DNA of 64,000 nucleotides, taken from the NCBI GenBank assembly GCA_016212965.1, contig JACRDA010000308.1, positions 1-64,000 of the forward strand, read 5' to 3'. A model generated the notes under the pieces. The model made no database searches and was not told where the DNA came from. It was given only the letters and a program-made list of their open reading frames with translations. The stretch comes from Myxococcales bacterium. Lineage in GTDB: Bacteria > Myxococcota_A > Polyangia > Polyangiales > Polyangiaceae. Made by a program: the position numbers and the translations under genes. Shown piece by piece: positions 1-64,000 of this stretch (position 1 is the first letter of the stretch; every line of letters starts with the position of its first letter).

Positions 1-167
1 CGCACGTGCACGAGGTCGGCCCCGAACGACGCGAACACGCGCGCGATCGACTCCGGGGCGAGCTTGCAGGCCGCGATGAAGAGGTGTGCGGCGCCGACGG
101 CGCGCGCGTCCGTGGCCTCGGCCTCGGCCGCGGCGCGCTCGACGAGATCTTCCAGGATGGTCGACAT
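1..167 (-). CDS. Clp N-terminal-domain protein (partial, runs off window)
   Basis: Only the first 55 codons are inside the window; the rest lies beyond position 1. The ATG is at 167. The peptide begins MSTILEDLVERAAAEAEA and continues with a helix-turn-helix pattern (VGAAHLFIAACKLAPESIARVF) that resembles the Clp repeat N-domain, where the usual pattern is VGxEHLLLALL followed by a second helix ending in LGxDLxxLR. In that family the domain binds substrates or adaptors of ClpA/B/C-type unfoldases, but it also occurs alone. It starts only 9 bases after the stop of the upstream gene, so it is probably the last visible member of a minus-strand operon. Whether an AAA+ ATPase follows cannot be seen. 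Confidence 0.6.
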   Translation of the reverse strand, partial: MSTILEDLVERAAAEAEATDARAVGAAHLFIAACKLAPESIARVFASFGADLVHV

Positions 168-176
168 GGACTGCGC

Positions 177-1151
177 TCAGTAGCTCGATCCGATCCTGCG
201 ATAGGTCTCTGCCACGACCTCGAGGCGCGCACCGTTGAAGCGTCCCGGCTCCTTTTCGTACACGCGCCGCGCGGCCTCGCCCCCGAAGGCGCTCGCCGGC
301 ACGGCCTGCTGTCCGGGCGGCACGAACTTCAGGATCTCCTCGAGGCACGCGGCCGCCGTCAGCACGTCGTCGCGCGCCGCCTCGCGCTCGCGCGCCGAGA
401 GCCCGTCGCCCGAGCCGGGCGCGCGCTTCGAGAGGATGTCGGCCCACACGAGGAGCTCGGCCGGTCCGAGGATGGCGGACGGACCGCGCACGCCCCCCGT
501 CCCGAGCCGGCCCGCGGGCTCGGCGACGCGGAACGCGAAGCGCGCCGGCGGGTCGGCCCCCGCGCCGCGCGCGGTCAGGACCGTCACCGGACCGTCGGGC
601 GTCGCGACGAGCTCCTCGGTGCGCTCGCGCGGCGCGCCGCGGAGATCCAGGTAGAGGTGCGCCTCGGCGAGACAGCGCGCCGCCAGCACGGGCCCGGGCG
701 GCGGCGACGCCGGGGGCGGTGTCGGGGCGGACGCCGGCGCGAAGGCACCCGACGCCGCAGGTCCATCGGCCGGGCGCGCGAGCCACGGCTCGGCCTGGCT
801 GCGCGGGTCGAAGAGCTCGACCTCGGCCGGCGGCGGCGCCCACTTCTGCCACAAGATCTCGGGCTTCAACACGAGCGCGATACGCCGGCAGCCGAGCGCC
901 GCCAGGCTCGAGGACCACCAGCCGGTCGCGAGCTCGAGCGACTCGGCCGGGAGCGTCGCCGCGTAGCTGAGGTCGAGGATGGCGCGCGTCGGCCGGTGCT
1001 CGCGCACGAGCCCGAGGAGGCGCGCGTCCGACAGGAGCCGGAACATCGTGCTCGGCGCGAGCTCGCCGCCGAGCGCCACCTCGAGCGCCACGCCGGGAAA
1101 GAGCCGCAGCCAGAAGGTCGGAGGCTCGTCGATCGCGATGGGTCCCACCAT
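177..1151 (-). CDS. Hypothetical protein with proline-rich linker, possible STAS-like N-terminus
   Basis: A 324-residue protein that I do not firmly recognise. Residues 1-115 alternate hydrophobic strands and helices (a segment ILDLSYAATLPAES followed by a helix, then RRIALVLKPEIL), which is compatible with an STAS or similar alpha/beta fold. A proline/alanine linker sits near residues 125-160, and a second globular part follows up to a hydrophilic end. No signal peptide or membrane segment is visible, so it is probably cytoplasmic. The start is the ATG at 1151, five bases after the TerB-like gene's stop; the reading frame is open for a further kilobase upstream but overlaps that gene. Tight spacing on both sides makes co-transcription with the TerB-like and Clp-N genes likely. 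The function is unknown. Confidence 0.7.
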   Translation of the reverse strand: MVGPIAIDEPPTFWLRLFPGVALEVALGGELAPSTMFRLLSDARLLGLVREHRPTRAILDLSYAATLPAESLELATGWWSSSLAALGCRRIALVLKPEILWQKWAPPPAEVELFDPRSQAEPWLARPADGPAASGAFAPASAPTPPPASPPPGPVLAARCLAEAHLYLDLRGAPRERTEELVATPDGPVTVLTARGAGADPPARFAFRVAEPAGRLGTGGVRGPSAILGPAELLVWADILSKRAPGSGDGLSAREREAARDDVLTAAACLEEILKFVPPGQQAVPASAFGGEAARRVYEKEPGRFNGARLEVVAETYRRIGSSY

Positions 1152-1156
1152 GTTCG

Positions 1157-2047
1157 TCAGTCCGCCTCCGCGACCCCGAGCCAGCCGCTGATGCGTCGCA
1201 CGGCGGCGACCTCGCGCGGCTCGACCCTGCCGTCGGCCATCATGACCTCCACGAGCACGCCGCCGAGCCTGCCGCGCTCCTCGCGCGGCAGGGTGGCGAA
1301 CGCACGCGACAGCTCCTCGAGCGCCCCGCGTCCGAGCAGCGCGTAGAGGCCCTCGGCGCCGTACGCTGCCCACACGTCGGGGAGCGCAAGGCGCGCCATC
1401 GTCCGCTTCCAGACGAGGTACTCGTCCTCGCCGACCTTGCCGTCCGACGCGGCGACGTCGAGGAACGCGAGCGTGACCCAGAGCGCGCGCTGCGTCGCCG
1501 GATCGAGCGCGGCGAGCTCCGGCGCGAGGCGCGGCTGGCTCGGGGACAGCTCGACCGGCGCGGCCGCCAGCTCCATGGCCGAGGGAGCCGCGCTCGCGAG
1601 CACGGACGGGCCGAGCTTCTCGTACACGTCCTTCGTGAGCGGGTGCGCGCCGCCGAGCACCTCGCGCACGAAGCGAAAGAGCTTCGGGGCGTGCGGCGCA
1701 CCCGGCGCGACCTCGCCCGAGAGCACCTGGAACGCGCCCCCGATCGCCACGGCACGCAGCGCCTCGTCGCCCTCGGCCTTGCCGAGGCGCTTCAGGAACT
1801 GGTAGATGCCCTTCCAGTACTCCGCGCCCTCGGCGAAGAGCTGCCAGCGGTAGAAGCTCTCTCCGTACCAGAGGAGCCACGGCAGATCCGTGGAGGGCGC
1901 CGAGGCTCCCTGCGCGCCCATCATCGTCGCCGCGAGCCCGCCGAGCGCCGCGGTGCGTCCCGACCCGCCGCGCTCGACGTCGTCGTCGATCTGCGCGCCG
2001 ACGCCCTCGAGCAGGGCGCGGAGCGTCGGCGGGGGCTCGGCGTTCAT
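1157..2047 (-). CDS. TerB-like domain protein
   Basis: A 296-residue cytoplasmic protein. The C-terminal third, from about residue 190, has the hallmarks of a TerB-type helical domain: a first half LDVAASDGKVGEDEYLVWKR and a second half VMMADGRVEPREVAAV, both carrying the acidic (A/S)DGxVxxxE turn that in this family binds metal or acts as a scaffold. The N-terminal two thirds are helical and unassigned. The start ATG at 2047 lies 9 bases after the stop of the lipoprotein gene, and the stop is 5 bases before the next ATG, so the genes are probably one transcript. TerB domains occur in tellurite and stress-response contexts, but a specific role here is not deducible. Confidence 0.7.
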   Translation of the reverse strand: MNAEPPPTLRALLEGVGAQIDDDVERGGSGRTAALGGLAATMMGAQGASAPSTDLPWLLWYGESFYRWQLFAEGAEYWKGIYQFLKRLGKAEGDEALRAVAIGGAFQVLSGEVAPGAPHAPKLFRFVREVLGGAHPLTKDVYEKLGPSVLASAAPSAMELAAAPVELSPSQPRLAPELAALDPATQRALWVTLAFLDVAASDGKVGEDEYLVWKRTMARLALPDVWAAYGAEGLYALLGRGALEELSRAFATLPREERGRLGGVLVEVMMADGRVEPREVAAVRRISGWLGVAEAD

Positions 2048-2056
2048 CGCGCGCGC

Positions 2057-2854
2057 CTACGGCAGCGTCGTGACCGCATCCACCTGATCGACGAAGTGCG
2101 GATCGAGGTCCATGTCGAGCTCGGTCTGCAGACCGATGTAGAGGTCGAGGCGCCGGACGTCGACGTCGGCCTCGAAGCGGTCGCGCACCTCCCATTGGCC
2201 GGCGCGGAGGTCGGCGCACGCCGCGCCGTCCATCGGCGCGCTCGTCGCCGAGTCGACGCCGCAGTCGACGAGGGCGAAGCTCGCGCCGAACGGCACGGTC
2301 GGGTGCGCCGCCGCCGAGACGTAGGGCACGAGCGCCGTGCCCTCGGCGTTGCGGGGAGCCGTGTCGAGCCAGTAGCCGGAGCCGGGCACGCTGCCCGACC
2401 AGTTGAGGTACTGCCCCGCGTAGGGCCCCGTGGCGATGGCCCCCGTGCCCTCGGCCTGCACCGTGTCGACGAAGCCCTGCGGATAGCTACCGAGGTCGTT
2501 CGTGGGATCGCCCGGGGCGTCGCAGGTGGTCACGACGCAGCCCGTGACCGCGGTCGCCGCACCGCCGAAGAGCAGCTCGTCGGCCGTGAAGTACACGGTG
2601 AGGTGCCAGCCACCGGTCGGGCCGGCGCCGCCCGAGGCCGTCCCGCCGGCGCCGCCCGCGTGGCTGCCGCCCTGCGCGCCCGCACCGCCGCTCGCCCCGG
2701 CGCCGCCGCTGGCACCGGCTCCGCCTCCGCCCGTGCCGCCGTCCGAGCTGCCGCCACAGGCAGCGGCGAGGGCGACCGAGAACGAGAGCGCGAGCGCGGT
2801 CGCGCTCGGGCCCGGCGAGCGCGCTCCCCCGTGGCTCCGTGCTCGATCGACCAT
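2057..2854 (-). CDS. Lipoprotein with glycine-rich linker and cysteine-containing secreted domain
   Basis: A 265-residue predicted lipoprotein. The start is ATG 2854. A hydrophobic stretch ends in a lipobox LAAAC with Cys33, followed by a low-complexity GGxGGAGASGG linker to about residue 75, typical of myxobacterial surface lipoproteins. The remaining domain has paired cysteines (CVVTTC near residue 105, later CG and CAD) and a segment ending WEVRDRFEADVDVRRLDLYIGL. That last part is faintly like the end of 3D/double-psi-barrel domains, where an aspartate-rich DxYxG motif closes the barrel; I regard this as a weak suggestion. It lies between the glycosyltransferase and the TerB-like gene with short gaps and may share their transcript. 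Expected location: the outer or inner membrane surface. Confidence 0.7.
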   Translation of the reverse strand: MVDRARSHGGARSPGPSATALALSFSVALAAACGGSSDGGTGGGGAGASGGAGASGGAGAQGGSHAGGAGGTASGGAGPTGGWHLTVYFTADELLFGGAATAVTGCVVTTCDAPGDPTNDLGSYPQGFVDTVQAEGTGAIATGPYAGQYLNWSGSVPGSGYWLDTAPRNAEGTALVPYVSAAAHPTVPFGASFALVDCGVDSATSAPMDGAACADLRAGQWEVRDRFEADVDVRRLDLYIGLQTELDMDLDPHFVDQVDAVTTLP

Positions 2855-2898
2855 GGCGAAAATGTCGCCGCGCCGGGGCCGGGCCGCAAGCTCGCCCT

Positions 2899-5187
2899 TC
2901 AGTCGAGCTCGAGCACGACGACGCTCGTGCCGCCGTCGACGGGCACGGGCGCCTTGCCCTTGCCCGACCGGAGCTTGAAGTAGGCCTCGAAGCGCTCGGT
3001 GCCCGGCCGCTTGCGAATGGGCACCCGGTCGAAGTAGAGGTAGCCCGCCTTCCAGCGCTGGGGGGCGATGGGCAGGGGCAGCCCCACCTCGCGCACGCTC
3101 GGATCGGCCATCGTGGTCGAGAGCGTCGCGCGCGCGACGACGCGCGAGCGCACGAAGAGCTGCACGTCGCTGACGGGGGGCGCGGCCGCGCGCACGAGCA
3201 GCGTGAGCAGGTCGCGCGCCCCCGGCTCGAAGCGCACGCCGAGGAGCTCCGTGCCGTCGTCGAAGCGCGCCGTCGGCGCCCCGAATGCCGCCGTCACGCG
3301 CGCCAAGAGCGCGCTCGTGTCCTCGCCCCGCGCGAGCGCGAGGTTGTGCGCGATGCGGAGCTCGTCGAGGTCGTCGGGCTCGCCCTCGGGCGGCTCGGCC
3401 GGCTGGCCGAAGTGGTCGCGGAGCTCCCAGGTGAGCCACGGGCTCGGCACGATCGTGCGCACGGGCTCGGTGCCGCTCACGAAGTACCACTCGAGCGGGC
3501 CCGGCTCGCGCTCGACGAAGGCGTAGGCCTCGAGCGGCGCCAAGGGCTCCCCCTCGGTGACCTGCCAGAAGGGCCCGACCGCCGTGACGTGCGCGCCCTT
3601 CGCGATCGCCGCCTGCGCGGAGTCGTAGAGGAAGCGCGTGTCGGCGAGGTAGACGCGCGTCCCCGCCTTCTGCGGCAGCGCGCCCGTGGGGGACACGACG
3701 CGCCCGCCGAGCGCCCACACGAGCGACCAGTTCGGGATCATGCCCTCGTGCAGGGACACGTCGGCGTCGCGCGGGATGCGCTCGGCGAGCCAGCGCAGGA
3801 ACGCGACCTTGTCGCCGTCCGACTGGATGAGCGCGCCCTTCTCGTTGAAGCGCCCGCCGGTCTGCCGCGCGTAGACGAGCGCGGGCAAGCCGTCGCGCAG
3901 CACGAAGGCGCAGACGAAGAGCGCGAGGACCGCGATCGCGACGAGCGCGCGGCGTGGCTCGAGCGCGGCCGCCGGCGCGGCGGTGGGTACGCGCCGCGCG
4001 CGCCGGGCCGCGAGCACGCGGGTCGCGCGCCCGACGGACGCGAGCAGCGTGTCGGCGACGGCACCGAGCCCGAGCGCGAAGAAGGGCGCGAAGTAGTGGG
4101 GCCAGTAGACGTGGATGTCGGCGCCCTGCTTGAAGACGAGGTACTGAAAGAGCGCCACCGCGAGCACGGCGAGCGGCAAGAGCTCGTGCTCGTCGCGCCG
4201 CACGAGCGCGCGCACCAGGCACACGACCGCGGCGATCTTGCCGGTCAGGATGGCGAGCGGCGTGAAGGTGAGCTCGATCCAGTAGCGCCGACCCGCGAGC
4301 ACGTCGGCGAGCGATTGCTGGTTGCCCGCCGCGCGCATGCCGTAGCTGCCGAGGAAATCGTCGAGCTTGCCGGCCTTCGAGAAGAGGTAGACGTAGAGCA
4401 GCGCGGTCGCGACCGCCGTCGCGGCGAGCAGCGCCCAGAGCCGGGCGTGCGGCCGCGCCGGGATGGGCCCGTAGGCGCCGCGCCGCGCGAGGATGCCGCG
4501 CCACAGGCCGAGCGCGAGCACCTCGGCGACGAGCACGAAGGCCGGCCAGTCGGCGTGCAGCGCCATCCCGAAGCCGACGAGGCAGGCGACGAGGTAGCGC
4601 CGGCGCTGAGTCTGGGCGTGCCGCACGTAGGCCCACAGGCCGAGCAGCGACCACGCGATGACGGGCACCTCGAGCGCGTTGAAGCTCGCGAAGGCGAGGG
4701 CAATCGGCAGGACCACGAACCCCGCGGCGGCGAGCGCACCCGCGAGCGGACGCCACAGCGCCCGACCGAGCAGGTAGAGCAGCGGCGGGGTCGCGGCCGA
4801 GAGCAGCACGGCCGGCAGGCGACACACGAAGTCGAAGCGGCCGAAGAGCTCGAGGAAGCCCGCCGTGACCCAGAAGATCCCCCACGGGTGGTGGCAGTAG
4901 TACTGCGCCGGGGTCGGACGGGTCGCGGTGTACTCCCACACCGGCCCGGCGATCTTCCAGCGCAGCATGTTCTCCGCGATGATGCCCTCCGAGGCCGACG
5001 CGGCGTAGTGGCCGGCGAGCAGCGGCCCGAACAGCTCCCAGGCCGCCGCGAGCCCGAACCACACGCTCGCCACGACGACGATGGCGCGCGCCAGCCGCAC
5101 CTCGAAGCGCCCGGCGACCGGCAGCCCGTCCTCGCCGCGCGCGAGCCGGCTCCCGACCCAGGCTGCGAGCTCTGCGTGCGCCGCCAT
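2899..5187 (-). CDS. GT-C family glycosyltransferase (ArnT/PMT-2-like membrane protein)
   Basis: A 762-residue integral membrane protein. After a short cytoplasmic N-terminus, the first membrane helix (IVVVASVWFGLAAAWELFGPLL, about residue 35) is followed by a periplasmic loop with acidic residues (ASASEGIIAENM) and the pair YYCHHPWG, the arrangement of the first loop of dolichyl-phosphate-mannose/ArnT-type enzymes. About ten more hydrophobic helices follow up to residue 400, then a periplasmic C-terminal domain of roughly 330 residues. The family transfers sugars from polyprenyl-phosphate donors to lipids or proteins on the outer face of the inner membrane; the acceptor cannot be told here. 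It would be the first gene of the minus-strand operon and is divergent from the membrane protein at 5266. Confidence 0.75.
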   Translation of the reverse strand: MAAHAELAAWVGSRLARGEDGLPVAGRFEVRLARAIVVVASVWFGLAAAWELFGPLLAGHYAASASEGIIAENMLRWKIAGPVWEYTATRPTPAQYYCHHPWGIFWVTAGFLELFGRFDFVCRLPAVLLSAATPPLLYLLGRALWRPLAGALAAAGFVVLPIALAFASFNALEVPVIAWSLLGLWAYVRHAQTQRRRYLVACLVGFGMALHADWPAFVLVAEVLALGLWRGILARRGAYGPIPARPHARLWALLAATAVATALLYVYLFSKAGKLDDFLGSYGMRAAGNQQSLADVLAGRRYWIELTFTPLAILTGKIAAVVCLVRALVRRDEHELLPLAVLAVALFQYLVFKQGADIHVYWPHYFAPFFALGLGAVADTLLASVGRATRVLAARRARRVPTAAPAAALEPRRALVAIAVLALFVCAFVLRDGLPALVYARQTGGRFNEKGALIQSDGDKVAFLRWLAERIPRDADVSLHEGMIPNWSLVWALGGRVVSPTGALPQKAGTRVYLADTRFLYDSAQAAIAKGAHVTAVGPFWQVTEGEPLAPLEAYAFVEREPGPLEWYFVSGTEPVRTIVPSPWLTWELRDHFGQPAEPPEGEPDDLDELRIAHNLALARGEDTSALLARVTAAFGAPTARFDDGTELLGVRFEPGARDLLTLLVRAAAPPVSDVQLFVRSRVVARATLSTTMADPSVREVGLPLPIAPQRWKAGYLYFDRVPIRKRPGTERFEAYFKLRSGKGKAPVPVDGGTSVVVLELD

Positions 5188-5265
5188 CGGCCGCGCACGC
5201 TACCATGGGCGCCCGCGCGCTCGTCGCGCTTGGGCGACCACGGGGCCCGCGTTAGGGTCGCCGGC

Positions 5266-6885
5266 GTGAGCTCCCTCGGGCGACCCGGCGCGTGGCTCGG
5301 CTGGCGCGCGTGGCTCGCCGGCCGCGGGCGCGCACCGGCGCTCGGTCTCGCGCTCGGCGCCGTGGCGCTCGCGCTCGTGAGCTACGTCGTCGTCGGGCCT
5401 TTGCTCGCGGCGCGCTACCCGATGATGACGGATCTGCCGTTCCACGCGGCCAACGCGTCCGTCCTGCGGCACTACTTCGATCCGGCCTGGCACTTCCGGG
5501 AGCAGTTCGAGCTCCAGCCCTTCGCCGTCCCCTACGTCTCCTTCTACGGGCTCGCCGCGTTCTTCATGCTCTTCGTCGGCCCGCTCGCGGCCGTGAAGGT
5601 CGCCGCGGCGCTCATGCTCGCGCTCCTGCCGGCGGGGCTCGCCGTGCTCGCGTGGGGCATGCGCAAATCGCCGCTCCTCGGCCTGCCGGGGCTCGGCCTC
5701 GTCTGGGGCGGGCTCACGAGCTGGGGCTTTCTCAACTTCATGGGCGCGCTCGGCCTGTTCGCGGCCGTCGTCGGGCTCGCCCTGCGCGCGCTCGACCGAC
5801 CGAGCCGCGCGGCGACGCTCGGGCTCTCGCTCGCGCTCGTGGCCGTCTTCTTCACGCACGTCTTTCGCTTCCCCTTCGCCATCGCGGCCGTCGTCGGCTC
5901 GGCCGTCTGCCTGTACCCGGCCACGCGGCGCGTGCGCCCCGTCGTGCTCCCGGTCCTCGGCGCGAGCGCCCTGTTCGTCGCCTGGTGGCTCTTGCGCCCC
6001 GCCGAGGTGGGCGGCTCGCTCGGCAAGCTCGCGCCCGACCCGAAGCGCCTCGGCGCGCTCGGCGAGCACCTCTACCGGAGCCTCGCCGACCCGGCCGAGG
6101 CCGCCGCGGCGCAGAGCGCGGCCCGCTGGCTCTGCGCGCTCGCGCTCGGGCTCGCGGTCGTGCTCGTCCTCGACGGGCGACTCGGCCGGCGCACCCGGCG
6201 CGAGCTCTGGTTCGACGCGGGCGCCCACGCCGTCGTCGCCGCCTCGGCCGCGGTCTTTCTCGGGCTCTACCTGACCCTGCCGATGGAGATCGGCCTCTGG
6301 TGGTACGTGTACCCGCGCGAGGCCACGGCCGCGGTGTACGTGGGCCTCGGCCTGTTGCCCGATCTGCCGCGCGCCGGCTGGCTCCGGGCGCTCGCGGTCG
6401 CCGCCATGTGCGCGGCGCTCGCACCGCTCGGCACCGTGACCGCGCGCGCCTACCGCGCCTTCGACCTCGCCACGGCCGACTTCGCGCGCATCGTCGCGCG
6501 GTTGCCCCAGGCACCGAAGCTGCTCTACCTCGTGCTCGAGCACGGCGGCAGCGTCGCGACCCACACGCCCTTCCTCCACCTGCCCGCCTGGGTGCAGGCC
6601 GACAAGGGCGGGTGGCTGTCCTTTCACTTCGCGATGTGGCGCAACTCGCCCGTCGTCTACCGCGACCCCGCCGAGCCCGGGGCCGTCGTGCCGCCGCCCG
6701 TGCCGCTGCGCTGGGAGTGGACGCCGGAGCGCTTCCGCGTGCTTCAGCACGGGCGCTTCTTCGACTGGTTCCTGGTCCGCGCCCGCAGCCGCCCCGACGG
6801 CATCTTCGCCGCCGACCCGTCCATCTCGTTCGTGGCCGAGGAGGGCAGCTGGTTTCTCTACCGGCGAGGCGCGTCGGAGCCTTGA
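5266..6885 (+). CDS. Multipass membrane protein, possible GT-C-like glycosyltransferase
   Basis: A 539-residue protein with about eleven hydrophobic helices and a periplasmic C-terminal tail of roughly 130 residues. I chose the GTG at 5266 because an N-terminal basic segment is followed directly by the first helix (LGLALGAVALALVSYVVVGPLL); an open frame continues far upstream but only as an antisense shadow of the minus-strand gene. After helix 1 comes MTDLPFHAANASVLRHYF, an Asp/His loop reminiscent of GT-C enzymes and of poorly described polysaccharide membrane proteins. It is divergent from the glycosyltransferase at 2899-5187, with about 80 bases between the starts, so the two may act together in glycan assembly. 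Its stop overlaps the next start (TGATG), which suggests translational coupling with the phosphatase gene. Confidence 0.65.
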   Translation: MSSLGRPGAWLGWRAWLAGRGRAPALGLALGAVALALVSYVVVGPLLAARYPMMTDLPFHAANASVLRHYFDPAWHFREQFELQPFAVPYVSFYGLAAFFMLFVGPLAAVKVAAALMLALLPAGLAVLAWGMRKSPLLGLPGLGLVWGGLTSWGFLNFMGALGLFAAVVGLALRALDRPSRAATLGLSLALVAVFFTHVFRFPFAIAAVVGSAVCLYPATRRVRPVVLPVLGASALFVAWWLLRPAEVGGSLGKLAPDPKRLGALGEHLYRSLADPAEAAAAQSAARWLCALALGLAVVLVLDGRLGRRTRRELWFDAGAHAVVAASAAVFLGLYLTLPMEIGLWWYVYPREATAAVYVGLGLLPDLPRAGWLRALAVAAMCAALAPLGTVTARAYRAFDLATADFARIVARLPQAPKLLYLVLEHGGSVATHTPFLHLPAWVQADKGGWLSFHFAMWRNSPVVYRDPAEPGAVVPPPVPLRWEWTPERFRVLQHGRFFDWFLVRARSRPDGIFAADPSISFVAEEGSWFLYRRGASEP

Positions 6886-7622
6886 TGCGCTACGCTGCCC
6901 GCGTGACGAAGCTCCGCGCGCCCTCGCTCGTGCTCGTGCTCGCGCTCGGCGCCGGCTGCCCCGGTGCGAAGGTCGAGGGCGCACCTGGTGCAGCCAGCGC
7001 GGCCACGCCTCCGAGCGTGACGGCCGCGGCGAGCGCGAGCGCCACGGCCGCGAGCGCCACGGCCCCGAGCGCCCCTGCGAGCGCGACCCCGAGCGCGGCC
7101 TCCTCCGCGGCGCGTCCGGCGCGCTGGGCCGAGCCCGTCGCTCGCCCGGGCCTACCGAACCTCCACCGCGTGGACGAGGGGTTCTACCGCGGCGCGCAGC
7201 CGACGGCCGAGGGCATCCCGGAGCTCGTGAAGCTCGGCGTGCGCACGGTCGTCAACGTCCGCGCCCTGCACTCGGACCGGAGCCTGCTCGCGGGCCATAG
7301 CCTCGACTACGAGCACATCAGCTTCAAGGCCTGGCACCCGGAGAGGTCGGACGTCGTCGCGTTCCTGCGCATCGCGACCGACCGCGCGCGTCAGCCCTTC
7401 TTCCTGCACTGCCAGCACGGCGCCGACCGCACCGGCATGATGACCGCAATCTACCGCATCACCGTGCAGGGTTGGTCGAAGGACGACGCCATCGCCGAAA
7501 TGGTCGAGGGCGGGTTCGGCTTCCACGCGGTGTGGCAGAACCTCGTCGCGTACGTGCGCGAGCTCGACGTCGCGTCCATCGCGCGCGAGGCCGGGCTCGC
7601 CTACGACGCGGGCGCGCGCTGA
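6885..7622 (+). CDS. Dual-specificity/tyrosine-phosphatase-like lipoprotein
   Basis: A protein of 245 residues from ATG 6885, or 239 from the GTG at 6903, which gives a tidier signal peptide. The hydrophobic stretch LVLVLALGAGC gives a lipobox cysteine (residue 25 of the long form). An Ala/Ser/Thr/Pro-rich linker runs to about residue 80. The phosphatase domain contains FYRGAQPTAEG and the catalytic signature HCQHGADRTG, a CX5R loop with Cys176 and Arg182, as in Siw14/DSP-type cysteine phosphatases. All key residues are present, so it should be active on a phosphorylated or phospholipid-like substrate outside the cytoplasm. The ATG overlaps the stop of the upstream membrane-protein gene, so the two are probably expressed together. 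Confidence 0.8.
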   Translation: MRYAARVTKLRAPSLVLVLALGAGCPGAKVEGAPGAASAATPPSVTAAASASATAASATAPSAPASATPSAASSAARPARWAEPVARPGLPNLHRVDEGFYRGAQPTAEGIPELVKLGVRTVVNVRALHSDRSLLAGHSLDYEHISFKAWHPERSDVVAFLRIATDRARQPFFLHCQHGADRTGMMTAIYRITVQGWSKDDAIAEMVEGGFGFHAVWQNLVAYVRELDVASIAREAGLAYDAGAR

Positions 7623-7626
7623 GCCG

Positions 7627-7985
7627 CTAGTTCGGGCCCGTCGCGCTCATGGTGAGCACGAGCTCGCCGCCCGCCGTAAGGGTCGCATGTTCGAGAAACG
7701 GGCTGCGAGGCCCCAGGGAAGGGAGGGACCGGGGAAGGTCTGCCCGTCGTTCGCCGTGCCGACGAAGGGATCGACGAGCGCCGCGAGGGGAGCATCCGCC
7801 GGTGGGCTGGCCACGGGCGGGACGAACGCCGCTTCGTCACGCGGGCCGCAGCCGGCGGGCGCGCCCCATGCGACGAGGGCGAAGGCGCGCGCGAGCGGCC
7901 GCGCTCCTGCCCGCTCGCCCGGCCCGTCGCTCGCCATCGAGGCAGCGTACGTCGCGCTCGGGTCCGGGGAAAATGCGCGCTCCAC
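7627..7985 (-). pseudogene. GH92 alpha-mannosidase-like remnant with internal deletion
   Basis: The frame entering at about 7985 encodes a lipoprotein-like leader (APAGC) followed by LVDPFVGTANDGQTFPG and LPWG, which matches the conserved N-terminal start of glycoside hydrolase family 92 (VDPFIGTxGxGHTFPGAxxPFG). Within about 20 codons a different frame on the same strand, ending at the TAG at 7627-7629, reads SPFLEHATLTAGGELVLTMS, which matches the conserved C-terminal end of GH92 proteins (FIxHxxIxxGGxLxFxMxxxPN). The roughly 700 residues normally between them are missing and the two frames differ, so no intact enzyme can be made. The junction lies near 7700-7712. Calcium-dependent GH92 enzymes cleave mannose from glycans; here only the two ends remain. 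Confidence 0.7.
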
Positions 7986-8079
7986 GCGCGATGCGCGCGC
8001 TCGGGTCGAGCGCCGGCATCCGGGCGGGCGGCCTCTTCCTCGCGCGCCTCGACTGGCCGGAGCCTTGAGTCTCCGCCCG

Positions 8080-9006
8080 TCACTCCTCCGGCGGCGGAGG
8101 CTTCTTCGTGGGCGTCAGGTACTCGATGTGGGCGCGCGCGCGCAGCTCCTCCTCGGTGCGCGCGCGCAGCTCCTGGGTGCGGGTGTGGGTCAGCGCGTCG
8201 ACGATGACGGGCTTGGCCGTCTCGAAGTCCATGGCGGGATCCTCCTCGACGGCGACGAGCTGGATGAGCCAGTAGCGCTCGTTGGGCCCCTTGATGACGT
8301 CGCTGACGTCGCCGGGCTTCATCCGGTCGAGCACGGGGCGCCACGCCTCCGGCACCTGATTCCAGCGGAGGAAGCCGGCGTCCCAGGGCTTCTTGCGGCC
8401 GGGCGCGTCGGGCTGCAAGCTCTCGGCCACCTCCGCGAAGGTCTTGCCCGTCGCGAGCTCGCGTTTCGCCTCGTCGAGGGCCGCGAGACCGCGCCGCAAG
8501 ATCTGCAGCACGTGAACGCGCCGCCGGATGCGCGGGAGGTTCTGGTCGAAGTACGCCCGCGCCTCGGCCTCGGTCGGCGCGGCGTTGCGCCTCACCTCGT
8601 CGCGGTAGAGCTTCGGGGCGAGCTCGCTCCGCCGATAGGCGTCGAGCTGCGCCTGGAGCTGCTGCAGGCCCGCCTGGTAGCCCGGGTCGGCGTCGAGCCC
8701 GAGCTCGGTCGCGCGCTGCGCCGCGAGCTCGAGCGCGATCACGTTCTCGAGCACCTTCGCGCGGTTCTCGGGCGTGTCCTCGACCTTGCTGTGGCTGTCG
8801 CCCTTGATCCGCAGCGCGACGTCGCGCTCGGTGAGCACCTTGCCGTTGACGATCGCCACCGCGTCGTCCGGCACCGAGCCCACCGGGCGCGCCGCGCTCG
8901 CGCTCGCCGTCGACTGGCCAGTGCCCCCTTGCCCGCAACCGCCGAGCGCCACGAGCGCCACGAGCGCCACGAGCGTCGCGCCCGCCGTCCCGATTCCGCG
9001 ATCCAT
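8080..9006 (-). CDS. PpiC/SurA-type peptidyl-prolyl isomerase lipoprotein
   Basis: A 308-residue protein from ATG 9006, chosen because it directly precedes the signal peptide (LVALVALVALGGC, lipobox Cys24); 13 further codons upstream are open but unlikely. The order is that of SurA/PrsA-like chaperones: lipoprotein signal, a SurA_N-like helical region containing VAIVNGKVLTERDVALRI at about residue 45, a helical region, then a parvulin-like domain from about 150 to 270 (VLQILRRG, GFLRWNQVPEAW, MKPGDVSDVI). It should help fold or insert exported and outer-membrane proteins from the inner or outer membrane surface. It lies downstream of the cytochrome gene on the same strand, but a strong terminator separates them, so it needs its own promoter in the short gap at 9007-9062. 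Confidence 0.82.
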   Translation of the reverse strand: MDRGIGTAGATLVALVALVALGGCGQGGTGQSTASASAARPVGSVPDDAVAIVNGKVLTERDVALRIKGDSHSKVEDTPENRAKVLENVIALELAAQRATELGLDADPGYQAGLQQLQAQLDAYRRSELAPKLYRDEVRRNAAPTEAEARAYFDQNLPRIRRRVHVLQILRRGLAALDEAKRELATGKTFAEVAESLQPDAPGRKKPWDAGFLRWNQVPEAWRPVLDRMKPGDVSDVIKGPNERYWLIQLVAVEEDPAMDFETAKPVIVDALTHTRTQELRARTEEELRARAHIEYLTPTKKPPPPEE

Positions 9007-9062
9007 CGGGCCCCAGTCTAGCGCGCGTGGGAGGCGAGCTCGCAAGCGCGATGCGGCGGGGA

Positions 9063-9103
9063 CAAAAAGGACGAGGGCGGCGCCCTCGAGAGGCGCCGCC
9101 CTC
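9063..9103 (-). terminator. Intrinsic terminator of the decaheme cytochrome gene
   Basis: A perfect 12-bp stem, GAGGGCGGCGCC (9073-9084) paired with GGCGCCGCCCTC (9092-9103), has a 7-base loop. Read on the minus strand it is followed by CGTCCTTTTTG, a T-run just after the stem. It starts about 40 bases beyond the stop of the cytochrome gene at 9144, as expected for a rho-independent terminator on that strand. Confidence 0.85.
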
Positions 9104-9143
9104 CTCGGGGCCTACGCGCTAGGCGCAAGCCCGGGTGGGGGGG

Positions 9144-11933
9144 TCACTGCGCGTGGCAGACCGCGCAGGACTCCTCTTCGTCTCCGCTCCAGGGGTCGAA
9201 CGGCGTGGGATCGTAGACCTGCGCCTTGAAGTGCGCGCGGTCGGCGTCCGAGTCGTGGCAGCCCCAGCAGGGCAGGCGCGCCGGCGCGGTCATCCAGCTG
9301 CCGCTCGAGTTGCCCGGGTGGCAGGTCTCGCAGTTGCGGATGTCCTGCGGGAAGGTGATGTCCCAGTTGCGCCCCGCGATGGGGTCGCCGTTCGAGTACG
9401 CCACCGTGGCGAGCGGGTAGTTCAGGTTCGAGCCGTTGTGGACCGCGTGCACGCGCTTGGCGATCGGGTGACCGCCGCTCCACTCGCCGGTCGCGCCGGT
9501 CGGCTGGTAGTCGTGGCACGCGCCGCACTGGTCGACGGCCGTGTCGTCGAAGATCTTGTAGTGGCGTGCGAAGTCGAGGATGAAGCCCTGGCCGGCGTCG
9601 TTCTGGTGGCAGGAGTTGCAGTTGCGGGCCGGCGGGGCCTCCTCGGTGGCCTGCTTCACGTTGAAGATGAGCTTCGCGACGGAGGGCGTCTTGTAGTCGG
9701 TCGCGCCCTTGCGGCCGCGGTCGCCGATCTCGACGCTGACGACGTAGGTGCCCGGGTCGAGGTCGTCGACCGCGTCGAGCTGGTACTGGATGTTGGCGGC
9801 GTTCCAGGTGACCTTCGGGTCGTTGTTCGCGGCGCTCGCCTGCTTGGCGATCGAGTTCGCGGTGCTGCTCGGGAGCTTGACGGCGCTGTCGCACACGCCC
9901 GCCACGGCGAAGGCCACCGTGCAGACCCGCCCGACGTTGCCGGCGCCCGTCGTCAGCTGGACCGAGTAGACGGTGCCGAGGTTGCGGCTCCGGATGGACA
10001 GGTTGCCGTTCGCTTCCTTCCAGGCGATGCCGCGCGCCTTGAAGGCCACGTTGGCGTTGAGCCAGGTCACCATCTCGTCGACCGTCGCCGCCGCGAGGTT
10101 GGCGAAGGACGCCGCCACCACGGGCACGCTGACCGTGCCCTTCAGGATGGCGCTGCCGTTCGCCGGCGTGTAGACGTCGAGGCCTGCGTCGAACTTGATC
10201 TCGAGCGATGCGCTCGCCCCGGTGAGGTCGAAGGGCCCGGGGCCGCTCGAGGTGATCGACGCCTTGCGTGCACGCGTCGTGAGGACCGGGCCGCGATTGC
10301 CGCGCGGACCCTGGACGAAGAAGTTCGAGGCCGCGAGCAGGCCGTCCTTCGCCGGGCAACCGGCCTGGAGACAGCCCTCGTAGTTGGCCGACGAGGTCTC
10401 CGACGTGAGGTTCGAGTGGTCGATGACGACGCCGCCGTTCTCGAGGTCGTGGAGCACGAGGGTGACGACCGGCGCCTCGCCGTTCACGTAGTGTGTGGCG
10501 TTGGCCGGCGGGGTCATGGAGAGGTCGACCGAGAACTCGGGCGTGTTGCGCGGGTCGTCGGTCGCCCACTTCGCCATCCAGTCGTGCGCCTCGTCGACGC
10601 CGATGGGGCTACCGACCGAGTGGCACGCAGCGCAGGCGTTGTCGGTGAGCTGCTGGCCGCCGCTGTGCAGCACCATGCCCGCGGGAACCGGTGTGACGAA
10701 CGACGTGAGATCGTGGCAGGAGCCGCAGGCCTCGCGCGACGGCACGGCCCGGTAGTTCGCGACCTCGGCACCGGCGCCGGTGTGGCACTTGGTGCAGTTC
10801 TCGATGACCGCGGGGAAGTCGGCCTTCCACCACTCGTACTTCGTGTCCTGGAAGCCGTAGATGGCGTACTCGCCGTTGTCGGCGGACTCGTCGCCGCCGG
10901 TCGCCGGGTTGTCCCACACGATGCCGTCCGTGCCCGGGATGCTCGCGAGCTCGCCGCCGGCGTGGATCTTGTGGACCATGGTCTTGAAGTCGACCGTGTT
11001 GCCGCTGTGGGCGTCCGTGCTGCCCGGAGCGTGGCATGTGACGCAGGTCTCGACCGTCAGCCGGTCGCCGCCGTGCGCGGCGAACTGCCAGCCGTGGCAG
11101 TTCTTGCACGTGGCGGTCTCGACGATGTCGCGGCTCTCGGCGCCCGAGAGCGGCGAGCCGTCCGGCACGAAGTCGTAGGTCGGGCTCGCGGTCGGACCGG
11201 ACGAGCCACCGATCATGATGGCGACGCGGTGACGGCGGTTCGCCTCGTAGGGCACCGCCGTGTTCGTGACCGGCGTCGTCACGTTCGAGATGTCGGTCGC
11301 GAAGGTGTACGTGTAGGTGCCGTCGCCGTGGTCGGCGACCGTGCCGGTGGTCTCGCGATAAGCCTGCTCGGCCACCGTGCCGTCCGGGTTCGGGAAGCCG
11401 GCGCCCACCACGGTCTCGGTGCGGTAGATGTACGAGACCCACTTGTTGTAGGCCTCGCCGGCCACGGCCGGCACGAGCTTCGCGATCGACGCCTTCACGC
11501 CGGCCGTGAGGCCGAGCACGGGCAGGCCATCGGCGTCGAGGACCTCGTAGTCGACGGTCGCGATGCCGTTCGTGATGGTCACGCCAGTGATGGCGGCGTC
11601 GGCGAGGAACTTGCCGGAGGCCTCGAGCTCTTGCCGCTCGAGCGCCGCGCGGCCGTGGAAGTTGAGCAGCTCGACGTTGCCGCCGTTCTGACCCGGGTCC
11701 CCGGGGTCGCCCGGCGTGCCCGGCGTGCCGTCCTGGCCGTTGGCGCCGTTGGTGCCGTTGGTGCCGTTGGTACCGTTGGTGCCGTCGGCGCCGTCTTGGC
11801 CGTCCGCACCAGGCAGGCCCTGCGCGCCGTTGAGGCCAGGCTCACCCTGCGGCCCCTCGCAACCCGCAACTCCCAGCGCTCCGCCAACCAGGCAGACCGC
11901 GATCCATCGAGTCGTCGCTCTCCATGCGAGCAT
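9144..11933 (-). CDS. OmcA/MtrC-family decaheme c-type cytochrome with collagen-like stalk
   Basis: A 929-residue predicted outer-surface lipoprotein. The start is ATG 11933. The signal peptide ends in LGVAGC (Cys25). Residues 27-86 are a Gly-X-Y collagen-like region including four GTN/GAN triplets. I count exactly ten CXXCH haem-binding motifs: CKNCH (276), CVTCH (297), CTKCH (380), CGSCH (403), CAACH (434), then CNSCH, CGACH, CETCH, CWGCH and, at the very C-terminus, CAVCH. They fall in two groups of five separated by a beta-rich region of about 300 residues, which is the two-pentahaem layout of OmcA/MtrC proteins that pass electrons to extracellular acceptors. No MtrA/MtrB-like porin-cytochrome partner is nearby. 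It is flanked by its own terminator and a 226-base upstream gap, so it is probably monocistronic. Confidence 0.88.
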   Translation of the reverse strand: MLAWRATTRWIAVCLVGGALGVAGCEGPQGEPGLNGAQGLPGADGQDGADGTNGTNGTNGTNGANGQDGTPGTPGDPGDPGQNGGNVELLNFHGRAALERQELEASGKFLADAAITGVTITNGIATVDYEVLDADGLPVLGLTAGVKASIAKLVPAVAGEAYNKWVSYIYRTETVVGAGFPNPDGTVAEQAYRETTGTVADHGDGTYTYTFATDISNVTTPVTNTAVPYEANRRHRVAIMIGGSSGPTASPTYDFVPDGSPLSGAESRDIVETATCKNCHGWQFAAHGGDRLTVETCVTCHAPGSTDAHSGNTVDFKTMVHKIHAGGELASIPGTDGIVWDNPATGGDESADNGEYAIYGFQDTKYEWWKADFPAVIENCTKCHTGAGAEVANYRAVPSREACGSCHDLTSFVTPVPAGMVLHSGGQQLTDNACAACHSVGSPIGVDEAHDWMAKWATDDPRNTPEFSVDLSMTPPANATHYVNGEAPVVTLVLHDLENGGVVIDHSNLTSETSSANYEGCLQAGCPAKDGLLAASNFFVQGPRGNRGPVLTTRARKASITSSGPGPFDLTGASASLEIKFDAGLDVYTPANGSAILKGTVSVPVVAASFANLAAATVDEMVTWLNANVAFKARGIAWKEANGNLSIRSRNLGTVYSVQLTTGAGNVGRVCTVAFAVAGVCDSAVKLPSSTANSIAKQASAANNDPKVTWNAANIQYQLDAVDDLDPGTYVVSVEIGDRGRKGATDYKTPSVAKLIFNVKQATEEAPPARNCNSCHQNDAGQGFILDFARHYKIFDDTAVDQCGACHDYQPTGATGEWSGGHPIAKRVHAVHNGSNLNYPLATVAYSNGDPIAGRNWDITFPQDIRNCETCHPGNSSGSWMTAPARLPCWGCHDSDADRAHFKAQVYDPTPFDPWSGDEEESCAVCHAQ

Positions 11934-12159
11934 CGTCGCCTCCTTGAGCTCGAGCCCCCCCCGGTTTGCTCGAGCCTGCGCCCCGCCATCGTCAGCCGCG
12001 GGCCACCGAATGCGACCTGGGTCAGGAGCACCACCGCCCCGGCGCAAGTCACAAAACGATCATGCGACGCCAAGGCAAGGACCGTGCCGCTACCGGTCAC
12101 CCGCGGCGCACGCTTGCGCCGGGACCCGCAAAACCTGCGGGCTCCCGCCAGGTTGCGCG

Positions 12160-12864
12160 TCAGCGAGCGCGGCGGGGGCCAGCCGGGGTCGGGCGCGGCG
12201 GCCGTGTGGGGCGCGCAATTCGTGCGCGCGAGCGGACGGCCGCAGGCGGGTGGGCACCCGGGGCGCCGAGCGCGCGGGCGCCGGCGAGCGCAAACGCCAC
12301 GAGACGCCTCACATATCCAATACCTACGCGTTCCTGGTGCGCGATCCACCGGAGCCGGAGGGCGCCCTCGACCGCGTCCGCAAGGAGCGCAAGGTCTGCG
12401 CCCGGCGGGAGCTCTTTGCGCGCCACGGCACGCCGGAGGATCGTGCGGTACTGCCGCTCCTGGGCCTGCTGGGTGCCGAGCGCCATGGCGAGCAGCGTGG
12501 GCGTCAGGCTCTCGGTGTGGAACATGCGCACGAGCGCCTGACCGCGCGGCGTGCCGACGAGCGCGAGGCCGCTCGTGACGAACGCGACGAGATCCTCCTC
12601 GACCGAGCCCGTGTCGGGCGTCGGCACCTCCTCGGTGAAGCGCAACAGCGCCGCGTGCACGAGCTCGTTCTTGGTCGGCCAGCGGCGGTACACCGTCGTC
12701 TTGTTGACGCCCGCCCGCGTGGCCACGTCCTCGACGCTGAGCGCGCCGAAGCCCCCCTGCGCGAGCTCGTCGAGCGTCGCCTCGAGCACGTCGTGCACCA
12801 CCCGCTCCGCGCGCGTGCGGTGCCCCTTGCCGGCGCTGCGGTCGACCGTCCCCACGCGGCGCAT
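12160..12864 (-). CDS. TetR-family transcriptional repressor of the adjacent RND pump
   Basis: A 234-residue protein from ATG 12864; the frame stays open 75 codons upstream but would cross the operator, so I reject a longer form. The N-terminal domain contains LDELAQGGFGALSVEDVATRAG followed by VNKTTVYRRWPTKNEL, the classic TetR helix-turn-helix. The C-terminal ligand domain is helical, and the last 60 residues are Arg/Pro/Ala-rich, longer than usual. It is divergent from the efflux genes at 12993-17268, with a perfect palindrome between the two starts. By analogy with AcrR/MexR-type systems, it probably represses both itself and the pump until a toxic ligand binds. The ligand cannot be told from sequence. 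Confidence 0.85.
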   Translation of the reverse strand: MRRVGTVDRSAGKGHRTRAERVVHDVLEATLDELAQGGFGALSVEDVATRAGVNKTTVYRRWPTKNELVHAALLRFTEEVPTPDTGSVEEDLVAFVTSGLALVGTPRGQALVRMFHTESLTPTLLAMALGTQQAQERQYRTILRRAVARKELPPGADLALLADAVEGALRLRWIAHQERVGIGYVRRLVAFALAGARALGAPGAHPPAAVRSRARIARPTRPPRPTPAGPRRAR

Positions 12865-12903
12865 GCTGACACCTCGGCGGGTGCCTGGAAAGGGCGATCC
12901 GCG

Positions 12904-12930
12904 CGAAACGCAACTTCGAGTTGCGTTTCG
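12904..12930. promoter_or_regulatory. Perfect inverted repeat, likely TetR operator
   Basis: CGAAACGCAACT at 12904-12915 and AGTTGCGTTTCG at 12919-12930 form a perfect 12-bp inverted repeat around a 3-base centre (TCG). It lies in the gap between the divergent tetR start (12864) and the adaptor start (12993). Its size and symmetry fit a TetR-dimer operator able to control both directions. Confidence 0.8.
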
Positions 12931-12992
12931 GTCGGGCGGTGTTAAACGTCGTGACGCAACGGAGTGTTGTGCTTGCCACTTGCGGAGGATCG

Positions 12993-14069
12993 ATGCCGTC
13001 TTCGTGGACCCGGCCCGTTTGCCTTGCGGGCGCCTTGCTAGCCCTGAGCGCGTGCCAACGCGAGGGGACCGAGCCCGTCGCGGCGGCACGCGACACCGCC
13101 GAGCCGGCGAGCGTCGATACGGTGGCCGTCCGCGAGGCGCCGATGCCGCGCACCCTGTCGCTCACCGGCAGCCTGCGCGCGGAGCAGGAGGCCGAGGTCG
13201 CGGCGGGCGCGGCCGGGCGCGTCGTCAAAGTCGGCTTCGACCGCGGCAGCGAGGTGAAGGCGACCACCGTCCTCTGCGAGCTCGACGTGAGCGCGGCGGC
13301 GTTGATGGCGGCCGAAGCGAACGTCGCGGCCAAGAGCGCCTCCGTGCAGCGCGACAGCGCGGCGCGCGAGTGCGCGCGCTCGGTGCAGCTCTTCCAGGCG
13401 GGCGTCCTGTCGCAGGCCGACTACGACCGCGCCACGGCCCAGTGCGACGCGGCCGAGCTCCAGGTCGCGGCCGCCAAGGCGCGCATCGCCAGCGTGGCGC
13501 GCAACGTGAGCGACGGGCTCGTGCGCGCCCCCTTCGGCGGCATCATCACCGAGCGGCGCGTCGACCCCGGCGAGTACGTGATGCCGTCGAGCCCCGTGGC
13601 GACGCTCGTCGCGGTCGACCAGCTGCGCCTCGAGCTCTACGTGCCCGAGGCGCACGTCGCTGCGACCGCGGTGGGCGCCGCGGTGACCTTCCAGGTCGGG
13701 GCCTTCCCCGACCGCACCTTCACCGGCTCCGTCCGGGTGGTGGGCGCCACGGTGCGGCCCGCGACGCGCGACGTGCTGCTCGAGGTGGGGATCGACAACG
13801 CCGACCGCGCCCTCCGCCCCGGCATGTTCGCCTCGGTCGAGCTCTCGCTGCCGGACGTCGTGGCGCCGGTGGTGCCGCAGAAGTCGCTCGTCGTGCGCGA
13901 CGGCTCCGAGCACCTCTACGTCGTCGTGAACGAGCGGCTCGAGGAGCGCGTGGTCACGATCGGCGGCAAGCGCGGCGACGACGTGGCCGTCGTGCGCGGC
14001 GTGCGGGTCGGCGACCTCGTCGTGACGAGCCCGAGCGAGTCCCTGCACAACGGCCAGGCCGTGAAGTAG
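12993..14069 (+). CDS. RND efflux membrane-fusion (periplasmic adaptor) lipoprotein
   Basis: A 358-residue adaptor of the HlyD/AcrA type. ATG 12993 follows a GGAGG ribosome site at about 12984 and begins a lipoprotein signal (LLALSAC, Cys21). Next come a lipoyl-like half motif (EQEAEVAAGAAGRVVKVGFDRGSEV), a shortened alpha-hairpin (about residues 95-160, with FQAGVLSQADYDRA), the second lipoyl half (VRAPFGGIITERRVDPGEYV), a beta-barrel and the membrane-proximal domain. It links the inner-membrane pump encoded 19 bases downstream to an outer-membrane channel. No TolC-like gene is in the window, so the channel must be shared or distant. The palindrome at 12904-12930 probably regulates it. Confidence 0.88.
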   Translation: MPSSWTRPVCLAGALLALSACQREGTEPVAAARDTAEPASVDTVAVREAPMPRTLSLTGSLRAEQEAEVAAGAAGRVVKVGFDRGSEVKATTVLCELDVSAAALMAAEANVAAKSASVQRDSAARECARSVQLFQAGVLSQADYDRATAQCDAAELQVAAAKARIASVARNVSDGLVRAPFGGIITERRVDPGEYVMPSSPVATLVAVDQLRLELYVPEAHVAATAVGAAVTFQVGAFPDRTFTGSVRVVGATVRPATRDVLLEVGIDNADRALRPGMFASVELSLPDVVAPVVPQKSLVVRDGSEHLYVVVNERLEERVVTIGGKRGDDVAVVRGVRVGDLVVTSPSESLHNGQAVK

Positions 14070-14088
14070 CCGGAGCGAGGAACGGACC

Positions 14089-17000
14089 ATGCAGTGGCTG
14101 GCCCAGGTGTGCGTGCGGCGCCCCATTTTCGCGTGGGTGCTGATGCTGGTCGTGGTGGTGGTCGGCGGCGTGAGCTACCGCGGCCTCGGCGTCGACGAGT
14201 TCCCGAACGTCGAGTTCCCGCTCGTCATCGTGCGCACGCTCCTGCCCGGCGCCTCGCCGGAGGTCGTCGAGACCGAGGTGAGCGACCGCATCGAGGGCTC
14301 GGTCAACACCATCGGCGGCATCGACGAGCTGCGCAGCATGTCGGCCGAGGGCATCTCGCAGGTCATCATCTCCTTCACGCTCGACCGCGACGTCGACGCC
14401 GTGGCGCAGGAGGTCCGCGACCGGGTCGACGCCGTGCTCTACGAGCTGCCGCGCGGCATCGACCCGCCGGTCGTCAGCCGCATCGATCCCTCGGCGATGC
14501 CGGTGCTGCTCGTGGCCGTGCACTCGCCGACCTCGATCCGCGACACGACGGAGCTCGCCGACAAGGTCATTCGCCGGCGCATCGAGAACATCTCGGGCGT
14601 CGGCCAGGTGACGATGATCGGCGGCAAGAAGCGCGTCATCCAGGTGTGGCTCGACCCGACGGCGCTGCGCGCCGCGGGCCTCACGCCCGCCACGGTGCAG
14701 ATGGCGCTCGCGACCCAGAACGTCACGGTCCCGGGCGGCTCGCTCGAGACCGGCCCCCAGAACCTGTCCTTGCGCGTCGAGGCGCGCGTCACGAGCATCG
14801 AGGAGCTGAAGCGCCTCGTCGTGGCCGAGACCGCCGGGCGGCCGATTCGCCTCGAGGAGCTCGGGCGCGTCGAGGACGGCGAGGAGGAGTCGACGAGCTA
14901 CGCGCAGATCGACGAGGAGCGCACGGTCGTGCTCTCGGTGCGCAAGCAGGCCGGCACGAACACCGTCGCCGTCGTCGACAGCGTGAGCGAGCGGATGAAG
15001 GAGATCGAGAAGGAGCTCGCCGAGATGCACCCCGGCGTCACGCTCGAGGTGGTGCGCGACAACTCGGCGGTCGTGCGCACCGGCATCAAGGCCGTGACCG
15101 AGCACCTCATCGTGGGGGCGCTCTTGGCGGCCTTCGTGGTGCTCATCTTCCTCGGCAACGCGCGCAGCACCATCATCTCGGCGCTCGCCATCCCCATCTC
15201 GGTCATCGGCACCTTCGGGGTCATGAAGCTCGCGGGCTTCACCCTGAACTTCCTCACGCTGCTCGCGCTGGCGCTGGCGGTCGGCATCGTCATCGACGAC
15301 GCCATCGTCGTCCTCGAGAACGTCGTCCGCTACGTCGAGGAGAAGAAGAAGAAGCCCTTCGTCGCGGCCGTCGAGGCGACGCGCGAGATCGGCCTCGCCG
15401 TCCTCGCGACCACGCTCTCGCTCGTCGCGGTGTTCGTGCCCATCGGCTTCATGAGCGGCATGATCGGCCGCTTCCTCGCGAGCTTCGGCCTCACCATGGC
15501 CTTCGCCATCGTGGTGTCGATGCTGGTCTCCTTCTCGCTCACGCCCATGCTGTGCGCGCGCTGGCTACGACCCGCGAGCGACAAGCGCCGCCCGCTGCAG
15601 CGCGTGGTCGACTTCTTCTACCGCCCCATCGAGCGCGCCTACATGGCGCTGCTCGGCTTCTGCATGCGCCACCGCTGGATCGTGGTGCTCGCCAGCTTCG
15701 CCGCGCTCGGCTCCTGCATCCCGCTCGCGCAGAGCCTGCCCTCGGGCTTCGTGCCGCCTAGCGACAAGGGCGAGTTCGAGATGCGCGTGCGCACGCCCGA
15801 GGGCACCAGCGTCGAGGAGACGCGCCTCATCGCCGAGCGCGTGGCGCAGGACGCGCGCCGCATCGACCACGTGACCCGCACGGTGTTCACCATCGGCGAC
15901 GATTCGCTGCAGTCGAGCAACATCGCCATCATCTACGTCTCGCTCACCGACCCGGCCACGCGCCGGGAGACGCAGCGCGACATCATGGCCAAGATGCGCG
16001 ACGAGGTGATCCCGAAGCACCCGAAGGAGCTGCTCATCACGCTCGGCGAGGTGTCGAGCTTCAACACGGGCGAAGCCCAGGCCAACATCACCTACTCGCT
16101 GTCGGGCAGCGACATCGACCTGCTCGCCGGCTACGCGCAGACCATCACCGACGAGCTGCGCGCGGTGCCCGGTGCGGTCGACGTCAACAACTCGCTCATC
16201 CTCGGCAAGCCCTCGATCGGCGTGCACATCGACCGCGAGCGCGCGGCCGACCTCGGCGTGCGCGTCGCGCAGATCGCGGACTCGCTGCGCCTGTTCGTGG
16301 GCGGGCTCAAGGTGTCGACCTTCGAGGAGAAGGGCGAGCAGTACGACGTGCGCCTGCGCGCCGACGCGCGCTTCCGCGCCGACCCCGAAGGCCTGTCGGT
16401 CGTGTCGGTGCCCTCGAGCAAGCACGGCGCCGTCATGCTGAGCGGGCTCGTGCACCTCGAGCCCAAGACCGGCCCGTCGCGCATCGACCGCATGCAGCGG
16501 CGGCGCACGGTCAACATCACGGCCAACGCGGCGCCCGGCGTGGGCGACTCGACCATCGAGAAGGCCCTGCAGGACATCACCGCGAAGGTCGATCTGCCGC
16601 CCGGCTACCAGCTCCAGGCGGTCGGCATGTCGAAGGAGGCCGCGCGCATGGTGACCGGCTTCCTCATGGTGGTCGGGCTCGCCTTCGCCTTCATGTACAT
16701 GGTCCTCGCCGCGCAGTTCGAGTCGTGGCTGCACCCGGTGACCATCCTGCTCGCGCTGCCGCTCACGGTGCCCTTCGCGCTCATGTCGCTGCACCTGCTC
16801 GGGCAGACCCTGAACCTGTTCTCGGCGCTCGGCCTGCTCGTGCTCTTCGGCGTGGTGAAGAAGAACGCCATCCTGCAGATCGACCACACGAACCAGCTGC
16901 GCCGTGAGGGCAAGCTGCGCCTCGAGGCCATCCTCGAGGCCAATCGCCACCGGCTGCGGCCCATCCTCATGACGACGCTCGCCTTCGTGGCGGGCATGCT

Positions 17001-17268
17001 GCCGCTCATCCTGTCGAAGGGCATCGGCGCCGGCTTCAATCAGTCCATCGCCGGCATCGTCATCGGCGGCCAGACGCTCTCGCTCCTGCTCACGCTCATC
17101 GCGACCCCCGTCGCGTACTCGCTCTTCGACGATCTGGCGCACCTCGTCGGGCGCATCTTCCGCCGCAAGGTGATCGACCGCGGCGAGCACGAGCTCGAGG
17201 CGATGATCGCTGCCGAGCGCCCGCGCGCCCCGGCCGAGCCCACGCCGCACCCCGCGCCCGGGGAGTGA
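14089..17268 (+). CDS. RND-family (HAE1-type) multidrug efflux pump, inner-membrane subunit
   Basis: A 1059-residue AcrB/MexB-like transporter of normal family length. Helix 1 (FAWVLMLVVVVVGGVSY) follows a typical RRPIF start. A large periplasmic loop is followed by helices 2-6; in helix 4 the proton-relay pair Asp403-Asp404 lies in VGIVIDDAIVVLENV. The second half repeats the layout, with ESWLHPVTILLALPLTVPFAL and VVKKNAILQIDHTNQLRREG. The intact Asp pair indicates drug/proton antiport rather than a broken pump. It works with the adaptor encoded immediately upstream and is probably controlled by the divergent TetR protein. The substrate range cannot be deduced. Confidence 0.9.
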   Translation: MQWLAQVCVRRPIFAWVLMLVVVVVGGVSYRGLGVDEFPNVEFPLVIVRTLLPGASPEVVETEVSDRIEGSVNTIGGIDELRSMSAEGISQVIISFTLDRDVDAVAQEVRDRVDAVLYELPRGIDPPVVSRIDPSAMPVLLVAVHSPTSIRDTTELADKVIRRRIENISGVGQVTMIGGKKRVIQVWLDPTALRAAGLTPATVQMALATQNVTVPGGSLETGPQNLSLRVEARVTSIEELKRLVVAETAGRPIRLEELGRVEDGEEESTSYAQIDEERTVVLSVRKQAGTNTVAVVDSVSERMKEIEKELAEMHPGVTLEVVRDNSAVVRTGIKAVTEHLIVGALLAAFVVLIFLGNARSTIISALAIPISVIGTFGVMKLAGFTLNFLTLLALALAVGIVIDDAIVVLENVVRYVEEKKKKPFVAAVEATREIGLAVLATTLSLVAVFVPIGFMSGMIGRFLASFGLTMAFAIVVSMLVSFSLTPMLCARWLRPASDKRRPLQRVVDFFYRPIERAYMALLGFCMRHRWIVVLASFAALGSCIPLAQSLPSGFVPPSDKGEFEMRVRTPEGTSVEETRLIAERVAQDARRIDHVTRTVFTIGDDSLQSSNIAIIYVSLTDPATRRETQRDIMAKMRDEVIPKHPKELLITLGEVSSFNTGEAQANITYSLSGSDIDLLAGYAQTITDELRAVPGAVDVNNSLILGKPSIGVHIDRERAADLGVRVAQIADSLRLFVGGLKVSTFEEKGEQYDVRLRADARFRADPEGLSVVSVPSSKHGAVMLSGLVHLEPKTGPSRIDRMQRRRTVNITANAAPGVGDSTIEKALQDITAKVDLPPGYQLQAVGMSKEAARMVTGFLMVVGLAFAFMYMVLAAQFESWLHPVTILLALPLTVPFALMSLHLLGQTLNLFSALGLLVLFGVVKKNAILQIDHTNQLRREGKLRLEAILEANRHRLRPILMTTLAFVAGMLPLILSKGIGAGFNQSIAGIVIGGQTLSLLLTLIATPVAYSLFDDLAHLVGRIFRRKVIDRGEHELEAMIAAERPRAPAEPTPHPAPGE

Positions 17269-17295
17269 CTCGCGCGCCTCGCGCCTCGCGCCGGG

Positions 17296-17342
17296 AACGG
17301 ACACGGAGACGGACACGGACACGGACACGGACACGGACACGA
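17296..17342. repeat. Short tandem hexamer repeat (GGACAC)n
   Basis: A tandem array of about six to seven GGACAC units, one of them altered to GGAGAC, lies downstream of the efflux pump gene and before the end of the convergent PGY-repeat gene. No T-run follows, so it is not an intrinsic terminator. It is likely a replication-slippage microsatellite. Confidence 0.7.
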
Positions 17343-17398
17343 AACACGGGCTCGGGCTCGACCGGGCTCGACCGGCCCGTCTCTTGCCGACGCGCTCG

Positions 17399-17932
17399 CT
17401 AGACCGGGCCCGGTCCGCCCCAACCGCCTCCACCCGGGCCGGGCGGGGGCCCGTAGCCCGGCTGGAGCGGCGGGCCCGGCTGCGCGAGCGGCGCACCGCC
17501 CGGAGCACCCGGCGCAGGCCCGTAGCCGGGGGCGGGCGGACCGTAGCCGGGTTGCGGCGGCGGCCCGTAGCCCACGACCGGCGCGCCCTCCGGGGCCTGC
17601 TGCGGGCCGTAGCCCGGCGCCGGTGGGCCGTACCCGGGTGCCGGCGGACCGTAGCCAGGTGCCGGAGGACCGTACCCCGGCGCCGGCGGACCGTAGCCAG
17701 GTGCCGGCGGACCGTAGCCAGGTGCCGGCGGGCCGTAGCCCGGTGGCGCGCCCATGCCCGGTTGCGGCCCGTACCCCGGCGGCGGCCCGTAACCCGGCTG
17801 CTGCGGAGGTCCGTAGACCGGATACTGGTAGTTCTGGGGATGGGTGTGAGGGCTCTGACCGGACTTGGCGATCGCCGCGACGATCGCGGCGATGAGACCG
17901 ATGACGAGCCCGACGGCGGCGCCGATGAGCAT
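17399..17932 (-). CDS. Membrane-anchored proline/glycine/tyrosine-repeat protein
   Basis: A 177-residue protein with one N-terminal membrane helix ([19 protein letters not shown], residues 4-22). The rest is dominated by PGYGPPA-type repeats, with at least six tandem seven-residue units around residues 60-105 and looser PxYGPP units on both sides. At DNA level these are near-identical 21-bp units, so the gene can grow or shrink by slippage. Such low-complexity PGY tails occur on membrane proteins of many families with unclear roles, such as surface interaction or phase separation. I do not recognise a functional domain. It is convergent with the efflux operon and separated from it by the hexamer array. 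Confidence 0.6.
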
Positions 17933-18016
17933 GGGACACGGTACACCCGCGAGTCGACGCAGCGAAGTGCGACGGCACCTCCGTGCGCTCGGAGCGCACC
18001 GGCCCGCGCACGCGCG

Positions 18017-18433
18017 TCAGTCGATGTCCACGACCTGCACGTTGCGGTAGGGCGCCGCGAGCCGGCCGAGGTCGCCAGGGTCGCACGTGAGCACGATCCC
18101 GCCGCCGGCTTCCACCGCGGCGGCGACGACATGGGCATCGACGATGAGCTCGGACCCGGCGCCTGCCGCGGCGAGAACGCTGCCGACGAGCCGGGCGAAG
18201 GCCCGGTCCGTGACACGTACGTGAAGCCCTGTCTCGCGGGACAGGCAGGCGTCGACCATCCCGCCGGGGCCGCGCCCGCGGTAGAGCTCCGCGAGGACGA
18301 CAGCAGGAACGATGACCTCCCGGCGAAGGCGAACGGCCACGGCGAGCGCCGCCTGCACTTCGCGCTGGCGCCGCGACGCTGGAGCGCCGAGCGCGGCCAT
18401 CGCCTCGCTGTCGAGGACGACGCACCGACTCAC
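18017..18433 (-). CDS. PIN-domain toxin (VapC-like)
   Basis: A 138-residue PIN-domain protein. It starts at GTG 18433, which overlaps the antitoxin stop (GTGA) and implies translational coupling. The acidic residues expected of a PIN nuclease are visible: VVLDSEAM near the N-terminus, VLAELYRG about residue 48, LIVDAHVVAAA in the middle and LTCDPGDL near the C-terminus. VapC-type toxins are Mg-dependent RNases that cleave tRNA or rRNA when not bound by antitoxin. Paired with the upstream 18430-18657 gene it makes a complete type II toxin-antitoxin unit with no obvious lesion. Confidence 0.82.
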   Translation of the reverse strand: MSRCVVLDSEAMAALGAPASRRQREVQAALAVAVRLRREVIVPAVVLAELYRGRGPGGMVDACLSRETGLHVRVTDRAFARLVGSVLAAAGAGSELIVDAHVVAAAVEAGGGIVLTCDPGDLGRLAAPYRNVQVVDID

Positions 18434-18657
18434 GCGAGGAGCGCCTCGTACTTGGCGAGCAGCTTCTTCGAGACCGGGCCGTGGCGCACCTCGAGCTCGG
18501 CGCAGAGCTCGGCGAGCAGGCGCTGGCGGCGACGCCGTTCGAGGGCGTCGCGAACGGCGTCGTTCACCTGCCGCGACAGAGCCTCGTCCGCCAGGCCGAG
18601 CTCGGCGACGAGATCGGCGTCGAGGGTCACCGAGACCTTGCGCTTGGCCGCAGTCAT
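18430..18657 (-). CDS. Antitoxin of VapBC-like pair (ribbon-helix-helix type)
   Basis: A 75-residue protein. Residues 5-20 (KRKVSVTLDADLVAEL) look like the beta-strand and first helix of a ribbon-helix-helix DNA-binding domain, followed by a charged helix (VRDALERRRRQRLLAEL) and a C-terminal toxin-binding tail. ATG 18657 is preceded by GC-rich sequence with CTTGGTAAGCT, a possible -10 region. It precedes and overlaps the PIN toxin gene in the usual antitoxin-first order and should neutralise the toxin and autorepress the operon. Confidence 0.78.
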   Translation of the reverse strand: MTAAKRKVSVTLDADLVAELGLADEALSRQVNDAVRDALERRRRQRLLAELCAELEVRHGPVSKKLLAKYEALLA

Positions 18658-18754
18658 ACCGAGAGCTTACCAAGGTAGTACCGCTCGGCAAGCGCACGGG
18701 CGCGCCCGCGACGCGCGCCGGCTAGGTGGCCGCAGGGCTGCTGCGAGCCGAGTT

Positions 18755-18872
18755 GGCGTTGACGTTGACGGAGAGCCGTCCACGCCGGGTCGTCCAGGTC
18801 CACGTAGACGTCGCCGTCAAGGTCCACGTGAACGACCACGTCAACGTCGACGCGTACGTCTACGCCGACGCC
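18755..18872. repeat. Degenerate hexameric GTNNAC-type minisatellite
   Basis: About 115 bases between the TA pair and the thiolase gene are made of diverged six-base units such as GTTGAC, GTCCAC, GTAGAC, GTCAAC and GTCGAC in both orientations. Translation in any frame gives a meaningless VDVDVH-like string, and no gene-like pattern is visible. It is distinct in unit sequence from the GGACAC array at 17296. Confidence 0.6.
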
Positions 18873-18904
18873 CCGGTCCGCGCCTCTTCTGCCCGACAGG
18901 CTGC

Positions 18905-20188
<1,284 letters not shown>

Positions 20189-20217
20189 GGTCGTGACTCC
20201 TTGTCGATCGCCGTCGT

Positions 20218-22185
20218 TCACTCGTGCAGGAAGGCCGCCGGGACGCGGGGGCCGTTCTGCATGAAGTTCTTCATCCCGATGTCCATGTCGACCGTGCGCT
20301 TGCAGCGCGCGAAGCCCTGGGCCTCGAGCTCGAGCCCCTCGGGGAGGGGCAGGGCGAGCCCGCGCCGCACGACGTCGACGAGGATGGCGTCGATGGCGAG
20401 CGAGCGGTGGCCGATGTCCGCCGCCGGGAGCTTGGCGGGCACCGCGAGGGGCCTCGGATCGACGGGCGCGAGCTTCACCCGGCCCTCGAGGTGCGCGCCG
20501 AGGAGTGCCTTGGCGGCCGCGACCGCGTCCGCGGCCGGCTCGCCGTGCGCCCAGCCGAGCTTGCACGCCGCGGCGGCGTCGAGCGTCCGGGCACTGCGCA
20601 GGACGGGCAGCGCCGCCTCGAGGCCGACCAGGCGCGGCAGCCGCTGCGAGCCGCCGTAGCCCGGGATGATGCCGAGATCGACCTCGGGCTGGCCGAGCAC
20701 GAGCTTTCTGCCGACGACGCGCGCGTGGCACGCCATGCTGAGCTCGGCGCCGCCGCCGAGCACCGGGCCGTCGAGCGCAGCGACGACGGGCTTCGCCGAG
20801 GCCGCGATGGCCCCGAGGATCTGGTGACCGCGGCGGCAGATGGCCGCGCAGGCCTCGGGATCGCGCAGGGCCGCGAGCTCGTGGATGTCGGCGCCGGCGA
20901 AGGCGCCGTCGCTCGAGGTGAGCACGATGCCCTTCACGCTCGGGTCCGCGCCGAGCATCGCCACGGCGCGCTCGAGCTCGGCGAGCGTGCGGGCGCAGAG
21001 GGCGTTGCGGACCTCGGGGCGGAAGACGCGGATGGTGGCGATGGCGCCGTCCTTCTCGATGCGCAGATCGCGCACGAGCGCGAGCGGCTTCTTGCCGGCG
21101 ATCGAGGGCGGGACGGGGAAGCCCGGGAAGCGCGCCGCGTAGGCGGTCACGAGGGCGTGCACCTTGTCCATGCCGAGCGACTCGGCGAGCTCGAGCGTGC
21201 CCTGGTCGAAGCCGAGCGACATGCGGAGCAGCCAGTTGAAGTCGGACGGCTCGCAGGTCTTCTCGTCCACGACGGCGAAGGCGCGGCCGAGCAGGACCGC
21301 GAGGATGCGGTCGACGATCTCTTGGCGCACCTCGGGCTTGCAGGTCGCGTCGACCGACTTCTTCGGATCGTGCCAGGGTGTCGCGCCCTGCGTCGCGAGC
21401 AGGGCCGGCGGCGCGAACCACGGCGTGCCGGTCGCGGCGGCGCGCATGAGCTCCTGGCAGTGGACGACGAGTTTATTGCCCGAGGTGAGGTCCATGACGT
21501 TGAAGGGCCCGCCGCCGCCGATGGCGTCGTTCACGGCCTTGTCGACCTGCGCGGGCGTCGCGAGACCCTCGGCGACGATGCGCGCCGCCTCGGAGATGTA
21601 GTTGCAGAACACGTCGTCGGCCGCGAAGCACTCGACGTCGGCCGTCACGATCGGCACCTTGCCGAGCTTCTTCATGGTGGCGAGCATCCGCGCGCCGAGG
21701 GCGGCGTCGTCCGACAGGACGATCTCGATGGGGAGCGTGCGCCACGCCGGGTAGAAGGGGTGGTTCACGAAGCAGCGGTGCGGGTGGCGCGCCTCGGCGG
21801 CGATGTCGCGGCGCGGGATGCCCGAGGTCGCGAAGCCGATGAGGCAGTCGGGCCGCACGACGGCCTCGAGGTCGCGCAGGATGACGCGCTTCAGGGCGAG
21901 ATTCTCGGTCGCCGCCTCGAGCACGTACTCGCAGTCGGCGAGGTCGGCGAGCCGCAGCGTCGGCACGAGCGCCGCCTCGACCGCCTGCGCGGCCTTCGGC
22001 GCGAGCTTGCCGCGCGCGAGCGCCTTCTTCACGTAGCCCCGGATGCGCTCGACGCCCTTCTGGAGCGCCTCTTCCTTGACGTCCACGAGGTAGACCTTGC
22101 TCCCCGGCTCGCCCCCGAGTGCGGTGACGAAGCCGTAGGCCAGGTCGGGCCCGATGGAACCCGAGCCGATCACACCGACGATCAT
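20218..22185 (-). CDS. 3-hydroxyacyl-CoA dehydrogenase / enoyl-CoA hydratase (FadN-type domain order)
   Basis: A 655-residue bifunctional beta-oxidation enzyme. ATG 22185 is preceded by a good AAGGAG ribosome site. The NAD-binding dehydrogenase domain is N-terminal (IVGVIGSGSIGPDLAYGF, then CFVNHPFYPAWRTLPIEIV with the catalytic His) and the crotonase domain is C-terminal (from about residue 400, with SSDGAFAGADIHELA and LGGGAELSMACHARV). This is opposite to E. coli FadB and matches the FadN-type order known from Bacillus. It would hydrate enoyl-CoA and oxidise 3-hydroxyacyl-CoA, passing product to the thiolase encoded next. The nucleotide motif reads GSGSIG where GxGxMG is common. Confidence 0.88.
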   Translation of the reverse strand: MIVGVIGSGSIGPDLAYGFVTALGGEPGSKVYLVDVKEEALQKGVERIRGYVKKALARGKLAPKAAQAVEAALVPTLRLADLADCEYVLEAATENLALKRVILRDLEAVVRPDCLIGFATSGIPRRDIAAEARHPHRCFVNHPFYPAWRTLPIEIVLSDDAALGARMLATMKKLGKVPIVTADVECFAADDVFCNYISEAARIVAEGLATPAQVDKAVNDAIGGGGPFNVMDLTSGNKLVVHCQELMRAAATGTPWFAPPALLATQGATPWHDPKKSVDATCKPEVRQEIVDRILAVLLGRAFAVVDEKTCEPSDFNWLLRMSLGFDQGTLELAESLGMDKVHALVTAYAARFPGFPVPPSIAGKKPLALVRDLRIEKDGAIATIRVFRPEVRNALCARTLAELERAVAMLGADPSVKGIVLTSSDGAFAGADIHELAALRDPEACAAICRRGHQILGAIAASAKPVVAALDGPVLGGGAELSMACHARVVGRKLVLGQPEVDLGIIPGYGGSQRLPRLVGLEAALPVLRSARTLDAAAACKLGWAHGEPAADAVAAAKALLGAHLEGRVKLAPVDPRPLAVPAKLPAADIGHRSLAIDAILVDVVRRGLALPLPEGLELEAQGFARCKRTVDMDIGMKNFMQNGPRVPAAFLHE

Positions 22186-22415
22186 GGGAAGCTCCTTTCC
22201 GAGGCGGAGGCACGCGAGACGGGACGACGGCTCCCCAGCCAGTCCGAGCGGGCGGACGCTAGCCAAGGAACGCGGGGCGAGCAAAGGCTACGTGCGCGAA
22301 ACGTGCACGCAGGGCTTCGAGAACGCCGTCGGGCAGAGAAGAGGAGGAAATCGCCCGCGGTCTTCTCGCGCGGGTCGGCGGTCAGTGTCCGGGCCAAGCT
22401 GCTAGGCTAGCCGCC

Positions 22416-23006
22416 ATGGGCCAGCCTGCGCTGAGGACCGGCGTCAGCCCGGAGGAGTACCTGGCGTTCGAGCGTGCGTCGGCGGACAAGCACGAGCTCT
22501 CGCACGGCGAGATCTTCGCCATGTCGGGCGGAACGCGGGCGCACGCCATGCTCGCGGCCGGACTCTTGCGGGAGCTCGGCGTCGCACTCCTCGAGCGCCC
22601 GTGCGAGATCTACACCTCGGACATGCGCGTGAAGATCGCGTCGTCCGGGAGCTACCTGTACCCCGACGTCAGCGTGGCGTGCGGCGAGCCTCGGGTCGAG
22701 GATGAGCACGGCGACACCCTCGTGAACCCCTCGCTGATCGTCGAGGTCCTTTCCGAGTCGAGCGAGGCCTACGACCGCGGCGAGAAGTTCGCGCAGTACC
22801 GCAGCGTGCCGTCCGTCAGCGACTACGTGCTCGTGTCGCAGACGGTCGCGCGCATCGAGCACTACCGGCGCCAGCCCGACGGCACGTGGCTGCTCACGAT
22901 CCTCGGGCCAGGGAGCGAGCTCGTGCTCGCGCCGCTCGACGTCAAGGTGGCCGTCGACCGCGTGTACCTGAAGGTGCCGCTACCGGGCGGGAGGTCGGCC
23001 GCCTGA
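22416..23006 (+). CDS. Uma2-family (DUF820) restriction-endonuclease-fold protein
   Basis: A 196-residue Uma2-family protein. Visible family marks are the opening SPEEYLAFERASADKHELSHGEIFAMSGG (TxExYLxxE...EYxDGxVxxMxG in the family), then YLYPDVSVAC with the conserved Pro-Asp, and LIVEVLSESSEAYDRGEKFAQYR with the acidic-Lys nuclease-like core. The family has a PD-(D/E)XK fold and is abundant in cyanobacteria and myxobacteria, but its biological role is unsettled. It is preceded by CTGCTAGGCTAGC, which could hold a -10 box only about 20 bases before the ATG, so a short or missing leader is possible. It is one of three Uma2 genes in the window. Confidence 0.82.
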   Translation: MGQPALRTGVSPEEYLAFERASADKHELSHGEIFAMSGGTRAHAMLAAGLLRELGVALLERPCEIYTSDMRVKIASSGSYLYPDVSVACGEPRVEDEHGDTLVNPSLIVEVLSESSEAYDRGEKFAQYRSVPSVSDYVLVSQTVARIEHYRRQPDGTWLLTILGPGSELVLAPLDVKVAVDRVYLKVPLPGGRSAA

Positions 23007-23117
23007 GCGGGTCCGTCCCGCGTCACGGGACGGGCCGTGGAGCGGGAGCCCCTGCCGCCGACCGTGCGCGGGGTCCGCCGGGCCGGAGGCGACGAGGCGT
23101 CGACCCGCGGCGTGAAT

Positions 23118-23133
23118 GTGCTACATGTAGCAC
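23118..23133. promoter_or_regulatory. Perfect 16-bp palindrome before the Phd-type antitoxin
   Basis: GTGCTACATGTAGCAC is a perfect palindrome ending one base before the antitoxin ATG at 23135. Its position over the ribosome-binding region fits an autoregulatory operator bound by the antitoxin, as is known for Phd/YefM proteins. Confidence 0.75.
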
Positions 23134-23134
23134 C

Positions 23135-23410
23135 ATGAAGTCCATCGGCATCCGCGCGCTGCGCCAGAGCGCGAGCGTCGTGTTGCGGCAGGTCGAGAAG
23201 GGCGTGACCTTCGAGATCACCGACCGGGGGCGGCCCGTCGCCCTGCTCAGCCCGATGCCGCAGGCGAGCGTGCTCGACAGGCTGCGGGCCGCCGGCGACA
23301 CCGCGGAGCCCGTGGGCAACCTCGACGACCTTCCGGACCCCGTGCGCCTTGGCCCCGGGCAGATCGCGCCATCCGCGACGCTCGCGAGGTCGAGGGCCGA
23401 TGAGCGCTGA
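23135..23410 (+). CDS. Phd/YefM-type antitoxin
   Basis: A 91-residue protein. The N-terminal half, SIGIRALRQSASVVLRQVEKGVTFEITDRGRPVALLSP, is the typical Phd/YefM DNA-binding fold (IxxLRxxxxxxLxxVxxGxxxxITxRGxPVAxLxP). The disordered C-terminal half should bind the toxin. It overlaps the following PIN gene by 11 bases, the usual order for a type II system. The palindrome at 23118-23133 touches its start and is probably its operator. The antitoxin looks intact even though the partner toxin is frameshifted. Confidence 0.85.
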   Translation: MKSIGIRALRQSASVVLRQVEKGVTFEITDRGRPVALLSPMPQASVLDRLRAAGDTAEPVGNLDDLPDPVRLGPGQIAPSATLARSRADER

Positions 23411-23800
23411 GCGGGTCACGTACCTGGACTCGTCGGCGGCGGTGAAGCTCGTGGTGCGGGAGACCGAGTCCGTGGCCCTCCGGCACTACCTGCGCGGTCG
23501 GCGCCCGGTGGTCGCGAGCGCCCTCGCTCGTGTGGAGGTCGTGCGTGCCGTGCTGCCTCTGGGCGCTGCGGCTCACGAGCGAGCTCGGGAGTCCTCCGCC
23601 GCATCGAGCTGGTGCGCATCACCGACCGGGTTCTCTCCATCGCGAGCGGGCTCGCGCCGGCCGCACTCCGCTCGCTCGACGCGATCCACCTCGCGACCGC
23701 CGCGCTCTTCGGGGACACGCTCGGGAAGATCGTCACCTACGACGCCCGCATGGCCGAGGCCGCCAAGGCGCTCGGGTACGCCGTAGTCGCGCCGAGCTGA
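23400..23800 (+). pseudogene. PIN-domain toxin gene with single-base frameshift
   Basis: From ATG 23400 the frame reads MSAERVTYLDSSAAVKLVVR through SALARVEVVRAVLPLG and then loses similarity. Another frame on the same strand picks up with GVLRRIELVRITDRVL, RSLDAIHLATAALFGD and VTYDARMAEAAKALG to the stop at 23798-23800. Joined, they give a normal PIN toxin of about 133 residues with all four acidic residues, so one base has been lost between about 23560 and 23600. No slippery heptamer suggesting programmed frameshifting is seen. As it stands no full toxin can be made; sequencing error is the alternative. Confidence 0.75.
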
Positions 23801-23858
23801 GCGCCGGCCTGCGCGCCTCGGAGCGGCAGCGCCGCGCCTCCGCGTCTATGCTCGGGGC

Positions 23859-25922
23859 ATGCCGCACCGTGCCATCGCCCGGCGCGCGCTCGCGCGCGTG
23901 CTGCCGCTCGTCGTCGCGGGCCTCGCGCTCGCGGCCTGCGCGCCCGCGCCCGCCCGGCGGCAGGAGCCGACCGTCACGGCCCCGCCGATCGCGCAAATCC
24001 CGGCGCAGACGGCCACGCCGGGTGTCGAGGACGAGCGGCCGGCCGACGACACGCCTCGCACCCTGACGCCGGTCGCCCGCTACGGCGGCACGCGCTGGGT
24101 CGCGAGCTCGGAGGTGAAGGCCGTGGCCCTGTCGTCCGACGGCCGCTGGGCCGTGTCGGGCGGCGGCGACGGGCCGACGCCGCTGCTCTGGGACGCGCAG
24201 ACGGGCGAGCTCGCGGGCCCCCTCGGGGGCGCCACGCTCTCCGTCGCGGCGCTCGCCTTCACGCCCGACAGCAGGCTCGTCGCCGGGGCCGACATCGGCC
24301 GGAGCATCGTCGTCTGGGACGTCGCGACGCGCGCGGTCGTGCGGCGCCTCGAGGGTCACACGGCGAGCGTCTACCGCCTCGCCATCTCGCCCGACGGCAA
24401 GCTCCTCGCCTCGGGCGACGCGGACGGCGTGGTGCTGCTCTGGGACCTCGGCTCGAGCGCAGCGCCGCGCACGCTCGCCCGTGATCTCCCGTCGACGGGC
24501 GCGCTCGGTTTCTCGCCGGACAGCCGCACGCTCGCCGTGCCGAACGACGGGGGCATCGTCACCCTCTGGGACCTCGCATCGGGTCGCATGACGCGACAGT
24601 CGCCGGCTCCGAGCGGCAGGGTCCGGGCCGTGCACGGCCTGTGCTACTCGCACGACGGCACGAAGCTCGTGACCGGCGAGACGCTGGGCGACGGGACCCA
24701 AGCCGTGGTCGTGCGCGACGCGGCGAGCCTGCGCGTCCTGCGCACGCTCCTCGGCCACGACAACTACGCCTACGGCCTCGCGACGACGCCCGACGACCGG
24801 CTGCTCGTGTCGGCGGGCGGCGACGGACAGGTCCACGTGTGGGAGCTCGCGACGGGCCGAGAGCTCCACGCTCCGTCACACGCGGGCGTGCCGCTCTGGA
24901 CGCTCGGCCTGTCGCCCGACGGTCGGCTCGCCGTCGCGGCCGGCGGGGGCCGCAAGATCCACCTCTTCCGCGTCGACACCGGCGAGGCCGCCGTGCCCCA
25001 GGCCGACCACGAGGCCGCCATCGCAGAGCTGGCGTTCGCGCCCGACGGCCGCACCCTCGCCTCCGGGGACGACGACGGCGTCGTCATCGTGCGCGACCTC
25101 GCGAGCGGCACGGTGCGCCACCGCTTGCCGAAGCAGGCGCGCGCGCTCGCAGCGCTCGCCTGGAGCGCCGACGGCTCGCGCCTGTTCACGCTCGCGAACG
25201 GCGACGGACGCTACTGGAACGCGCAGACCGGCGCGCCCCTCGGCAGCCTCCAGCTCGGGCGCTTCGACGGCGCCGTCCTGTCGCCCGACGGCCGCTTCCT
25301 CGCCGCGAGCAGCTCCACGCGCATCGTGCGCCTCCTCGATGCGGCGACGGGCACCGTCATCCGCACCTTCGGCGAGGCCCAGCCCCACGACGACATCCGG
25401 CAGAACCTCATGACGCCGAGCGCGGTCTCCTTCTCGCCGGACGGCAAGGCACTCGCCGTGGCCCGCTGGGACCAGCCAACCCAGGTGTGGGAGATCGCGA
25501 CCGGCGCCCCGCTCCGCACGCTCGCCGGGACGCTCCACGTCGCCTTCTCGCCGCGCGGCGACCTCCTCGCGGGCAGCGTGGGCTCGGTGAGCAAGGGCGG
25601 GCGCGATCTCCGCACGCGCCTGTGGCGCGCCGCCACCGGCGCCGAGCTCTTCACCTTCGCCGGCGAGACCGCGCCCGTCTTCACACCCGACGGCCGACAC
25701 GTGCTCGTGCTCCACGACCCCGAGGCCGCCGCCCCGAGCGGCTCGACCCCGGCCCGCGAGCGCGAGCTCCTCGTGTGGAGCGCCGCGACCGGCCGGCTCG
25801 TGGCGCGCGCGCCGGTCCCCCGCCACGACGCGCTCGCCGCATCACCCCACGGCACGCTCGTCGCCCTCGGCAGCCGCGACGGTACGGTGGTCGTCTTCGA
25901 CCTCGCGCCGCCCGGGAGGTGA
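23859..25922 (+). CDS. WD40-repeat lipoprotein
   Basis: A 687-residue protein. The N-terminus has a lipoprotein signal (VVAGLALAAC, Cys27) and an Ala/Pro/Thr linker. From about residue 85 to the end there are roughly 12-14 WD40-type blades with repeated patterns such as LAISPDGKLLASGDADGVVLLWDL and TTPDDRLLVSAGGDGQVHVWEL, enough for two propellers. Such proteins act as scaffolds on the cell surface or in the periplasm. No catalytic domain is visible. It is transcribed away from the TA pair with a 58-base gap and is followed by the first gene of T6SS locus A. Confidence 0.82.
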   Translation: MPHRAIARRALARVLPLVVAGLALAACAPAPARRQEPTVTAPPIAQIPAQTATPGVEDERPADDTPRTLTPVARYGGTRWVASSEVKAVALSSDGRWAVSGGGDGPTPLLWDAQTGELAGPLGGATLSVAALAFTPDSRLVAGADIGRSIVVWDVATRAVVRRLEGHTASVYRLAISPDGKLLASGDADGVVLLWDLGSSAAPRTLARDLPSTGALGFSPDSRTLAVPNDGGIVTLWDLASGRMTRQSPAPSGRVRAVHGLCYSHDGTKLVTGETLGDGTQAVVVRDAASLRVLRTLLGHDNYAYGLATTPDDRLLVSAGGDGQVHVWELATGRELHAPSHAGVPLWTLGLSPDGRLAVAAGGGRKIHLFRVDTGEAAVPQADHEAAIAELAFAPDGRTLASGDDDGVVIVRDLASGTVRHRLPKQARALAALAWSADGSRLFTLANGDGRYWNAQTGAPLGSLQLGRFDGAVLSPDGRFLAASSSTRIVRLLDAATGTVIRTFGEAQPHDDIRQNLMTPSAVSFSPDGKALAVARWDQPTQVWEIATGAPLRTLAGTLHVAFSPRGDLLAGSVGSVSKGGRDLRTRLWRAATGAELFTFAGETAPVFTPDGRHVLVLHDPEAAAPSGSTPARERELLVWSAATGRLVARAPVPRHDALAASPHGTLVALGSRDGTVVVFDLAPPGR

Positions 25923-26006
25923 GGCGAGGCGCGGGGCGCCCGACGCCAACATGGAGCGGGCGCAGACTGCGCTGGACACACTGGCGTGGTAGCCTCGCAG
26001 GCACGA

Positions 26007-27602
26007 ATGATCGAGGACGAGGGTGGCGAGCCGCCGGGCACGGCGCCTGAGGACGGCGGGGCGCCCCAGCCCGAGCCGAGCCGCGTGCCTGCCGGCGGAA
26101 CGTCGCGCGTCCCTCCCGCTGGGGACCCGGAGACACGCGAGGGAAGGGCCTTTCGTCAGGCCGCCTTGCTGCTGTCCGGGCTGCTGCAGACCCCCGACTG
26201 TGCGCTCCAGGTATTCCGCGACGGCCGCAAGCTCGACGCCGCGATGCCTCTCGAAGGGCTGGTACACGCGCGCGACGTGCTCGATGCGCTGGTCGCAGCC
26301 GTGACCGGGCCTGCCGAGCCCGGAGTGGCGCTCCTGGCCAGGGCCTTTGCCGCCTGCTGTCCCGAAAAGGCGGCCCGGTGGGCGGAGACCGCTGCCGCCG
26401 CGCCGCAGCCGTCGCCCCCCGCGCTCGACCTCGCACCCCCAGCCCCTGCAGCGGCCGGTTTGGCGGCGGCGCCGAGCATCGTCGGGCCCGGCGCGACCCA
26501 CGCCGCGGTGCCGTGCGTGCCTTCGCGTCCGACCACGCCGTCCTCGGCGCCCGCGTCGTCCAGCGTGTCGGTCGTGCAGGCCACCGCCGGAGCCGGTCCG
26601 CCCGGTGAAGCCTCGTCTGCGCGTTCCATGCCGGCGCCCGCGCCTGTCGCGCCCGCAGGAGCCGCGGCAGCGTCCGCGCAGCCGTCCGCGAGCATGTCCT
26701 TCGCGGTGCCGAGCCCGGAGACGCTCGACGACCCCACAGCGTGCGCTATCGACCCGAGCTGCGCGGGCGCGCTGAGCTCCGCGCTGCCCTTCCGTGACGC
26801 AGACGGGCCTCCTGCGCTACTGGCCGAGCCGCGGGTCGCCGCACCCGACGTGTCGGGCTCCACGGTCTCCGGCGCAATGAGCCCCGTGCGCGGCGTGACG
26901 CTGCCGTTTCAGAAGGGCAATGAGCTCGCCGCGGCGCTGCGGGCGCAAACGGGCGCGTCTGCCGCGGCGTTCGACGAGCCCACGGCTCCGCTTCCGCAGC
27001 CCGCCGGCGCTCGGCCGCGCCCGCCGGCTCCGGCCGAGCCGGAGTCGGAGCGCGGGCGAGAAGCGCGCGCGCCGCTCGCCGTCGGCGGGGCCCCGCCCGC
27101 TCAGGGCGCTCGACCGAAGCTCGCCGCCACGCCGTTCGTCGCCTCGGCCGAACAGCCGACCGGGGCCCCCGAGCGCGGCGCGCAGGAGGCCGCCGAGTCG
27201 TCACGCCCAGCCATGCCTTTCCGCACGTTTCTGCAGCGAGCGGTCGATCCAGCCCAGGTCGCGGCCGCCCGCCAGGCCCCGCCACCCGCCCTACCTCTGC
27301 CGCCGGAACCTCCGGACGCCGCTCGGCCGTCGCCCGGTCCCGTACAGCCCGGCCACGCGCTGCCCGATCTGAGCGTGGAGCAGTGCGCGGCGCTCTTCGC
27401 CGAGTGCGCGACGTTTCCCGATATGCGCGCTGCGGCGGGCGTGCGTTTCGGCCTCGTCGACGAGGCGGCGCTGCGTGCCCTCGAGCTCGCGTGGCGCGAA
27501 CGCTTCGTGCGCGAACCGCAGCTCTTCCCGCGCTGGCACGCACTCTACGCCCATTATTGCCGCTGGTTCGCGGCGAATCCGCCCGGGGGCGCGCGCCCCT
27601 GA
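26007..27602 (+). CDS. Proline/alanine-rich protein at the head of T6SS locus A
   Basis: About 531 residues from ATG 26007; an in-frame GTG at 25986 is an alternative start. The N-terminal part (residues about 45-120, FRQAALLLSGLLQTPDCAL through LLARAFAACCPEKAARWAE) is a compact helical domain that weakly recalls DUF6931, a family seen beside T6SS genes; I rate this as tentative. Residues about 125-440 are low-complexity Ala/Pro/Ser. The last 80 residues form a second conserved-looking helical domain (SVEQCAALFAECATFPDMRAA to FPRWHALYAHYCRWFA). No signal peptide or membrane segment. Position and strand suggest it belongs functionally with the VgrG locus that follows, but 300 bases with repeats separate them. 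Confidence 0.6.
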   Translation: MIEDEGGEPPGTAPEDGGAPQPEPSRVPAGGTSRVPPAGDPETREGRAFRQAALLLSGLLQTPDCALQVFRDGRKLDAAMPLEGLVHARDVLDALVAAVTGPAEPGVALLARAFAACCPEKAARWAETAAAAPQPSPPALDLAPPAPAAAGLAAAPSIVGPGATHAAVPCVPSRPTTPSSAPASSSVSVVQATAGAGPPGEASSARSMPAPAPVAPAGAAAASAQPSASMSFAVPSPETLDDPTACAIDPSCAGALSSALPFRDADGPPALLAEPRVAAPDVSGSTVSGAMSPVRGVTLPFQKGNELAAALRAQTGASAAAFDEPTAPLPQPAGARPRPPAPAEPESERGREARAPLAVGGAPPAQGARPKLAATPFVASAEQPTGAPERGAQEAAESSRPAMPFRTFLQRAVDPAQVAAARQAPPPALPLPPEPPDAARPSPGPVQPGHALPDLSVEQCAALFAECATFPDMRAAAGVRFGLVDEAALRALELAWRERFVREPQLFPRWHALYAHYCRWFAANPPGGARP

Positions 27603-27674
27603 TGGAGCCGGCACCGGGCGCGCCGGCCACCGGCCGCCCCTAATCCGGCGGCAAGGTTCTGGCCCCGCATCTGG

Positions 27675-27810
27675 GGCTCCAGGCTCCCGGCTTCAGACTC
27701 CGGGCTGGAGAGCCCCGCACCCAACGGGAAGATTCGCACCCGCTGGGTGAGCAACCGGAGGTCGGCTCGGGACGAACTTCCTCCTGAAGCCCGAAGCCTG
27801 CAGCCTGAAG
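27675..27810. repeat. Two opposed arrays of a 7-base repeat (GGCTTCA / TGAAGCC)
   Basis: The left array at 27675-27709 consists of five heptamers (GGCTCCA, GGCTCCC, GGCTTCA, GACTCCG, GGCTGGA). The right array at 27783-27810 consists of four (CCTGAAG, CCCGAAG, CCTGCAG, CCTGAAG). The right array is the reverse complement of the left-array unit, so together they can pair imperfectly around a 73-base centre. They occupy most of the 303-base gap between the upstream gene and vgrG; no gene is seen in this gap. Confidence 0.7.
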
Positions 27811-27905
27811 CCGCCGCGCTTGCGCGGGATCAGGGGCCGCCGCGGCGCCTTGTGTTCGGTCGCTCGTTCTGGTCTAGTCGTGCGTCCGGCACGAAGGGAG
27901 CAGCC

Positions 27906-30281
27906 ATGAGCGTCGACGTCTTCACCCTGCACTGTTCGGCGGTACAGAGCGCACGCCTCGTCGGTTTCCGCGGCACCGAGATCCTCAATCGACCTTTCGA
28001 GCTGGACGTCTTCTTCACGGTCCCGGAGGGCACCGACATGCGTTCCGCCATAGGGGCCGCCGCGACACTGACCGCCAATCGCGCGGATGACACCCCGGTG
28101 CTCGCATGGCACGGCCTCTTCGTGCGGCTGCGGCTCGTCCACCAGACGGCGGAGCGCGCGCTCTACCACGGCTTGCTCGTGCCGAAGCTGTGGCTCCTGC
28201 AGCAGCACGCGCGCAGTCACGTGCAGACGAAGCCGGGCCAGAATGTGAAGGCGTTCACGACGGTCGCCCTGGAGGCCGGAGGACTCGCGAATGGCTCCGA
28301 TTTCCGCTTCACGACCGACGACGGCAACTACCCCAAGGAGGAGTTCGTCTGCCAGTACCGCGAGAGCCACATCGACTTCGTCCATCGCTGGTTCGAGCGC
28401 GAGGGGATCTACTACTACTTCGAGCACGCCGCACACACGACCGGCGAGCCGGTCATGGTCATCATGGACGAGAAGGGCTCCTACAACGCCCTCCGGGACG
28501 ACGGCCGGGTGCGCTACTACCCGACCGCCGCCGCAGACGCGTCCCACGGTGAATGCCTCCGCGAGCTCCACGTCGACCTCCGCCTCTTGCCTGCGACGGT
28601 CACCATCGCGGACCACAACTATGCCAACCCTTCCGCCCCGCTCGAGGGCGAACGCGCCGTGGCCGCCAACGGCCGGGGCGCCCTCCACGACTACGGCTAC
28701 CGCGTGTTCGACGCGGGCGAGGCGCGGCGGCTGGCCGGCATCAAGGCGCAGTCGCTCGCCTGCCGCGAGCTGACACTGCAGGCGCGCGGCAACTACCTCG
28801 GGTTGCGCGCGGGCTACAACTTCGAGGTCGAGGAAGGTCCCGCGGAGTACCCCGCGAAGTACCTGGCCATCGAGGTGCGCCACATGGGCGCCGTCACCGC
28901 GGCGACCCCGGAAGTGGCGCGTCTGACGGGACTCCGCACCGGCGAAACTTACGAGGTGGACGTCGTCGCCATTCCCCAGGAGACGCAGTTTCGCGCTCCG
29001 CAGGCAACCGCGTGGCCGCGCATCTACGGCTTCGAGCACGGCACCGTCGACGGTCCCGCCACGAGCACGTACGCGCAGATCGACGATCACGGCCGCTACC
29101 TGGTGCGCTTCCATTTCGACACGGCAGAGCTCGCCGACGGCTCCACCTCGACCTATCTGCGCATGATGCAACCGCATGGCGGCAACCCCGAGGGTTTTCA
29201 TTTCCCGCTGCGCAAGAACACCGAGGTGATGGTGGGCTTCCAGGGCGGCGATCCCGACCGACCGTTCATCGCGGGCGTCGTGCCCGACGCCACGACGCCG
29301 AGTCCCGTGACGAAGGGCAACTACTCGCAGAACGTGCTCCGCACGGGCGGCATGAACCACATGATCATCGAAGACCTCGAGGGCAAGCAGTTCATCTGGC
29401 TGCACACGCCCGAGAGGCACACCGAGATCTACATGGGTCACCCCAAGACCCGCACGCTGAACCAGCCAGCCGCGGCCCAGGGCCCGGGCGCGCCGGCCGA
29501 AGTGCCGTGCACGTTCTACCTGACCACCGACGACAACGCCGGATTCCATAGCGGCAAGGAGTGGTGGCAAACGGTGGGGACGAACTACTTCCTCGACGTC
29601 GGCGGCACGGCGCGTGTCCACTACAAGGGCATTCACACCATCAACATCGATGCCGACTCGAACGAATGGTACAATGCGCACCGCAATACCCATATCGCTG
29701 CGGGGCGCACCGATACCGTCGCCGCGGGGGGCATGGTCCAGACGATCCAGGCTGGTGGCTACACGCAGGAGATCACGCCCGGCGGCCAGCAGACGGTCCA
29801 CGGCGGCTGGAAGCACCACGTCGACTCGCTATGCACCGATGAGTACGGCGCGTGGCTGACCAAGGCCACGGACGGCTGGACGATGCAGGCGACGGCCAAG
29901 GTCGCGTGGACCATCGGTGGTGGCGGCGTGGAAATCAACACGGGCAAGGAGTTCAAGCTCACCGCGCCGAAGATCGAGCTGCACGGGCAGAGCTACCAGT
30001 TCCACTCGCACGAGGAGCACTTCATCGGCAACTTGCTGGAGGTGGTCGGCGCCGTGGAGGTCATCGGAGCCGCGATCCAGTTGCATGCAGCGCCGGCGCT
30101 GATCCACCTGACCGGGTACACCGTGCACACGGGCGGCTCCAGCACGCACACGCAGCTGCACCACCTCGAGAACACCGTGACGGGGATGAAGAACGAGGCC
30201 ACCGCCTTGGCCACCCGCGCCACCAAGCTCGAGACCGAAGTGTCCTGCATCCACAAGTTCGCAATCGCCATGATGGGATAG
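27906..30281 (+). CDS. vgrG: T6SS spike protein VgrG (locus A)
   Basis: A 791-residue VgrG. ATG 27906 is preceded by a strong AAGGGAG ribosome site. Order of parts: gp27-like base (residues about 5-370, with FRGTEILNRPFELDVFF, CQYRESHIDFVHRWFEREGIYYYFEH), a gp5-like OB fold (IYGFEHGTVDGPATSTYAQIDDHGRYLVRFHF, HFPLRKNTEVMVGFQGGDPDRPFI), a beta-helix stalk with TIxAGGxTxxI repeats and a short helical C-terminal tail. It trimerises as the puncturing tip of the contractile T6SS tail. No enzymatic extension is recognisable at the C-terminus. The four genes that follow encode adaptor and tip components. Confidence 0.93.
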   Translation: MSVDVFTLHCSAVQSARLVGFRGTEILNRPFELDVFFTVPEGTDMRSAIGAAATLTANRADDTPVLAWHGLFVRLRLVHQTAERALYHGLLVPKLWLLQQHARSHVQTKPGQNVKAFTTVALEAGGLANGSDFRFTTDDGNYPKEEFVCQYRESHIDFVHRWFEREGIYYYFEHAAHTTGEPVMVIMDEKGSYNALRDDGRVRYYPTAAADASHGECLRELHVDLRLLPATVTIADHNYANPSAPLEGERAVAANGRGALHDYGYRVFDAGEARRLAGIKAQSLACRELTLQARGNYLGLRAGYNFEVEEGPAEYPAKYLAIEVRHMGAVTAATPEVARLTGLRTGETYEVDVVAIPQETQFRAPQATAWPRIYGFEHGTVDGPATSTYAQIDDHGRYLVRFHFDTAELADGSTSTYLRMMQPHGGNPEGFHFPLRKNTEVMVGFQGGDPDRPFIAGVVPDATTPSPVTKGNYSQNVLRTGGMNHMIIEDLEGKQFIWLHTPERHTEIYMGHPKTRTLNQPAAAQGPGAPAEVPCTFYLTTDDNAGFHSGKEWWQTVGTNYFLDVGGTARVHYKGIHTINIDADSNEWYNAHRNTHIAAGRTDTVAAGGMVQTIQAGGYTQEITPGGQQTVHGGWKHHVDSLCTDEYGAWLTKATDGWTMQATAKVAWTIGGGGVEINTGKEFKLTAPKIELHGQSYQFHSHEEHFIGNLLEVVGAVEVIGAAIQLHAAPALIHLTGYTVHTGGSSTHTQLHHLENTVTGMKNEATALATRATKLETEVSCIHKFAIAMMG

Positions 30282-30293
30282 CGGCCGCGTGCG

Positions 30294-32999
30294 ATGAAGG
30301 TCGTCAAGCCCGTCAAGGTGCCGGTGCTGTCTCGCGTCGTCGAGATGGCGCGGCAGCCCGTGTTCCACGTCGCAGGCCTGCTCGGCTTTCCGCTGGCGTC
30401 GCCGCGCGCGTTGCTCGACGAGCTCGGCTTCTGGAAGACGGTTCGGACCGTGCTCGGAGAGAATGGCGTCGTCGACGAAGGCACGGCCAAGGGCCGCGCC
30501 GAACTGCTCGTGGCGGGCAGCTTCCATGCTCCGGGGGGCGCGCCGTGCACGAGCGGGTTCGCCCGGGCGAAGCTCGGCGCCATCGACAAGCGCGTGGCGG
30601 TCCTCGGGGATCGCTACTGGCGACGCGGCGAGCAGACGGCGCCGGCGCCGTTCACAGAAATGCCGATCGACTGGGCGCATGCCTTCGGGGGCCCGAGCTT
30701 CGCGCGCAATCCCGCCGGCAAGGGCGCCGAGCCCGTCGAGCACGACGGCGTCGAGGTGCACCCACTACCCAATATCGAGCACCACGGCGCACTCATCCGC
30801 TCCGCACGTGAGAGACCCGAGCCTGCGGGCCTCGGCGCGTTCGATCTCAGCTACCCGCAGCGCCGCGCGCACGCCGGGACCTACGACAAGGGCTGGCTGG
30901 AGCAGCATTATCCCGGCATGCCACCCGATGCCGACGCGACGTTCTTCAACCTCGCGGCCGCGGACCAATGGCTCGCAGAGGGGTCCTTCCGGGGCGACGA
31001 GGAGTTCCTCGTCGAGAACATGAGCCCCTCGGCGGCGCGCATTACCGGTCGCTTGCCCGGGCTGGCACTGCGATCTTTCGTGACCCAACGGGGTCGTGCG
31101 GGCGAGGTCTTCTTCGAGATTCCGATGCGCTGCGACACCGTGTGGCTCATGCCCGGCGCTGGTGTCGGGGTGGTGGTCTTCCACGGTAGGTGGCGCGTGC
31201 TCGAGGACGACGCGGCCGACATCGTTCACCTGCTGACGGCGTGCGAGGAGACTGGAGCGCGGCGACCGCTCGACCACTACCGTGCGTGCCTGGCCCGGCG
31301 CCTCGACAAGGACCAGGGCGCGATCGCGAGCCTCTCCGACCGAGACCTGATGCCCGCGCGAGAGTCGGGCGTGGCGCCCAACTTCGACGGTGGCGACTTC
31401 GGACGCTGGCTGAAGACCGAGTCGCTCCCCGTCCAGCACGGGCTTCGGGGCGTCGCGCGGCAGCGCAAGCGCGCCGAGGACACGCTGAAGGAAAAGGGTA
31501 TCGACATCAGCCATCTGCCGCCGGCACCGCCCACCCCCATCTTCGCAGTCCCCGATCAGAGCGATCTCGACGCGGTCGCGGAGCACCTCGTCGAGCTACA
31601 GAAGCTGGGAGAGCAACAGCTCGCGGACGCCAAGGTCCAGAAGGCGCAGCTCGTCGAACGGGCGCGCCAGCGGCTGGCCGAGCAAGACCGCGACTACGAC
31701 GCCTGGGTCGACGAGCAGCAGGCCGCCGCCGGCGGTCCGGTCAAGCTGCCCTCCTACGAGCAGGTCGCGCAGCTCGAGCAGGTGGTGGCGCAGGCGCGCG
31801 CGGCCGGCACGCCCCTGCCGACGCTCGAGACGGCGCTCGCCGGCGGGCGCCTGAAGGAGCAGCTCGCCGAGCACCAAGCCCGCGCGGACGCGGCGTACCG
31901 CGCGAGCGCGCACCTGACACCGGGCAAGGCGAGCCGTGGCCACGAGGAGGAGGCGCGCCTGCGCGTCATCGTGCAGGCTGCGCTCGATAGTGGCGAGAGC
32001 CTCGCCGGCCGCGATCTGACGGGCGCCAGGCTCGCGGGGATGGTGCTCGCGGGCATCGATTTGACGGGCGCGTTCCTCGAGGCGGCCGACCTGTCCGGGG
32101 CCGACCTGCGCGGCGCGAAGCTCCGGAACGCAGTGCTCGCCAAGGCCACCTTGCGCGGCGCGAACCTGTCCGGTGCGGACCTCGGCGGCGCGAACCTGGG
32201 CGCCGCCGATCTACGGGACGCGACGTTGACCGGGGCGAACATGGCACGGGCTGTGCTGGGGCGCGCGACGCTCGCCGGTACGAGCCTCTGCGACGCCGAT
32301 CTCACCGGCGCGGATTGGCTCGAGGTGCAGTTCGCCGGCGTCGATCTCGGCGGCGCGAAGCTGCCGCAGTGCGCCTTCCTCGCGGTCGATCTGCGCGGCT
32401 CGAGCTTCGCGGGCGCCGACCTCAGCCGCGCCACGTTCGTGGCTTGCCAGCTCGAGGGCGCGAGCTTCGCCGGCGCGATGCTCGGCAAGGCCACGCTCGT
32501 CGACTGCCGGGGCACCGGCGCGTCGTTCGCAGGTGCGAAGATGGCGCAGGCCACGATTCTGTCCGGCTCGGCGCTGCCCGGCGCCAACTTCGCCGACGCG
32601 GATCTCGAGAGGGCGTGCCTGCGAACGACGGCTTTCCCGGGGGCCTGCTTCGATCGCGCCAATCTAGCCGGCGCCGACCTCTCGGAGTGCGACGCAACGG
32701 GAGCGAGCTTCGAGCGCGCCATGCTCGGGCGCGCCATGCTGGTCCGCACGAAGCTCGGAGGTGCCTCGTTCGCGGGGGCCAACCTGATGAACGCGATGCT
32801 CTCCAAGGCGCAGATCCCGGGAGCCGACTTCACGGGCGCGAATCTCTTCCAGGCCGATCTGGCGCGTGCCGTCGGTGACGACCGGACGCGCTTCACCGAG
32901 GCGGAACGCGGCCGGGTGCGCGTGGAGCCCAAGGCGTCACCGGCCGCGACGGGCCCCATGCCCGGCGACCCGCCGCCGGAGTCGGGAGGCGTGACGTGA
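30294..32999 (+). CDS. DUF2169 T6SS adaptor fused to pentapeptide repeats
   Basis: A 901-residue protein 12 bases after vgrG. Residues 1-300 are a DUF2169 domain (GFPLASPRALLDELGFWK, then FTEMPIDWAHAFGGPSFARNPAGKG, a conserved stretch in this family). Residues about 380-540 are a charged helical/coiled-coil linker, and from about 560 to 870 there are long runs of pentapeptide repeats of the A(D/N)LxG type that form a right-handed quadrilateral beta-helix. DUF2169 proteins are encoded beside VgrG genes and are thought to help load or shape the spike or its cargo. It overlaps the next gene by four bases (GTGA), so translation is coupled. A paralogue is at 60490. Confidence 0.88.
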   Translation: MKVVKPVKVPVLSRVVEMARQPVFHVAGLLGFPLASPRALLDELGFWKTVRTVLGENGVVDEGTAKGRAELLVAGSFHAPGGAPCTSGFARAKLGAIDKRVAVLGDRYWRRGEQTAPAPFTEMPIDWAHAFGGPSFARNPAGKGAEPVEHDGVEVHPLPNIEHHGALIRSARERPEPAGLGAFDLSYPQRRAHAGTYDKGWLEQHYPGMPPDADATFFNLAAADQWLAEGSFRGDEEFLVENMSPSAARITGRLPGLALRSFVTQRGRAGEVFFEIPMRCDTVWLMPGAGVGVVVFHGRWRVLEDDAADIVHLLTACEETGARRPLDHYRACLARRLDKDQGAIASLSDRDLMPARESGVAPNFDGGDFGRWLKTESLPVQHGLRGVARQRKRAEDTLKEKGIDISHLPPAPPTPIFAVPDQSDLDAVAEHLVELQKLGEQQLADAKVQKAQLVERARQRLAEQDRDYDAWVDEQQAAAGGPVKLPSYEQVAQLEQVVAQARAAGTPLPTLETALAGGRLKEQLAEHQARADAAYRASAHLTPGKASRGHEEEARLRVIVQAALDSGESLAGRDLTGARLAGMVLAGIDLTGAFLEAADLSGADLRGAKLRNAVLAKATLRGANLSGADLGGANLGAADLRDATLTGANMARAVLGRATLAGTSLCDADLTGADWLEVQFAGVDLGGAKLPQCAFLAVDLRGSSFAGADLSRATFVACQLEGASFAGAMLGKATLVDCRGTGASFAGAKMAQATILSGSALPGANFADADLERACLRTTAFPGACFDRANLAGADLSECDATGASFERAMLGRAMLVRTKLGGASFAGANLMNAMLSKAQIPGADFTGANLFQADLARAVGDDRTRFTEAERGRVRVEPKASPAATGPMPGDPPPESGGVT

Positions 33000-34060
33000 A
33001 CCGCGAGCGCTTGCTCGACGCGATCCACCACGCGGAGCCCATTCGCGAACTGGACCTGTCCGCGCTCGATCTCAGCGGGGTCGACCTCGGAGGGGGGATG
33101 TTCGAGAGCGTGCGGTTCCCGGCGGCAATGCGGGGAGCACGGTTGCGCGAGGCCAACGTCATCGCCTGCGACTTCTCGCGCTGCCGGCTCGACGAGACCG
33201 ACTGGCATCTCGCCAGCGTGATCCAGACGACCTTCCAGCGCGCGCGCCTCACGGGCAGCAACCTCACCGCCGCCAAGTTCGCGCAATGCAGCTTCGATGG
33301 CGCCGCCCTTGGCGGCGTCGAGGCTCCGCTGGCAGCCTGGGTGAACAGCTCGCTCTGCGGCGCGTCGTTCGTGGGGGCGGAGCTCGAGCGGGCCACCGTG
33401 CTCGAGACCGACGTGGCGGGCGCCACCTTTGCCGGCGCCAATCTCGACAAGGCGACCCTGCTGAAGCTCGACCTCACGACGGTGGAGCTCGCAGGCGCAA
33501 ACCTGACGCTGACGACGCTCATCGATGCCAAGCTCGGACCCAAGGACTTCGCCAAGTGCCGGCTGTTCCGCACCCAGTTCATGCGGAGCGAGCTCGAGGG
33601 CGCGAGCTTCGCCGGCTGTGAGCTCGTGCAGTGCAACTTCATGGCCGCAGCGCTGCGAGGCGCGCGCTTCGACGGGGCGCGGGCCGGGCAGTGCTTCTTC
33701 GGCGAGGCAGCGCTCGAAGACGCGCGATTCGCAGGCGCGTTCCTGAAGCAGGCGGTGTTCGAGAAGGCGCGGTTGGCGCGTGCCGATTTCACCGGAGCCA
33801 TGCTCGAGGAGGCCGTCTTGACGCAGACGCAGTGCGAGTCGGCGAAGTTCCTGCGCGCCACGCTGACCCACGCGGACTTCTCGCACGCGGAGCTCGACGG
33901 GGCGGACTTCACCGGAGCGCGCCTGTTTCGCACCAAGTTTCATCTCGCCCGTCGCGAGCAGGCGATCCTGCCGCGCGCCACGGGCTGGATCGGCGAGGAC
34001 GAAGAGCTGGCCAGGGCGGAGCTCTGGCGGCCGCAGCACGGCAAGGAGACGAGTCAATGA
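32996..34060 (+). CDS. Pentapeptide-repeat protein of T6SS locus A
   Basis: A 354-residue protein made almost entirely of pentapeptide repeats (A(D/N/S)(L/F)xx), for example LDLSALDLSGVDLGG at the start and ADFTGAMLEEAVLTQ near the end. GTG 32996 overlaps the upstream stop, and the end overlaps the next start (ATGA). The expected shape is a single long beta-helix rod. Many central residues are aromatic or cysteine (QCSFDG, LVQCNFMA), unlike gyrase-protecting Qnr proteins, and the context points to a spike-associated or cargo-binding role rather than quinolone resistance. The function has not been established for this family member. Confidence 0.82.
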   Translation: MNRERLLDAIHHAEPIRELDLSALDLSGVDLGGGMFESVRFPAAMRGARLREANVIACDFSRCRLDETDWHLASVIQTTFQRARLTGSNLTAAKFAQCSFDGAALGGVEAPLAAWVNSSLCGASFVGAELERATVLETDVAGATFAGANLDKATLLKLDLTTVELAGANLTLTTLIDAKLGPKDFAKCRLFRTQFMRSELEGASFAGCELVQCNFMAAALRGARFDGARAGQCFFGEAALEDARFAGAFLKQAVFEKARLARADFTGAMLEEAVLTQTQCESAKFLRATLTHADFSHAELDGADFTGARLFRTKFHLARREQAILPRATGWIGEDEELARAELWRPQHGKETSQ

Positions 34061-34626
34061 CCGCCGCACGGAGACTTCGCGAACTGGACAGTCGGTTGGT
34101 GTCGGGTGTGGTCGTGGAGACCAGCCCGAGGCTGCAGGTGCGCATCGGCGAGGAGCTCTACTCGGTGCTTCGGGCGAAGAGCTGCCTGGTGGCACCGGAG
34201 CAGCGGGACCGGGTCCTGTGCGCCATCGAGCACGACGCCGTGTTCGTCCTCGCGGTTCTCTCCGGAGCCGAGGGAGCGACGACCCGCGTCACCGCCGCGG
34301 GCGACGAGCTGTCGATCGAGGCTCGGCAGATCACCATCCGGGCCGAAGCCGGCACCGTGGCCGTGGATCGACTCGGGGTCTTCGGGAGCCTCGTGAACGC
34401 CCAGGTCCGCAAGGTAGTGCTCCTCGCCGACCAGCTCGACGCGGTCGCCGAGCGCATTGCGCAGCGGGCCAAGCGCGTGTTCCGGTTCGTGGAGGACGTC
34501 GACCAGCTGCGCGCCGGCATCGTGGACATCCGGGCCGAGAGCCTGGCGGCGATCCGCGCCGAGAATGCCCTCATCTCGGCCCGCGTCCTCGCCAAGATCG
34601 ACGGCGAGCAGATCAACCTCGGCTGA
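34057..34626 (+). CDS. DUF3540 protein (T6SS accessory)
   Basis: A 189-residue protein with ATG 34057 overlapping the stop of the previous gene. After a short N-terminus it has beta-rich segments (LQVRIGEELYSVLRAKSCLVAP, RDRVLCAIEHDAVFVLAVLSG) and a helical C-terminal half (VNAQVRKVVLLADQLDAVAER to RVLAKIDGEQINLG), the pattern of DUF3540. Members of this family occur almost only in VgrG/PAAR loci together with DUF2169 and DUF4150 genes, and are inferred to assist spike assembly. Four-base overlaps before it and a 12-base gap after it place it in one operon with the PAAR-like gene. Confidence 0.8.
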   Translation: MTAARRLRELDSRLVSGVVVETSPRLQVRIGEELYSVLRAKSCLVAPEQRDRVLCAIEHDAVFVLAVLSGAEGATTRVTAAGDELSIEARQITIRAEAGTVAVDRLGVFGSLVNAQVRKVVLLADQLDAVAERIAQRAKRVFRFVEDVDQLRAGIVDIRAESLAAIRAENALISARVLAKIDGEQINLG

Positions 34627-34637
34627 AGGAGCGGACC

Positions 34638-35039
34638 ATGCTGGCGAAGAGCTCTGCCGGTGGCATGTGCCTGGCGTTTCCGGACGTGTGCCTCACCCCT
34701 GCGCCTCCGGCGCCGGCGCCGGTGCCGATCCCCTATCCGAACACGGGCGTCGAGCCGACCGACACGACGTTCGTCACCAACGTGCTCATCACCTGCACGC
34801 CGGCCCACAACATGTCGACCGAGCCGGTGATGACCAACGGCGACAACGCGGGCGTCGCGACCGGCGTCGCATCCGGCACGGTCATGGGGCCGGCGCGGAC
34901 GATCACGGCGGCGTTCACGTGCATCGTCGGTGGCATGCCGCTGTCGCGGCTCACTTCCATGACGCTCCAGAACAACACGAACGCACCGGGCGCCAAGATC
35001 GTGCCGAGCGCCACCAACGTGCTGGTCCTGGCGCCGTAG
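34638..35039 (+). CDS. PAAR-like DUF4150 spike-tip protein
   Basis: A 133-residue protein. ATG 34638 has a clear AAGGAG ribosome site about 8 bases before it. The whole length is a PAAR-like/DUF4150 domain: an opening CLAFPDVCLTPAPPAPAPVP, then IPYPNTGVE, NVLITCTPAHNMSTEPVMTNGDNAG and a late FTCIVGGMPLSRLTSMT. PAAR proteins cap the VgrG trimer and sharpen the spike; some carry toxin domains, but this one has none. It closes locus A. The next gene starts 58 bases on and encodes an unrelated peptidase. Confidence 0.85.
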   Translation: MLAKSSAGGMCLAFPDVCLTPAPPAPAPVPIPYPNTGVEPTDTTFVTNVLITCTPAHNMSTEPVMTNGDNAGVATGVASGTVMGPARTITAAFTCIVGGMPLSRLTSMTLQNNTNAPGAKIVPSATNVLVLAP

Positions 35040-35097
35040 CGGCGGGCGCACTGCGGGCTCCACAAGCGCCCCCGTTGCTGGCAAGCTCGTCCGCGCC

Positions 35098-37149
35098 ATG
35101 CCATCGCCCCACCGTCGCTCGCCCCTGCTCGGTCTCGTCGTCGCCGGTCTCGTCTCCGCGGGCTGCGCCGCGCCCATGGGCTCGATCGGCAAGGGCTCGA
35201 TCGGCCCGACCACGCCCCAGCAGGGCCTCACCACGCAGGCGCGGCCCGCCCCCGGCGGCTCCGCGGCGACGCCGCCCCCGAGCCCGGGGCAGTTGCCCGA
35301 CGCCAACATGGATCGGGCCGCGATCCCCGACCGCTACAAGTGGAAGCTCGACGTCCTGTTCGCGAGCGACCAGGCGTTCGAGCAGGGCATGAAGGACGTG
35401 GCCGAGAGGCAGAAGGAGCTCGGCGCCTACGCCGGCAAGCTCGGCAAGCCGGCCGAGCTCCGCGCCTGCCTCGAGCGCTACTTCGAGGCGCGGCTCGCGA
35501 CGAACAAGCTCACGCTCTACGCGAACCTGCGCTTCGACAGCGCGCAGAAGTCGAACGAGCTCCAGGGCATGAACGACCGCGCGCAGGCCGCGATGCAAGA
35601 GCTCATGCGCGCGGCCTCGTTCATCCGCCGCGAGGTGCTCCTGCTCGACGACGCCGCGCTCGCGGCCGCCTACCGCGCCGAGCCGAAGCTCGCGGGCTAC
35701 AAGCCCTACCTCGAGGAGCTCCGCCGCCGGCAGAAGCGCGTGCTCGGCCCCGACGCGGAGCGCGCGCTCGCGCTGCTCGGCGACAACCTCTGGGCGGAGA
35801 TCGATCTCAACGAGCTCACCGCGGACGTCGAGCGGATCTACAAGTCGGCGCGCGCCGACCTGGTGCTGCCGAAGATCACGGACGAGGCGGGCAAGGAGGT
35901 GCAGCTCACCCTCGCGAACTACGGCAAATACCGCGGCTCGACCGACCGGCGCGTGCGCCGCGACACGGTCGAGGCCTTCTTCGGAGCGCTGCGCGGCGCC
36001 GAGAACACCTTCGCCGCGACGCTCGCGGGCCAGATGAAGCTCGACGTCGGCTTCGCGCGGGCGCGCGGCTACGACACCGCCCTCGCCGCCTACCTCGACA
36101 AGGACGACATCGATCCCGGCGTCTACCACGGCATGGTGAAGGCCCTGCACGCCAATGTCGCGCCGCTGCACCGCTACGTGAAGCTGCGCAAGCAGCTGAT
36201 GGGCCTCGACGAGCTGCACATCTACGACCTCTACGGCCCGATGTTCGAGGGCTCGAAGCGGCAGTTCGGCTACGACGAGGCCGTGCGCATCCTGCCCGAG
36301 GCGCTCGCGCCGCTCGGCGACGCGTACGTCGCCGAGCTCCGGCGGGGCCTCGACCCGGCCCAGGGCTGGATCGACGTCTACCCGCACAAGGACAAGGACT
36401 CGGGCGCCTTCTCGGTGAACGTCTACGGCGTGCACCCGTTCCTCAAGATGAACTACCAGGACGACGCCGAGGACCTGTCGACGCTGGCGCACGAGTACGG
36501 CCACGCCATCCACAGCGCGCTCGCGATGAAGGCGCAGCCCTACGTGACGGCCGGCTACGTCCCCTTCATCGCCGAGATCGCCTCGACCCTGAACGAGAAG
36601 CTCCTGTCGGACTACCTCTTCGCCCACGCCAAGGACGACGACGAGCGACTGTCGATCTTGAATCGCCTGGTCGAGAGCATTCGCACGACCATCTATCGCC
36701 AGGCGATGTTCGCGGAGTTCGAGCTGCGCGCGCACACGGCCGTCGAGGCGGGGACGGCCCTCACCGCGGAGTGGCTCGACGCGCAGTATGGCGAGCTCCT
36801 GCGCACCTACTACGGACCCGACCTCACGCTCGGCCAGAACGACGCGGTCGAGTGGGCCTACATTCCGCACTTCTATTACAAGTACTACCTCTATGCCTAC
36901 GCGACCGGCCTCGCGTCGGGCATCGCGCTCGCCGACAAGGTGCAGAAGGAGGGCGCGCCCGCGCGCGACGCCTACCTCGGCATGCTGAAGGGCGGCTCGT
37001 CCAAGCCGCCGCTCGAGCTGCTCCGCGGCGCGGGCGTCGACCTCACGAAGCCCGACGCCATCGAGGCCGCGGCGCGCCTCCTGGACCGGACGCTCGGTCA
37101 GATCGAGGAAATCCTGGCGCGCCGGGCGGGCGCCACGAAGACCCCCTGA
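35098..37149 (+). CDS. pepF: M3-family oligoendopeptidase F-like lipoprotein
   Basis: A 683-residue metallopeptidase of usual family length. It has a lipoprotein signal (VVAGLVSAGC, Cys23) and a Gly/Pro linker, then the helical M3 fold. The zinc site is intact: HEYGH at residues 465-469 in LSTLAHEYGHAIHSAL, with the third ligand Glu about 25 residues later in PFIAEIASTLNEKLL. The late motif YAYATGLASG is typical of PepF. It should cleave short peptides outside the cytoplasm. It lies next to T6SS locus A but looks like a house-keeping enzyme rather than an effector. Its 3' end overlaps the convergent porin gene by 52 bases. Confidence 0.88.
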   Translation: MPSPHRRSPLLGLVVAGLVSAGCAAPMGSIGKGSIGPTTPQQGLTTQARPAPGGSAATPPPSPGQLPDANMDRAAIPDRYKWKLDVLFASDQAFEQGMKDVAERQKELGAYAGKLGKPAELRACLERYFEARLATNKLTLYANLRFDSAQKSNELQGMNDRAQAAMQELMRAASFIRREVLLLDDAALAAAYRAEPKLAGYKPYLEELRRRQKRVLGPDAERALALLGDNLWAEIDLNELTADVERIYKSARADLVLPKITDEAGKEVQLTLANYGKYRGSTDRRVRRDTVEAFFGALRGAENTFAATLAGQMKLDVGFARARGYDTALAAYLDKDDIDPGVYHGMVKALHANVAPLHRYVKLRKQLMGLDELHIYDLYGPMFEGSKRQFGYDEAVRILPEALAPLGDAYVAELRRGLDPAQGWIDVYPHKDKDSGAFSVNVYGVHPFLKMNYQDDAEDLSTLAHEYGHAIHSALAMKAQPYVTAGYVPFIAEIASTLNEKLLSDYLFAHAKDDDERLSILNRLVESIRTTIYRQAMFAEFELRAHTAVEAGTALTAEWLDAQYGELLRTYYGPDLTLGQNDAVEWAYIPHFYYKYYLYAYATGLASGIALADKVQKEGAPARDAYLGMLKGGSSKPPLELLRGAGVDLTKPDAIEAAARLLDRTLGQIEEILARRAGATKTP

Positions 37150-38525
37150 GGCGCGGCCCGCCGCAGCGCCGCTTCACCTCGTGCGCGTGGCGGCGCGGGT
37201 CTCCGGGTCGTGAAGATCGCGCCGAGCGTGGTCGTCGCCTGCAGGCGGGAGGTGTCGCGCACCCCCTTCTGGAAGAGCTCGGCGTTCGCGACGTCGACGC
37301 GGTTGTCGATCATCACGAGGAAGTGCGACGTGGCTCGCAGGCCGAGGGTCAGGGTGGCCGTGCCGAGCAAGGTGTCGCGACCGGTGGCGGTCATGAGCCC
37401 GTCGGGGTCGCGCAGCACCTCGCCGCGGAGCGCGGCGTAGAAGAGCTCGGTCGGCCGGAGCTGGAGCGCCAGGCTGGCGCCGTACCACCCCACGAAGCAC
37501 GTCTCGCTCGAGCCGAGCGGCCGCCAGGGCTCGCCACCGACGTCGGCGTTCACGAGGATCCTCACGCTCTCGGCCGGCGTGAAGTCGAGCACGAGATCCA
37601 CGAGGTGCCGGAAGCGCGCATTGGCGCCGTCGCGATCGACGAGGACGTCTCCCCCGGGCGCGCCCGGCTCCGGCCTGCACCCGGCGTCCGGTACGAACGC
37701 CGAGCCGGCCTCGCAGGTGACCGTCGCCGTGTCGGGCTGCTCGGGTCCGGTCAGGTAGGTGAGGTAGCCGGCGAAGATGTCGCCGCCCCTGGCCGTGACC
37801 TGCAGACCGAACGTCTTGCCGGTGTTGTTGTCGACGGTGTCGTTCCACCCGTTCACGGCGAACAACCGGAGCCCGAGCTCCGGCAGCGGGTCGTACGCGA
37901 CGCGCAGGCCGGTGTGGAACAGGGGCTGCGCATACCAGTAGAGCGCGCCGCGCGTGTAGTTCATGTTCCCCTGGCTGTCGGCGACCTCCGCCCCCACGGG
38001 TGTGTCGAGCTTGCCGAAGTCGATCGTGAGCTCGCCGTCCTTGCCGAGCGGCTTGACCGACAGGAACGCCTGCTTCACGAACTGGAGGCCGAACGCGGCA
38101 TCGCTCGCGTTGTAGAGGGCCGACGAGGGACCGAAGCGCAGCCCGAGCGTGCCCCCGAAGGGCTCGGCCGGGTAGGCGAGATCGACGCCGGCCCAGTGAA
38201 GGGCGACGCCGTTGCTCACGTCGTAGGCACGGAATCCGTTGCCGCCTCCGAGACCGGGCGTCGGCGTCTGGGGCTTGGGGAACTGGTAGTTGAGGCCGAC
38301 GTAGCCGTCGACGAACGCCGACAGGTCGAAGCGCTCGTACCAGGGCTCGTCCTGCTCCGGCGCCGTGCCGCCGGCCGGTGGCTCTGCCGCGGCAGCGGTC
38401 GGCGAGGGTCCGGGCGCGGGCTGCGCGAAGGCCGTAGCGGTGGTGAGGAGGGTGAGGGACGACGCGGCGAGCAGGCACGTGCGCTGCGTCGATCCGCGGA
38501 CCACGGTGGCGAGCCGAGAGGACAT
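37098..38525 (-). CDS. Outer-membrane beta-barrel porin (OmpL/BBP2-like)
   Basis: A 475-residue protein from ATG 38525 with a Sec signal peptide (LLTTATAFA, cleavage near residue 34) and a Pro/Ala-rich stretch. From FDLSAFVDGYVGLNYQFPKP onward it shows alternating amphipathic strands typical of beta-barrel porins of the BBP2 group (putative porin, DUF1597-like). The strand pattern ends at TTTLGAIFTTR; a further 34 Arg/Ala-rich residues run into the antisense end of pepF and look like read-through caused by loss of a stop. Its start faces the kdp leader, and an 18-bp KdpE-like direct repeat lies 24 bases before the ATG, so potassium-linked control is possible. Confidence 0.75.
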   Translation of the reverse strand: MSSRLATVVRGSTQRTCLLAASSLTLLTTATAFAQPAPGPSPTAAAAEPPAGGTAPEQDEPWYERFDLSAFVDGYVGLNYQFPKPQTPTPGLGGGNGFRAYDVSNGVALHWAGVDLAYPAEPFGGTLGLRFGPSSALYNASDAAFGLQFVKQAFLSVKPLGKDGELTIDFGKLDTPVGAEVADSQGNMNYTRGALYWYAQPLFHTGLRVAYDPLPELGLRLFAVNGWNDTVDNNTGKTFGLQVTARGGDIFAGYLTYLTGPEQPDTATVTCEAGSAFVPDAGCRPEPGAPGGDVLVDRDGANARFRHLVDLVLDFTPAESVRILVNADVGGEPWRPLGSSETCFVGWYGASLALQLRPTELFYAALRGEVLRDPDGLMTATGRDTLLGTATLTLGLRATSHFLVMIDNRVDVANAELFQKGVRDTSRLQATTTLGAIFTTRRPAPPRARGEAALRRAAPQGVFVAPARRARISSI

Positions 38526-38548
38526 GACCAGCACCGTAGCCACGGCGC

Positions 38549-38566
38549 CGTCAACGCGGCGTCAAG
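38549..38566 (-). promoter_or_regulatory. Possible KdpE-like direct-repeat site facing the porin gene
   Basis: On the minus strand the sequence is CTTGACG CCGC GTTGACG: two 7-base half-sites with an 11-base period, matching the sites before kdp and the KimA-like gene in half-site and spacing. A weak -10-like TACGGT (38538-38533) begins 28 bases from the site start, as in the other two promoters, which would make the porin transcript start at or next to its ATG. Only one site is present here, not a pair. Confidence 0.45.
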
Positions 38567-38627
38567 ATTGCCCGCTCGGCTCGCAGACCGTGCGGCGCGT
38601 CGAGCGTTTCCGCGCCCACGCCGCAAC

Positions 38628-38693
38628 CTTGAGCCTTTCTTGATGCCCGCTGCCCGAGACTTGACGCCCGGTTGAGGCGCCATCGCTTAGCTT
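38628..38693 (+). promoter_or_regulatory. kdp promoter with paired direct-repeat activator sites
   Basis: Site 1 is CTTGAGC CTTT CTTGATG (38628-38645); site 2 is CTTGACG CCCG GTTGAGG (38660-38677). Each is a direct repeat with 11-base period, as bound by OmpR/PhoB-type regulators such as KdpE. The sites start exactly 32 bases apart. A -10-like TAGCTT lies at 38688-38693, 28 bases from the start of site 2, with no good -35 box, which is expected for an activator-dependent promoter. Confidence 0.65.
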
Positions 38694-38714
38694 GACCGGT
38701 GAAGGTGCCCCCCA

Positions 38715-38948
38715 GTGGACCCCTACCGGCAGAGCAGCAGTCACGAAACCGCGGCGTCCGAGCGGGCGCGCTCCGGAGACGACGTGGCCGTGCACCTTGC
38801 GCTCTTCGGCATGGGGTGCATACCCATCGTGCTCGCGCTCGTGCGCGGGGGGTCGTGGGGCGTCGAGCCGACGCTCGGCTTGCTCGTCTGCCTGTGGGTC
38901 GCGCTGGCAGCCCTCCGGCAGCGGCGCCTGCGTCGACGCGGGGCCTGA
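38715..38948 (+). CDS. Small membrane protein at the head of the kdp operon
   Basis: A 77-residue protein starting at GTG 38715, about 20 bases after the predicted -10 box and preceded by GAAGG. It has a hydrophilic N-terminus of about 25 residues, two hydrophobic helices (VHLALFGMGCIPIVLALV and PTLGLLVCLWVALAAL) and a very basic end (RQRRLRRRGA). I do not recognise a family. Its position as first gene of the transcript, before kdpF, suggests an accessory or regulatory role in the Kdp system, but that is inference. Other frames through this stretch give no membrane-like pattern. Confidence 0.55.
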   Translation: MDPYRQSSSHETAASERARSGDDVAVHLALFGMGCIPIVLALVRGGSWGVEPTLGLLVCLWVALAALRQRRLRRRGA

Positions 38949-38979
38949 CGCGCCGGGTGGGGCAGGAGAGAACAGAGCC

Positions 38980-39060
38980 ATGGATGCGCTCTACGTGGCT
39001 GTAATTGTGGTGTTTTTCGGCGCCGCCTGGGGATTCGTGCGCCTGTGTGGCCGGCTCTAG
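38980..39060 (+). CDS. 26-residue single-helix membrane peptide in kdp leader
   Basis: ATG 38980 is preceded by CAGGAGAG and encodes MDALYVAVIVVFFGAAWGF plus VRLCGRL, then stops at 39058-39060. One hydrophobic helix followed by a short basic tail is the same kind of peptide as often found directly before kdpF in other Deltaproteobacteria-type kdp operons. It is 22 bases before the kdpF start. A coding role is supported by the ribosome site, the helix pattern and the tandem arrangement with kdpF; its function is unknown. Confidence 0.6.
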   Translation: MDALYVAVIVVFFGAAWGFVRLCGRL

Positions 39061-39082
39061 GGCCGCGCCGGAGGAACTCGAC

Positions 39083-39171
39083 ATGACCGGGCTCGAGTGG
39101 GTCGGAGCGGGGCTCGCCCTCGTTCTCCTGGGCTATTTGTTCGTGGCGCTGCTCCTGCCGGAGAAGCTGTC

Positions 39172-39175
<4 letters not shown>
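39083..39175 (+). CDS. kdpF: KdpF, small subunit of the Kdp potassium ATPase
   Basis: A 30-residue peptide starting [20 protein letters not shown] and ending [10 protein letters not shown]. This matches KdpF (single helix followed by a LxRPExF/L-type end). ATG 39083 follows a GGAGG site at about 39070. Its TGA overlaps the ATG of the kdpA part (ATGA), showing translational coupling. In known systems KdpF stabilises the KdpABC complex at the membrane. Confidence 0.85.
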
Positions 39176-41805
<2,630 letters not shown>

Positions 41806-41807
41806 CC

Positions 41808-42413
41808 ATGAAGACGCTGTTGCGACCCCTCCTGGTCCTCTTCGGAGCCCTCACCGTCCTCACGGGCCTGCTCTACCCGCTGCTCGTGACCGGCATCGCC
41901 CAAGGGCTCATGCCGGACAAGGCCAACGGCAGCCTGGTGCGCCGCGACGGCGTCGTCGTCGGCTCCTCGCTCATCGCGCAGCCGTTCGCGGATGCGGGGT
42001 ACTTCTGGAGCCGCCCGTCCGCCATCAGCACCCCCGACGGGCCGAACGCCTACGACGCCACTTCGTCGGCGGGCTCGAACCTCGGGCCCACGAACCCCGC
42101 CCTGTCGACGGCCGTCCGCGAACGCATCGCGACGCTGCGCGCGGCCGACCCCGGCAACGACGCGCCCGTGCCCATCGATCTCGTGACGGCCTCGGGCAGC
42201 GGCCTCGATCCCGAGCTGTCGCCCGCGGCGGCGTACTACCAGGTGCGGCGCGTCGCCCTGGCGCGCCACGCCGAGGAGGCCGAGGTGCGCGCGCTCGTCG
42301 ACGCGGCCATCGTGGGGCGCGTGCTCGGGGTGCTCGGGGAGCCCACGGTGAACGTGCTGCGGTTGAACCTCGCGCTCGACGAGCGCCTGCCGCGACCGCC
42401 ACGCGCCGACTGA
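41808..42413 (+). CDS. kdpC: KdpC, potassium-ATPase subunit C
   Basis: A 201-residue KdpC of normal length. One N-terminal membrane helix (LLVLFGALTVLTGLLYPLLVTGIA) is followed by the periplasmic domain with family marks GSLVRRDGVVVGSSLIAQPF, YFWSRPSAI, NAYDATSSAGSNLGPTNPAL and a conserved end with VNVLRLNLAL. ATG 41808 comes three bases after the stop of the fusion gene. KdpC normally raises KdpB's nucleotide affinity and stabilises the complex. The gene is intact although its partners are truncated, so it may now lack a function. Confidence 0.92.
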   Translation: MKTLLRPLLVLFGALTVLTGLLYPLLVTGIAQGLMPDKANGSLVRRDGVVVGSSLIAQPFADAGYFWSRPSAISTPDGPNAYDATSSAGSNLGPTNPALSTAVRERIATLRAADPGNDAPVPIDLVTASGSGLDPELSPAAAYYQVRRVALARHAEEAEVRALVDAAIVGRVLGVLGEPTVNVLRLNLALDERLPRPPRAD

Positions 42414-42435
42414 GCGCCGAACGCGCCGGCAAGCC

Positions 42436-45158
42436 ATGGACGAGCCCCCGGCCTCGCGCCCCGATCCGGACCTCCTGCTGCGTCGCCTCCACGCCGAGGA
42501 GGAGCGGCTGCGCCGGGGCAACCTCAAGGTCTTCTTCGGGTGCGCGCCCGGCGTGGGCAAGACCTACGCCATGCTCGAGAACGCGCGGCGCCTGCGAGCC
42601 AACGGCGTCGACGTGGTCATCGGCTGCGTCGAGACGCACGGCCGTGCGGAGACGGCCGCCCTGTGCGAGGGGCTCGAGCACATGCCGATGCGCGTCGTGC
42701 TCTACCGCGGCGCGAAGCTCCTCGAGCTCGATCTCGAGGGGGTGCTCGCGCGCAAGCCGCGGGTGCTCTTGCTCGACGAGCTGGCGCACACGAACGCCCC
42801 GGGCACGCGCCACAAGAAGCGCTGGCAGGACGTGCTCGATCTGCTCGACGCCGGTATCGAGGTGCACACGACCCTGAACGTGCAGCACATCGAGAGCCTG
42901 AACGACGTGGTCGCGCAGGTGACCTCGGTGCGGGTGCGCGAGACGGTGCCCGATCGCATGCTCGATCGCGCCGACGAGATCGAGCTCGTCGATCTGCCGC
43001 CCGAGGCGCTGCTCGCGCGCCTGCAGGAAGGCAAGGTGTACCTGCCCACCGAGGCCACGCGCGCCGCGCAGAGCTTCTTCAAGCGCGGCAACCTGCTCGC
43101 CCTGCGCGAGCTCGCCCTGCGGCGCACGGCCGACCGCGTGGACGCCGACATGCTGGCGTACCGCGAGGCGCACGCCATCGACGCCACCTGGCCGGCAGGC
43201 GAGCGCATCCTCGTGTGCGTCGGCCCGAGCCCGTCGTCGGCGCGCCTCGTGCGGGCCGCGCGCCGCATGGCGGCGGGCCTGCGGGCCCCGTGGGTGGCGG
43301 CCTCGGTGGACGCGATGGGGGTCGCGCCCATGACGCGCGCCGACCGCGAGCGGCTCGACGCGAACCTCTCGCTCGCCGAGTCGCTCGGCGGCGAGGTCGT
43401 GCGCCTGGCCGGCAAGAGCGTGAGCGAGGCCCTGTTCGACTACGCCAGGCGGCACAACGCCACGCGCCTCATCGTCGGCAAGCCGACCCACGCGCCGCTG
43501 CGCGACCGGCTGCGCGGCTCGTTGCTCGACGATCTCGTGCGCCACAGCGGGGAGATCGACGTGCACGTGATCTCCGGCGATGCGGGTCCTCGCGCCCGGG
43601 CGCCCGAGCGGACGGCAGCGCGGCGCACCATCCCGTGGCGCGCGCTCGCGTCCGCCACCGGCCTCGTCGCCGCCGCCACGGCCTTCGGTCACGTGGGGCG
43701 CGACTTCTGGTCCCCGGTCGACATCGTGATGATCTACCTGCTCGTCATCACGGTGGTGGCCGTCGGGCTCGGGCGCGGAGCGTCGCTCCTCGCTGCCGCC
43801 CTGTCGGTCGCCTGCTACGACTTCTTCTTCGTGCCGCCGTTCTACACCTTCGCGGTGAGCGACGCGCGCCACGTCCTCACGTTCGTCGTGATGTTCGTCG
43901 TGAGCGTCGTCATCGGTACCTTGACGCTGCGCGTACGGCGGCAGGAGGGCGCCGCGCGGACGCGCGAGGAGCGCACCGCCGGGCTCTACGCCCTGACGCG
44001 CGATCTCGCGACGGCGGCCGACGACGCGAGCGTGGCGCGGGTATCGCGCGCCACGCAGCCACGGCCTTCCACACCGGGGCCGTCGTGCTCGAGGCGGCCC
44101 CCCGGCCGGGCGACCCGCTCCACGTGCTCGCCGAGAGGGGCTCGGTGCCGCTCGAGAGCCCGGAGCACGCGGTGGCGCGCTGGGTGCTCGAGCACGGGCG
44201 GCCGGCCGGCGCCGGCACCGACACCCTGCCCGGCGCGCGCCTGCGCTGCCTGCCGCTCGGCACCGGCGCCGAGCCGCTCGCGGTGCTGGGCCTCGCGGCG
44301 CCGGATGCGCAGGCGGCGCCCGCGCCGGAGCGCGACTTCGTCGAGGCGTTCCTGCGCCAGGCGAGCCTCGCCCTCGAGCGCGCGCACCTCGCCGACGAGG
44401 CGAAGGCGGCGGCGCTGCAGGCGCGGACGGAGCAGCTCAGGAGCTCGCTCCTGTCGGCCGTGTCGCACGATCTACGCACGCCGCTCGCGGTCATCACGGG
44501 CGCCGCCACGGCGCTCCGCGACGACACCGCAGCGATCCGTCCGGCCGAGCGCGTCGAGCTCGTGGACACGATCTGCGTCGAGGCGCACCGCCTCGAGCGC
44601 CTCGTCGGCAACATCCTCGACATGACGCGACTCGAGTCGGGCACCTTGCAGGTCAAGCGCGAGTGGGTCCCGGTCGACGAGCTCGTCGGGGCCGCGCTGA
44701 CGCGCCTCGAGAGCGAGCTCGAGAGCCGCCCCATCACGACGGAGCTGCCGGACGAGCTGCCGCTCTTGTCGGTCGATCCGGTGCTGTTCGAGCAGCTGCT
44801 CGTGAACGTGCTCGACAACGCCGCGCGCTACACGCCGGCCGCGAGCGCCATCGACCTCCGAGCCCGCACCGAGAACGGCGCCGTCGTGCTCGAGATCGCG
44901 GACCGCGGCCCGGGCCTGCCGCCGGGTGCCGAGAACAAGATCTTCGAGAAGTTCGTGCGCGGCCCGGGCAACACGGAGCGCGGCGCCGGGCTCGGGCTCG
45001 CGATCTGTCGCGCGATTGCCGAATCGCACGGCGGCCGCATCGAGGCCGAGAACCGCGAGGGCGGCGGCGCCACGTTCCGCATCCGCATGCCCGAGCTCGA
45101 GCTCGGGCCGAGCGAGGCGAGCGCGCGTGCCGAGGCGAGCCGGGGGGCGCCGCCGTGA
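42436..45158 (+). pseudogene. kdpD: First kdpD sensor kinase gene, split by a one-base frameshift
   Basis: From ATG 42436 the frame encodes the KdpD N-terminal domain (Walker A GCAPGVGKTYAML, Walker B LLLDELAHTNAPG), the USP domain and the membrane helices, down to LATAADDASVARV. Then, near 44041, it leaves similarity. A second frame continues with ARHAATAFHTGAVVLEAAP, the GAF-like part, HisKA (SAVSHDLRTPLAVI) and the ATPase domain (NVLDNAARYTP) to TGA 45156-45158. Adding one base restores a 907-residue KdpD, nearly the length of the intact copy at 45962 (908). The kinase half has no evident start of its own. Probably inactive unless the base is a sequencing error. Confidence 0.8.
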
Positions 45159-45907
45159 AGCTCGAGGGCAAGCGCGTGCTCGTCGTCGAGGACGAGCCCG
45201 AGATGCGCCGCTTCCTGCGCGCGGCGCTCGGGTCGCACGGCCTCGAGATCGTCGAGGCCGCGACGCTCGGCGCGGCCACGCGTGAGGTCACCAGCCGGAG
45301 CTTCGATCTCGTCTTGCTCGACCTCGGGCTGCCCGACGGTGACGGCCTCGCACTCGCGGCGGAGCTCCGAGGCTTCACGGGCGTGCCCATCATCGTGCTG
45401 TCGGCGCGCCGGCGTGAGGACGACAAGGTGCAGGCGCTCGACGCCGGCGCGGACGACTACCTCACCAAGCCCTTCGGCATGAACGAGCTCCTGGCGCGGA
45501 TGCGCGTGGCGCTGCGCCACGCGGAGCGCGCGGCGCGCGCGCCCGAGCCGGCCGTCGAGCACTTCGGCCCGCTCTCGCTCGACCGCGCGCGACGGCGCGT
45601 CGAGGTGTCGGGGCGCGAGATCCGCCTCACGCCGACCGAGTACCGCATGCTCGGCCTGCTCGCCGACCACGCGGGGCGCGTGCTCACGCACCGGCAGATC
45701 GCGCAGGGTGTCTGGGGGGAGAGCCGCACCGTGGAGGCGCACCACGTGCGCGTCCACATGGCCCTGCTGCGCAAGAAGCTCGAGGCGAGTCCGGCGCGGC
45801 CGAGACTGCTCTTGACGGAGCCCGGCGTGGGGTATCGGCTGTGCGAGCCCGACCTCGAGACCCGGGCGGAGCTCCCGCGCTCGACCGACCCGCACCCGGA
45901 GGAGTAG
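45155..45907 (+). CDS. kdpE: KdpE response regulator, first copy
   Basis: A 250-residue OmpR-family regulator. GTG 45155 overlaps the kdpD stop (GTGA). The receiver domain has the acidic pair in VVEDEPEMRR, the phospho-acceptor in LVLLDLGLPDGDG, and the lysine in DDYLTKPFG. A winged-helix DNA-binding domain follows (LTPTEYRMLGLLADHAGRVLTHRQI to PGVGYRL). All key residues are intact. It should bind direct repeats such as those at 38628-38677. Its cognate kinase gene just upstream is frameshifted, so it might depend on the second kinase (45962) or be unphosphorylated. Confidence 0.9.
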   Translation: MKLEGKRVLVVEDEPEMRRFLRAALGSHGLEIVEAATLGAATREVTSRSFDLVLLDLGLPDGDGLALAAELRGFTGVPIIVLSARRREDDKVQALDAGADDYLTKPFGMNELLARMRVALRHAERAARAPEPAVEHFGPLSLDRARRRVEVSGREIRLTPTEYRMLGLLADHAGRVLTHRQIAQGVWGESRTVEAHHVRVHMALLRKKLEASPARPRLLLTEPGVGYRLCEPDLETRAELPRSTDPHPEE

Positions 45908-45961
45908 AACGGGCGTGAGCTCGGCCCGGCGCGGGCTCCTCCCGACGCGCCAGCCATCGCC

Positions 45962-48688
45962 ATGGAACCGCCCGACGCGCGCCCCGATCCCGATGCGCTC
46001 CTCCGGCGCGTCACCGCCGAGGAGGAGCGCGCGCGGCGCGCCAAGCTGAAGCTCTATTTCGGGTTCGCGCCCGGCGTCGGCAAGACGTACGCGATGCTCG
46101 AGGTGGCGCAGCGGCTCCGGGCCGAAGGCGTCGACGTCGTCGTCGGCTGCGTCGAGACGCACGGGCGCGCCGAGACGGCGGCGCTCGCGGCGGGGCTCCC
46201 TGCCCTGCCGCGGCTCACCGTGCCGTACCGCGGCACGACGCTCGAGGAGCTCGATCTCGAGGCGGCCCTGGCGCGCCGCCCCGCCGTGCTCTTGCTCGAC
46301 GAGCTCGCGCACACCAACGCCCCCGGCCTGCGCCACAAGAAGCGCTGGCAAGATCTGCTCGATCTGCTCGCCGCCGGCATCGAGGTCCACACGACGCTCA
46401 ACGTGCAGCACGTCGAGAGCTTGAACGACGTCATCGCGCAGGTGACGGGCGTGCGCGTGCGCGAGACGGTGCCCGACCACGTCCTCGATCGTGCCGACGA
46501 GATCGAGCTCGTCGATCTGCCGCCCGAGGAGCTGCTCCTGCGCCTGCGCGAGGGCAAGGTGTACGTGCCGGAGCAGGCGGCACGCGCGACCCAGAACTTC
46601 TTCCAGCGGGGCAAGCTCCTCGCCCTGCGCGAGCTCGCCCTGCGGCGCACGGCCGAGCGCGTCGAGGCCGACGTCCGCGCCTACCGCGAGGAGCACTCCA
46701 TCCAGGCGACCTGGGCGTCCGCGGAGCGCATTCTCGTGTGCGTGAGCCCGAGCCCCACCTCCGCGCGCCTCGTGCGGGGCGCGTACCGCATGGCGTCCGG
46801 CCTGCGCGCCCACTGGGTCGCGGCCTACGTCGACGTGCTCGGGACGCCGCTCGCCGGACGGACGGATCGCGAGCGGCTCGAGGGCCACCTGCACCTCGCC
46901 GAGTCGCTCGGCGCGGAGATCGTGCGGCTGGCAGGCAGCAAGGTGAGCACCGCCTTGCTCGAGTACGCCCGCCAGCACCACGTGACGCGCCTCGTCATCG
47001 GCAAGCCCACGCACCCGCGGCTGCGCGACCGGCTGCGCGGCTCCTTGCTCGACGAGGTCGTGCGCGGCAGCGGCGACATCGACGTGCACGTCATCTCGGG
47101 CGACGAGTCCGCGACCCCGCCACCCGCCGCAGCGCTGCCGCCCCGCGCCCCCCTGCGCGGCGCCTCGTACGCCTCCGCGGTCGCCCTCGTGGCCGCCGCG
47201 ACCGTGATCGGCATCGTCGCGCGCTCCGTGTTCGCCGACGCCGACACGGCCATGATCTACCTCTTCGTCATCACGGTCGCGGGCGCCTGGCTCGGGCGCG
47301 GGCCCTCCCTCGTCGCCGCCGCGCTGGCGGTCGCGGCGTTCGACTTCTTCTTCGTGCCGCCCTTCCACACCTTCGCGGTCTCCGACGCCCGGCACCTGCT
47401 CACCTTCGCGGTCATGTTCGCCGTCGGCGTCGCCACGAGCGCGCTCGCCGCGCGCCTGCGCCGTCAGGAGCGGGCCGCCACGAGCCGCGAAGCGCGGACG
47501 GGGGCGCTCTACGCGCTCAGCCGCGAGCTCGGCGCGGCCGTCGACGCCCACGGCGTCGCGCTCGCGGCCGCCCACCACGCGGCGGCGGCCTTCGGCGGGG
47601 GTGCGGCCGTGCTCCTGCTCGGGGAAGGCAGCGAGCTCCGCACGGTGGCGCCGCGCAGCCACACGGTGCTCGGCCCGGACGAGCTCGCGGTCGCGCGCTG
47701 GGCGCTCGAGCACGGCGAGCCCGCGGGTGCCGGTGCCGACACCCTCCCGGGCGCCCGCATCCGCTGCCTGCCGCTCGTCTCGAGCGGCGTGCCGCTCGGC
47801 GTGCTCGCGCTCTCGGCGCCCGAGCACGGCGCGCTCGCGCCGGCCGACCGCGACTTCGTCGAGGCCTTCCTCCGCCAGGTGTGCCTCGCGCTCGAGCGGG
47901 CGCGGTTGGCCGAGGAGGCCAAGGCCGCCGCGCTCAAGGCGCGCACCGAGGAGATGAGGAGCTCGCTCCTCTCGGCCGTGTCGCACGACCTCCGGACGCC
48001 GCTCGCCGTCATCACGGGCGCGGCCGCGGTGCTCGGCGACGACGAGACCGCGCTCTCTGCCACGGACCGGGCGGAGCTCGTCGGCACGATCGGCGACGAG
48101 GCGCGGCGGCTCGAGCGGCTCGTGGGCAACCTGCTCGACATGACGCGCCTCGAGGCCGGCGTCGCCCCGAAACGCGAGTGGGTGCCGCTCGAGGAGCTCG
48201 TCGGCTCGGCGCTCGGACGGCTCGAGCGCGAGCTCGAGGGCCGCACGATCACGACCGAGCTCGCCGCCGATCTGCCGCTCCTGCCGATCGACCCGGTGTC
48301 GTTCGAGCAGGTGTTCGTCAACCTGCTCGACAACGCCGCCAAGCACACGCCCACCGCGAGTCCGATCGAGCTCGCGGCCTCGTTCGCCGGCGGCGTGGCG
48401 ACGATCGAGGTGCGCGACCGCGGCGCCGGCGTGCCGCCCGAGGCCCGCGAACGGCTGTTCGAGAAGTTCTACCGGGGGCCGGGCGCGAGCGGCGCCGGCT
48501 CGGGCCTCGGGCTCGCCATCTGTCGCGCCGTCGTCGAGGCCCACGGCGGCACGCTCGAGGCGGAGAATCGACCCGGCGGCGGCGCCGTGTTCCGCGTGCG
48601 GCTGCCGATCGTCGGCGAGCCCCCCGGGGTCGACCCCGAGGCGCCGCTCGTCGAGAGCGCCCGCCAGCCTTCGGAGGTAGCACCATGA
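45962..48688 (+). CDS. kdpD: KdpD sensor histidine kinase, second (intact) copy
   Basis: A 908-residue KdpD. Order: cytoplasmic KdpD domain with Walker A (GFAPGVGKTYAML) and Walker B (LLLDELAHTNAPG), USP domain (ILVCVSPSPTSARLVRGAYR), a short membrane block of four helices (from SYASAVALVAAATVIG, about residue 400), a GAF-like domain, HisKA with the phospho-His in SAVSHDLRTPL, and the ATPase domain (NLLDNAAKHTP, GSGLGLAICRAVVEAHGG). It senses potassium limitation and phosphorylates KdpE. ATG 45962 lies 55 bases after the first kdpE. It is a diverged paralogue of the frameshifted copy, pointing to an old tandem duplication of kdpDE or to acquisition of a second set. Confidence 0.92.
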   Translation: MEPPDARPDPDALLRRVTAEEERARRAKLKLYFGFAPGVGKTYAMLEVAQRLRAEGVDVVVGCVETHGRAETAALAAGLPALPRLTVPYRGTTLEELDLEAALARRPAVLLLDELAHTNAPGLRHKKRWQDLLDLLAAGIEVHTTLNVQHVESLNDVIAQVTGVRVRETVPDHVLDRADEIELVDLPPEELLLRLREGKVYVPEQAARATQNFFQRGKLLALRELALRRTAERVEADVRAYREEHSIQATWASAERILVCVSPSPTSARLVRGAYRMASGLRAHWVAAYVDVLGTPLAGRTDRERLEGHLHLAESLGAEIVRLAGSKVSTALLEYARQHHVTRLVIGKPTHPRLRDRLRGSLLDEVVRGSGDIDVHVISGDESATPPPAAALPPRAPLRGASYASAVALVAAATVIGIVARSVFADADTAMIYLFVITVAGAWLGRGPSLVAAALAVAAFDFFFVPPFHTFAVSDARHLLTFAVMFAVGVATSALAARLRRQERAATSREARTGALYALSRELGAAVDAHGVALAAAHHAAAAFGGGAAVLLLGEGSELRTVAPRSHTVLGPDELAVARWALEHGEPAGAGADTLPGARIRCLPLVSSGVPLGVLALSAPEHGALAPADRDFVEAFLRQVCLALERARLAEEAKAAALKARTEEMRSSLLSAVSHDLRTPLAVITGAAAVLGDDETALSATDRAELVGTIGDEARRLERLVGNLLDMTRLEAGVAPKREWVPLEELVGSALGRLERELEGRTITTELAADLPLLPIDPVSFEQVFVNLLDNAAKHTPTASPIELAASFAGGVATIEVRDRGAGVPPEARERLFEKFYRGPGASGAGSGLGLAICRAVVEAHGGTLEAENRPGGGAVFRVRLPIVGEPPGVDPEAPLVESARQPSEVAP

Positions 48689-49407
48689 GCGACGAGACCG
48701 GTCCGCTCGTCCTCGTCGTCGAGGACGAGCCGCAGATGCGACGCCTGCTGCGCGCCTCGCTCGGCTCCCACGGCTTCCGGCTGCTCGAGGCCGGCACGAC
48801 GGCCGACGCCCTGCGCCTCGTGACCTCCGCCCACCCCGACATCGTTCTGCTCGATCTCGGCCTGCCCGACGGCGACGGCCTCGAGCTCGCCCGCCAGTTG
48901 CGGGAGTGGACGCTCGTCCCCATCGTGGTCGTCTCGGCGCGCGGGCGCGAGGACGACAAGGTGGCGGCGCTCGACGCCGGGGCCGACGACTACCTCACCA
49001 AGCCCTTCGGCGTGAACGAGCTCCTGGCGCGCATGCGCGTCGCGCTCCGCCACGCCGAGCGCGCGCGCAGCCACGAGCCGGCCCCCGTGCTCACCTTCGG
49101 CGGCCTCACCATCGACCGCACGCGGCGCGAGGTCACGCTCGACGGCGCGCCCGTGCACCTCACGCCGATCGAGTACCGGCTCTTGCTGCTACTCGCCGAG
49201 CACGCGGGGCGGGTGCTCACCCACCGCCAGATCCTGAAGGAGGTGTGGGGCCCGGCGCAGCAGAACCAGACCCACTACGTGCGCGTGCACATGGCCGAGC
49301 TCCGGAAGAAGATCGAGGCCGAGCCCGCCCGCCCGAAGCTCCTGCTCACCGAGCCCGGCGTCGGCTACCGGCTGCGCGACGAGCCGCCGAAGGCGGGGCC
49401 GTCTTGA
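48685..49407 (+). CDS. kdpE: KdpE response regulator, second copy
   Basis: A 240-residue OmpR-family regulator. ATG 48685 overlaps the kdpD stop (ATGA) and follows a GGAGG site. The receiver (VVEDEPQMRR, LDLGLPDGDG, DDYLTKPFG) and the winged-helix domain (LTPIEYRLLLLLAEHAGRVLTHRQI, PGVGYRLRDE) are complete. Pairs with the intact kinase encoded just upstream and is the likely regulator of the matched promoters at 38628 and 50118. It resembles the first KdpE closely in the receiver and output helices, less in the linker and the loop before the recognition helix. Confidence 0.92.
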   Translation: MSDETGPLVLVVEDEPQMRRLLRASLGSHGFRLLEAGTTADALRLVTSAHPDIVLLDLGLPDGDGLELARQLREWTLVPIVVVSARGREDDKVAALDAGADDYLTKPFGVNELLARMRVALRHAERARSHEPAPVLTFGGLTIDRTRREVTLDGAPVHLTPIEYRLLLLLAEHAGRVLTHRQILKEVWGPAQQNQTHYVRVHMAELRKKIEAEPARPKLLLTEPGVGYRLRDEPPKAGPS

Positions 49408-49485
49408 CGCCTCGATGATGCCCTCGCGGGCCGAGGCTACGGGCGAGCGCGCTCGCGCGCGTCGTCGGGGCGAGGCGGCGCGGAA

Positions 49486-50052
49486 TCAGGCCGGACCGAC
49501 GACATCGCCCACCGCCATCGCCACGTCGGGAAATCGGCGCAGAGCGATCGTCTCACCGGGCCGATGCACGGTGACGAGCGCGTAGGTCCCGTCGCGAGGC
49601 TCGGCATGCAGTTCGATGGCGCGATCCACCAGGTTGACGACCCAGTACTCCTCGACGCCCGACTCGGCGTAGAGGCGCGCCTTCGGGCCGCGGTCCTTGC
49701 GCAGGCTCGCGTCCGCAACCTCGACGATGAGCCACGCGTCGCTGGGATGTGCATCCCGGTAGCTGCGACGCGGCACGACCGCCAGATCCGGCTCGGGCTC
49801 GGAGCCGTCGGACGCCGCGAAGGCGCTTTGCACGCGCACCTTCGCGCGCGAGCCGAGGGCCGCGATGAGCCGCTCGGCGAGCTCCCCGAGGCGATCGTCG
49901 TGCTCGGGACCATGAGGGCTCATGGCGACGATGGTGCCATACAGGAGCTCGACGCGATCGTCGCCAAGCACGCCCGCCGCGACGATCTGCTCGTACTCGC
50001 AGCGGCGCATGGGGCGCGGCGTCTCCGGGGCAATTTCGCGCGGGTCGAGCAC
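49486..50052 (-). CDS. Uma2-family (DUF820) protein
   Basis: A 188-residue protein on the opposite strand to its neighbours. Family marks: MRRCEYEQIVAAGVLGDDRVELLYGTIVAMSP at the start, EPDLAVVPRRSY (the Pro-Asp motif), and WLIVEVADASLRKDRGPKARLYAESGVEEYWVVNL with the acidic/Lys nuclease-like core. The fold is that of PD-(D/E)XK nucleases, with unknown biological role. It sits between the second kdpE and the KimA-like gene and interrupts an otherwise potassium-related block. Its start is about 65 bases from the paired repeats of the KimA-like promoter. Confidence 0.82.
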   Translation of the reverse strand: MLDPREIAPETPRPMRRCEYEQIVAAGVLGDDRVELLYGTIVAMSPHGPEHDDRLGELAERLIAALGSRAKVRVQSAFAASDGSEPEPDLAVVPRRSYRDAHPSDAWLIVEVADASLRKDRGPKARLYAESGVEEYWVVNLVDRAIELHAEPRDGTYALVTVHRPGETIALRRFPDVAMAVGDVVGPA

Positions 50053-50117
50053 CCGACCAGCGTAGCACGATCCGCTCCGCCGCCCGTCCGGAGCCAGCGC
50101 GGGCGCCGGGCCGCCGT

Positions 50118-50194
50118 CTTGATGCTTTCTTGATGTCGGGCTGCCGCGCCTTGATGTCTTCTTGATGTGCCCGGGTGCTAGCTAAAGAGCTAGC
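50118..50194 (+). promoter_or_regulatory. KimA-like gene promoter with paired direct-repeat sites and -10 palindrome
   Basis: Site 1 is CTTGATG CTTT CTTGATG (50118-50135); site 2 is CTTGATG TCTT CTTGATG (50150-50167). Both are perfect 7-base direct repeats with 11-base period, starting 32 bases apart, as in the kdp promoter. A -10-like TAGCTA with upstream TGC lies at 50179-50184, 29 bases from the start of site 2. The -10 is embedded in a perfect 7-bp inverted repeat, GCTAGCT (50177-50183), AAAG, AGCTAGC (50188-50194), which may add a second layer of control. Confidence 0.7.
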
Positions 50195-50269
50195 GAGGTC
50201 AGCGCCCGCGTCCGGTCCGCCCGTGGCTCCCACGTGCGGCCCGCGTTGCGCGCCGCGCGCCAACTCCCC

Positions 50270-52390
50270 ATGTCGCTCTTCGGCCGTATCCGGCGCGCCG
50301 TCCTCGGCGCTCCCAAGGACGTCAAGGATCCGCACGCCTTCCACAAGCTGTCGCTCGTCGCTCTGCTCGCCTGGGTCGGGCTCGGCGCGGACGGCCTGTC
50401 CTCGAGCAGCTACGGTCCCGACGAGGCCTTCAAGGCGCTCGGAGAGCACACCGGCCTCGCCGTCTTCCTCGGGGTCGCCGCGGCGCTCACGGTCTTCATC
50501 ATCAGCTACGGCTACAGCCGCATCATCGAGGAGTTCCCCGCGGGTGGCGGCGGCTACGTCGTGGCGACCAAGCTGCTCGGCCCGAAGACCGGCGTCGTTT
50601 CGGGCGCGGCCTTGCTCGTCGACTACGTGCTCACCATCGCCGTCTCGGTATCGGCCGGCGCGGACGCCATCTTCAGCTTCTTGCCGCCGCACTTTCAGCC
50701 CTACAAGTTCCCCTTCGCCCTCGTGGGGCTCGCCCTGCTCACGCTCCTCAACCTGCGTGGCGTCAAGGAGTCGGTCACGGCCATCGCGCCCGTGTTCGTC
50801 GTCTTCCTCCTCACGCACGCGGTGGTCCTGCTCGCGGTGCTGATCGGCAAGGCGGCGGACTTCCCCATCGTGAGCGCCGAGGTGTCCCGGAACATCAGCG
50901 AGTCGTCCCAGAGCCTCGGCACCTTCGGCGTGCTCGCCCTCTTCGCGCGCGCCTACTCGCTCGGCGGCGGCACCTACACCGGCATCGAGGCCGTCTCGAA
51001 CGGGATCGGCATCATGCGCGAGCCGCGCGTGGCGACCGCCAAGCGCACCATGGTCCTCATGGCCACGTCGCTGGCGATCACGGCCGGCGGCCTCTTGCTC
51101 TGCTACCTGCTGGTCGGCGCGCGGCCGGAGGCGGGCAAGACGATGAATGCGGTCCTGCTCGACCGCGTCACGGCGGACTGGAGCGTGGGCGGCTGGCACT
51201 TCGGCGACGCGTTCAGCGTCGTCACCCTCGTGAGCGAGGGGGCGCTGCTCTTCGTGGCCGCGCAGGCGGGCTTCATCGACGGGCCACGCGTCATGGCCAA
51301 CATGGCGACCGATTCTTGGCTGCCCCACCGCTTCGCGGCGCTGTCCGAGCGGCTCACCATGCGCAACGGCGTCGTCCTCATGGGGGGTGCCGCGGCGGTG
51401 GCCCTGCTCTACGCCCACGAGACGCGCCCCGCGGACGCCACGAGCGACGTCGGCACGCTCGTCGTCATGTACTCGATCAACGTGTTCCTCACGTTCTCGC
51501 TCTCGAACATCGCCATGTGCCGCCTCTGGATCCGGCGGCGCCGGGAGGAGCCGAAGTGGCGCCGCCACCTGCCGGCGCACCTCGCCGCCGTCCTCTTGTG
51601 CCTCACCATCCTCGTCGTCACGGTGATCGAGAAGTTCGTGGAGGGCGGCTGGGTGACCCTCGTGGTCACCTCCGCGCTCGTCGTCTTCTGTCTCTTCGTC
51701 AAGCGCCACTACGGCCGCGTGGTCGGGGCGATCCGCAGGCTCGACCACGAGCTGCCGGACCCCATGCGCAGCGCCGCCGATCTACGCCACTTCGGCCACG
51801 AGGCTCCGCCCGCGCTGCTCGGGCCACCCCACGCGGACGAGCCGGTCGCCGTCCTGTTCGTCGGCGGCTACGGCGGGCTCGGCCGCCACGCTCTGTTGAC
51901 GCTCGAGCGCATGTTCCCGGGCCACTTCAACGCCGTCGTGTTCGTGAGCGTCGCGGTCGTCGACTCCGACGTCTTCAAGGGCACGCGCGAGCTCGAGGCC
52001 CTCGAGGCCCGCACGCAGCAGCACCTCGCGGCCTACGAGCAGTTCGCGGCCGTGCTCGGCCTGCGCGCCACGACGGCCTACTCGGTCGGCACCGAGGTCG
52101 CGGTCGAGGCCGAGAAGCTCGCGCAGGAGCTCGTCGGGCGCTTCCCGAAGGCCCTCGTGGTCGCCGGCCAGATCATCTTCGAAGAGGACACGAGCTGGAA
52201 TCGCATGCTCCACAACGAGACCGCCTTCCAGATCCAGCGCCGCCTGCAGCACGCCGCCGTCCCGATGGTGGTCCTGCCCGTGCAGCTCGACCTCGCGGCG
52301 CCGCGCGCCGGCGTGGCGCATCCGCCGCGGACGGGCCGGCTGCTCGCCCGGCCGAGCCTGGCGGGGGCGCCGCCGGCATCGGCGGAGTAG
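50270..52390 (+). CDS. KimA-like potassium importer (APC-superfamily permease)
   Basis: A 706-residue permease from ATG 50270. It has about twelve helices between residues 25 and 470, with the APC/KimA-type pattern IIEEFPAGGGGYVVATKLLGPKTGVVSGAALLVDYVLTIAVSVSAGADAI in helices 2-3, and a soluble C-terminal domain (from about 510) with an alpha/beta USP-like look (VAVLFVGGYGGLGRHALLTLERMF). This is the layout of KimA (YdaO), a proton-coupled high-affinity potassium importer in Bacillus; amino-acid transport is the alternative. Location beside kdpDE and the shared promoter design favour potassium. The gene is intact, and could cover potassium uptake if Kdp is disabled. Confidence 0.75.
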   Translation: MSLFGRIRRAVLGAPKDVKDPHAFHKLSLVALLAWVGLGADGLSSSSYGPDEAFKALGEHTGLAVFLGVAAALTVFIISYGYSRIIEEFPAGGGGYVVATKLLGPKTGVVSGAALLVDYVLTIAVSVSAGADAIFSFLPPHFQPYKFPFALVGLALLTLLNLRGVKESVTAIAPVFVVFLLTHAVVLLAVLIGKAADFPIVSAEVSRNISESSQSLGTFGVLALFARAYSLGGGTYTGIEAVSNGIGIMREPRVATAKRTMVLMATSLAITAGGLLLCYLLVGARPEAGKTMNAVLLDRVTADWSVGGWHFGDAFSVVTLVSEGALLFVAAQAGFIDGPRVMANMATDSWLPHRFAALSERLTMRNGVVLMGGAAAVALLYAHETRPADATSDVGTLVVMYSINVFLTFSLSNIAMCRLWIRRRREEPKWRRHLPAHLAAVLLCLTILVVTVIEKFVEGGWVTLVVTSALVVFCLFVKRHYGRVVGAIRRLDHELPDPMRSAADLRHFGHEAPPALLGPPHADEPVAVLFVGGYGGLGRHALLTLERMFPGHFNAVVFVSVAVVDSDVFKGTRELEALEARTQQHLAAYEQFAAVLGLRATTAYSVGTEVAVEAEKLAQELVGRFPKALVVAGQIIFEEDTSWNRMLHNETAFQIQRRLQHAAVPMVVLPVQLDLAAPRAGVAHPPRTGRLLARPSLAGAPPASAE

Positions 52391-52475
52391 GAGCGCGTCC
52401 GCCCGCCGCTCCCACCGAGCCTGGCGGGCACGCCGCTTGGCTCGGGCGAGTAGCCCGCCCCGCCGCTCGCCTCTC
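52354..52475. repeat. Imperfect 63-base tandem duplication at the 3' end of the KimA-like gene
   Basis: The last codons and stop of the gene (from GAGCCTGGCGGG at 52354) are followed by a diverged second copy starting at 52417, including a second in-frame-like GAGTAG near 52449, and a fragment of a third copy near 52480. It is probably slippage in GC-rich sequence; the period is 63 bases, a multiple of three. No other feature is seen between 52391 and 52547. Confidence 0.5.
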
Positions 52476-52547
52476 GCGGAGCCTGGATCCGCGTGGAGCC
52501 GCGCGCGGCCGCCTTGCTCCGAGCGCGTGGCGCGCGCAGACTGAGCC

Positions 52548-53120
52548 ATGGTCATGCGCCTGCTCCACCGTCCTGCGACGCGGGCCGACCTCGACGCGCT
52601 GCCGCCCGGCGAGAAGGGAGAGATCGTCGACGGAGTGCTCTACACCCAACCGCGTCCGCGAGCGCCGCACCAGGAGATCACCTCCCTGCTCGCCGACGAT
52701 CTCGTCGGGCCGTATCGACGCGGCCGCGGCGGTCCGGGCGGCTGGTGGATCCTGGTCGAGCCCGGCATCGCCCTGCCCGAGGCGCCTGAGGTGGCCCCCG
52801 ATCTCGCGGGCTGGCGGCGCGAGCGACTCGCCTCCTTGCCGCGCGAGGCCGCCATCGAGCTCGCGCCGGACTGGGCGTGCGAGATCCACTCGCCGACGAC
52901 GCGCGGCTATGACCTCGTCACCAAGCGGCGGCTCTACGAGCGCATCCGCGTCGGCCACCTCTGGTACGTCGACCCCGAGGCGCAGACCCTGCGCGTGAGC
53001 CGCCTCGAGGGCGTGCACTACGTGGAAATCGCCGTGCACGGCCCGGGGGAGCGACCGCGCTGTGAGCCCTTCGACGCCGTCGAGCTCGAGCTCGACGAGT
53101 GGTGGGCGGCGCTCGCGTAG
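52548..53120 (+). CDS. Uma2-family (DUF820) protein
   Basis: A 190-residue protein starting at ATG 52548. Family marks: RATRADLDALPPGEKGEIVDGVLYTQPRPRAPHQEI, the PDL in EVAPDLAGWRRERL, and a nuclease-like core in WACEIHSPTTRGYDLVTKRRLYERIRVGHLWYVDP, with Glu and Lys at the usual places. The final part ends in a Trp/Leu-rich strand typical of the family. It is more diverged than the two other Uma2 proteins in the window (22416, 49486). It lies between the KimA-like gene and T6SS locus B with no overlap, so it is likely transcribed alone. Confidence 0.82.
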   Translation: MVMRLLHRPATRADLDALPPGEKGEIVDGVLYTQPRPRAPHQEITSLLADDLVGPYRRGRGGPGGWWILVEPGIALPEAPEVAPDLAGWRRERLASLPREAAIELAPDWACEIHSPTTRGYDLVTKRRLYERIRVGHLWYVDPEAQTLRVSRLEGVHYVEIAVHGPGERPRCEPFDAVELELDEWWAALA

Positions 53121-53385
53121 GTCGGCCTCGAGTAGCCGTTCACGTCCCGCCACCAGGGACGACGGCTCGCCGAGCCCGCGGCGCTCGACCTCCGGCGCGA
53201 GGGGCTCGATGCCAGTCGTGGACGCCGATCCGTGCTAAGCTCGGCGACCCAGGGGACGAGGGACACCGGACGGCGCCGCGGCCGGGCGGCGGGTCCACGG
53301 ACGCGGGGTCGCCGACCCGCGCCCGGCGACGCGATCGCTCGTGCGGGGGTTGCGACCGGCTCACCACCCCGAGGCAGAGAGCGCC

Positions 53386-55734
53386 ATGATCCACGACCAC
53401 TTCTCCCTCCTCGCACCCGACCTCGGCGAAGGCCTGCGCGTGCTCGCGTTTCGCGGCACGGAGGCGATCTCGACGTCGTACCTGTTCGAGGTCTTCTTCC
53501 TCGGCGCGGCCAAGGCCATCGACGAGGCCGCCGCGGCCGTCGGGTCGGGCGCAACGCTGCAGGTGAACGCCGAGGACGGGTCGGCCGTGCTCGCGTGGCG
53601 CGGGATCGTCGAGGCGGTCGAGATCGTCGAGGCGCACGGCGAGCGCGCCCTCTACCGGGTCGAGCTGCGCCCGCGCCTCCACCGCCTGACGCACGAGGTG
53701 CACAGCCGCATCTGGGTGGACAAGGACGTGCCGGCCATCGTGAAGGAGCTCCTCGACGCCGCCACGGTCGGGCACTCGCTGGCGCTCGACGGGACCTACA
53801 CCGCGGTCGAGCACATCGGCCAGTACCACGAGACCGACTTCGACTTCGTGAGCCGCCGGCTCGAGCGCGAGGGCATCCACTACTACTTCGACCACGAGGG
53901 CGACGAGGAGAAGCTCGTCGTGACCGATCGCGGCGCGACCCACGACCCGTCGCCTGCCGCACCCGTGCGCTTCGTCCCGCTCGCCGATCAGTCGACCCAG
54001 GCCATGGCCGGGGAGGCGATCTACCGCTTTCGCGCGCGCCACGGGACCGTGGCGTCCGACATCCTCCTGCGCGACTACGACTACCTGAAGCCCGCGCTCG
54101 CCCTCGAGGGCGAGGCCGCGGTCGCGTCGGGTCACCAGGGCAAGGTCGCCGTGTTCGGCACGGCGCTGCGCGATCCGGGCGAGGCGAGCCACCTCGCGAC
54201 GGTGCGCGCCGAAGAGCGCGCCATCCCCGTCGCGACCTACCACGGCACGGGCAGCGTGCTCGGCCTGCGCACGGGCTACGAGCTCGAGCTCACCGAGCAC
54301 CCGTGGAGCAGCCTCGACGGGAAATACCTCGTCACGCGCCTCCGGCACCGCGGCGTCGACCACGCGCGCGTGCGCCAGTTCGCGCGCGCCATCGACCCCG
54401 ACGGCGAGTGGCTCGCGGGCGGGGGCGCCGAGGATCCGTACCGCGTCGACTTCGACGCCGTGAAGAGCGGCGTGCCCTTCCGGCCCGAGCGCAAGACGCC
54501 CTGGAAGCGCGTGGACGCGCTCGAGCACGCGCGCGTCGACGGCCCCGCGGACGACGACTACGCGCAGATCGACGACCACGGGCGCTACCACGTGCGCCTG
54601 CTCTGGGACGAGACCGAGGCGAAGGCGGGCGGCAACAGCACCTGGGTGCGCATGCTCCAGCCCCACGCCGGCGCGCCCGAGGGCTGGCACTTCCCCCTGC
54701 GCAAGGGGACCGAGGTGCTCGTCGCCTTCGTGCGCGGCGATCCGGACCGGCCGCTCATCGTCGGCACGGCCCACAACCCCGAGGTCCCGAGCCCCGTCAC
54801 GAGCCAGAACGCGAGCCAGAACGTGCTTCAGACCGGGGGCAAGAACCGCCTCGAGATCGAGGACCAGGCGGGCAAGGAGTACCTGGCCTGGACCTCGCCG
54901 ACCCAGACCTCGACCCTGCACCTCGGCGCGAAGGCGGGCCCCTACCAGGAGGCCCACAACGCCACCCTGCGCACCGACGGCGACGCGAAGGTCCACGCCG
55001 GCGGCGCCCGGCACATCACGGTCGTCGGCGAACAGACCGAGGACGTGCAGGGCAACGTGGTCGAGGACTACCACTCGAGCCAGACGACCCACGTCGACGG
55101 CGACTGGACGGAGACGATCGACGCCGGCGCGACGCAGACCATCTCGGCCGGCGAGACGCGCACCGTCCACGCCGGCGTGACCGAGACCATCACCGGCGGC
55201 GAGACCCGCACCATCACGGGCGATCAAACCGAGGACGTGTCGGCGAACGTGACCTGCACCATCGGCGCGAACCGCTCGGACACGATCGGCGCGAGCTCGA
55301 CCGTGAGCATCGGCGCGAACAGCACGTTGACGGTGGGAGGGGCGCAGACGGCGACGATCACCGGAGGCGTGACGCAGACCATCGGGGGCAACTTCACGCT
55401 CATCGCGGCCGGGCCGGTGACCTTCACGGCCGCGGCGGGTTTCACGGTCCTGGCGCCGGGGGGCGTCAACATGATCGACAACGGCAACGACCACAAGGGC
55501 TTCAAGAACGAGAACGAGTACGCCGAAGCGGTCAAGGTACTGGGCATCAAGGCGGAGGCCATCGGCATCGAGACCAAGGTCGTCCGCCTGGGTATCGAGC
55601 GCCTCGGCGCCGGCGTGGACTTGATCGCCGGCGTCAAGAACGAGAAGTGGGCCAGCCAGAAGAAGATCATCGGTGGCTGGATGAAGCCCACGGGGCTCGT
55701 CCAGCTCATCACGGTCTTGCACAAGCTGGGCTGA
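53386..55734 (+). CDS. vgrG: T6SS spike protein VgrG, first of three (locus B)
   Basis: A 782-residue VgrG from ATG 53386. The gp27-like base (FRGTEAISTSYLFEVFF, GQYHETDFDFVSRRLEREGIHYYFDH), the gp5 OB fold (YAQIDDHGRYHVRLLWDETE, HFPLRKGTEVLVAFVRGDPDRPLI) and a beta-helix with about 11 octad repeats (TxTIxxGx, residues about 580-670) are present. The last 110 residues are helical and charged (YAEAVKVLGIKAEAIGIETK), with no enzyme motif. The spacing to the next VgrG is 31 bases, so all three are probably one transcript. The upstream 265 bases contain GTGCTAAGCTCG, which might include the -10 of the locus. Confidence 0.92.
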   Translation: MIHDHFSLLAPDLGEGLRVLAFRGTEAISTSYLFEVFFLGAAKAIDEAAAAVGSGATLQVNAEDGSAVLAWRGIVEAVEIVEAHGERALYRVELRPRLHRLTHEVHSRIWVDKDVPAIVKELLDAATVGHSLALDGTYTAVEHIGQYHETDFDFVSRRLEREGIHYYFDHEGDEEKLVVTDRGATHDPSPAAPVRFVPLADQSTQAMAGEAIYRFRARHGTVASDILLRDYDYLKPALALEGEAAVASGHQGKVAVFGTALRDPGEASHLATVRAEERAIPVATYHGTGSVLGLRTGYELELTEHPWSSLDGKYLVTRLRHRGVDHARVRQFARAIDPDGEWLAGGGAEDPYRVDFDAVKSGVPFRPERKTPWKRVDALEHARVDGPADDDYAQIDDHGRYHVRLLWDETEAKAGGNSTWVRMLQPHAGAPEGWHFPLRKGTEVLVAFVRGDPDRPLIVGTAHNPEVPSPVTSQNASQNVLQTGGKNRLEIEDQAGKEYLAWTSPTQTSTLHLGAKAGPYQEAHNATLRTDGDAKVHAGGARHITVVGEQTEDVQGNVVEDYHSSQTTHVDGDWTETIDAGATQTISAGETRTVHAGVTETITGGETRTITGDQTEDVSANVTCTIGANRSDTIGASSTVSIGANSTLTVGGAQTATITGGVTQTIGGNFTLIAAGPVTFTAAAGFTVLAPGGVNMIDNGNDHKGFKNENEYAEAVKVLGIKAEAIGIETKVVRLGIERLGAGVDLIAGVKNEKWASQKKIIGGWMKPTGLVQLITVLHKLG

Positions 55735-55765
55735 CGGCCGAAACCCCACACCGAGCGAGCTCGAC

Positions 55766-58126
55766 ATGACGGATCTCTACGTAGTCGCCATCGACGGCCT
55801 GCCCACCGGTACCCGGGTCGCCGCCTTCGTCGGGCGCGAGGCCATCTCCGAGTGCTTCGCCTTCGAGATCTCCCTCGTCGTGCCAGCGCAGGACGGGTCG
55901 TTTCAACCGGAGATGCTCGTGGGCGCCGAGGCGTGCCTGTCCTTCGGCGACGCCGAGCCGGGCGCGCAGCCGCTCTGCGCGGGTGTCGTGGCCGGGGCCG
56001 AGCTGGTGCAGGCCACCTCGAGCCACGGCTTCTTGCGCGTCACCGTGCGACCACACCTCTTTCGTCTCTCGCTCGCGCGCCAGAGCCGCATCTGGACGGA
56101 CAAGAAGGTGAGCGACGTCGTGAAGGACGTGCTCGAACGCGCGGAGCACCAGGGTCACGAGCTCAAGCTCGAGGGCGACTACCCCGAGCACGTCCACATC
56201 TGCCAGTACCACGAGACCGACCTCGAGTTCTTCGAGCGACGGCTCGAGCGCGACGGCATCTTCTACTGGTTCGAGCACGCCGCGGGCGGCGAGAAGCTCG
56301 TTCTGGCCGACTCGGCGGGAGGCTGCGGTACTGGCCCGACGTGCAGATTTCGCCGCGCCGGTGCCGGCGCCGCCGAGGGCGGCAGCGCGGCGATCCTGCG
56401 CCTCGGCTCCCGCAAGGAGCTCACGTCGAAGAAGGTCAAGCTCGGCGATTACGACTACCTGCACCCCGCCCTCGCCGTCACCGGCGAGGCGGCGCCGCCT
56501 GGCGGCCTGCTCGGCGAGGTCTCCCTCTTCGGAGGCAACCTCCTCACCCCGGGCGACGCGAAGCGCCTGGCCAAGGTGAGGGCCGAGCGCCTGGGCGTGG
56601 AGGCCGAGCGCTACACGGGCACCGGGACCGTGCGGACCCTGCGGAGCGGCTGCGTCTTCGAGCTCGAGGAACACCCGCTCGCGGACCTCAACGGCAAGTA
56701 CCTCGTCACGGAGCTCCACCACAGTGGCGTGGATCTCGGCCTCATGCGCACCTTCGGAGCCCTGCTCGACGTCGACGCGCCCGGCACGACCCACCACGCT
56801 CGCAGGGCGCGCATGGGCGCCGAGGCCGAGCCCTACCACGTGGAATTCTCGGCCGTCCGAGAGGCTCAGCCCTTCCGCCCGGCCCTGCGGCGCCCGGTGC
56901 CGCGCGTCCCCGGCCTCGAGTACGGTGTCGTCGATGGTCCGGCCGACAGCGACTCCGCGCAGATCGACGAGCACGGCCGCTACCGGACGCGCCTCTTGTT
57001 CGACGAGGCGGACGCGGACGCGGCGAAGAACAGCGCCTGGCTCCGCATGATCCAGCCGCACGCCGGCGCGCCCGAGGGCTGGCACCTGCCCCTGCGCAAG
57101 GGCACCGAGGTGCTGGTGGCGTTCGTCGCGGGCGAGCCCGATCTGCCGGTGATCGTCGCCGCCGTGCCCAACGCCGTCACGCCGAGCCCGGTCACGGCGA
57201 GCAACCACACGCACAACGTGTTCCAGTCGGGCGGCAAGAACCGCGTCCAGATCGAGGACCAGGACGGCAAGCAGTACGTGGCCGTGTTCTCGCCGCCCGA
57301 GAAGACCACGCTTCACCTCGGAGCCTCCGACGGCCAGTATGCCGAAGGCCATCACGCCACCGTGCGAACCGACGGCGACATCCGCATCCACGCGGGCGCC
57401 AACCGGCACATCACCGTCGGCGGCGAACAGACCGAGGACGTCGGCGGCGACGTGACCGAGACCTACCACGCCACCCAGGCGACCCACGTCTTCGGCGCCT
57501 TCACCGAGACCATCGACGCGGGCGCCACCCAGACCATCAACGGCGGCGAGACGCGCACGGTCGACGGCGGCGTCACCGAGGACATCTCCGGGGGCGAGAC
57601 GCGCAGCATCACCGCCAACCAGACCGAGACGATCTCGGCCAACCTGACGCGCACCATCGGCGCGGATCTCTCGGACACGATCGGTGCCAACGCCACGTTC
57701 ACCGTCGGGGCCGGTCAGACCGAGACGACGGGAGGCGCGCGCACGGAGGACGTCGGAGGCAACGTCACCATCGTGACGGCGGGCGCCTACGACTACACCG
57801 CGATCGGCGGCGCCACCTGGAGCACACCCGGAGGCTTCACGCTGCTCGCGCCCGGGGGCGTGTCGGAGACGGACCAGGAGCACGAGGGCGAGGGTGGCAA
57901 GTTCCTGCAGATGTACGGCGCCTCGACGGAGGCGGCGGCCTTCGTGTTCGACATCGCTTACATCGTGACGGAGGTCATCGGGGCGAAGGTCGAAATGAGC
58001 ATGGACAAGCACGAGGGCGGAGGCGCCAAGGTCGAGGCCGTGGGCTCCATCCAGCACTCACGCGCGCGACACGCGGGCCGGATGGCGCTGAGCGCAATCA
58101 CCTTCGGCTTCCTCAACTGGACGTGA
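55766..58126 (+). CDS. vgrG: T6SS spike protein VgrG, second of three (locus B)
   Basis: A 786-residue VgrG. Base (VGREAISECFAFEISLVVP, CQYHETDLEFFERRLERDGIFYWFEH), OB fold (SAQIDEHGRYRTRLLFDEADADAAKNSAWLRMIQPHAG) and beta-helix with octad repeats (TQTINGGETRTVDGGVTEDI and onward) are all recognisable. The C-terminal extension (about residues 700-786) is predicted helical, partly hydrophobic (AAAFVFDIAYIVTEVIGAKVEM), then a basic stretch, and ends FGFLNWT. It differs from its neighbours' extensions. This could be a docking surface for a different cargo. No catalytic residues are recognised. Confidence 0.92.
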   Translation: MTDLYVVAIDGLPTGTRVAAFVGREAISECFAFEISLVVPAQDGSFQPEMLVGAEACLSFGDAEPGAQPLCAGVVAGAELVQATSSHGFLRVTVRPHLFRLSLARQSRIWTDKKVSDVVKDVLERAEHQGHELKLEGDYPEHVHICQYHETDLEFFERRLERDGIFYWFEHAAGGEKLVLADSAGGCGTGPTCRFRRAGAGAAEGGSAAILRLGSRKELTSKKVKLGDYDYLHPALAVTGEAAPPGGLLGEVSLFGGNLLTPGDAKRLAKVRAERLGVEAERYTGTGTVRTLRSGCVFELEEHPLADLNGKYLVTELHHSGVDLGLMRTFGALLDVDAPGTTHHARRARMGAEAEPYHVEFSAVREAQPFRPALRRPVPRVPGLEYGVVDGPADSDSAQIDEHGRYRTRLLFDEADADAAKNSAWLRMIQPHAGAPEGWHLPLRKGTEVLVAFVAGEPDLPVIVAAVPNAVTPSPVTASNHTHNVFQSGGKNRVQIEDQDGKQYVAVFSPPEKTTLHLGASDGQYAEGHHATVRTDGDIRIHAGANRHITVGGEQTEDVGGDVTETYHATQATHVFGAFTETIDAGATQTINGGETRTVDGGVTEDISGGETRSITANQTETISANLTRTIGADLSDTIGANATFTVGAGQTETTGGARTEDVGGNVTIVTAGAYDYTAIGGATWSTPGGFTLLAPGGVSETDQEHEGEGGKFLQMYGASTEAAAFVFDIAYIVTEVIGAKVEMSMDKHEGGGAKVEAVGSIQHSRARHAGRMALSAITFGFLNWT

Positions 58127-58147
58127 CGTCGACTGCCCGAGGACGAG

Positions 58148-60478
58148 ATGGATCGCTTCAAACTCGAGATCGATGGGGTCGACGGACTGCGCGTCGCGGC
58201 GTTCGCCGTCGACGAGCGCATCTCGGCGCCCTACCTGGCGCGTGTGTTCGCGTCGCTCCCCGAGGCGGACCTCGGGTCCCTCGACGGCGTCCTCGGCAAG
58301 CGCGGCGCGCTCACGGTCCCGGGCGCGGACGACGCGGCTTCCCTCCACTTCCCGGGCATCGTGACCGCGCTCGAGCTGATGCACACCTTCGGCGAGCGAG
58401 CGCTCGTCGAGGTCGTCTTGCGGCCGACGCTCTGGGGCCTCGGGCTCGAGTGCCACAGCCGCGTGTGGGTGAAGAAGAAGGTGCTCGACGTCGTCAAGGA
58501 GCTGCTCGACAAGGGCGGCGTCGCGCACGAGCTCCGGACCGAGGCGAGCTACGTCGAGCACGAGCACGTCTGCCAGTACCGCGAGACGGACCTCGACTTC
58601 GTCGCCCGCTCTCTCGAGCGCGACGGCCTGCACTACTACTTCGAGCTCGCCGAGGGCGAGGACAAGCTCGTCGTCTCCGACGGTCCGCACGCCACGGACC
58701 TGCACCCGCCTTCGCCCGTCCGCTGCGTGGGCTCCTTCGACGCGGGCGCCGCGGGCAGCGTGGGCGAGACGCTCCACGGCTTCGCCGCCCGCCGCTCCGC
58801 CCGGAGCAAGGAGGTCGAGGTCGCCGACTACTACTCCCCGAAGCCGGCGCTCGCGCTCCGCGAGCGCAAGCCCGTCATCGATCCGGCGCTCGGCACCGCG
58901 ATCGCGTTCGGAGGTCAGGCCTGGTCACCCGCCGAGGCGAAGCGCCTCGCGCAGGTGCGCGCCGAGCAGGCGGCAGCCGAGGCCGTCCTCTTCCGCGCGA
59001 CCGGCACGGTCCTCGGCCTGCGCGCGGGCTACCACTTCGAGGTGGGCGAGCACCCGATCGCCGACCTGCTCGGCGAGTACCGAGCCGTGGCGGTCCGGCA
59101 CCTCGGCTTCGACGCCGTCGCGGGCCGCGGGCTCGAGGCGTGGATCGATCCCGAGCGCGCGTGGCTGCGCGCCGACGGCCTGCCTTACCACGTGAGCGTC
59201 GAGGCCGTCCGGGCCGACGTCCCCTACCGCGCCGCGCGCAAGACGCCGTGGCCCCGCGCCCACGGCCTCGAGCACGCGCGCGTGGATGGCGCGGCCGATG
59301 GGGACTACGCGCAGCTCGACGACCAGGGTCGCTACCGCGTGAAGCTCCTCTTCGACGAGAACGACTCCCCCGCCGGGGAGGCGAGCGCCCTCTTGCGCCT
59401 GATGCAGCCCCACGGCGGCGCGCCCGAGGGCTGCCACTTCCCGCTCCGCAAGGGGACGGAGGTCCTCGTGGCCTTCGTCGAGGGCGACCCCGACCAGCCC
59501 GTGCTGGTGGGCGCCGTGCCCAACCCCGAGACCCCGAGCACGGTCACCGACGCGAACAACACGCAGAACGTCATCCAGACGGGCGGCAAGAACCGCATCG
59601 AGGTCGAGGACAAGGCGGGCTCCGAGTACGTCGTGCTCTACTCGCCGCCCGAGAAGACGACGCTCCACCTCGGCGCCTCCGACGGGCCCTACGCCGACGG
59701 ACACCACGTGCGCCTCAGCACCGACTGCGACGCCAAGATCCACGCGGGAGGGGCGCGCCACATCACCATCGGCGCCGAACAGACCGAGGACGTGACGGGA
59801 CGGGTCGTCGAGGACTACCACAGCGATCAGACGACCCACGTGTACGCCGCCTTCGACGAGACGATCGACGGCAGCGCCACCCAGACCATCCATGCGGGCG
59901 AGACCCGGACCGTCACGGGCGGCCTGACCGAGACCATCACCGGTGACGAGACGCGGAGCGTCGCGCCCGATCAAACCGAGGACGTGTCGGCCTCCGTCAC
60001 GCGCACGATCGGCGCCAACCTGACCGAGACCGTCGGCGCGGCCGTGGACCGCACCATCGGCGCCGACGAGACGATCTCCGTGGGCGGCAACGTGACCCAG
60101 ACCATCGCGGGCGGCGTCACGACGAGCACGCCGGCGGCGCTGTCGGTCACGACGGGCGGCAGCGCGACCTTCATCGCACCGTCGGGTTTCACCATCAGCG
60201 CGCCCGGCGGCTTCCACAACGTCGACGGCGAGTGGGTGAAGACCGGTGGCTGGGAGAAGGACGCCTTCGTCGAGAAGGGCTCGCTCGTCGGGTTCAAGCT
60301 CGAGATCATGGCGGTGGCGGCGTCGGTCGCGGTATCGCGCATCTCCGGAACGGTTGCGAAGCTCGCCTACATCGCGACGGAGTTCGAGGCGGAGACCGAC
60401 GAGGAGGAGGACGAGCCGATCGAGCTCTGCGAAGGCGGGCTCTTGCTCGAGCCCTCCGGCAACCACAGCGAATCCTGA
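58148..60478 (+). CDS. vgrG: T6SS spike protein VgrG, third of three (locus B)
   Basis: A 776-residue VgrG, 22 bases after the previous one. Base (CQYRETDLDFVARSLERDGLHYYFEL), OB fold (YAQLDDQGRYRVKLLFDENDSPAGEASALLRLMQPHGG) and an octad-repeat beta-helix (TQTIHAGETRTVTGGLTETI and onward) are recognisable. The C-terminal extension contains a moderately hydrophobic helix (MAVAASVAVSRISGTVAKLAYI) and an acidic stretch (ETDEEEDEPIELCEGG). Its N-terminal domain is the most diverged of the three. It is followed 12 bases later by a DUF2169 adaptor, repeating the gene order of locus A. Confidence 0.92.
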   Translation: MDRFKLEIDGVDGLRVAAFAVDERISAPYLARVFASLPEADLGSLDGVLGKRGALTVPGADDAASLHFPGIVTALELMHTFGERALVEVVLRPTLWGLGLECHSRVWVKKKVLDVVKELLDKGGVAHELRTEASYVEHEHVCQYRETDLDFVARSLERDGLHYYFELAEGEDKLVVSDGPHATDLHPPSPVRCVGSFDAGAAGSVGETLHGFAARRSARSKEVEVADYYSPKPALALRERKPVIDPALGTAIAFGGQAWSPAEAKRLAQVRAEQAAAEAVLFRATGTVLGLRAGYHFEVGEHPIADLLGEYRAVAVRHLGFDAVAGRGLEAWIDPERAWLRADGLPYHVSVEAVRADVPYRAARKTPWPRAHGLEHARVDGAADGDYAQLDDQGRYRVKLLFDENDSPAGEASALLRLMQPHGGAPEGCHFPLRKGTEVLVAFVEGDPDQPVLVGAVPNPETPSTVTDANNTQNVIQTGGKNRIEVEDKAGSEYVVLYSPPEKTTLHLGASDGPYADGHHVRLSTDCDAKIHAGGARHITIGAEQTEDVTGRVVEDYHSDQTTHVYAAFDETIDGSATQTIHAGETRTVTGGLTETITGDETRSVAPDQTEDVSASVTRTIGANLTETVGAAVDRTIGADETISVGGNVTQTIAGGVTTSTPAALSVTTGGSATFIAPSGFTISAPGGFHNVDGEWVKTGGWEKDAFVEKGSLVGFKLEIMAVAASVAVSRISGTVAKLAYIATEFEAETDEEEDEPIELCEGGLLLEPSGNHSES

Positions 60479-60489
60479 GGCAGCACGGC

Positions 60490-63117
60490 ATGCGAGTGTT
60501 CAAGCCGCGCAACGTGGGCCTCCTCTTCCGGACGGTGGAGCGCGCCCAGCGCTACCACTTCTGCGTCGCCGGGCTCCTCTTCGTGCCCCTCGACGCGACC
60601 CGCACCCTCCTTCCCGAGGCCCAGATGTGGAAGGCGGTGCCCAAGCTGCTCGGCAAGGACGCCGTGCTCGACGAGATGGTCGCGAAGACCCACGGCGAGC
60701 TCCTCCTCAAGGGCTCCGTCTACGCGCCCGACCAGAAGCCGGTGCCGGTCTGCGTGGCGCGCGTACAGCTCGGCCCGGTCGAGAAGCGCATCGTGGCGAT
60801 CGGCGATCGCGTCTGGCGCCGCGGCGCGCCGACCGAGCCCGCACCCTTCACCGAGATGCCGCTCGACTGGGAGCACGCCTTCGGGGGCGCGGGCTTCGCA
60901 TCGAACCCGCTCGGCAAGGGCTACGCGCCAATCGAGGGGCCCGACGGCAAGGTGCACCCCCTACCCAACGTCGAGTACCCCGAGCGGCTGATCAAGAGCC
61001 CCGGAGACCGCCCTGCGCCCGCGAGCTTCCTGCCCCTCGACCTCACGTGGCCCGAGCGCTGGAAGAAGGCCGGCACCTACGATCGCAGCTACCTCGAGAC
61101 GGATTTTCCGGGTCTGGCGCGCGACGCCGACTGGACGATGTTCAACACTGCGAGCCCGGATCAGTGGGCGCCCGGCCACTTCTCCGGTGACGAGAGCTTC
61201 GTGCTCGAGAACCTCCACCCGACGCGCCGACGCATCGAGGGGCGACTGCCGGGCGCAGCGATGCGGATCTTCATCGTGAGGAAGGGAGAGCCCGTCGCCG
61301 AGCCCACGAGCCTGGCCATGCGGCTCGAGACCGTCTGGTTCTTCCCCGACGTCGAGCGCGCGGTGCTCATTTACCGCGGCACGACGGACGTGAGCGAGGA
61401 CGATGCCGACGACCTCGAGCACCTGCTCATCGCCTGCGAGGACGCCGCCGCGCCGAAGCCCGACGCCCACTACTGCGACGCGCTGGCAGCACGCCTCGAC
61501 CCGGAGCGCCAGATGGAGGCGATGAAGCGCGAGGACGACTTCTTGCCCGCCTGGCCCGCGACGGACGTGGCGGAGCTCGTGGACGAGATGGCGGCGGTCA
61601 AGATCGAGGGCTTCGCCATGCAGAACCAGCTCCGCAAGGCCGAGCGCGAGATCGTCCAGTCGCGGGCCGCGGTGGCGGCCCTCGGGCTCGACCCCGACAA
61701 GCACGGCCCGCGCTCGCTGCCTGCGCCGCGCAAGCCCGACGAGCCGCCGAAGAGGCGCGCCGACGTCGAGCGCGAGATGCAGGAGGGCGAGGCGAAGACG
61801 CGCGCCAGTGCGCAGGCCAGGCGCGCACGCCGCCGCGAGCAGTTCGAGAAGCTCGGGCTCGACTACAGCGTGGTCGAGAAGGAGATGGACAGCCTGCCCT
61901 GCGGCCCGCCGAAGCCCATCGCGGACGAGAAGCTCCGCTGGCTCGAGGGAATGCTCGTGCAGGCGCGGGGGCACGGCGTCGACCTCCCGGACGTGACCGC
62001 CCTCCTCGAGGACGAGGCGTTCCGGGCGCGCCTCCACGCCATGGACGACGCAGAGCGCGACTCGTACCTCCTGACGGCGCACGAGCGGCCGGCCGCCCCG
62101 CGCCGGGCGCCCGAGGACTCCGAGCGCCTGCGCGCCGAGCTCGGCCGCCTCCGCGACGCGGGGCTGCCGGTCAGGAACCTCGACCTCACCGGCGCCGACC
62201 TCTCCCGGCTCGACCTGTCGGGCCTCGACCTCGAGCGCGCGTTCCTCGAGGGGGCCGATCTTCGCGGCGCCAACCTCGCAGGGGCGAAGCTCACCGAGGC
62301 GGTCCTCACGCGCGCCAAGCTCGAGGGGGCGCGGTTCGACGGGGCGAGCCTCGTGGGCGCGAACCTCGGCGACTGCGAGGCCGTGCAGGCGAGCTTCCGC
62401 GAGTGCGACTTCGAGCGCGCGCTGCTCGTGAGGACCAACTTCGAGGGCGCGACGCTCGACGGGGCGAGCCTCGCCGGGGCGGACTTCACCGAGGGGCGCT
62501 TCGGCGGCGCCTCGTGGCGCGGCGTGAAGGCCCAACGCACGGCCTTCATCCGCACGAACCTCACCGGGCTCGATTTCTCGGGTGCGGACCTCGAGCGCGC
62601 GAACTTCATCGAGGTGGACGCCGCCGGGGCGAACTTCGGTCGGGCGCGCATGTGCAACGCGGGCTTCGTCACGTCCAAGGTCGACGGCGCGAGCTTCGCG
62701 GGCGCCGACCTCACGAAGGCCACGTTCCTCATCGACACGACCGCCGTGGGCGCCAACTTCACGGGCGCCCAGGCCCTCGAGTCGAACTACCGGGGCACCA
62801 AGCTCGACGGCGCCGACTTCTCGGCTGCGCGCCTCGACTGCTCGGACTTCAGCACCTGCTCGCTGCGCCAGGCAAAGTTCGTCGGCGCCGACGCCAAGCG
62901 CACGCGCTTCGTGCGCGCCGACCTCGGGGACGCGGACCTCACGGGCGTCGATCTTGCCGAGGCCGTGCTCCAGAAGGCCCACCTCGAAGGCGCGAAGCTC
63001 GACGAGGCGAACCTCTTCCAGGCCGATCTCTCGCTCATCTGGGGCAGCCCCGAGACGACGAGCAAGGGCGCCAACTTCACCCGCACCCGCGTCCACCCCC
63101 TGCGCAAGAAGAAGTGA
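60490..63117 (+). CDS. DUF2169 T6SS adaptor fused to pentapeptide repeats (locus B)
   Basis: An 875-residue paralogue of the protein at 30294. ATG 60490 opens MRVFKPRNVGLLFRTVERAQ, and the DUF2169 domain spans to about 290 (PFTEMPLDWEHAFGGAGFASNPLGKGY). A long charged helical middle follows (about 380-540, with REIVQSRAAVAALGLDP and MQEGEAKTRASAQARRARRREQ), then pentapeptide repeats from about 560 to the end (NLDLTGADLSRLDLSGLDL...). A cysteine-containing repeat (SDFSTCSLRQAKF) is near the end. It overlaps the next gene by one base (TGATG), so translation is coupled. Confidence 0.88.
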   Translation: MRVFKPRNVGLLFRTVERAQRYHFCVAGLLFVPLDATRTLLPEAQMWKAVPKLLGKDAVLDEMVAKTHGELLLKGSVYAPDQKPVPVCVARVQLGPVEKRIVAIGDRVWRRGAPTEPAPFTEMPLDWEHAFGGAGFASNPLGKGYAPIEGPDGKVHPLPNVEYPERLIKSPGDRPAPASFLPLDLTWPERWKKAGTYDRSYLETDFPGLARDADWTMFNTASPDQWAPGHFSGDESFVLENLHPTRRRIEGRLPGAAMRIFIVRKGEPVAEPTSLAMRLETVWFFPDVERAVLIYRGTTDVSEDDADDLEHLLIACEDAAAPKPDAHYCDALAARLDPERQMEAMKREDDFLPAWPATDVAELVDEMAAVKIEGFAMQNQLRKAEREIVQSRAAVAALGLDPDKHGPRSLPAPRKPDEPPKRRADVEREMQEGEAKTRASAQARRARRREQFEKLGLDYSVVEKEMDSLPCGPPKPIADEKLRWLEGMLVQARGHGVDLPDVTALLEDEAFRARLHAMDDAERDSYLLTAHERPAAPRRAPEDSERLRAELGRLRDAGLPVRNLDLTGADLSRLDLSGLDLERAFLEGADLRGANLAGAKLTEAVLTRAKLEGARFDGASLVGANLGDCEAVQASFRECDFERALLVRTNFEGATLDGASLAGADFTEGRFGGASWRGVKAQRTAFIRTNLTGLDFSGADLERANFIEVDAAGANFGRARMCNAGFVTSKVDGASFAGADLTKATFLIDTTAVGANFTGAQALESNYRGTKLDGADFSAARLDCSDFSTCSLRQAKFVGADAKRTRFVRADLGDADLTGVDLAEAVLQKAHLEGAKLDEANLFQADLSLIWGSPETTSKGANFTRTRVHPLRKKK

Positions 63118-64000
63118 TGCTGCGCGACGATCTGGTGAGCTTCATCCACGGCGGCGAGATCGCGCGCAAGCTCGATCTGTCGGGCGCCGATCTCGCGGGC
63201 GCCGATCTCGCGGGCGGGATCTTCGAACAGGTGTGCTTCGCGGGTGCGAACCTCGAGGGCGCGCGCTTCGAGGAGGCGATGCTCTTCAACTGTGACCTCC
63301 GCGGCGCGCGCCTCGCCGGCGCCTCGTTTCGCATGGTCATCATCAACGAGTCGAACCTCGAGGGCGCCGACCTGCGCCATACGAACCTCGGGGCCGCGAA
63401 GATCGCCGGGACGAACCTCGCCGGGGCCGACCTCTCCGGCGCCGACCTCACGATCGCCTCCATGGCGAAACCCGACCTCCGCAACGCCAAGTTCTGGGGC
63501 GCGAAGCTCGACCGCACGGGCTTCATGGACGCGCTCACCGAGGGCATCGGCTTCCGCGGCGCGAAGCTCCAGATGGTGACCATGCTGAAGGTCGACATGC
63601 GCACGGCCGACTTCACCGACGCGGAGCTCGATCTCGTGGTCATGCTCGACTCGAACTTCTCGGGGCGCGATCTCAAGGGCGTGCGCTTCGGGCGCTGCCA
63701 GTTCAAGGGCTGCGACTTCTCGGGCACGGATCTCACGGGCGCCGAGCTCGGCCAGGCGAGCTTCCACCAGGCGAACGTGTGCGACGCGAACTTCGAGGGC
63801 GCCGAGGCCGAGCGCGCCATCTTCATGGAGGCGAAGGCGCACCGGACGCGCTTCGTGAAGACCCACCTCCGCCAGGCCATCTTCCAGGACGCCGACCTCG
63901 AGGAGGCCAACCTCGCGGGCGCCGATCTCTACCAGACGAACTTCGCCCGCGCTCGCTGCGCCGGCACGAAGTTCACCGGCTGCGAGCTCACCTACGCCGA
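63117..64000 (+). CDS. Pentapeptide-repeat protein of T6SS locus B (partial at window end)
   Basis: Starts at ATG 63117 overlapping the upstream stop; 294 codons are visible and the frame is open at the window edge. It opens MLRDDLVSFIHGGEIARKLD and is made of pentapeptide repeats throughout (LDLSGADLAGADLAGGIFEQ, ARLAGASFRMVIINESNLEGA), with a less regular part around residue 130 (MAKPDLRNAKFWGAK) and a cysteine/aromatic-rich run (FGRCQFKGCDFSG). It corresponds to the locus A protein at 32996, and by analogy DUF3540 and DUF4150 genes should follow outside the window. Confidence 0.85.
   Translation, partial: MLRDDLVSFIHGGEIARKLDLSGADLAGADLAGGIFEQVCFAGANLEGARFEEAMLFNCDLRGARLAGASFRMVIINESNLEGADLRHTNLGAAKIAGTNLAGADLSGADLTIASMAKPDLRNAKFWGAKLDRTGFMDALTEGIGFRGAKLQMVTMLKVDMRTADFTDAELDLVVMLDSNFSGRDLKGVRFGRCQFKGCDFSGTDLTGAELGQASFHQANVCDANFEGAEAERAIFMEAKAHRTRFVKTHLRQAIFQDADLEEANLAGADLYQTNFARARCAGTKFTGCELTYA

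Follow-up and report, generated by a model that had tools for sequence, protein, structure and literature searches.

A Tvp class III system is described from Serratia marcescens Db10, with a set comprising VgrG1, TvpAB, TvpB, TvpC and Paar1 (Monlezun 2026, PMC13373197); assembly in two steps by way of a TvpC pre-complex is among the traits of the class. In that work, the VgrG C-terminus extends the beta-prism and has a hydrophobic end, TvpC is a VgrG-like trimer, and both TvpAB and TvpB wrap around the tip and PAAR; the published model has a single copy of each at the tip (PMC13373197). The last 26 residues of S. marcescens VgrG1 are hydrophobic, and a membrane-depolarising activity depends on this protein. 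In other systems, C-terminal VgrG extensions recruit specific cargo (PMC13373197). VgrG1 and VgrG2 of S. marcescens apparently do not combine into heterotrimers. As in the locus described here, three VgrGs carry different tails in Vibrio cholerae and Aeromonas dhakensis, where there is evidence that a single VgrG is insufficient (PMC8668125, as excerpted). The same excerpt traces the apparent need for heterotrimers in A. dhakensis to effectors and chaperones.

Here, we analyse three tandem VgrG genes in a stretch of 64,000 nucleotides of myxobacterial DNA, referred to below as the window. These genes are accompanied by a Tvp class III set, which the excerpted text on V. cholerae and A. dhakensis does not describe. 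We found no description of VgrG triplication in Tvp class III operons in the open-access literature.

Results

Gene content and layout of the operon

The features of the locus are as follows.

53386..55734, + strand: VgrG1, 782 aa; hub, OB domain, octad stalk and tail; PF05954 (4e-66), PF04717, PF22178, TIGR03361
54985..55464, + strand: VgrG1 octad beta-prism stalk, residues ~534-693; 8-residue register, modelled strands every 8 residues, 24-nt tandem repeats
55465..55731, + strand: VgrG1 tail, 89 aa; net charge ~+3, three G-x-K-x-E, hydrophobic end
55766..58126, + strand: VgrG2, 786 aa; PF05954 (7e-71), PF04717, PF22178, TIGR03361
57380..57859, + strand: VgrG2 octad stalk, residues ~539-698; gapless alignment to VgrG1 and VgrG3, 24-nt tandem repeats
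57860..58123, + strand: VgrG2 tail, 88 aa; net charge ~-4, two G-x-K-x-E, hydrophobic end
58148..60478, + strand: VgrG3, 776 aa; PF05954 (5e-53), PF04717, PF22178, TIGR03361
59732..60211, + strand: VgrG3 octad stalk, residues ~529-688; gapless alignment to VgrG1 and VgrG2, modelled strands
60212..60475, + strand: VgrG3 tail, 88 aa; net charge ~-13, one G-x-K-x-E, acidic, lacking a hydrophobic end
60490..63117, + strand: TvpAB, a DUF2169 domain fused to pentapeptide repeats, 875 aa; PF09937 (1.8e-82), PF00805
63117..64000 and past the window end (L025, 117-1172), + strand: TvpB, a stand-alone pentapeptide-repeat protein, 351 aa; gene calls and Pfam
Same contig beyond the window, after TvpB: TvpC, DUF3540, 218 aa; PF12059 (5e-56)
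Same contig beyond the window, after TvpC: PAAR-like protein, 132 aa; PF13665 (6e-32)
Same contig beyond the window, after the PAAR-like gene: ORF of 174 aa, with no match to a Pfam or PADLOC family

The three VgrG genes (53386-60478), called tandem in the sequence-only reading of this DNA, are complete, co-directional and tightly linked, with intergenic gaps of 31 and 21 bases; TvpAB begins 11 bases past VgrG3. The window ends inside the operon. Read onward along the contig, the order is three VgrGs, the DUF2169-pentapeptide fusion, the pentapeptide protein, DUF3540 and the PAAR-like protein. Promoter and terminator scans returned no matches. The locus thus contains the DUF2169-pentapeptide fusion, the separate pentapeptide protein, the DUF3540-type TvpC and the DUF4150/PAAR-like tip protein that characterise class III, and its identity as a Tvp class III T6SS spike-assembly operon is well supported. 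There is one PAAR-like gene, and cargo and immunity genes are not tripled.

The likeness to S. marcescens Db10 extends from the protein families to VgrG size (776-786 versus 786 aa), the long beta-prism and, in two of the three VgrGs, the hydrophobic C-terminus. The window differs in having three VgrGs rather than one and in its one acidic tail without a hydrophobic end, and no Vai1-like immunity gene was seen adjoining its VgrGs. DUF2169 synteny type C likewise combines a DUF2169-pentapeptide fusion with VgrG, DUF3540 and DUF4150 genes (Sachar 2025, PMC11883445, as excerpted); triplicated VgrGs, present here, go unmentioned in that excerpt.

The window holds a second class III operon at 27906-35039, with one VgrG (791 aa), TvpAB, TvpB, DUF3540 and a PAAR-like protein, followed by an M3 peptidase gene (35176-37149). 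Elsewhere in the window, an 877-aa frame at 39172-41805 combines KdpB-like ATPase domains with the start of KdpA, covering positions 2-223 of the 548 in the KdpA profile; it may be a fusion, a deletion or an assembly collapse. The whole genome has ~40 VgrG and ~30 DUF2169 matches. A search for T6SS core genes did not find TssF and TssK in this 86%-complete assembly; TssC and TssK are present in a sister species, in one core locus.

VgrG domains and octad stalks

Domain scans find a Phage_GPD hub, an OB domain and Gp5_C/Gp5_trimer_C repeats in each of the three proteins, which all far exceed the TIGR03361 cut-off and have the features of the VgrG/TssI family. Their stalks share an 8-residue register that runs, in a gap-free alignment, from about residue 534 of VgrG1 to the APGG at 690-693. 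In VgrG1 and VgrG2 the octads are visible in the DNA as 24-nt tandem repeats, and AlphaFold2 models of single chains place strands every 8 residues in VgrG1 (534-690) and VgrG3 (~520-693). The octad repeats noted earlier in all three proteins are therefore real. The bases were also said to be conserved; this is true only in the family sense, for the hubs are 46-48% identical in pairs. The stalks are 58-60% identical, with 0-1 gaps. At equal stalk levels, octad side-chain volumes show no compensation between chains; they go up and down in step, which is what paralogy would lead one to expect.

The same hub, OB domain and octad beta-prism are found in solved spikes of the VgrG/gp5 type, such as 8qja, 4mtk (P. 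aeruginosa VgrG1) and T4 gp5. The best match stops at VgrG1 residue 691, and no match covers the long class III tail.

Tails as variants of one tip module

The tails, which begin just past the APGG common to all three proteins, have 89, 88 and 88 residues and a pairwise identity of 16-23%. The sequence-only reading described them as charged helical, partly hydrophobic and acidic, and held that they differ completely. The net charges of the last 85 residues (+3, -4 and -13 for VgrG1, VgrG2 and VgrG3) fit the description; complete difference goes too far in that all three contain G-x-K-x-E, in three, two and one copies, respectively, and VgrG1 and VgrG2 keep the hydrophobic C-terminus typical of class III, which VgrG3 lacks. 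Across 123 class III VgrG tails, G-x-K-x-[ED] occurs 116 times versus 10.8 +/- 3.3 in shuffles, about eleven-fold more, and is spaced at 7/8 and 14/16 residues. Because the tails share this motif at 7/8 spacing, their sequences give good support to the view that they are diverged copies of one class III tip module, which is also found in single-VgrG operons, rather than three unrelated docking domains. No Pfam or NCBIfam family matches the tails at E 0.01, and hence there is no recognisable effector domain past the prism; at the same threshold, neither DUF2345 nor a TTR domain is matched in any of the three VgrGs.

One of the three tails lacks a hydrophobic end in each of the four triplets compared for this feature (window, C10, G007/G085-type and Desulfovibrio), by a cut-off picked after inspecting the data. 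Against a comparison set of a small number of single-VgrG operons, the triplets of the window, of L212 and of Desulfovibrio stand out by the charge spread of their tails. Those of C10 and G007 do not, and charge spread was dropped as a general rule for triplets. The tails of the L212 triplet (G135), which is unrelated to that of the window, resemble heptad coiled coils with strongly unequal net charges of -26, +2 and -7; this counts in favour of heterotrimers, for which L212 is a good test case.

Conservation of the tails

In a sister species (Polyangiaceae MAG, isolate SJ101), the operon recurs with its gene order unchanged; a contig end truncates the first VgrG. Each tail is conserved in its own position (85%, 86% and 90% identity; dN/dS 0.17, 0.25 and 0.20), whereas the stalks are 94-98% and TvpAB 95% identical. 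Purifying selection therefore acts on the tails, though their rate of change exceeds that of the stalk. A tail search of 108 family genomes gave strong matches in the sister species only, the others being weak (E > 0.01); one close relative of the window triplet is known. In a second triplet family, all three copies are kept throughout seven species; tails in the same position are 57-98% identical among the pairs compared, and those in different positions 21-31%. Disorder of the tails and lack of conservation in relatives would have spoken against the sequence-only reading, and the outcome is mixed. On the second count, the single close relative that has the tails conserves them. On the first, AlphaFold2 leaves the tails of VgrG1 and VgrG3 unfolded (pLDDT ~24) in single-chain models built on a six-sequence alignment, which say little about the trimer.

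Copy number and repeated origin

The class III operons that we gathered, from Polyangiaceae and Desulfovibrionaceae plus a few Proteobacteria, number 123 without duplicates. One adjacent VgrG is present in 90, two in one, three in about 14 and four in none; a further 19 are cut at contig edges or lack an adjacent VgrG. The triplets consist of 11 that were scored, the sister operon (cut by a contig end), the window operon and L228, whose four ORFs resemble three genes, one of them frame-broken. The break splits the first VgrG of L228 over two overlapping frames and is either a sequencing error or real. Gene calls and listed ORFs show no fourth VgrG upstream of the triplets.

In hub trees, separate clades are formed by the window (support 0.995), C10 (0.95/0.60), G007/G085-type (1.0) and Desulfovibrio (0.996) triplets. 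The L228 triplet is apparently separate too, and the copies in L212 are not one clade. Since these triplets each form their own clade, VgrG triplication has recurred, with at least four or five origins in class III operons according to the trees.

Two related operons outside class III (L028 and L029) have exactly two tandem VgrGs each. A gene family of 148-156 aa recurs 3′ of the PAAR-like gene (L093, L099, L105, L110, L111, L113, L115, L116, L121 and L125); the one member scanned has no Pfam or PADLOC match.

Matching of spikes within triplets

Within triplets, the length of VgrG past the OB domain varies by 0-2 residues in the window and G085-type operons and by 2-8 in C10; for single operons at comparable hub divergence, the median difference is 15. 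Stalk identity is also high in the window triplet. At a hub identity of 0.46-0.48, its stalks are 0.58-0.60 identical with 0-1 gaps, versus a mean of 0.30, a 95th percentile of 0.38 and 8 gaps for single pairs, or about twice the stalk identity predicted from hub divergence. G007/G088 triplets lie above or near the 95th percentile; C10 is not raised. Synonymous codon identity in the window triplet is near the usage expectation in hub and stalk alike, which makes recent gene conversion unlikely. Matched length and high stalk identity suit chains that intertwine, and a length constraint from shared chaperones would explain part of the pattern.

Discussion

We infer that this operon encodes a heterotrimeric spike. 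In the mechanism we propose, a single class III VgrG gene was triplicated in place, and the three products would assemble one of each into a spike of matched length, with one gene per protomer and one asymmetric Tvp set. The tail would be the end of the long beta-prism, gripped by PAAR and the Tvp chaperones. By analogy with the published model, a tip wrapped by a single TvpAB and a single TvpB would have three non-equivalent faces. Because one PAAR-like protein and an asymmetric TvpAB/TvpB wrap would act on the spike, the tip of each protomer may be specialised to a different face of the PAAR/Tvp complex. Judged from sequence, this account of the window operon is probable, if only just. The broader proposal, that obligate 1:1:1 heterotrimers arose on at least four or five separate occasions in class III operons, with the asymmetric chaperone wrap permitting face-specific protomers, is more tentative and falls somewhat short of an even chance.

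Support for the heterotrimer, which the sequence-only reading had raised as well, from repeated triplication to exactly three, matched lengths, co-evolving stalks and position-specific tail conservation is real, though indirect. Several observations count against it. In C10, stalk identity is not raised and the length match is not tight, octad compensation is absent, one operon has two VgrGs, L228 has its frame-break and L212 its copies outside a single clade. VgrG1 and VgrG2 of S. marcescens apparently do not mix, the need in A. dhakensis was traced to effectors in the excerpt cited above, and there is one close relative. Overall, we favour the heterotrimeric spike at about an even chance, and interchangeable homotrimers are its main rival.

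According to that rival, three alternative homotrimers expressed from one transcript share one Tvp/PAAR set and serve as interchangeable tips, for example diversifying a membrane-active C-terminal end. Single-VgrG class III operons presumably make homotrimers, the ends of VgrG1 and VgrG2 are hydrophobic like that of the membrane-depolarising S. marcescens VgrG1, and a shared Tvp set would constrain spike length as well. However, alternative homotrimers would make copy numbers of two, four or more no less likely than three, do not by themselves account for how alike the stalks of the window triplet are, and sit poorly with immunity genes that are not multiplied. We regard them as possible, but rather unlikely. 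The sequence-only reading had proposed that every tail might have its own cargo or adaptor to dock, in keeping with the strong differences in tail charge and sequence and with the cargo-recruiting extensions known elsewhere (PMC13373197). This now seems improbable, because cargo and immunity genes are not multiplied in triplet operons: each triplet is trailed by a single PAAR-like gene with no more than one further gene, and none of those examined has three cargo or immunity genes. Moreover, the tails lack DUF2345 or any other Pfam domain, share one PAAR-like protein and one Tvp set, and belong to a tip module that single-VgrG operons have too. It has also to be considered that the copies are redundant and in slow decay, the product of triplication without special function. 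The frame-broken VgrG of L228 and the abundance of VgrG matches in the genome would suit such decay, but purifying selection on three tails, retention of all copies in the seven species of the other triplet family and the repeated arrival at three make it very improbable.

VgrG heterotrimers have so far been argued mostly on genetic evidence, and a recurrent, length-matched three-gene set with one assembly set offers a clean natural test. If the heterotrimeric reading is true, gene triplication would repeatedly have turned a symmetric machine part into an asymmetric one, and a genome would not have as many spike types as VgrG genes.
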